IMG/VR virus record: IMGVR_UViG_3300033149_001462
Coordinates: 1-22,685 of that record
DNA length: 22,685 nucleotides
DNA from: a virus
Direction: 5' to 3' (one strand)
Every line of letters begins with the position of its first letter. The stretch's first letter is position 1. The notes below the pieces were generated by a model, which was given only the letters and a program-made list of their open reading frames with translations, had not been told where the DNA came from and did no database searches. A program made the translations under genes and the position numbers. Shown in pieces: positions 1 to 22,685 of the stretch.

Positions 1-83
1 GTTCCAAGAAGTCGGTCTGCACGCTCTCGCTGTTCGGGAGTTATTTCAAATGCAAAGCGTGGTACGTAGTTGTCATGAGACAT
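1..83 (-). CDS. Partial small phage protein (N-terminus only)
   Basis: An open frame starts at the ATG at 83-81 and runs off the left edge, giving 27 residues that begin MSHDNYVPRFAFEITPEQ. A clear ribosome binding site, GGAGG, lies 7 bases before the ATG. The start looks like short phage proteins with an F-x-F-x-I-T-x-E-Q opening followed by a basic helix (RERADRLL), but no function can be assigned from this piece. It would be the next gene after the sulfoquinovose synthase homologue in the leftward operon. Copy 1 of the 25-bp palindrome lies 15 bp upstream of its start codon. Confidence 0.75.
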   Translation of the reverse strand, partial: MSHDNYVPRFAFEITPEQRERADRLLG

Positions 84-98
84 CTTTGGACCTCCAAA

Positions 99-123
99 AG
101 ATTGTTTAATTTTTAAACGGTCT
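99..123. repeat. 25-bp palindrome, copy 1
   Basis: Half-sites AGATTGTTTA and TAAACGGTCT face each other around a 5-bp AT centre. The last base overlaps the stop codon of the gene at 123-1328, and the site ends 15 bp before the start codon of the next leftward gene at 83. Confidence 0.85.
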
Positions 124-1328
124 TACCACCTCGTGGTAGGGTCGATTACTTCCCTTCTTATGTTGTCAGCGTAAGGTATTAGGTCTTTTAATAGAGATGT
201 TATCTCACACTTTATGTTAGTTGTTGGTTTGTAACCTAGTTTCCTTAGTCCGTTATGGACAGGAACATAGTAATGTTCTTCTGCTTCCTTCCGAGGATTT
301 TTTAGGTGATTTATTTCAACCTTTAGTCCAAGGTCAGAAGCACATTCCTTTACGACGTTAGCTAGTTCGTTAATCGAACAAGTCATAGCGAATTGATTAA
401 GTGTTTGATAGGTTCCTTGCTTAGGAGGATTTTCAATAGCTAGGGTTATACAAGTTATTGAATCCTTAAGAGTTAGAAACCCACGAGTTTGACCGCCTTT
501 TCCATAAACCGTAAGAGGATGACCTATCAAGGCCTGTGCACAGAAGCGATTGATTACAGTTCCAAAGTATTGATCATAGTCAAAGCGAGTTATTTCTACG
601 TCATTGGATGTAGGCATCAGTCCAAATACAACACCTTGCATTATATCAGTTGAGCGCAATCCCCAGTTGCGACAAGCGAATTCTATGTTGTGAGTGTCGT
701 GGACCTTTGAGAGATGATACCAAGAACCTGCTGTTCGAGGGAATAGTAAGTCAGCCATTGCACAAGTTCGGGTGTCTTCCATTCTGACTATTCTTCCTGG
801 CTTTAGTTCATTTAAGCATGTATAGGGTATTCTGCCTTCAGGTATTATACAAGGAGGTGTTCCATATTCTCCCATCGTCCCTAATTTTATCAAATGAGCT
901 TCAGGACAAACCTCTTTCGTTGCCCATAAAAGATGTAATGTTCCTATTACGTTTTCTCTTTGTGTCTCTTCTGCACAATGTACATCTTTCATAGACCAAG
1001 GTGCAGAAGGTTGTTCTGCAAGATGGACGATTGTGTGAGGTTTGAATGTAGACAAGATGCTTCGCATGAATCCTGGAGTATTGATCCCTAGGTGAAGATC
1101 AACCTGGTCAGTGAAGTTTTTAAATGTTTTTAGGTACATCTTCCTTTCCCATGCAGATGTTATTGGTGTTAGAGAGTTACTACCAACTTCACGCACTCGT
1201 CTTCTGCGTGACTTGTTGTCGATTCCGAAGACAGTATAGCCACGCTTTAGAAGATGGATTGTTAAAGGATAGCCTATGTAGCCGTCGTTTCCAAGGACCA
1301 GTACTTTGTGGTCCTTCTCACTTATCAT
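123..1328 (-). CDS. UDP-sulfoquinovose synthase homologue (SQD1/SqdB-like, extended SDR)
   Basis: The protein (401 aa) belongs to the extended short-chain dehydrogenase/epimerase family and matches SQD1/SqdB along its length. That enzyme joins sulfite to UDP-glucose to make UDP-sulfoquinovose, the head-group donor of the sulfolipid SQDG. Visible landmarks are the NAD-binding G13xxG16xxG19, the active-site block KLGTMGEYGT with Thr151, the Y204-x3-K208 catalytic pair within YHLSKVHDTHN, RFDYDQYFGTVINRFC (248-263), HPLTVYGKGGQTRGF (270-284) and NPRKEAEEHYY (344-354). The family's EQRSAPYSM segment reads EQPSAPWSM, so a normally conserved Arg is Pro106. A segment before the YxxxK block, about 168-196, is longer than in plant SQD1. 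GGAGG stands 7 bases before the ATG. The start overlaps the end of the upstream gene by 11 bp. Family assignment is firm. Substrate and product are inferred, and other nucleotide-sugar epimerases are the alternative. Confidence 0.9.
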   Translation of the reverse strand: MISEKDHKVLVLGNDGYIGYPLTIHLLKRGYTVFGIDNKSRRRRVREVGSNSLTPITSAWERKMYLKTFKNFTDQVDLHLGINTPGFMRSILSTFKPHTIVHLAEQPSAPWSMKDVHCAEETQRENVIGTLHLLWATKEVCPEAHLIKLGTMGEYGTPPCIIPEGRIPYTCLNELKPGRIVRMEDTRTCAMADLLFPRTAGSWYHLSKVHDTHNIEFACRNWGLRSTDIMQGVVFGLMPTSNDVEITRFDYDQYFGTVINRFCAQALIGHPLTVYGKGGQTRGFLTLKDSITCITLAIENPPKQGTYQTLNQFAMTCSINELANVVKECASDLGLKVEINHLKNPRKEAEEHYYVPVHNGLRKLGYKPTTNIKCEITSLLKDLIPYADNIRREVIDPTTRW

Positions 1329-1506
1329 AGCAAGACCTCCTTTCTTTCGAATACAGTGTGTTATAAAGTTCGTTCAGCAATGCTCCTGCCTCTGACTCTC
1401 TTAATATTAAGGTCTCAGTGCCTACCTTTATTTCTACTTCATGATGGTCAATAATGGTTCCTTCACCTTTGTATACTGGATACCAATGGACAATTATTGA
1501 TTTCAT
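1318..1506 (-). CDS. Small hypothetical protein
   Basis: A 62-residue protein with no recognised domain. It opens with a hydrophobic strand (MKSIIVHWYPVY) and has an acidic and histidine-containing middle (DHHEVEIKV), then a helix rich in Glu and Leu. The start is supported by AAGGAGG 8 bases upstream. It is translationally coupled: its ATG overlaps the stop of the dCMP deaminase gene (ATGA-type overlap at 1503-1506), and its own end overlaps the start of the sulfoquinovose synthase homologue. A role alongside either neighbour is possible, but nothing in the sequence shows it. Confidence 0.7.
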   Translation of the reverse strand: MKSIIVHWYPVYKGEGTIIDHHEVEIKVGTETLILRESEAGALLNELYNTLYSKERRSCYDK

Positions 1507-2027
1507 AGTTCAAACCTCCTTATAACAATGTCTGAGTTTTCGGCTAATAACTCAGTGTGAGGGTCGTAGAATTTTACGTCCTCTACAACAATCTCCACAA
1601 TGCCTGCGTTGATGAGAGTGCCGAAACACTTTTGGCAAGGTATTACAGAGTTCATATATAAAGTGGTCCCGATAGTTGGGACACCAAGTCTTGCAGCATT
1701 AGAGACTGCATTTTCTTCTGCATGTTGCGCTATGCAATATTGTATACCTTCGCCACTTTTGTAACCAAGAAGTTTACGTGGACAAGTTGAGGCAATTGCC
1801 TTTGGTGGATAAATTTGAGACAGGTTAGAGAGTGTTTTGTCTTTCATGAACCTTTCGTGACCACAATGAGGGATTCCACGAGGTGGGCCGTTGTAACCAG
1901 TTGATACAATACTCTTGTTACGCACGAGAAGTGCGCCAATCTTTCTTGACAGACAAGGTGATTTCGAAGCAATGGTTTTGCAAACTTCATAGAAGTACCT
2001 ATCCCAATGTTTTGGTGCGTTCTTCAT
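1503..2027 (-). CDS. dCMP deaminase (ComEB-type)
   Basis: A 174-residue cytidine/deoxycytidylate deaminase-fold protein. It would convert dCMP to dUMP, feeding dTMP synthesis during phage replication, in the cytoplasm. The zinc site is visible: H102-A-E104 supplies one ligand and the catalytic Glu, and P130-C131-x2-C134 supplies the other two ligands. The N-terminal HWDRYFYEVCKTIA and STGYNGPPRG (42-51) are typical of dCMP deaminases rather than tRNA or CMP deaminases. Extra Cys/His residues (H54, C55, H57, C82) match the second, structural metal site seen in phage-type enzymes. The start has a GGAAAGGA site upstream. It overlaps the small gene before it by 29 bp and the gene after it by 4 bp. 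Confidence 0.93.
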   Translation of the reverse strand: MKNAPKHWDRYFYEVCKTIASKSPCLSRKIGALLVRNKSIVSTGYNGPPRGIPHCGHERFMKDKTLSNLSQIYPPKAIASTCPRKLLGYKSGEGIQYCIAQHAEENAVSNAARLGVPTIGTTLYMNSVIPCQKCFGTLINAGIVEIVVEDVKFYDPHTELLAENSDIVIRRFEL

Positions 2028-2181
2028 GACGAATCCTTTCCATTTCCTTTATTAGTAAAAGTTCTATGTCCATCAATGTAGAGTGGATTGATGCAACAAG
2101 GTCAGAAGAGGTAGTTCTTTGATCTGACTGCCTCTCGACTGCTCTTTCGAAAACCAGGTTAGCGATCTCCTTCTCGTTCAT
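1999..2181 (-). CDS. Small helical hypothetical protein
   Basis: A 60-residue, charged, probably all-helical protein (MNEKEIANLVFERAVERQ at the start, then DIELLLIKEMERIRHEERTK). It overlaps the upstream gene by 23 bp and the deaminase by 29 bp, a compact arrangement like its neighbours. Its ribosome binding site (AAGGA) is weaker than most here, so translation may depend on coupling. No family is recognised. Confidence 0.6.
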   Translation of the reverse strand: MNEKEIANLVFERAVERQSDQRTTSSDLVASIHSTLMDIELLLIKEMERIRHEERTKTLG

Positions 2182-2506
2182 ATAGGAAGTCCTTATCGTT
2201 CATGTCTACTAACAGTGCATCGAGTAGGAATGTGTAGTTCCTCAAATCAGTGATCTTTTCTCTCCACTGTTTCATAGAGTATTTCCACGGCTCTGCCGCC
2301 ATATCACAGATTGAGGTGAAGTGCTTGGTCATCATTCCTATGAGTGCAAAAGTAGGTTGAACGTTCTGTGCGAAAGCAGCTCGGTAGAATTGCTGAAGGC
2401 GATCGTCGCCAGTTTCAGGTGAATATTCTTTTGCTTTCCTTAGCAAGACCTTCTTGCTACGAAGGAAAGATTTTTCAAGTTCGATCATAAATTCTTCGTT
2501 AGTCAT
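2159..2506 (-). CDS. Conserved phage helical protein, possibly NTP-pyrophosphohydrolase/DUF1599-like
   Basis: A 115-residue protein, predicted mainly helical. The pattern K-x-E-Y-S (26-30), DDRLQQF (34-40), L-I-G-M-M-T-K-H-F-T-S-I-C-D-M (about 55-69) and WREKITDLRNYTFLLDALL (81-99) resembles small phage proteins thought to be related to nucleotide-modification or MazG-like all-alpha proteins. The conserved acidic and KH/D residues would suit metal-dependent nucleotide hydrolysis, and the next recognisable gene downstream is a dCMP deaminase. That functional link is inference. The start ATG follows GGAGGTAAAAAG. Confidence 0.65.
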   Translation of the reverse strand: MTNEEFMIELEKSFLRSKKVLLRKAKEYSPETGDDRLQQFYRAAFAQNVQPTFALIGMMTKHFTSICDMAAEPWKYSMKQWREKITDLRNYTFLLDALLVDMNDKDFLYEREGDR

Positions 2507-2530
2507 TTCTTTTTACCTCCATGTCATTAA

Positions 2531-2559
2531 CCTGCCCATCGTCACAGGGTGACGACAGG
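2531..2559 (-). other. Intergenic hairpin
   Basis: The 7-bp stem TCGTCAC/GTGACGA closes a 3-base loop and is extended by a CCTG/CAGG outer pair. It sits between palindrome copy 2 and the ribosome binding site of the gene starting at 2506. No run of T follows on either strand, so it does not look like an intrinsic terminator. It could be an mRNA processing or attenuation structure. Confidence 0.45.
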
Positions 2560-2560
2560 C

Positions 2561-2585
2561 AGACTGTTTAAATTTTAAACGGTCT
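2561..2585. repeat. 25-bp palindrome, copy 2
   Basis: Half-sites AGACTGTTTA and TAAACGGTCT, almost perfectly symmetric. The last base overlaps the stop codon of the gene at 2585-3004. The next leftward gene starts 54 bp away, with a hairpin in between. Confidence 0.87.
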
Positions 2586-3004
2586 TATCGACGAGCCACG
2601 TATTTGGAGACAGTGTTCTGATCTCCATATTCGTCGTCCTTGCGAACTCCAACGATTAGCCAGCCTTCGAGACCTACAAGGTCATCGGTCCAAGAGAAGG
2701 GCTTGGAATAGTCGATTCCGAAGGCACTTGCGAATTGCTTGAATTTGTAAATAGATCGCTGTGCCTGCTTTGGATCAAGCTTGTCACGGTCTGCGAGATC
2801 CCAGAAGAAGTCATTGAACTCGATGACCATTGGGTCATCAGGGACGTCGAAGACTGGTTGGTACCACTTTGCACCATTCTTGTCTGAGATCCCTTCTCGA
2901 ACACTAATGATGCGGGCTTTTACCTCAGTTCCACGAGGGAGAACTTTTGGTTCTGGTGCGTCGGTGATTTCTTTTTCCAGATCAGTGTAGTCGACTAAAG
3001 ACAT
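2585..3004 (-). CDS. DUF669-like candidate ssDNA-binding protein
   Basis: A 139-residue acidic protein, predicted mostly beta. It starts with an acidic tail, then PRGTEVKARIISVREG (23-38), a YQPVFDVPDD strand (48-57), a FNDFFWDL segment (63-70), a helix FKQFASAFGIDYS (88-100) and a closing VGLEGWLIVGVRKD (109-122) followed by a basic end (SKYVARR). This order of elements resembles DUF669-type phage proteins, often found beside RecA-like ATPases and nucleases and considered OB-fold ssDNA-binding proteins. The RecA-like ATPase and Cas4/RecB-like nuclease upstream fit that role. AAGGAGG precedes the ATG by 8 bases. The assignment rests on pattern and context. Confidence 0.6.
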   Translation of the reverse strand: MSLVDYTDLEKEITDAPEPKVLPRGTEVKARIISVREGISDKNGAKWYQPVFDVPDDPMVIEFNDFFWDLADRDKLDPKQAQRSIYKFKQFASAFGIDYSKPFSWTDDLVGLEGWLIVGVRKDDEYGDQNTVSKYVARR

Positions 3005-3033
3005 GGCTTTACCTCCTTTTTGGTTTAGTTAGT

Positions 3034-3294
3034 TTATATTTCAAGGCGTTCAAGTATACTACAAAGATTTACACATGCTCTTTCCAGGATACTACAATAC
3101 TCATTTATTGCTTGAGCTACAGGCACAAGATCTGGGACCCCAGAAGGAGATGACTTAGACTCTGTAAGGTCACTGCGAAGGACAGGAGCAAGTCTCTCTG
3201 TCAGTCGATCAACTAAGCCACTTACATCTCCTGCCAAGTTACTTAGTCTGTTTAGTTGTTTAGGTACTTGGCATTCCTCTGTTTCTGTATGCAT
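3034..3294 (-). CDS. Small coiled-coil hypothetical protein
   Basis: An 86-residue protein, helical with heptad-like Leu/Ile/Val spacing (QLNRLSNLAGDVSGLVDRL, then ICS/ILERL pairs near the end). An upstream in-frame GTG at 3303 lies inside the ribosome binding site, so the ATG at 3294, 8 bases after GAGGAGG, is the better start. No domain is recognised. It may oligomerise through its coils. Confidence 0.65.
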   Translation of the reverse strand: MHTETEECQVPKQLNRLSNLAGDVSGLVDRLTERLAPVLRSDLTESKSSPSGVPDLVPVAQAINEYCSILERACVNLCSILERLEI

Positions 3295-3345
3295 TTTTAA
3301 CACCTCCTCTCAGTTTTTTGTTGGTTGTTTGTTGTTAGTTGCTTG

Positions 3346-3630
3346 TTACCCTTCCTTTTGTTCATCACCTCCTTTCTTCCCTAGACGAATCATCAGAGGA
3401 TGTGCGTGTTCGTGGTATGGTTCTAGACACACAGCTATCATGCCATCAAACACTTCATGCCATCCTTTCTCCCTACAAATTCTATCGAAGGTGTCTCCTA
3501 TGCTTTCGTACTTTCCATCTTCATATGTAAGGTATCTGTCCCAGCAGATTTCGACTGTAGTATACCACTTACCAGATGGTTTGAAGATGTCTACTCTTAC
3601 ATGACTTGGATCTTCGGAATAGTGAGTCAT
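3346..3630 (-). CDS. Conserved phage hypothetical protein
   Basis: A 94-residue alpha/beta protein. RVDIFKPSGKWYTTVEICWD (12-31) looks like a two-stranded sheet, followed by an acidic helix (IGDTFDRICRE) and EPYHEHAHPLMIRLG (about 70-84). The Glu/His cluster EPYHEHAH could bind a metal, but no fold is recognised. The start has GGAGGAG 7 bases upstream. It is the first gene after the RecA-like ATPase in the leftward direction, 11 bp away. Confidence 0.7.
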   Translation of the reverse strand: MTHYSEDPSHVRVDIFKPSGKWYTTVEICWDRYLTYEDGKYESIGDTFDRICREKGWHEVFDGMIAVCLEPYHEHAHPLMIRLGKKGGDEQKEG

Positions 3631-3641
3631 CTGAGCTCCTC

Positions 3642-4466
3642 CTATTCAAACTTTAGTGGTGGTTTATCTTGCCAGTCCAAACCTGCTTTTTTCAAAAGTG
3701 CTTTGATGTCTGGTTCTTCAACTGCATTGAGTTTTCCATCGGCTTTTAGCCGAGACCGAGCGAGGTAAGTTCCCATAGAGTCAATCAGCATTTTCCTACG
3801 AGGACCTCTTGGACCTTCCTCTCCGATGAGTACGTAGATTTCGTCGAACAATAGAGGTATAGTTACAACTGCTTGGCCAGTTGTATAGAAACGGTATTTT
3901 ATGTCTTCACGGACTATGCCTGTTTTACTATCTATTGAAAGCGTCTTTTTTATTTCCCTGAGGTGGCCTGTTAAGATAAAATCACAGGGAAGGCGCATCA
4001 ACTTGCGAATGTAATTAGTCATGTGCACCTTCTGTGGATTATAGTCATGTCGATGCTGAGGTATTTCACCTGCACGGCCTTTCTGAGCAAGACCGTAGTT
4101 CATCACTGCCTCACCCCACGTAGTTGCGCTGTCAAGGCAATAGGTTCCAAAATGATTGAAGTAACCTATTTGCAAGCGTAGGTCGATAGTCTTCATCCAT
4201 TTAGCGAATTTGTCAGGTTCGAAGGGATCTTCATCTTCCCACTGAGTATCAGCGACTATGTCACCTTTTTCTATGTATTCACGAAGACACTTCGTGCCAC
4301 CAGGGTCGAAAGAGTCTATGTGCACAGGTTTGCGGGCAGTTCTTAGTAAAAAGGTCTTTCCAGCGTTAGTTTCACCTGTGATGAGCGCACTGAAGCGCTT
4401 TTGTAATGGGTCGCCTTCGTAATATTCTTTTACTTTTTTTAGTTCATTTGTATAGTCGTACGGCAT
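3642..4466 (-). CDS. RecA-like AAA ATPase (phage Sak4-type nucleotide-binding protein)
   Basis: A 274-residue P-loop ATPase. The Walker A motif is GETNAGKT (31-38), and GTYCLDSATTW (107-117) carries the Walker B aspartate after a hydrophobic strand. FILTGHL is a likely sensor strand. The length and arrangement fit phage nucleotide-binding proteins of the Sak4 group, single-strand annealing/recombination ATPases that act with a phage ssDNA-binding protein; the DUF669-like gene downstream would be that partner. The ATG at 4466 is preferred because GGAGG sits 8 bases upstream; an earlier in-frame ATG at 4484 overlaps that site. The ATPase assignment is firm; the recombination role comes from family and context. 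Confidence 0.82.
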   Translation of the reverse strand: MPYDYTNELKKVKEYYEGDPLQKRFSALITGETNAGKTFLLRTARKPVHIDSFDPGGTKCLREYIEKGDIVADTQWEDEDPFEPDKFAKWMKTIDLRLQIGYFNHFGTYCLDSATTWGEAVMNYGLAQKGRAGEIPQHRHDYNPQKVHMTNYIRKLMRLPCDFILTGHLREIKKTLSIDSKTGIVREDIKYRFYTTGQAVVTIPLLFDEIYVLIGEEGPRGPRRKMLIDSMGTYLARSRLKADGKLNAVEEPDIKALLKKAGLDWQDKPPLKFE

Positions 4467-4486
4467 TAGCTTTTCCTCCTTCATAG

Positions 4487-4681
4487 TTATTCTTCACAAT
4501 TGACGTGTCGTAGTAAGTAAACTGGTACAAACATAGTGATTGGTACATACTTTGATTCTGACAACTTTCTCAGCAACAAGTCCCGTTCCTTAGCAGACGC
4601 ATCACATACACTTTTCCAAGCTAGTGATTTGAGAACTTGTGAGTCGTTTCTTTCTCTGAAGAAATAAATTCTGTCACTCAT
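4487..4681 (-). CDS. Small hypothetical protein
   Basis: A 64-residue basic protein between the TSCPD gene and the RecA-like ATPase. It overlaps the end of the TSCPD gene by 8 bp and ends 20 bp before the ATPase start. GGAG stands 9 bases before the ATG. It has a helical basic middle (AKERDLLLRKLSESK) and a hydrophobic C-terminal strand (VPITMFVPVYLL). No domain is recognised. Confidence 0.65.
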   Translation of the reverse strand: MSDRIYFFRERNDSQVLKSLAWKSVCDASAKERDLLLRKLSESKYVPITMFVPVYLLRHVNCEE

Positions 4682-5018
4682 TACTTTTTCTCCTTTCTAA
4701 ATAGCGTTCTTTTAAAACCTTTGCCACTGCATCTGGGATAGATTTAATAACAGTGTCTTTCCAAGCAACTTGATTACCTCCATCAATGTCGATTAGTTGA
4801 TTGATAATCTCTTCGAGATCAACTTCGTGGCGAAGTGCAAGGGAAACCATCCTGCCGATGGCTTCTGCTTTTGCCATAGTTGATTTGCCACTCTTTCCGA
4901 GTGTGCAGAAGATTTCAAATGGCTTGTTGTTGTATTCTGAGATTGTCACGTAAAGGTTGCCATAACCAGTTGGGATTTTCACTGTTACAGATTCTAAAGT
5001 TTCGGGTCTACTTCTCAT
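4674..5018 (-). CDS. Stand-alone TSCPD-domain protein (ribonucleotide reductase C-terminal type)
   Basis: A 114-residue protein matching the TSCPD domain otherwise found at the C-terminus of adenosylcobalamin-dependent (class II) ribonucleotide reductase NrdJ, or as separate NrdJb-like proteins. Typical segments are PTGYGNLYVTISE (16-28), FEIFCTLGKSG (34-44), AKAEAIGRMVSLALR (49-63), VDLEEIINQL (66-75) and SIPDAVAK (93-100). The signature T-S-C-P-D reads K-S-I-P-D, so the defining Cys is Ile94. The ATG at 5018 follows the nuclease stop by one base and has GGAG 7 bases upstream; a longer frame from 5153 overlaps the nuclease gene and lacks such a site. No reductase catalytic subunit is in the window. 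It may help a host or distant phage enzyme, or have been recruited for DNA or nucleotide binding. Confidence 0.8.
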   Translation of the reverse strand: MRSRPETLESVTVKIPTGYGNLYVTISEYNNKPFEIFCTLGKSGKSTMAKAEAIGRMVSLALRHEVDLEEIINQLIDIDGGNQVAWKDTVIKSIPDAVAKVLKERYLERRKSNE

Positions 5019-5019
5019 C

Positions 5020-6006
5020 TTACCACTCCAAGTCTTTCTTGACAGAAGTTTCGATCTTAGAAGGATCCCAGAACTCGATGCGAAAGCCGAGAGGTGGCTC
5101 TTCACAATGTTGCAGAGGGTTTTGCCATGATAGACAGAAATCATGGAAAGCACAGCCGAAGTATTTAGTGCAATTGCTAGGATTCATTGGAAAGGCCATT
5201 AGTAACAAGTCGTCGTCTGAGGAATGAAATAGTCTGTCCATTTCTCTTTCGATTGAATCTAAGATGTCAACAACTGTCCATAACCACACATTCATTTGGT
5301 CAGGAGTTTTGAACGCAGGGACACGTTCGAAAGTTATGCTATAACCTTTCAGGTTCTTAGAACCTCCACGTGAATAGTAGTTAAAACAAGTTCCGCAGAA
5401 TTCTATTCCAAGGACTTGTTCGATAGGGAACATGCAATAAAGGCAATGTGTGTAAGTTCCATTTTGAATGCTTAGATGAAACTTCTCTCGCCAATACCTT
5501 GAGAGACGCTTTGTAGATTTATGGTCCCAAGAAAAGATCTTTCCATCTGATTTACGTTTCATAATGGAGTCAAGACGGTAGTGTAAAACTCGGCGATTAT
5601 CAACTGGGACCGTCCCAGAAATTTCAAGCATCTTTATGCCATCTAACACAACAACCTCGTTTTCGATCAAGTCAGAAGATCGTTCTTCTGCAAATTTCAT
5701 TAAGGCATAAAGAACTGCGGTTGGATCTTTTGGTGTATAAAGGTTGTCAGTTTCTGGAGGGAATTCTCTGCGATAATGTTCAATGAAGGCGTTGTAGGCA
5801 CCTTCTACATCACTGTAACCGTAGCGAAGTTGCCACTCCCTGGCCTTATGCCAGGATTCACCGAAGTAGGCGTCGTGGTTAGGTACGTTCATTCTCCAGC
5901 CAAGGACGTGTTCAAAGAAATATTTCCTCGGACAGTCAAGGAAGGTTTCTATTTTTGATGAATCAAGGATAGACCATTCAGGTTGTTCGACTAGTGGAAA
6001 TGACAT
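5020..6006 (-). CDS. PD-(D/E)XK nuclease with Fe-S cluster (Cas4/RecB-like)
   Basis: A 328-residue nuclease of the PD-(D/E)XK superfamily. In order: SSKIETFLDCPRKYFF (16-31) with the first cluster cysteine C25, GESWH (49-53), the R-x-D strand with D146, the catalytic D161-H-K163, the Q181-x3-Y motif, then C279, C285 and C291 as the remaining likely Fe-S ligands. This is the layout of Cas4, AddB and phage RecB-like exonucleases, which process DNA ends to give single strands for recombination. The RecA-like ATPase and DUF669-like protein close by complete a plausible recombination set. The ATG at 6006 has AAAGGAG 9 bases upstream; an in-frame start at 6120 would overlap the whole preceding gene and is less likely. 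No Cas1/Cas2 or repeats are present, so a CRISPR adaptation role is not indicated. Confidence 0.85.
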   Translation of the reverse strand: MSFPLVEQPEWSILDSSKIETFLDCPRKYFFEHVLGWRMNVPNHDAYFGESWHKAREWQLRYGYSDVEGAYNAFIEHYRREFPPETDNLYTPKDPTAVLYALMKFAEERSSDLIENEVVVLDGIKMLEISGTVPVDNRRVLHYRLDSIMKRKSDGKIFSWDHKSTKRLSRYWREKFHLSIQNGTYTHCLYCMFPIEQVLGIEFCGTCFNYYSRGGSKNLKGYSITFERVPAFKTPDQMNVWLWTVVDILDSIEREMDRLFHSSDDDLLLMAFPMNPSNCTKYFGCAFHDFCLSWQNPLQHCEEPPLGFRIEFWDPSKIETSVKKDLEW

Positions 6007-6011
6007 TTCTT

Positions 6012-6179
6012 TTACTCCTTTCGTAGCAGGTGGATGTCCAACAACTCCATTGTCAAGCGAAGAATCCGCTTGCAGAGTTCGACTATAATTGGATTTTCTG
6101 GCAAGTGAGGGTCTTTGCAATCTTGTTGTAGTTGCAAAGCGTCCTTACGCCACCTTTCCAATGTCCGTTTGGTTATCAT
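6012..6179 (-). CDS. Very small helical hypothetical protein (55 aa)
   Basis: A 55-residue frame starting at the ATG at 6179-6177 after AAAGGAGG, and ending in TAA at 6014-6012, five bases before the nuclease gene. The product (MITKRTLERWRKDALQ at its start) is basic, helical and leucine-rich toward its end. Its strong ribosome binding site and fit between neighbours make it a real gene. Function unknown. Confidence 0.7.
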   Translation of the reverse strand: MITKRTLERWRKDALQLQQDCKDPHLPENPIIVELCKRILRLTMELLDIHLLRKE

Positions 6180-6318
6180 CTCTAGACCTCCTTTCTAAAA
6201 GGTTGAAGATTAAAGTTCCGCATTTGGAACATCTGTATTTGCCAGCGCTTTTTACCTTCGTGATTTTCCAAATCTGTGGTTTGCAGATGTGGCATTCACG
6301 GAGTTTTATAAATTTCAA
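6145..6318 (-). CDS. Zinc-ribbon protein, TTG start
   Basis: A 57-residue frame beginning at a TTG at 6318-6316, preceded by TTGGAGGTC at the right distance, and ending at 6145 inside the next gene (35-bp overlap). It carries two CxxC knuckles, C9-x2-C12 (ECHICK) and C30-x2-C33 (RCSKCG), separated by a basic stretch, giving a zinc-ribbon. It is one of several tiny zinc-binding proteins of this arm and could be a nucleic-acid or protein adaptor. No specific family is recognised. Confidence 0.65.
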   Translation of the reverse strand: MKFIKLRECHICKPQIWKITKVKSAGKYRCSKCGTLIFNLLERRSRDDNQTDIGKVA

Positions 6319-6319
6319 T

Positions 6320-6622
6320 TTAGACCTCCAAGATATGATTTCGTTCTATGTAATGACCTTGTTTGAACAACAGCAGGTTCAATCGCTTATGTTTTGCAGC
6401 GAAGATTGCACAAGCGATAGAGTTCATCACGTTCAGTGAACAAGGAACAATGTAATCATCTGGTTGTGAGTCTTTCATCTTTTCACTAAAGATTCTTATC
6501 ATGTGATTAGTTGCATACCTATTCATTGAACCTTCGCTGAGAAACACTAGAGTACCGTATTTCTCTGCTGGAGAAAAATCGTGAGACGATTTGTTCACGA
6601 TGAAGACAGTAGGCATTTTCAT
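6320..6622 (-). CDS. Conserved phage hypothetical protein
   Basis: A 100-residue alpha/beta protein. It starts with a hydrophobic strand PTVFIVNKSSHDFSPAEKYG (4-23), then LVFLSEGSMNRY, a helix (HMIRIFSEKM) and a C-terminal LNVMNSIACAIFAAKH (63-78) with a NLLLFKQGHYIER closing hairpin. The profile resembles a small Rossmann-like phage protein of unknown role that I have seen conserved in unrelated phages. Its ATG overlaps the stop of the preceding gene in an ATGA arrangement, with GAAGGTG upstream. Confidence 0.7.
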   Translation of the reverse strand: MKMPTVFIVNKSSHDFSPAEKYGTLVFLSEGSMNRYATNHMIRIFSEKMKDSQPDDYIVPCSLNVMNSIACAIFAAKHKRLNLLLFKQGHYIERNHILEV

Positions 6623-6978
6623 TCACCTTCTGAATGACTCAGGTCATGTTCTGGTGTAGTGTTAGACATAGACCTTAGTTGGTCCAGCAGAGATTGTGGT
6701 GCAGTTGAGGTCGCAGGTCTGCGGTCCTTAAGTTCGTTTGTTGAGGTTTGGCCGACGCCAGGTGTTGGTTGCGGCAGATTGTTTAATTTTTGAACGAACT
6801 TATTACGACCCTCAACTTCATTGAACCTAGGAATATCAACAGGAGTTAGGTCAATCTCAGCGGGTTCATCTAAGCATTCATGGTATTCGACTATGTCGAT
6901 TATTTTTCCATAAGCAGGTAAAGCTTTCCTTTTTACGTTCAAGCGTTTTCCGCAGTTAGCACAATATACGACTTTCAT
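6619..6978 (-). CDS. Zinc-finger protein with disordered tail; carries palindrome copy 3
   Basis: A 119-residue protein. Residues 1-40 hold a zinc-knuckle pair, C6-x2-C9 (YCANCGKRL) and H33-x-C35. The rest is rich in Pro, Thr, Ser and Gln and probably disordered. The 25-bp palindrome copy 3 lies in frame here and encodes the FVQKLNNL stretch, so the DNA site and the protein must coexist. The start has GGAGG 8 bases upstream. Function unknown; a regulatory or adaptor role is possible. Confidence 0.7.
   Translation of the reverse strand: MKVVYCANCGKRLNVKRKALPAYGKIIDIVEYHECLDEPAEIDLTPVDIPRFNEVEGRNKFVQKLNNLPQPTPGVGQTSTNELKDRRPATSTAPQSLLDQLRSMSNTTPEHDLSHSEGE
6776..6800. repeat. 25-bp palindrome, copy 3 (inside a gene)
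   Basis: Half-sites AGATTGTTTA and TGAACGAACT. Unlike most copies it lies inside a reading frame (6619-6978), about 155 bp upstream of that gene's end. Confidence 0.83.
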
Positions 6979-6981
6979 TTC

Positions 6982-7173
6982 TCAGTCCTCCAATCCATAA
7001 AGAATTTTTTTCACTGGATCTACATACTTCACTGAAATTGAGTAGTCAATATCCTCTATTAATTCTATCCAAATCCCTTTGTAACCAGAAGGGACTACTG
7101 TGATTCTTGCAGTATCACTCGGGTCCCCAGATATTTCTGAGGCAGAGAATACCTTCGCAGTTATTTCTCTCAT
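6982..7173 (-). CDS. Small beta-rich hypothetical protein
   Basis: A 63-residue protein. The ATG at 7173, in an ATGA overlap with the preceding stop and with GGAG 7 bases upstream, is preferred over a longer frame that would run through the preceding gene. Alternating hydrophobic residues (ITAKVFSAS, ARITVVPSGYKGIWIELI, YSISVKYVDP) suggest a small beta-sheet protein. Function unknown. Confidence 0.6.
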   Translation of the reverse strand: MREITAKVFSASEISGDPSDTARITVVPSGYKGIWIELIEDIDYSISVKYVDPVKKILYGLED

Positions 7174-7370
7174 ATTATTTCTCCATGATTCTTTAAACAA
7201 TCTGGTGAAATACACTTTCCATTGGGATCTACTTGTATAATACCACAGCCTTCGCATATAACTACTGCGGCCTTTCCTTGTTTCCAATCTTCTTGAGATG
7301 TTATACCTTTTAAATCCCCAGAGTCTTTACCGAATAATTCTACAGAACATTGCTTGCAAAGATCGGTCAT
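7170..7370 (-). CDS. Small multi-cysteine zinc-binding phage protein
   Basis: A 66-residue protein with three cysteine pairs: C5-x2-C8, C39-x2-C42 (ICEGCG) and C53-x4-C58. The form LCxxCSxExFGKDxGDLKG followed by CEGCGxIQVDxxGxC is shared with many small phage proteins of unknown role. Six cysteines could hold one or two zinc ions. GGAGG precedes the ATG by 5 bases. It starts directly after the HIRAN gene and overlaps the next gene by 4 bp. Confidence 0.75.
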   Translation of the reverse strand: MTDLCKQCSVELFGKDSGDLKGITSQEDWKQGKAAVVICEGCGIIQVDPNGKCISPDCLKNHGEII

Positions 7371-7697
7371 TTAGTCCTCCATTTTCTTTATTACAACCTT
7401 GCACATTTCCCAAGGTTTTGCCGAGGAATTTAGTTCAGTTATTTCACACTCAAGCTCGGAGATTTCCATTAAGGCACTTATTTCCGAGCTAAACTTCGCA
7501 GGTACATAGCCGAGGAATGCAGACTTCTCGAATGTTTCGTAGATGATTTTTATAGCATTAGGGTCATAAGGGTTAGTTGGTTCTGGGACAAGTTTTAAAA
7601 TGTTACCAACTGACAGGTCATGGATTACTTTTGGTAGCTCGTGGAAGCGAGCTCCTGCGACATAAAAATCTCTGACTATGTTTTCTTTTTCAGTCAT
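7371..7697 (-). CDS. Stand-alone HIRAN-domain protein
   Basis: A 108-residue protein consisting mainly of a HIRAN domain: FYVAGARFHE (11-20), a basic strand, then LVPEPTNPYDPNAIKII (36-52) and AFLGYVPAKFSSEISALM (about 60-77). HIRAN domains recognise unusual DNA ends or stalled forks and are usually fused to helicases or nucleases. As a single domain it would act as a DNA-damage or fork-binding adaptor, probably with the nearby nuclease and ATPase. The NPYDxNAI motif makes the call reliable. Its start overlaps the preceding small gene by 8 bp, with GGAGG upstream. Confidence 0.85.
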   Translation of the reverse strand: MTEKENIVRDFYVAGARFHELPKVIHDLSVGNILKLVPEPTNPYDPNAIKIIYETFEKSAFLGYVPAKFSSEISALMEISELECEITELNSSAKPWEMCKVVIKKMED

Positions 7698-7869
7698 CTT
7701 TTACCTCCTCAATAGGAAATGTACGAGTTCTTTCATCAACTGGGACTTCGTTCTCAATTCTGATGGATAGTGCATCTTCTATACATATTAGAAGACATCT
7801 ACAACTGTCTGCCAATGCTTTTGACTGTAGTTCTAGAATGTTCAATATTTCGTCAATTCTGCTGTTCAT
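7690..7869 (-). CDS. Short helical hypothetical protein (59 aa)
   Basis: A 59-residue frame from the ATG at 7869-7867 (GGAGGTGAAAG before it) to the TGA at 7692-7690. It overlaps the ligase end by 17 bp and the HIRAN start by 8 bp. The product opens with a Leu/Ile-rich helix (IDEILNILELQSKAL) and has three cysteines in a row of hydrophobics (CRCLLIC). It resembles the small coiled-coil protein at 3034-3294 in layout, though not clearly in sequence. Function unknown. Confidence 0.72.
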   Translation of the reverse strand: MNSRIDEILNILELQSKALADSCRCLLICIEDALSIRIENEVPVDERTRTFPIEEVKDD

Positions 7870-8695
7870 CTTTCACCTCCACAAAGACAGGAAACCGAGG
7901 GACTTTCCTGTCAGTTAAATGTTGATAACCAATGACACAGGTTTTGCCAACTAATGTTTCACGTTCTTGCCACAACAAGTGGCGTTGTTCCTCAGTGAAA
8001 CCAGTTCCTACGTTGAAGATCTGGCCATCTCCACTTTCACACACGAGAGAACCAAGTGTCCCTTTTGGAACTCCGTTGATGGAGATTTCTTCGTTGTAAC
8101 TGACTATTTTGTACTCGTCGGTTTTTTTAGGTTTAAATTTCATCAGCCAAACAGAGCGCTTTCGTTCATAAGGACATTGAAAGTGCCTGACGATTATTCC
8201 TTCATAACCGTCTTTTATGAGTAGATCATAAGTTCTCATTATGTCGTCCAGGTTATAGCATATCCAGAAAGGTGAGACAAATAGGTAGCTTGATTTACTA
8301 ATTAATTTACAGAGGGTGTTCAGTCGATGTGCTTGAGGTTCTTCATTTACAACGTCGAATAGATGAAACTGGATTGACTTATAACTTGGATGTCTATTCA
8401 CTGTGCGTGAAGTTATAGAAACAATTTCCTCGAAAGACATTTCATGGTTATAAAGTTCACCATCAAGCTCTGCGTCAATCCCTAGACCATCAAGTTCTTC
8501 ATTAATGTGAGGGACAGAGTGAATTATGTTTTCTTCGCTCGAAAGCAAGAGGTAACTACCTCCTACGTTAACAGCGCGACAACGAACTCCGTCGTACTTG
8601 GGTTGGACTATATACGGAGGTTGCCATTTGGCAAGACGTTTTTCCTCGAAAGGATAACACTTCATTATGTTTTTCCAGCGTTGCCACTTACTCAT
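7853..8695 (-). CDS. ATP-dependent DNA ligase
   Basis: A 280-residue phage-type ligase that seals nicks in duplex DNA via enzyme-AMP and DNA-AMP intermediates. The nucleotidyl-transferase motifs are clear: K33-Y-D-G36 (motif I, AMP-bound lysine), DAELDGELYN (74-83, motif III), FHLFDVV (110-116, motif IIIa), EGIIVRH (motif IV) and WLMKFKPKK (motif V). A C-terminal OB fold follows with GTLGSLVCE and VGTGFTEEQR. The size is that of minimal phage ligases. The ATG at 8695, 8 bases after GGAGG, is preferred to the in-frame GTG at 8710 inside that site. It overlaps the preceding gene by 8 bp. It would join fragments during replication and recombination. Confidence 0.93.
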   Translation of the reverse strand: MSKWQRWKNIMKCYPFEEKRLAKWQPPYIVQPKYDGVRCRAVNVGGSYLLLSSEENIIHSVPHINEELDGLGIDAELDGELYNHEMSFEEIVSITSRTVNRHPSYKSIQFHLFDVVNEEPQAHRLNTLCKLISKSSYLFVSPFWICYNLDDIMRTYDLLIKDGYEGIIVRHFQCPYERKRSVWLMKFKPKKTDEYKIVSYNEEISINGVPKGTLGSLVCESGDGQIFNVGTGFTEEQRHLLWQERETLVGKTCVIGYQHLTDRKVPRFPVFVEVKDEQQN

Positions 8696-9131
8696 CACTG
8701 TCACCTCCACAATTTACTAAGTATTCATATTCAGGTTCTTCGACCTGAACAGTGCGAGTGACAGTTTTTGTCTTGCCTGTTGGAATAGCTATGATTTGGC
8801 AGCTATTGGTTGGTCGGCAGTAGATTGTTACGTAGATTGGAATTTCATTTACACGAACAGTTGTTGTGTAGACAATTTGTTCTTTATCTACTCGTTTTTC
8901 CCACTTGCATTGGAATGTTTCTGATAACCAAGGGAGGATTTTTTCCTCTAAAACTTCAGGGTCGTCGAAGTGGAGATAGGCCACAGCCATACGAGAGTAG
9001 ACTGAACAAACGGCTTCACAGTCGAGAGATTTCTCGAAGGTAGGGACTATTCTTTCTATGGCTTTTTCAACTTTTATTAACTCTTTAAGTTCCTTAGCCC
9101 TTTCCCTTATTCTTTCTTTCAACGGCTTCAT
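8688..9131 (-). CDS. Hypothetical protein with N-terminal coiled coil
   Basis: A 147-residue protein. Residues 1-35 are a charged helix (KERIRERAKELKELIKVEKA), likely coiled coil; the middle holds an acidic amphipathic region; residues 85-140 alternate hydrophobic residues (IVYTTTVRVNEIPIYVTIYC), indicating a beta sheet, and the tail is acidic. AAAGGAG precedes the ATG by 9 bases, and palindrome copy 4 lies 21 bp before the start codon. No family is recognised. Confidence 0.7.
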   Translation of the reverse strand: MKPLKERIRERAKELKELIKVEKAIERIVPTFEKSLDCEAVCSVYSRMAVAYLHFDDPEVLEEKILPWLSETFQCKWEKRVDKEQIVYTTTVRVNEIPIYVTIYCRPTNSCQIIAIPTGKTKTVTRTVQVEEPEYEYLVNCGGDSDE

Positions 9132-9152
9132 TGCTTTTTCTCCTTTTCATTG

Positions 9153-9177
9153 AGACTGTTTGAAATTTGAACGAACT
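9153..9177. repeat. 25-bp palindrome, copy 4
   Basis: Half-sites AGACTGTTTG and TGAACGAACT, between the terminator at 9222-9246 and the gene starting at 9131. Confidence 0.85.
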
Positions 9178-9221
9178 ATTCATAAATCTGAGACTCTTCA
9201 CATTTACTATTGTCTTAAAAT

Positions 9222-9246
9222 GCCCTCTGAGAGGGACCCAGAGGGC
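9222..9246 (-). terminator. Candidate intrinsic terminator of the 9261-9638 gene
   Basis: On the minus strand an 8-bp stem GCCCTCTG/CAGAGGGC closes a 9-base loop and is followed by ATTTT. It lies 15 bp after the stop codon of the gene at 9261-9638. The T tract is short, so termination is probably partial and some transcripts may read through to the ligase operon. Confidence 0.65.
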
Positions 9247-9260
9247 GGTGGGACAATAGG

Positions 9261-9638
9261 TTATTTCTGTGCTGCTCGCTTCTGCAGCTCGGCCAGGAGT
9301 TTTTTCTGGTCTTCAGGGGTAGAAGCCTGGAATTTGGCCAAGAATGCCTGGACAGGATCCATCTTTGTACCCTTGATAGCGACGCCCATTTTAGCGTCTT
9401 TCAGACGCTCTTGGATTTGTTTAGGAGATTCACCTCTGCGGAGTGCACTCCTGATGTTTGCCTGAAGGGTTACTCGCCAGTTGGCCAGGGCATTGCTGAG
9501 TACAGCATCGTCACCGTACATCTTGATAGCTTCCTCCGCAGTTTCAGGGACTTGGACCTCGATGGTTGCAGTTAGGTCGTTAGGAATGCCTTTTTCGGGG
9601 TTCTTAGGTACCTTTGCGCTTACTAATTCCTTTTTCAT
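9261..9638 (-). CDS. Conserved phage hypothetical protein
   Basis: A 125-residue basic protein alone between a strong promoter (9713-9741) and a candidate terminator (9222-9246), so probably abundant. It starts with a beta region ending in LTATIEVQVPETAEEAIKMYG (22-42). A helical region follows: NWRVTLQANIRSALRRGES (53-71), a PKQIQERL helix, then VQAFLAKFQASTPEDQKKLL. Arg and Lys residues on the helices could contact nucleic acid. The type, a short early phage protein with a strand then helices, recalls small DNA-binding proteins, but no family is assigned. GGAGGTTAGCT precedes the ATG. It and the gene at 15517-15846 share the same general build (beta N-terminus, helical C-terminus, own promoter and terminator). 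Confidence 0.75.
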   Translation of the reverse strand: MKKELVSAKVPKNPEKGIPNDLTATIEVQVPETAEEAIKMYGDDAVLSNALANWRVTLQANIRSALRRGESPKQIQERLKDAKMGVAIKGTKMDPVQAFLAKFQASTPEDQKKLLAELQKRAAQK

Positions 9639-9663
9639 AGCTAACCTCCATTAAAGCTTTTTG

Positions 9664-9694
9664 TGCGATCTTTTGATCGCAGGTGCAACGCACC
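9664..9694 (-). promoter_or_regulatory. Two leader hairpins
   Basis: Downstream of the 9713-9741 promoter the leader holds two adjacent perfect stems, GGTGC/GCACC with a 3-base loop and TGCGATC/GATCGCA with a 4-base loop. They could control translation or stability of the 9261-9638 gene. A similar GGTGC-NNN-GCACC hairpin lies at 14865-14877, and a related GATCGC stem at 13525-13543. Confidence 0.55.
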
Positions 9695-9712
9695 ATTTTG
9701 AAAACGTTAATT

Positions 9713-9741
9713 GTTATAACAGTAGCTCGTTTATTTGTCAA
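9713..9741 (-). promoter_or_regulatory. Strong sigma70-type promoter (leftward)
   Basis: On the minus strand TTGACA (9741-9736), a 17-bp spacer and TATAAC (9718-9713), preceded by TGT as an extended -10. It drives 9638 leftward and, by read-through, the ligase and recombination genes. Confidence 0.85.
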
Positions 9742-9769
9742 GGCAAAACTTTTCATTTTTTACAATCCC

Positions 9770-10171
9770 TTATTCAATCTCCAAAAGATGTAGAGCAATA
9801 TCACGGTTACCAGTAGAGATATCCAATACTCCATCTGTGTCCTCCACTATCTCTTTTGTCATGAACCGTCTTTTGCATGACCTGCAGATTCTGTAACGGT
9901 AGTAAATATCACCAGGAAAGGTCTGTAGAACCCTAGAATTTACCTCTCCGCAGTCAGGGCACTTTGGACCTCCTCTTATCCATTTAGTATCTTCTTTGTT
10001 CCTTCTAGGGAAGGAAGACTCATCCATAAAGTGAGTGAGGGCAGTTCTGCTGACAATGAGTTTGTCAGCAACTTCTTCCAAAGACATTTCTTTGACATAG
10101 TAGAGGTCTGCAATCATTGTCTTTGGATTGTCGTAGCCCATTTTCCTAGCTTTTTCATTCCAGTTGATCAT
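9770..10171 (-). CDS. HTH plus NrdR-like zinc-ribbon regulator (paralogue 1)
   Basis: A 133-residue two-domain protein. Residues about 28-50 (EMSLEEVADKLIVSRTALTHFM) form a helix-turn-helix. Residues 71-105 form a zinc ribbon C71-x2-C74 ... C96-x2-C99 followed by RRFMTKE, closely resembling the NrdR N-terminal ribbon that ends in RFTTYE. The N-terminus (W-x2-KARKMGYDNPKTM) matches the start of the 12475-12822 product, so the two are paralogues. It is likely a sequence-specific DNA-binding regulator, and the 25-bp palindrome is one candidate target. AGGAGGTAATT precedes the ATG. Unlike NrdR it lacks an ATP-cone. Confidence 0.78.
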   Translation of the reverse strand: MINWNEKARKMGYDNPKTMIADLYYVKEMSLEEVADKLIVSRTALTHFMDESSFPRRNKEDTKWIRGGPKCPDCGEVNSRVLQTFPGDIYYRYRICRSCKRRFMTKEIVEDTDGVLDISTGNRDIALHLLEIE

Positions 10172-10180
10172 AATTACCTC

Positions 10181-10276
10181 CTAAGGAAGAAGCGCTGTAC
10201 AGAGCATTAAACCAAGAAAGACACAGGCACTTCCGACGACATAACCTATGAGAAAGCCTTTGAGGAAATTAGTCAT
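10181..10276 (-). CDS. 31-residue single-pass membrane protein
   Basis: A very short frame, ATG at 10276-10274 and TAG at 10183-10181, with AAAGGAGG placed 7 bases upstream. After M-T-N-F-L-K it is almost entirely hydrophobic (GFLIGYVVGSACVFLGLML), one transmembrane helix of about 20 residues with GxxxG spacing. It starts 17 bp after the preceding gene and ends 9 bp before the HTH regulator. A role in the membrane, such as lysis timing or superinfection exclusion, is possible but unproven. Confidence 0.65.
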   Translation of the reverse strand: MTNFLKGFLIGYVVGSACVFLGLMLCTALLP

Positions 10277-10293
10277 TTCACCACCTCCTTTCG

Positions 10294-10458
10294 TTAATCT
10301 TCAAAAGTAACCTTTATTCTCTGAAGTGGTTCTTCTCCATCTGGCCTAGAAATTCGTTGAGGGATGTAGATTACAAAATCACCTGAGGGCGACTCGTAGC
10401 GGTCGCCGCCGCTTTTGCGGGCAGGTCTTTTGAGTTCCACTGTTTCGATTACTTTCAT
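10294..10458 (-). CDS. Short hypothetical protein (54 aa)
   Basis: A 54-residue frame from the ATG at 10458-10456 to TAA at 10296-10294. GGAGGTGACAAACA precedes the start, and the start overlaps the preceding stop (ATGA). It is basic at the front (LKRPARKSGGDRYESPSGDF) with a VIYIP strand and an IKVTF strand near the end. It looks like a small beta-hairpin protein. Function unknown. Confidence 0.7.
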   Translation of the reverse strand: MKVIETVELKRPARKSGGDRYESPSGDFVIYIPQRISRPDGEEPLQRIKVTFED

Positions 10459-10781
10459 TGTTTGTCACCTCCTTTCCTGAAGAGAAAGTTATGCCTAGCA
10501 ATTTTGAGTTTCCTTTGATACCAAGGCCCATGACCTAGTAAAGAGCAGAACTCATCCATTGTGAGAATAATCTTTTTGCCTAGTTTTAGACTTGCAAGGT
10601 AGATTGTTGGACCATCAGATATAATTCTTTCCAGTGCATTTTCTTCCTTCTCAATTTCTGCAGCTGTGTTCCATCCAATAGATTCTTGGACCGAGAATAC
10701 TTGCTCACCTTTTTCGTCGAAGGCTATCAAAATGCGATTTGTGAAGAGGTAGACTTCTTTGATTTTTGATTCTTCATGCAT
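10455..10781 (-). CDS. Hypothetical protein
   Basis: A 108-residue alpha/beta protein with N-terminal strands (EVYLFTNRILIAFDEKGEQV, 9-28), an acidic helix (AAEIEKEENALERII), a GPTIYLASLKLGKKIILT segment and a basic C-terminus (WYQRKLKIARHNFLFRKG). AAGGAG stands 8 bases before the ATG. No family is recognised; the basic C-terminus might bind nucleic acid. Confidence 0.68.
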   Translation of the reverse strand: MHEESKIKEVYLFTNRILIAFDEKGEQVFSVQESIGWNTAAEIEKEENALERIISDGPTIYLASLKLGKKIILTMDEFCSLLGHGPWYQRKLKIARHNFLFRKGGDKQ

Positions 10782-10799
10782 TTTCTTTCTCCTTCCGTT

Positions 10800-11120
10800 T
10801 TAAGATTGTTCTTCAAAGTCTTCTGGTCCTAACTCTACACCAAGCGCTTCGGCAATTTTGAAGACTTGGTCCTTTGTTAGTTTTATTTCCAGGTCCTTTG
10901 CCTTCTTCCTCTCACCTGGGCTAGGGAGTTTGGTCAGTCTTTCGTTTTCAGCTAATTTCCTATCTGCTTTTTCGAACCTCTTTTTCCAACGAAGATGACA
11001 TTCTTCGTAAGAATGCAAGATTCTTCGAATTGTAAGAATCGTTTCCCAAAGTTCACGACACCTTAACTTTGCCTCACAACGTTCACGTTCGAGAGTTGCT
11101 TTTTCTTCTTCTGTTAGCAT
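10800..11120 (-). CDS. Coiled-coil hypothetical protein
   Basis: A 106-residue highly charged helical protein. Residues 1-60 (EEEKATLERERCEAKLRCRE onward) have heptad spacing of Leu/Ile and probably form a coiled coil with Cys residues at regular places; residues 75-100 (DLEIKLTKDQVFKIAEALGV) look like a small acidic helical domain. AGGAGG precedes the ATG by 8 bases. Function unknown; it may be an oligomeric adaptor. Confidence 0.68.
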   Translation of the reverse strand: MLTEEEKATLERERCEAKLRCRELWETILTIRRILHSYEECHLRWKKRFEKADRKLAENERLTKLPSPGERKKAKDLEIKLTKDQVFKIAEALGVELGPEDFEEQS

Positions 11121-11138
11121 CTTGAGACCTCCTAAAGT

Positions 11139-11492
11139 TTAAATCGAGGTTCGTACCTCTTCTATTAACCTTCGTGCCTGGACAACTAGGTTGCGCAGTC
11201 TGGAATACTCAATTCGGTGAGGATCTAGAATACACTCCGCCTCGTGTGTTCTGTAGTAGTATGCCTTCAATATGCTCTGGTTAATATCATTTTTGTGTTG
11301 TAGGTCTAATTCTATATCAGCTAAGTGATTTGCAACCCTCCATGCAATAGAAGTAGCAAGATCAAGCATCTGGCGGCATTTATCATGCTGCTCTGGACAG
11401 TGGTAAATATAGTTACACTTCTGTGTATGGCAATAGCGTCGTAGGTCTTTCTCAGTGGCCTTTAGTCTTTTTCCAAGTTCTAACCTGTTCAT
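11139..11492 (-). CDS. Helical hypothetical protein with Cys/His cluster
   Basis: A 117-residue helical protein. A cluster C21, C26, C32, H36, C39 with spacing near CxxxxC...CxxxHxxC could bind zinc within an otherwise helical fold (LATSIAWRVANHLADIELDL, 45-64). The C-terminus is basic (RLRNLVVQARRLIEEVR). GGAGGAAAAGA precedes the ATG, and palindrome copy 5 lies 17 bp upstream of it. No family is recognised. Confidence 0.7.
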   Translation of the reverse strand: MNRLELGKRLKATEKDLRRYCHTQKCNYIYHCPEQHDKCRQMLDLATSIAWRVANHLADIELDLQHKNDINQSILKAYYYRTHEAECILDPHRIEYSRLRNLVVQARRLIEEVRTSI

Positions 11493-11509
11493 TCTTTTCC
11501 TCCTTTCCT

Positions 11510-11534
11510 AGATTGTTTAAATTTTGAACAATCT
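11510..11534. repeat. 25-bp palindrome, copy 5
   Basis: Half-sites AGATTGTTTA and TGAACAATCT, the most symmetric copy; the outer eight positions match perfectly. It overlaps the TAG stop of the gene at 11533-11811. Confidence 0.88.
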
Positions 11535-11811
11535 ATCTCCACACTTCCTTCCCATCCTCTAGCCGCCACCCAGTAGCAACAACGTCTTTAGGATCAATGT
11601 CAAAAGCGTTGCACACATCTAAGTGTGTACCTCTCGCAAGGCCCCAGATGGTGCCGTCAGCAGTTTTGACAACAACTTCTGCGACCTTTCCCTTGACGAT
11701 TGTCTTAGGTTTACCCTTTCGTCTTTTCCTCCAAGGATTTCCAACCAAGGGTTTTTTCCAGCCACTTGGTCTGACAACTGAGATGTGTTGGCCTAGGATT
11801 GAAATACTCAC
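11533..11811 (-). CDS. Basic beta-rich hypothetical protein, GTG start
   Basis: A 92-residue very basic protein (KKPLVGNPWRKRRKGKPKTI at 19-38). It starts at a GTG with GGAGG 10 bases upstream. The C-terminal half (KVAEVVVKTADGTIWGLARG, 42-61, then DVVATGWRLEDGKEVW) reads as a small beta barrel and could bind RNA or DNA. Function unknown. Confidence 0.65.
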   Translation of the reverse strand: MSISILGQHISVVRPSGWKKPLVGNPWRKRRKGKPKTIVKGKVAEVVVKTADGTIWGLARGTHLDVCNAFDIDPKDVVATGWRLEDGKEVWR

Positions 11812-11831
11812 TTTGCTTTTCCCTCCTTTCG

Positions 11832-12029
11832 TTAGCCACTACTGTCGACAAAGTATTTATACTTGCATTTTGGACACCAAAACATTGAGAGGCCTCTCGG
11901 TGAAAGTTGTTTCCACCTCAGATTGTGACCTTTCTTTTCACATTCCTTGACAATGGACGGAGTTTTGTTCCAACCATTAGCGAAGTCAAGGTCTTTATAG
12001 TCGTTACTTAAGCGATTCCTCATCAGCAA
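11832..12029 (-). CDS. Small zinc-binding protein
   Basis: A 65-residue protein with C30-x4-H35 and C52-x2-C55 (WCPKCKYKYF) as a likely zinc site. The TTG at 12029 stands 6 bases after GGAGG and an ATG at 12023 stands 12 bases after it, so spacing favours the TTG, giving two extra residues. It overlaps the gene before it by 26 bp. Function unknown. Confidence 0.62.
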   Translation of the reverse strand: MLMRNRLSNDYKDLDFANGWNKTPSIVKECEKKGHNLRWKQLSPRGLSMFWCPKCKYKYFVDSSG

Positions 12030-12228
12030 TAATCACCTCCTTTCCTGATGTATAGATTGTTGCCCTCCCTTTGATGTTGATCGTTGGTAGGGACCTCCTT
12101 TCCATCTTTTGTTCCAGCAACGTTATACGTTCCTCAATTGCTTGTAACTGCATACATTTTGAATAGCAGAAAGCAATTGCTAGGACCATTGAAATAGCGA
12201 ATGTTGCAGTTATTAACAACTCCTTCAT
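12004..12228 (-). CDS. Small membrane-anchored coiled-coil protein
   Basis: A 74-residue protein. Residues 3-24 (ELLITATFAISMVLAIAFCY) form one transmembrane helix near the N-terminus, and residues 28-45 (LQAIEERITLLEQKMERR) a coiled coil. This bitopic form would leave the coil and the C-terminus outside the membrane or in the cytoplasm, depending on topology. Its form resembles an i-spanin, but it lies in the leftward accessory arm and not by the lysis genes, so that call is not made. The ATG overlaps the stop of the SWIM gene; GAGAGG lies upstream. Confidence 0.65.
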   Translation of the reverse strand: MKELLITATFAISMVLAIAFCYSKCMQLQAIEERITLLEQKMERRSLPTINIKGRATIYTSGKEVIIADEESLK

Positions 12229-12500
12229 TGGAACCTCTCCATCACCATTCTTTCTGCCTCTTCAGCCCACAGTGCCCAAGGTTCATCAATCGAAGGTTGG
12301 CGTTTCAACTCACCTATCATGGTGACGTGCCAGCACTTTCCATGAAACCTTGCACCAGGGCAGCTACATTTCCAGAAGGTTCTGTTAAACTTAATATGGT
12401 AAGTGAATCGACCATCTTTGAAAATCAGCACTGTTCGAGTCGATTCGAAGAAACGGAACTCGTAAGGGATGTTTTTATGAGTTACTATCAACATCTTCAT
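12225..12500 (-). CDS. SWIM zinc-finger protein
   Basis: A 91-residue protein carrying a SWIM motif, C45-x-C47 ... C56-x-H58 (FWKCSCPGARFHGKCWHVT). SWIM fingers bind DNA or proteins and in phages occur in small proteins of unknown role. The N-terminal half is beta-rich (YEFRFFESTRTVLIFKDGRF). The ATG at 12500 follows GAGGAGAGG at a normal distance; an in-frame GTG at 12518 lies before that site and is rejected. It overlaps the end of the HTH/zinc-ribbon gene by 26 bp. Confidence 0.78.
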   Translation of the reverse strand: MKMLIVTHKNIPYEFRFFESTRTVLIFKDGRFTYHIKFNRTFWKCSCPGARFHGKCWHVTMIGELKRQPSIDEPWALWAEEAERMVMERFQ

Positions 12501-12822
12501 TGTCAATCCTCTCCTCACGTGTCAAGAATGATTGACCACATTTTTGGCAATATCTTTTTCTAAAGATGTTACCACCAGCAGGGAATGAAACTTTTATTGT
12601 TGACATCTGATGTCCACAAGCAGGACAAGGAATTCCTTTGTAGTGTCTACGAGTTTTTATTCCTAGTCGTTTCATCTTCTGATGAACCGCCGAAGGTGAT
12701 ATGACTAGGTCGTCGGCTATTCCGTTAATACTCATCTTTCGTTCATTGTAGAACGTTCTGAGCATTTCTTTAACACTGTCAAATCCTCTATCTTTTGCTA
12801 ATTGTTGCCAATCTATTTTCAT
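12475..12822 (-). CDS. HTH plus NrdR-like zinc-ribbon regulator (paralogue 2)
   Basis: A 115-residue relative of the 9770-10171 product. Residues about 29-52 (KMSINGIADDLVISPSAVHQKM) form the helix-turn-helix; the ribbon is C66-x2-C69 ... C92-x2-C95 followed by GQSFLTREE, like the NrdR ribbon ending. The shared W-x3-A-x2-[RM]G[FY]D opening, the domain order and the ribbon spacing show that the two arose by duplication or separate capture of the same family. Likely a DNA-binding regulator. AAGGAGG precedes the ATG. Confidence 0.78.
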   Translation of the reverse strand: MKIDWQQLAKDRGFDSVKEMLRTFYNERKMSINGIADDLVISPSAVHQKMKRLGIKTRRHYKGIPCPACGHQMSTIKVSFPAGGNIFRKRYCQKCGQSFLTREERIDNEDVDSNS

Positions 12823-12843
12823 AGAACCGCCTCCTTCACTCGT

Positions 12844-13056
12844 TTATCCTTCAATCTTTTCCAGTGTGTTAGCGTCATACTTTTGACCTCTTCCAACACC
12901 AAGGCCTACACCATACATCTCAAAACACCTCGCACACATCAGTGCCCAAGGTCCCATCTTGGTCTTTCCATCTACGAACCACTGCTTGTTGACAAATCTA
13001 TGGAGATCTTCTCCACAAATGTCACATTTGTCAGTTTGTCCTAGCCACTTTGTCAT
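12844..13056 (-). CDS. Small zinc-binding phage protein
   Basis: A 70-residue protein with C11-x2-C14 (KCDICGEDL) and C41-x2-C44 (MCARCFEM), with a conserved middle WFVDGKTKMGPWALM (26-40) and a glycine-rich GVGLGVGRGQKYD tail. The FVDG...GPWA...C..C...GLG.GRGQ pattern recurs in small phage proteins of unknown role. The ATG at 13056 is 9 bases after GGAGG; the earlier in-frame ATG at 13065 directly abuts that site. Confidence 0.75.
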   Translation of the reverse strand: MTKWLGQTDKCDICGEDLHRFVNKQWFVDGKTKMGPWALMCARCFEMYGVGLGVGRGQKYDANTLEKIEG

Positions 13057-13077
13057 CTTTGTCATCCTCCTTTCGAA

Positions 13078-13236
13078 TCATAGTTCATCAATGAATAGTG
13101 CCACAGGACTTTCTGGGTCATTCTCGTTCCACGGCCTAGGTAATGGAACTTTGTCAGTATTTCCATCTATATCAACAATAATTAGTCGATCTGAAGGGAA
13201 CTTCTCAAGTTCCTTGATAAGTTCTCCAACTGTCAT
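13078..13236 (-). CDS. Short phage protein of the MTVxELIxxL type (52 aa)
   Basis: A 52-residue frame from the ATG at 13236-13234 to TGA at 13080-13078. AAGGAG is 8 bases upstream, and the ATG follows the preceding stop directly. The opening MTVGELIKELEKFPSDRLII is the familiar start of small phage proteins with a helix then a VxVDxDG strand. The role of that group is not known. Confidence 0.75.
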   Translation of the reverse strand: MTVGELIKELEKFPSDRLIIVDIDGNTDKVPLPRPWNENDPESPVALFIDEL

Positions 13237-13410
13237 TCATTTCACTCCTTTCACGTCTTTCAACTCCAATCTTTTTAACTCTACCATAAAGTTGTGAAAA
13301 TACTCCTTTATAGCGGAATTGATTAGAGTCGAGTAATCAACTCCAGTCTCACAGTGAAGAGCGGCGAGTTCCTCTAGTCGTTCTTCATCTATTTTTATTT
13401 CATACTCCAT
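13237..13410 (-). CDS. Ribbon-helix-helix-like small regulator
   Basis: A 57-residue protein. An N-terminal strand (EYEIKID, 2-8), a helix (ERLEELAALHCETG) and a second helix (STLINSAIKEYFHNFM, about 28-43) give the beta-alpha-alpha pattern of ribbon-helix-helix (Arc/CopG) repressors. It is the first gene after the promoter at 13463-13491, whose spacer carries a 14-bp palindrome, which suggests autorepression. The ATG at 13410 has GGAGG 7 bases upstream; an in-frame start at 13446 lies before the ribosome binding site and is rejected. No toxin gene is adjacent, so an antitoxin role is not indicated. Confidence 0.62.
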   Translation of the reverse strand: MEYEIKIDEERLEELAALHCETGVDYSTLINSAIKEYFHNFMVELKRLELKDVKGVK

Positions 13411-13462
13411 TTGTTCACCTCCTTTCATCAAATAGTTACAATCCACCTTACCATTGCCGCCT

Positions 13463-13491
13463 ATATTATCACATTAAAATGTGTTTGTCAA
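13463..13491 (-). promoter_or_regulatory. Sigma70-type promoter (leftward) of the small-gene operon
   Basis: On the minus strand TTGACA (13491-13486), 17 bp, TAATAT (13468-13463) with TGA before it as an extended -10. It would transcribe 13410 leftward through the zinc-protein cluster. Confidence 0.75.
13470..13483. promoter_or_regulatory. Candidate operator in the promoter spacer
   Basis: A perfect 14-bp palindrome, CACATTAAAATGTG on the plus strand apart from its two central bases, between the -35 and -10. A protein bound here would block RNA polymerase. A related palindrome occurs at 16129-16142. Confidence 0.55.
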
Positions 13492-13524
13492 CACCTTTCG
13501 GCCGATTATTTTCATTTACAGTTT

Positions 13525-13543
13525 TTGATCGCCCTGCGATCAA
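13525..13543. other. Perfect 8-bp inverted repeat
   Basis: TTGATCGC, three bases, GCGATCAA. It overlaps the stop codon of the 49-residue gene at 13540-13689. No T run follows on either strand, so it is not a classic terminator. The same GATCGC/GCGATC stem appears in the 9664-9681 leader. Confidence 0.5.
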
Positions 13544-13689
13544 TTAGTTAACAACCAAAGTAAATGCAAAGTTCTTTGGTGCAATTCTTTGAACACAACT
13601 ATTGCTTCACCTTCTGATGAAGCACTAATGATGATATCTTTTCTTAACAACAACATTAGCAACACATGGTAAGATACTTCAATGTTCAT
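13540..13689 (-). CDS. Short hypothetical protein (49 aa)
   Basis: A 49-residue frame from the ATG at 13689-13687 to TGA at 13542-13540. GGAGA lies 7 bases before the start, and palindrome copy 6 lies 15 bp upstream, the same spacing as copies 1 and 10. The product has hydrophobic stretches (YHVLLMLLL and LHLLWLL) around a charged middle. It may be a small membrane or beta protein; evidence for coding is moderate. Confidence 0.5.
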   Translation of the reverse strand: MNIEVSYHVLLMLLLRKDIIISASSEGEAIVVFKELHQRTLHLLWLLTN

Positions 13690-13704
13690 TTTTGATTCTC
13701 CGAT

Positions 13705-13729
13705 AGTTTGTTTAAAAATTGAACGATCT
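13705..13729. repeat. 25-bp palindrome, copy 6
   Basis: Half-sites AGTTTGTTTA and TGAACGATCT. The right end overlaps the TAG stop of the gene at 13728-14492; the start codon of the next leftward gene is 15 bp beyond the left end. Confidence 0.85.
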
Positions 13730-14492
13730 ATTCACCATCCTCATTGTTGTCCCTCGAAGTTGTCCCTGCCAGCTGTCTCAACCTCTCAGGTGACAACAAC
13801 TCGCTTTCCAACCTCCTTTGTTCTTCATCTCTCTTCGAGATCTCACTACATTTCCTTTCATATTCATCGTCAGTCATCTTTTCACTGACAGTTGGAACAT
13901 TAGAGGTTTCGACAACCTCATTTTCAACAACCTCGTTGTCGTCACTGCTGTCGGTCTCACTGACCTTTATCAACCCTTGACTCTTTGCAGCCGCAATAGC
14001 TTGCTCCTTTAATTTTTTAACCTCTTCTTTCTTCCTCCTAACTTCATTTATCCTATGTCTAACCTCTTCAGGAGTTGCTAGCAGTTGTCCAGACGCAAGT
14101 TGGTGATCTATTTCTTCATAACCTTCATTTTTTCCGTGAACTTCTTTATACCTCTTCTTCATAACCATTTGAGGATCTCTCTTTCCTACCCTGAGGTTTT
14201 CTGCAGTCAGGCCGTACGACATCTTTGCCCTACCTCTCGTTTCTGTTGTTCTTTGCATCAAACCTTCTGCTCTCAACTCTGCTAACGCCTTACTAAGACT
14301 ATCAACCATGCCTTTATTTCCAACCTTGTCTATTACAACTTCCTCCAACGCCTCAACTGCCCAATTTACTAATTGACTCATGCTTCTTGCTCTATATCCT
14401 ATACTCTTGAAGTACCTATTTACATTGACCAAGCTAACTACATTAACCCTAGCATTGACAGGCAGAGTTCTCTCAATCTTAATCTCTCTCAT
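13728..14492 (-). CDS. Charged hypothetical protein, possible DNA-binding replication or partition factor
   Basis: A 254-residue protein. The N-terminal 50 residues (VNVVSLVNVNRYFKSIGYRA at 17-36, then MSQLVNWAVEALEEV) resemble a small strand-helix-helix DNA-binding domain. A middle section around 70-95 has QRTTETRGRAKMSYGLT. The C-terminal half is strongly charged, with a likely coiled coil (HRINEVRRKKEEVKKLKEQA) and an acidic, Val/Glu/Asn-rich linker. Its placement just left of the repeat cluster at 14934-15163 suggests that it could recognise those repeats, but no family is identified. Its ATG overlaps the stop of the preceding gene by 4 bp. Confidence 0.65.
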   Translation of the reverse strand: MREIKIERTLPVNARVNVVSLVNVNRYFKSIGYRARSMSQLVNWAVEALEEVVIDKVGNKGMVDSLSKALAELRAEGLMQRTTETRGRAKMSYGLTAENLRVGKRDPQMVMKKRYKEVHGKNEGYEEIDHQLASGQLLATPEEVRHRINEVRRKKEEVKKLKEQAIAAAKSQGLIKVSETDSSDDNEVVENEVVETSNVPTVSEKMTDDEYERKCSEISKRDEEQRRLESELLSPERLRQLAGTTSRDNNEDGE

Positions 14493-14824
14493 TTCAAACC
14501 TCCTTTTTCTCCAACTAAATACTCAAACACTGCTTCCATCTCCTCTACTGTAAAAGGACCGTTTCTCAAACCTTTACTCATCAACAACAAGTTTGAATCT
14601 GCCAAACTCCATTCTTCAAACCCCTCGTTTTTCAACCATTCTACGACTATATCTACGCACAACCTAACTACATCCGCTGTAGATCTTACATGTCTCCCTT
14701 GGAACAACAGCCATCTAACCACAACAGCCAAGTGTTTACTCTTAACCTTCACCCAATCTTCTTTCCAAATCTTTCCTATAACTCTTTCTAACTCTCTATT
14801 CAACACATCTTCTCTCGTCAGCAC
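14489..14824 (-). CDS. Helical hypothetical protein, GTG start
   Basis: A 111-residue helical protein, first gene left of the repeat region. It begins at GTG with GGAGG 9 bases upstream. It has basic N-terminal helices (ELERVIGKIWKEDWVKVKSK), then ADVVRLCVDIVVEWLKNEGF (50-69) and an acidic C-terminal helix (FTVEEMEAVFEYLVGE). Coupled to the next gene by an ATGA overlap, so the two probably work together. No family is recognised. Confidence 0.65.
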   Translation of the reverse strand: MLTREDVLNRELERVIGKIWKEDWVKVKSKHLAVVVRWLLFQGRHVRSTADVVRLCVDIVVEWLKNEGFEEWSLADSNLLLMSKGLRNGPFTVEEMEAVFEYLVGEKGGLK

Positions 14825-14864
14825 TTTAGATCACCTCCTTTCTTTCACAACTCTTCAGTGCATT

Positions 14865-14877
14865 GGTGCTACGCACC
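14865..14877. other. Short hairpin before the leftward operon
   Basis: GGTGC, three bases, GCACC. The same hairpin type occurs at 9682-9694. It lies between palindrome copy 7 and the start of the gene at 14824. Confidence 0.45.
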
Positions 14878-14880
14878 AAA

Positions 14881-14905
14881 AGTTCGTTCATTTTTCAAAC
14901 GATCT
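14881..14905. repeat. 25-bp palindrome, copy 7
   Basis: Half-sites AGTTCGTTCA and CAAACGATCT, in the leader of the leftward operon, 56 bp before the GTG start at 14824. Confidence 0.83.
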
Positions 14906-14933
14906 ATTTGGTGCATTAGTACCAATGTAATCA

Positions 14934-15163
14934 TTGTAACGACGTAGTCGTCGTAATGGTCGTAACCATTGTATGCCATCCTTGAGGCGTGGGTATTTTG
15001 TAACCATTGTTTCTCTGTAACTCTACTACTTCTCTCTCTATATATATACTTTGTGAATTTTTTCACACAGTGTTACAGAAGTTACAATAGTTACTAGTGT
15101 AATCTTTTTGTAACGCCAAAATTACACCCGCCTCCGAGATGGCATACTTTTTACAATGGTTAC
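14934..15163. other. Dyad-symmetric repeat cluster, candidate replication origin
   Basis: No convincing gene lies here. GTAACCATTGT occurs directly at 14962-14972 and 15000-15010 and inverted at 15153-15163. GTATGCCATC at 14971-14980 is mirrored by GATGGCATAC at 15138-15147, and the AGGCG/CGCCT segments beside them also correspond. GTAAC dominates left of the centre (14936, 14962, 15000, 15016) and GTTAC right of it. The centre, about 15060, has a TATATATATA tract (15039-15048) and a TGTGAA-TTTT-TTCACA hairpin (15052-15067). Inverted iterons around an AT-rich core are typical of origins or partition sites. Two weak frames crossing it lack good start signals. Confidence 0.55.
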
Positions 15164-15165
15164 AA

Positions 15166-15194
15166 ACCATACAACAACTACTTCCTAATGTCAA
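15166..15194 (-). promoter_or_regulatory. Candidate leftward promoter for the 14824-13728 operon
   Basis: On the minus strand TTGACA (15194-15189), 17 bp, TATGGT (15171-15166). The transcript would cross the whole repeat cluster before reaching 14824, so it could also act in origin activation. Confidence 0.55.
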
Positions 15195-15305
15195 TGAAAA
15201 ATTATGCACAATTCGACACAAGATGTCGAAATCACTTTTAGGTCCAAAGATCTGCAAACCACAAGGTGGTGAGTGGTGAGTTGTTTATAAGTAGTTATAG
15301 AAAAC

Positions 15306-15330
15306 AGTTTGTTCAAAATTTAAACAATCT
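15306..15330. repeat. 25-bp palindrome, copy 8
   Basis: Half-sites AGTTTGTTCA and TAAACAATCT, in the non-coding stretch between the candidate promoter at 15166-15194 and the terminator at 15436-15471. The rest of 15195-15435 shows no gene. Confidence 0.85.
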
Positions 15331-15435
15331 ACTCGACTACGTCTAGGTATCTTCTAAACCCAAGGTTAAGTGCGCAACTTTCATCACGAAAGTTCTAAAC
15401 CCAAAGTTGTCACCAAAACTATGTTCAACGGAGTT

Positions 15436-15471
15436 GAAAAATAAAAAAGCCTAGGACATTTGTCCTAGGCC
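15436..15471 (-). terminator. Intrinsic terminator of the 15517-15846 gene
   Basis: A perfect 9-bp stem GCCTAGGAC/GTCCTAGGC with a 4-base loop (15449-15470), followed on the minus strand by TTTTTTATTTTT. It lies about 46 bp after the gene's stop codon and separates it from the origin-like region. Confidence 0.9.
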
Positions 15472-15516
15472 TTTTAGTTGAATATGATAGGTGGTCGGTT
15501 AATGGTTGGTTGTTAC

Positions 15517-15846
15517 TTAAACATCAAGATTTTCCAACGCCTGTGGATTGTCAACTGCTAGTTCGGCAATCTTTCGTGGCAATCCAATGGCAATCAACTT
15601 TTGAATCTTCTCTTCACGTGATTCAATCTTTCGGCCACAATTGAGGACGTGAACTGTTGAATTGTTCAACTCCATTGCCTCGTCCTTTGTCAACGCTCTC
15701 AACGAACGTTGGAAGGCAATTACCCGATTGCTCAATGCCCACTCAATAATTTGATCTTTCGGAACATTAGAAAAATCAAACGTGATGGTCAATTGAACTT
15801 TGTCACCATTATCTAATTTGGTCGAGAACGTATGTATCTTTTTCAT
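15517..15846 (-). CDS. Small hypothetical protein in its own transcription unit
   Basis: A 109-residue protein. The N-terminal half is beta-rich (KIHTFSTKLDNGDKVQLTIT, then FDFSNVPKD), followed by helices (IIEWALSNRVIAFQRSLRAL, 37-56, and EEKIQKLIAIGLPRKIAELAV). This form, with a substrate-like VHVLNCGRK strand in between, is seen in small phage early proteins of unknown role. The ATG at 15846 has AAAGGAG 9 bases upstream; the in-frame ATG at 15888 lies before it and is rejected. It has its own promoter (15920-15947) and strong terminator, so it is probably made early and abundantly. Confidence 0.75.
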   Translation of the reverse strand: MKKIHTFSTKLDNGDKVQLTITFDFSNVPKDQIIEWALSNRVIAFQRSLRALTKDEAMELNNSTVHVLNCGRKIESREEKIQKLIAIGLPRKIAELAVDNPQALENLDV

Positions 15847-15919
15847 GGCTTTTACTCCTTTCGTTTCCGACCACCTACCGATATTCAATTGTCAAAGAAC
15901 AATCACAATATTTACCATT

Positions 15920-15947
15920 ACCATAACATATCTAAAAAATTTGTCAA
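15920..15947 (-). promoter_or_regulatory. Leftward promoter of the 15517-15846 gene
   Basis: On the minus strand TTGACA (15947-15942), 16 bp, TATGGT (15925-15920) preceded by TGT as an extended -10. The -35 lies inside the left arm of the inverted repeat 15943-15995. Confidence 0.7.
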
Positions 15948-15995
15948 CCCGAGAACTCGATGGGGGAGTTGGACCTTGCAAGCCCGTGGGTTGAC
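15943..15995. other. Inverted repeat over the -35 box
   Basis: Perfect 8-bp arms GTCAACCC (15943-15950) and GGGTTGAC (15988-15995), 37 bp apart. The segment between has AACTC/GAGTT and a CTTGCAAG palindrome and is GC-richer than its surroundings. It vaguely resembles tRNA arms but does not fold as a tRNA. It could be a paired repressor site looping the promoter, or an attachment-type site. Confidence 0.4.
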
Positions 15996-16098
15996 TCTCA
16001 CAAGTTTTGTCCAAGAAATTATAAAATTCCCAAAGTTTTGCATTTCACGATCAGAATCATTAACAAACAAAGGACAACTCATCACGAACAACGAACAA

Positions 16099-16123
16099 AG
16101 TTCGTTTGAAATTTGAACAAACT
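16099..16123. repeat. 25-bp palindrome, copy 9
   Basis: Half-sites AGTTCGTTTG and TGAACAAACT, about 55 bp upstream of the -35 of the rightward promoter at 16179-16207. Confidence 0.86.
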
Positions 16124-16128
16124 CCATT

Positions 16129-16142
16129 AACACTTTAGTGTG
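16129..16142. promoter_or_regulatory. Second copy of the CACAYTAAARTGTK palindrome
   Basis: AACACTTTAGTGTG, on the minus strand CACACTAAAGTGTT, matches the 13470-13483 palindrome at 11 of 14 positions. It is 37 bp before the -35 of the late promoter, so the same protein may act at both promoters. Confidence 0.4.
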
Positions 16143-16178
16143 CGATACTAAGTTATGTTAAAAATGCTAAAAATTACA

Positions 16179-16207
16179 TTGACAAATGACCATTGACATT
16201 ATACAAT
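16179..16207 (+). promoter_or_regulatory. Strong rightward promoter of the packaging/lysis operon
   Basis: TTGACA (16179-16184), 17 bp, TACAAT (16202-16207). The TerS ATG is 38 bp downstream of the -10. A second TTGACA at 16194-16199 is too close to any -10 to serve. Confidence 0.85.
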
Positions 16208-16245
16208 AGTGCCAGGTAAAATAAAAAAGGTCTGCGGAGAAAAGA

Positions 16246-16878
16246 ATGCAACAAAGTGAAGTGAAAAAAGATGAACCGAAAAGAATAATGGGTCTCTATG
16301 GTTTCGAATATAAGGAACCAGATGAAGAACGTAAAAGATACGAAATAAAGCGCTTGTGGCAACGGAACCATGAAATAGTTAATCTCGCCGCAAGGGGTTT
16401 CAAAAACACTGAGATAGCCGAAATCTTGAACATCACTCCTGCGACCGTCAGTGCTACGTTAAATTCTGAACTTGGAATGAGGAAGCTCTCAGAACTTCGT
16501 GAAGCACGTGATGACGAAGCGAAGAAAGTAACAGAGAAAATTAGAATTTTGACCAACAAAGCACTACGAATCTATCATGAAATTTTCGATGATGAATCTG
16601 GTGAGTGTACTCTCAAAGACAAAAAAGCTGCCGCAGACACTGTCTTGCTCGAACTGAGCGGCCTCCGAGTTCCCACAAAAGTTCAAAGCCAATCTATCCA
16701 CACTGTCCTTACAAAGGATGAAATAGAGGAACTCAAAAGACGTGGCATTGAAGCTGCACGTGAAAGTGGATTGTTAGCACCTAGCGAAAAATCGCTGGAG
16801 CAAGCGAAGCGCAGCTCAGGCATTGTCGGTAATGCTCAAAATGACAACAGCAATGACGATAAAGAGGAAACGACGTGA
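16246..16878 (+). CDS. terS: Terminase small subunit
   Basis: A 210-residue protein with an N-terminal DNA-binding part, a central coiled coil and an acidic tail. Residues about 48-73 (AARGFKNTEIAEILNITPAT onward) are a helix-turn-helix that would recognise the packaging site; VTEKIRILTNKALRIYHEIF (95-114) is the oligomerisation helix; LELSGLRVPTKVQSQ follows. This form and the position at the head of the operon that includes TerL support the call. GGAG stands 7 bases before the ATG. It is separated from TerL by about 4.2 kb, where other phages usually have them adjacent. Confidence 0.82.
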   Translation: MQQSEVKKDEPKRIMGLYGFEYKEPDEERKRYEIKRLWQRNHEIVNLAARGFKNTEIAEILNITPATVSATLNSELGMRKLSELREARDDEAKKVTEKIRILTNKALRIYHEIFDDESGECTLKDKKAAADTVLLELSGLRVPTKVQSQSIHTVLTKDEIEELKRRGIEAARESGLLAPSEKSLEQAKRSSGIVGNAQNDNSNDDKEETT

Positions 16879-17162
16879 CAGTCTGGTACAAACAAGGAGT
16901 CATTGGCGACTTACAGCAATCAGCTAGGAAAGGCCTAGGACGAGTTGCTAGGTTGTTAAAGAAGCATGGTGAAGATCTATTCATCACGTCTTTACGTGAC
17001 GGAAATCATTCACCAGGTTCCCTTCACTACGACGGCCTAGCATTCGACATACACTGTCCACACAGTGTAACTGTGCAACACATAAAAGCTGTCCTCGGTC
17101 CTGGATGGGATGTAGTCCTCGAACCAGACCATATCCACTGTGAGTATGATCCAAAGGAGTAA
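16875..17162 (+). CDS. M15-type peptidase (endolysin or peptidoglycan peptidase), GTG start
   Basis: A 95-residue compact protein of the M15/hedgehog peptidase type. The zinc-site motif SLHYDGLAFDIH (49-60) gives H51 and D58, and EPDHIH (83-88) gives the catalytic Glu83 and ligand H88. Such enzymes cut peptide cross-links in peptidoglycan. It starts at a GTG that overlaps the TerS stop (GTGA), with GAGG 7 bases upstream. The following holin makes a two-gene lysis cassette. It has no signal peptide, so release would need the holin. Confidence 0.8.
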   Translation: MTVWYKQGVIGDLQQSARKGLGRVARLLKKHGEDLFITSLRDGNHSPGSLHYDGLAFDIHCPHSVTVQHIKAVLGPGWDVVLEPDHIHCEYDPKE

Positions 17163-17167
17163 CGAAA

Positions 17168-17569
17168 ATGTCTCTCGATCCAATAACTGCAGGAATAGAC
17201 TTAGTAAAAGAAGGAATCAAACGCATTTTTCCCGAAAAGATGTCGGAAGAACAAGAGCGCAAACTTGACTCAGTGCTCGAACAATCTTTTCGTAAATTCA
17301 TAGTTGAATACGAAGGCTCAGCACGTGACTATCAAAACGTACCTATTGTTGGTCCAATAGTTTTGTTATTCAGAGGCCTCATCCGTCCTCTTTGGACCAT
17401 CGGTACTTTATATTGGAACTGGGTTTATTTCACTTCAGTAACTCAATGGCCTGAGATGAAGTGGAAACTGTTGTTAATAAACACTATTTTGGTCCTTGTC
17501 TTCTGGTTCGGTGAACGAGCAGTTAAAAACGTAACTCCTTTCCTTGTCGAGTTGTTTAAGAAAAGATGA
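17168..17569 (+). CDS. 3TM-type holin
   Basis: A 133-residue protein resembling the phage holin superfamily found in gene-transfer agents and proteobacterial phages. The N-terminus DPITAGIDLVKEGIKRIFPE (4-23) and the helix ending in FIVEYEGSARDY (44-55) are typical. Two or three hydrophobic segments follow: IVGPIVLLFRGLIRP (60-74), about 76-92, and LLLINTILVLVFWFGERA (101-118), matching the family's FWFGERA ending. It would form holes in the inner membrane to release the peptidase. AAAGGAG is 8 bases before the ATG. Confidence 0.78.
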   Translation: MSLDPITAGIDLVKEGIKRIFPEKMSEEQERKLDSVLEQSFRKFIVEYEGSARDYQNVPIVGPIVLLFRGLIRPLWTIGTLYWNWVYFTSVTQWPEMKWKLLLINTILVLVFWFGERAVKNVTPFLVELFKKR

Positions 17570-18615
17570 AACCTGAGTTATCAATAATAATCTCAAATCG
17601 CAACGACATAGCGATGCTCGCAGTCACCATCAGGTCGTGCATTGAATCCTTCCGACCATTTCCTAAAGGTTTCTGCGAAATAGTAATCTGCGACAACTCA
17701 GACGAACCCGCTTACGAACTCGTAAAAGCTGCAATTCCTCAAAGTTACATAAAAGAAGGAACCATCAAACTCCTTCGTCAAACCTTCCCTTGTCTATTCT
17801 CAGCCCGTGAAACTGCAGCACGGCACGCACAAGGTAAATACATCCTTTGCCTTGACTCTCATATGTTAGTTGGAAGACATACCTTCACTGACCTCTACAC
17901 TTTCATGGAACAACACTCAGACGACGAAACTCTTGGCTTTGCACATGCACCAATCAACTGGGCACACCAACATGAGTCAAGAGCCAAACATGATCGTGAT
18001 ATGAGTGTGCACGAGCTAGGTGATTGGAACTCCGTTTACAAAAATCCTCATCCGATGACCTGGAAAGGAATGCCCTGGATCTGTCGTCGTGAGTGGTTCC
18101 TTTCAAGAGAGAATGGAATAGGTGGTTACGGAGCACTCTCGAAATATCGTGTTTCTTGGGGTGGCGGAGACATGCACATTGGAATTAAGCCTTGGCTACT
18201 CGGTTACGTTAACTGGGCAGTCCCCACTGATGCGTGCATCCACATAGGGCCATTCCCCAAACTTGACCAATCAAAAGACAAACACTCAGTCAGTGTTTCT
18301 CACTACGCCAACCAAGACCGCTATCGTCTTTATGCAAAATCAGGTAATTTTCCTCACACTTTCGGATTCCTCGTATCATGCTACGTTCTCGGTGGCACTG
18401 AAATGATGAAGCGTAATGAAAAGATATTGACCGAAAGGTTTGGTCGCTACCTCGATGTCAAAAGGTGGTGGGACAAAGCTATTGAAATTGGTTCTGAGGA
18501 ACGTGAGTGGTTGTTAAAGAATCAAAAAATTTCCTTCGACGAACTGTTGAAGTTAAAACCTTGGAAATCAATCGAAGATTGTTCAAAATTTAAACAAACT
18601 GTTTGGAGGTCTTAG
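17566..18615 (+). CDS. GT2-type glycosyltransferase, polypeptide GalNAc-transferase-like
   Basis: A 349-residue GT-A fold glycosyltransferase without membrane segments. It has LSIIISNRND (5-14), CEIVICDNSD (37-46), the sugar-nucleotide segment with FSARETAARHAQGKYILCLD (78-97), and a metal-binding D97-S-H99 in place of the usual DxD. That DxH form and the later W198-GGGDMH-204 followed by WLLGY recall GalNAc-transferases (DSHxE and WGGE). It would transfer an activated sugar to a phage structural protein or a cell-surface glycan. It overlaps the holin stop by 4 bp. Its last codons carry palindrome copy 10 and the ribosome binding site of the next gene. The acceptor cannot be told. Confidence 0.82.
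   Translation: MKPELSIIISNRNDIAMLAVTIRSCIESFRPFPKGFCEIVICDNSDEPAYELVKAAIPQSYIKEGTIKLLRQTFPCLFSARETAARHAQGKYILCLDSHMLVGRHTFTDLYTFMEQHSDDETLGFAHAPINWAHQHESRAKHDRDMSVHELGDWNSVYKNPHPMTWKGMPWICRREWFLSRENGIGGYGALSKYRVSWGGGDMHIGIKPWLLGYVNWAVPTDACIHIGPFPKLDQSKDKHSVSVSHYANQDRYRLYAKSGNFPHTFGFLVSCYVLGGTEMMKRNEKILTERFGRYLDVKRWWDKAIEIGSEEREWLLKNQKISFDELLKLKPWKSIEDCSKFKQTVWRS
18576..18600. repeat. 25-bp palindrome, copy 10 (inside a gene end)
   Basis: Half-sites AGATTGTTCA and TAAACAAACT. It encodes the last residues but four of the glycosyltransferase and lies 15 bp before the start codon of the secreted beta-helix gene, the only copy found in the rightward operon. Confidence 0.85.
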
Positions 18616-21018
18616 ATGAAAGCCTTGACAAAAGCATTAACGTTCATCTCGGTGGTTCTATTCTCTATCATCTCTTTCACCAGTCCCGCAAATGCTACCT
18701 ATCTCCGTGACCTAGTAATGACCGGTACAGATGGTCCTTGGACTGATGTTCGTTCTTATAGCTCAATCTCCGATGCAATAACTGCAATAGGATCTAGTAA
18801 ACAAACCTTACTAATCCCAACTGAGGTCAATTGCACTGATTTGACAATACCTTCTAATGTAGCTCTCAAATTCATTAAAAATGGTGCTATCAACAACTCA
18901 GGCCAACTCACAATTCAAACAAAAGACATCATCGCTGACAGCCATCAAATATTCACTGGCTCTGGTGACATAGACTTCGCTGACACTACTGAGGTAAAAG
19001 CTTCTTGGTTCGGCTCTCTAGATGACGCAATATCTCTAACAAATGACGACGGAGTACGTCTCATAATAGACGATCAATACACTCTCAGTTCATCCCAAAC
19101 ACTTGGAACCGAAGTAATTCTCATCTTTCCATCTCCAGATTCTGCAATCTCAACTAATGCCGGTGCTACTCTGTCAAACATCTCGAATATTGAAGCTGGA
19201 AAACACGTCATCTTAACTGGCGACGGAGACTTCGATTTTGTCGAAGGTTCAACTGTCCGCTCTTCATGGTTCACTTCCCTTCGCAGAGGTCTTGCCTACA
19301 TAGACGACGATAATGTAAACTTAACAATGCTAGTCGATGGTAATACTGACATTGATTCTGACGCTACCACTGATGAGTATATCAATCTAAAAGTCGAAAA
19401 AGGCAACCCAATCAACATCTCTGCTGGTGTCACCCTCACCATAGGAGGCCCTTTTGAAGCGGAGCTTTATAAAGTATTTGATGGAGGTGGGAATGTAAGT
19501 TTTGGAAGTGGGGCTGTTACTGAGGTCTATCCTGAGTGGTGGGGAGCTGTAGGTGATGGAAGCACTGATGATACTGATGCTCTACAGAAGGCAGGAGCTA
19601 CTTATTTTCCCGTATCTCTTCGAGCTAACAGTAGATATAAGATTTCAGGGGAGGTTACTGGCTTTTGTTTTATAGGTAAATCTCCAGGTATTCAGACTGA
19701 TGGTGGGACTGGAACTCCAGAAACTACAATCTATATTACCTCTGGAGGAAGTGTTGTAGTAGACAAGAGACATGGAAGAGTGAGCGGGGTAGCTTTTTAT
19801 ACAGATGTAGATGATACAGTGTGCCTCCAGCTTAAAAACAAAGCTGCTCATGTATCAAATGTAAGATTTTGGTGTGATCCTTCTCTTGTAAGCGGGAATG
19901 TGGGTATAAAGGTTGACACCTCCTCTATCTCCTGCCCAAATATCAAAATAGATCATGTAGTAACCTATGGAATAGATTATCCTATATACCTGACTGGGTC
20001 TAACCACGCTAATGCCTTGCACATAGCTCACGCTAACTTTAGTAATGCAGTCAGTATAATAAAGTCAGATATGACGGGTCTCTGTGCAGGAGGAAGTATT
20101 ATTGATGTCTATTTTGAAAATGCTACTAATGCATTGGAGATAGATGGAGCTTCTTTTAAATACAATTATATCCAAGGCTACTTAGATACAATTACAAATT
20201 TCATCTATAATACTTCCGCTACTGATAAACTGAATTTGGACATATCGTTGATTGGAACTCCTACTAATTGGCTGAATCCTTCATCTACCAAGGGTTTTAT
20301 ATTTAATGGTCAGGCTATTCATACAACTGGTGCTGACTATTATGTTTTGGGTATAAATGGAACGGTTTTGAAACCTCGAATTGATGGTATTGATCACGGC
20401 GTTCTGAAACTTCATACTACTCCCATTACTGCTGATGATTCACCTTACACTCTTCAATACACCTATAAACCTTCTGTAATAGTAGATGCCTCTGGAGGAG
20501 ATGTAACCGTCAATCTTCCAACTCCGTCTGCGTATGTAGACGAGTCAGGTTGGTACAATGAACATTGGGGAGGGTTAATAGTCTCCATCATGAAGATTGA
20601 TACTTCCTCAAATGCTGTTATTCTTGATGCTGGTTCTAAGATGATTGGTAATGCAAGTACCTACCGTTTGACAAGTCCCTACAGTTATGTTCTACTACAG
20701 CTTGACAGAAATCGGAATTGGAGAATTATGTCATCATCTGGTAGAGACATGGTCGTCTTTGACGATGGTGATACTACTCCATCAGTTGCTAACGGAGTGC
20801 AAGTAGCGAAAACGGCTAACTCTGCTGCTACAAGCATTACGACGTTTGATGATGGGCTGAGTGGACAAAAAATAACAGTAATTTTTGGGGATTCTAATAC
20901 AACTATAGTTCACGGTTCAGGAATATATTTAAGAGGAGGAGCAGATGTTACTCCTTCTGCTAATACTACAATGAGTTTTATTTACGACGGAACTAATTGG
21001 TATGAGGTGGCTGGTTAG
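18616..21018 (+). CDS. Secreted beta-helix/pectate-lyase-fold protein (depolymerase-like tailspike)
   Basis: An 800-residue protein. Residues 1-27 look like a Sec signal peptide (basic start, hydrophobic core, ANA cleavage). From about 45 to 310 there are three repeats of about 90 residues, each ending in F-x-G-x-G-x-x-x-F ... V-x-x-S/E-W-F/W: near 113-132, 201-219 and 288-309. The third leads into YPEWWGAVGDGSTDDTDALQ (305-324), the start of a pectate-lyase_3-type right-handed beta-helix, as in phage capsular depolymerases. A C-terminal beta region (FDDGDTTP... to GTNWYEVAG) looks like a chaperone or binding module. Composition changes near 19440 (residue 276): codons before it favour AAC, ATC and CTC, after it AAT, GGA and TCT, so the C-terminal part was probably acquired by recombination. 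GGAGG stands 6 bases before the ATG. A signal peptide is unusual for a tailspike. Confidence 0.75.
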   Translation: MKALTKALTFISVVLFSIISFTSPANATYLRDLVMTGTDGPWTDVRSYSSISDAITAIGSSKQTLLIPTEVNCTDLTIPSNVALKFIKNGAINNSGQLTIQTKDIIADSHQIFTGSGDIDFADTTEVKASWFGSLDDAISLTNDDGVRLIIDDQYTLSSSQTLGTEVILIFPSPDSAISTNAGATLSNISNIEAGKHVILTGDGDFDFVEGSTVRSSWFTSLRRGLAYIDDDNVNLTMLVDGNTDIDSDATTDEYINLKVEKGNPINISAGVTLTIGGPFEAELYKVFDGGGNVSFGSGAVTEVYPEWWGAVGDGSTDDTDALQKAGATYFPVSLRANSRYKISGEVTGFCFIGKSPGIQTDGGTGTPETTIYITSGGSVVVDKRHGRVSGVAFYTDVDDTVCLQLKNKAAHVSNVRFWCDPSLVSGNVGIKVDTSSISCPNIKIDHVVTYGIDYPIYLTGSNHANALHIAHANFSNAVSIIKSDMTGLCAGGSIIDVYFENATNALEIDGASFKYNYIQGYLDTITNFIYNTSATDKLNLDISLIGTPTNWLNPSSTKGFIFNGQAIHTTGADYYVLGINGTVLKPRIDGIDHGVLKLHTTPITADDSPYTLQYTYKPSVIVDASGGDVTVNLPTPSAYVDESGWYNEHWGGLIVSIMKIDTSSNAVILDAGSKMIGNASTYRLTSPYSYVLLQLDRNRNWRIMSSSGRDMVVFDDGDTTPSVANGVQVAKTANSAATSITTFDDGLSGQKITVIFGDSNTTIVHGSGIYLRGGADVTPSANTTMSFIYDGTNWYEVAG

Positions 21019-21080
21019 AATGGACAAAGAAGTTTCCCAAAAGTGAAGTGTCTTGAAAACGGAAGGGCTAAGGTATTATT

Positions 21081-22610
21081 ATGGATAAAGTATCTAATAT
21101 ATTGTCTCTTTGTGCCGTGAGCACTCGTATGGTTGCAAAAACTTTGTTTCCAGAACGTTTTTACGCTCCATTCGCCGAGAACGTTCACGGAAAGATCTTC
21201 GACTTGATAGATGGTCCTGCAAACAAGGTTGCAATTGCAGCACCTCGAGGTTGGGGCAAGACAAGTATTGTCGCTCTTGCATTTATGGCTAGGTACATCT
21301 TGTTCAGACTAACCAGTTTCATCGTCTACATTAACAAAAGTCATGATGCTGCATCTCTGCAGACCGAGAATTTGCGTCGTGAACTTGTAACCAACAAAGT
21401 AATAAGGGCCTTCTTTGGCGAAGTAAAGCCAAAACACGTCTCAGGTGAGTTCGAAGAGGTGTTTAGCAAAAAAGCCTGGGTTGCTTACGACACTCTTGTT
21501 TGGCCTCGTGGTGCTGGACAGCAAGTTCGGGGTGTTCTCTATAAGAATGATCGTCCTGGATTGATTGTAATAGATGATCTCGAAGACCCTGAGAAAATCG
21601 AAAACGATGACATAAGGAAAGGTTGGCACACTTGGCTTTATGCTGACGTAATAAAAGCGGTTCCTCGTCTGCACAAGAATTGGAAGATCGTATACATTGA
21701 TACCTTAAAACACGAGGATTCTGTGCTTCAAAAGTTACTTGATTCGGAAGAATGGGAAAGTGTGCGCCTTGAAGCTTGTGATGACGACTTCAACCCAACA
21801 GCTCCAGAATTCATGTCTAAAGAGGACATAGAAGAAGAATGGCAACACCATGTTGAGGCAGGTCAGACTGATGTGTTTTTCAGGGAGTTACGAAACCTGC
21901 CAATTTCAACTAAAGATTCATCTTTTCAACAAGACTATTTTAAATACTATAACTTACCACCTGGACGAAGTCCAAGAGAGAATGACTTATCATTAACCGA
22001 TGTAGAGGTTCAACAAAGCAACAACATTGAAACAGTTGTTCTAATGGACCCTGCGAAGACTGTCAAGATCCACTCTGCCGAGACAGCTATCATCGGCATA
22101 GGCATTGATCTTAACAGCGCACGACTCTACATCCGTGATGCTATCAGTGAAAAGATGTATCCCGACGAGATTTACGATGCTCTCTTCGGAATGGCTCAGA
22201 TGTTAGGTGCAAAAGTTCTAGGGATTGAAGAAACTTCACTCAACGAGTTCATAAAACAACCTATAAAAAACGAAATGTTCCGCCGAGGTTCTTTCTTCGA
22301 GATTGTCTGGTTAAAAGCAAGAGGTGGAATGAAGAAAGAAATGCGAATTAAGGAACTTGTCCCTTATTATCGAGGTGGCTATGTTTATCACAATGCTTCA
22401 TGTGCAACTATCAAGAAACTAGAACAACAACTCTTAATGTTTCCAAGATCACGTCTCTGGGACCTGATGGACTGCTTAGCTTATGTTATCGAAATGCTCG
22501 AATATGGAGAACGTTACTTCAGCCCTGGCACTAACGACGATGATCCAGAACTCGAATACAGCGAAATAACTTATGAACGACCTCTAGAAGGTTGGAGGAT
22601 TATGCAATGA
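21081..22610 (+). CDS. terL: Terminase large subunit
   Basis: A 509-residue packaging motor with an N-terminal ATPase and a C-terminal RNase H-like nuclease. Walker A is APRGWGKT (54-61) and Walker B LIVIDD (161-166) with the following Glu168. A coupling-type segment VYIDTL (204-209) follows. Nuclease acidic residues are D323 in VVLMDPAKT, E383/E384 in LGIEETS and D461/D464 in RLWDLMDCLAYV. It packages DNA into the prohead together with TerS. The start has a purine-rich AAGG-type site rather than a strong AGGAGG. The segment 21019-21080 before it holds no gene. Its stop overlaps the next start by 4 bp. Confidence 0.93.
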   Translation: MDKVSNILSLCAVSTRMVAKTLFPERFYAPFAENVHGKIFDLIDGPANKVAIAAPRGWGKTSIVALAFMARYILFRLTSFIVYINKSHDAASLQTENLRRELVTNKVIRAFFGEVKPKHVSGEFEEVFSKKAWVAYDTLVWPRGAGQQVRGVLYKNDRPGLIVIDDLEDPEKIENDDIRKGWHTWLYADVIKAVPRLHKNWKIVYIDTLKHEDSVLQKLLDSEEWESVRLEACDDDFNPTAPEFMSKEDIEEEWQHHVEAGQTDVFFRELRNLPISTKDSSFQQDYFKYYNLPPGRSPRENDLSLTDVEVQQSNNIETVVLMDPAKTVKIHSAETAIIGIGIDLNSARLYIRDAISEKMYPDEIYDALFGMAQMLGAKVLGIEETSLNEFIKQPIKNEMFRRGSFFEIVWLKARGGMKKEMRIKELVPYYRGGYVYHNASCATIKKLEQQLLMFPRSRLWDLMDCLAYVIEMLEYGERYFSPGTNDDDPELEYSEITYERPLEGWRIMQ

Positions 22611-22685
22611 ACGACTTTAATTCTCGCCTTTGTGACGAGCGTCACGAGCGTATAGATAAACGACTCGAACTGTTGGAGGCTACAG
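22607..22685 (+). CDS. Partial coiled-coil phage protein
   Basis: A frame starting at 22607, in an ATGA overlap with TerL, and open to the right edge (26 residues). It begins MNDFNSRLCDERHERIDKRL, a charged helix with the C-x-E-R-H-x-x-I-D-x-R-L pattern of small coiled-coil or XhlA-like phage proteins. GGAGG lies about 12 bases upstream. The portal gene would be expected further on. Confidence 0.65.
   Translation, partial: MNDFNSRLCDERHERIDKRLELLEAT

Follow-up and report, generated by a model that had tools for sequence, protein, structure and literature searches.

The gene at positions 123-1328 (minus strand) of the window, the whole stretch of 22,685 bases of viral DNA that was analysed, belongs to a phage lineage and is predicted from its sequence to encode a UDP-sulfoquinovose (UDP-SQ) synthase-like enzyme. 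Two features are new. The synthase gene is a discrete cassette in one phage family, gained and lost together with one glycosyltransferase (GT), and its product falls in a clade of about 40 proteins, all viral, that carries a clade-specific cysteine loop. On balance, the enzyme probably makes UDP-SQ for the phage's own GT, where the product, its use and the acceptor are all predicted. Most of what is known of sulfoquinovose comes from photosynthetic lipids and the S-layer glycans of archaea, and a synthase lineage confined to viruses and linked to a single transferase would bring this sugar into the surface chemistry between phage and host.

The synthase-like enzyme and its family

The gene is an unbroken open reading frame for 401 residues, exactly at the coordinates of the first-pass annotation, which gave no strand. 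In a profile search, its product matches NF041015 (UDP-sulfoquinovose synthase) with 456 bits (E 8.9e-137), and the next family scores 38.7 bits. Since 456 bits are short of the curated NCBI equivalog cut-off of 575, the protein is labelled synthase-like and not a confirmed member. Homology to SQD1, for which a structure is solved, spans residues 7-401 of the phage protein (phmmer, E 3.8e-99), and a PF01370 domain is present. The AlphaFold model is of moderate confidence (pLDDT 67, below 50 in the cysteine loop). Its best structural matches are 1i2b and 1i24 (Z 29), followed by the next epimerases at Z 23, and the identity to SQD1 is 42% over 333 structurally aligned residues. The first-pass annotation had placed the gene in the SQD1/SqdB family, and both searches, together with a position inside that family in maximum-likelihood trees, support the assignment.

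The protein has the SDR fold, with the NAD+ site GxxGxxG at residues 13-19 (G13-N-D-G16-Y-I-G19). The catalytic Thr151, Tyr204 and Lys208 are found at the positions where the annotation had them, and the active-site His205 is also retained. Further motif residues are H102, S202 and the stretch T151-M152-G153-E154-Y155, and counterparts of His95, Met145, Glu147 and Tyr148 of Agl3 are present. Against relatives that are 84-95% identical the dN/dS is 0.08-0.10, a sign of purifying selection and therefore of a maintained gene.

Maximum-likelihood trees that include plant SQD1, the SqdB proteins of S. meliloti and Marinovum and Agl3-type archaeal proteins place the phage clade within the UDP-SQ synthase family, closer than SQD1 to the Agl3-type branch. 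A clear grouping with another epimerase subfamily, which would have spoken for a different enzyme, is not seen in these trees, which hold UDP-SQ synthases and no other epimerase subfamily; it is the profile scores that part the subfamilies, by about 417 bits (456 against 38.7). The virus-only clade that includes the window synthase has an SH-aLRT support of 100, or 96-97 with more cellular genomes. Around it in the tree stand further viral sequences, five from the phylum of L094 (Thermodesulfobacterium) and others from archaea, and the branch uniting the phage clade with archaea, Agl3-type proteins included, has a support of 98. A scan of viral contigs gave 77 synthase loci; among named phages neither the synthase nor the GT was found.

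The arginine position and the cysteine loop

The motif that reads AEQRSAP in Agl3-type enzymes is E105-Q106-P107-S108-A109-P110 in the phage synthase. The loss of the arginine to proline had been recognised in the first-pass annotation, which numbered the residue Pro106; the replacement is correct and the residue is Pro107. In Agl3, alanine in place of the aligned arginine, likewise of His95, Met145, Tyr182 or Lys186, abolishes activity (PMC4388408).

A sample of 80 genome contigs is skewed to EQPSAP, as this motif was one of the search patterns, so the frequency of proline was taken from samples not chosen by motif. Among sequences of the L094 phylum sampled in that way, proline occurs in 29 of 30 and arginine in one. 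Among 30 sequences of Thermoproteota, the Agl3-like ones have arginine and four above the NCBI cut-off have proline. On a tree made without these columns the state switches at least three times, and the Agl3-type (Arg) enzymes nest among the Pro-type enzymes. As proline is spread over the relatives in this manner, it is no mark of another known subfamily. Pro107 as a phage-specific change was considered and rejected, since archaeal and bacterial relatives usually have proline as well, and the earlier idea of a phage oddity that alters the substrate falls on the same counts. At the level of sequence, the arginine of AEQRSAP is an unreliable family marker, since archaeal members above the NCBI cut-off have proline. 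The caution on the lost arginine stands: alanine there kills Agl3, so the activity of the phage enzyme is a predicted one. Whether the "essential" arginine of UDP-SQ synthases can give way to proline is a question for which this enzyme is a natural test case.

The longer loop that had been proposed near residues 168-196 is real in length, with 68 residues in segment 137-204 versus 52 in SQD1 (16 more); the segment ranges from 49 to 89 residues among the phage-clade sequences displayed. Three cysteines mark this loop within the phage clade, C160 (39/40), C171 (34/40) and C189 (38/40), and are nearly absent from relatives outside it (1/28, 0/28 and 0/28, respectively), whereas C141 is frequent both inside and outside. 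A metal site in the loop is only a possibility, because the model is unreliable there.

The cassette, its phage family and the glycosyltransferase

The synthase lies in a co-oriented replication operon on the minus strand, in agreement with the phage early operon of the first-pass annotation, the early timing being predicted. Its upstream neighbour is a dCMP deaminase (1503-2027), followed by a phrog_6802 protein (2159-2506) and a phrog_2300-like protein (2585-3004), both conserved operon members, a Sak4-like ATPase (3642-4466), a PD-(D/E)XK exonuclease (5020-6006) and an ATP-dependent DNA ligase (7853-8695). In the operon of the relatives, the synthase stands mostly directly after the dCMP deaminase, its usual upstream neighbour, and ahead of two small proteins; further along are a fusion of ParB with an N6/N4-methyltransferase, a family A polymerase with an N-terminal uracil-DNA glycosylase (UDG) domain, and a primase. 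Synthase-free genomes have the same operon minus the synthase, and in most genomes the gene has been inserted cleanly, on its own, at one region of the operon. The cassette is carried by a family of uncultured phages with genomes of about 45-50 kb. No sulfite-supplying gene was found in the window.

Several other features of these genomes were observed. In L015 (8615-11915) and L016 the synthase lies outside the replication operon, with an SU10-like major capsid gene on one side and an adaptor-like gene on the other. The contig L101 encodes on its plus strand the fusion of a ParB N-terminal domain with an N6/N4 DNA methyltransferase (11876-13198), conserved in the family's operon, and the family A DNA polymerase with the N-terminal UDG domain (13219-16641). 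This polymerase has an internal insertion of about 300 residues (about 625-929), which may be an intein and is missing from close relatives. The window encodes two paralogous small proteins on the minus strand (9770-10171 and 12475-12822), each with an HNH-type N-terminal match and an NrdR-type zinc ribbon.

Among named phages, the terminase large subunit (TerL; 21081-22610, plus strand) has its closest relative in Desulfofustis phage LS06-2018-MD01 (OP947158), with 46% identity, and this phage is the only named relative for the ParB-methyltransferase (44% identity). MD01 belongs to the same phage family and has the same replication operon, but is devoid of both the synthase and the GT. It has been tied to a sulfate reducer through CRISPR spacers (PMC10370329). 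This kinship, and the sister position of sequences of the L094 phylum, suggest Desulfobacterota-type hosts, probably sulfate-reducing bacteria. A BLAST search of window positions 1-20000 against 395 genomes of the L094 phylum, for spacers and homologues, gave weak matches only, mostly coding homologues; one 31-base match lies in L356, with no phage-like gene there. A TerL search in two phyla (385 and 388 genomes), run without a positive control, gave nothing at E 1e-40.

The covarying partner is a GT-A glycosyltransferase (PF00535) at 17566-18615 (plus strand), 16 kb from the synthase. PF00535 glycosyltransferases occur in 17 of the 19 synthase-bearing records, the window included, and those adjacent to the terminase form one family, with 37-93% identity to the window GT. 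Across 46 records, both genes are present in 20, the synthase alone in 5, the GT alone in 3 and neither in 18. The near-complete synthase-positive records have the GT in 17 of 18 cases, and in 17 of 17 when the terminase/cargo region is present in the contig; the exception, G006, lacks the terminase small subunit (TerS) and TerL. These counts rest on contigs of uncertain completeness, and two of the records without the GT, G006 and G014, also lack TerS and TerL. Among all gene families, defined automatically in 32 records, none is associated with the synthase nearly as strongly as the GT (Fisher 3.7e-5). This association is not created by sampling, since the GT played no part in the choice of records. 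On a 12-gene core tree, the synthase changes nine times independently; the GT changes in the same direction in 7.4 of these on average and never in the opposite one (sign test, p about 0.016). In a mirror-tree test, once the core genome is accounted for, the distances of synthase and GT show only a weak correlation (partial r 0.28, p 0.017). G034 and G035 are synthase-negative and keep the GT, which may therefore use another sugar or UDP-SQ of the host. The dCMP deaminase was rejected as a functional partner, as its presence is not associated with the synthase (12/18 with versus 8/14 without), and the ParB-methyltransferase is likewise independent of it (18/18 versus 14/14).

The model of the GT has a pLDDT of 85, and its 29 best structural entries are catalytic domains of polypeptide GalNAc-transferases (ppGalNAc-Ts; Z 22-24), followed by chondroitin polymerase, RmlT, WrtF and TarP/TarS (Z 17-19). 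D97-S98-H99, W198-G-G and H226 are invariant in the GT family; DxH and a third histidine are the metal ligands of the GT-A catalytic domain. PF00535 is the sole domain matched in the 349 residues of the protein.

The GT stands in a cargo region bounded by a TerS-like helix-turn-helix protein (16246-16878, plus strand) on the left and TerL on the right. It adjoins a tailspike/depolymerase-like protein (18616-21018, plus strand; Phage_depo_C). In relatives, this region holds further GTs, SDR epimerases, methyltransferases and tailspike-like proteins. The protein at 18616-21018 starts with a stretch resembling a signal peptide (MKALTKALTFISVVLFSIISFTSPANA), which recurs in relatives and is unusual in a virion protein, and the tailspike-like protein of the relative G001 is a beta-helix. 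A synthase-bearing phage encodes a sulfotransferase-like protein (PF03567) immediately ahead of the GT (L269:5297-5905, plus strand), and the cargo region of L276 encodes a 959-residue B12-binding/radical SAM/GT2/rhamnosyltransferase-like fusion (4965-7841, plus strand).

Predicted use of the sugar nucleotide

In the proposed mechanism, the synthase would use NAD+ and UDP-glucose of the host to form a 4-keto-5,6-ene intermediate. Sulfite, the presumed co-substrate, would be added at C6 and UDP-SQ, the presumed product, released. Sulfite is an internal metabolite of Desulfobacterota-type hosts. The GT, whose gene lies in the terminase/tailspike region at a distance of 16 kb, would then most likely transfer the sulfonated sugar to an acceptor, probably a virion or host-surface protein or glycan, as the cargo genes and the predicted GT fold suggest. 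The two genes together are a hypothesis open to direct assay.

The first-pass annotation had offered altered host lipids, altered surface glycans or a sulfonated sugar for the phage's own use. The two latter proposals are favoured by the covarying GT and the cargo region, with the sulfonated product still a prediction. As synthase and GT are gained and lost together, the sugar most likely goes to a surface or virion component and not to host lipids. The lipid proposal finds no backing: no transferase of the sulfolipid type was found, and the GT-A enzyme that covaries has a ppGalNAc-T-like model and lies in a glycan-type cargo region. Supply of UDP-SQ to sulfoquinovosyl diacylglycerol synthesis is the classical role of SqdB/SQD1, and the S. 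meliloti and Marinovum homologues adjoin a transferase gene as in sulfolipid operons; the phage protein is, however, far from the SqdB/SQD1 branch and its GT sits amid tailspike and glycan genes, which makes sulfolipid remodelling very improbable. A placement of the sugar on phage DNA has a slighter probability still. The operon position beside the dCMP deaminase and the ParB-methyltransferase would fit such a hypermodification, but neither gene covaries with the synthase, the proteins searched included none recognised as base-hydroxymethylating, and the L015 lineage has its synthase in a capsid operon.

An unlikely, though not negligible, explanation is that the Pro-type enzyme has lost the sulfite addition and produces a different UDP-sugar (for example a UDP-4-keto/5,6-ene or another C6-modified glucose) for the same GT. 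The inactivation of Agl3 by alanine at the aligned arginine, the score under the equivalog cut-off (456 < 575) and the phage-only cysteine loop next to an active-site segment are in its favour. On the other hand, the remaining catalytic residues tested in Agl3 are kept, the Arg enzymes of the Agl3 type arise within Pro types with at least three state changes, archaeal Pro-type proteins exceed the NCBI UDP-SQ synthase cut-off, and a loss by alanine in one enzyme says nothing on proline in another. A role as a loose auxiliary metabolic gene, which would raise the output of a sulfonated glycan that the host already makes and would have no dedicated phage transferase, is improbable. Close homologues in 32 of the 395 sampled genomes of the L094 phylum (about 8%), five of them among the closest cellular relatives, agree with that role, but the presence of the gene is correlated with one phage GT over independent changes. 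The preferred reading, UDP-SQ for the phage's own GT, can be extended to a family that attaches sulfoquinovose by O-glycosylation to proteins of its own or of the host surface through a private synthase and a ppGalNAc-T-like GT, with the cysteine loop as a metal site or sulfite-delivery device replacing the arginine; in this full form it is improbable.

Agl3 of the Sulfolobus acidocaldarius S-layer N-glycan pathway is the nearest verified branch type in the tree. It shares with the phage enzyme the SDR family, the Thr/Tyr/Lys triad, the equivalents of His95, Met145, Glu147 and Tyr148 and a glycoconjugate rather than a photosynthetic-lipid role, the latter predicted for the phage. The phage enzyme differs in its 38-45% identity to Agl3-type Arg sequences, Pro107, the longer cysteine loop, its phage-borne gene and a different transferase. 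SQD1/SqdB of the plant and alphaproteobacterial sulfolipid pathway belong to the same family but to a more distant branch; the phage enzyme has proline for arginine and the C160/C171/C189 loop, and no sulfolipid partner was found for it. The GT resembles the ppGalNAc-Ts (GT27) in its predicted GT-A domain, the DxH-type motif (D97/H99, with H226) and the WGG motif, whereas it is only 16-19% identical to them and matches no lectin domain, the C-terminal ricin-type lectin being a GT27 feature. The predicted GT-A domain is also shared with bacterial GT2 enzymes such as chondroitin polymerase and TarP/TarS.

As to earlier virus-encoded enzymes, a roseophage paper was set aside as prior art, as sulfoquinovose appears just in its reference list. 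An earlier report (PMC7785012) concerns a Mu-like virus of the Cariaco Basin that encodes a putative UDP-SQ synthase, and the accessible part of that source describes no partner gene, clade or distribution. The present phage family is a different one, in which the operon position of the gene is conserved and a GT covaries with it.
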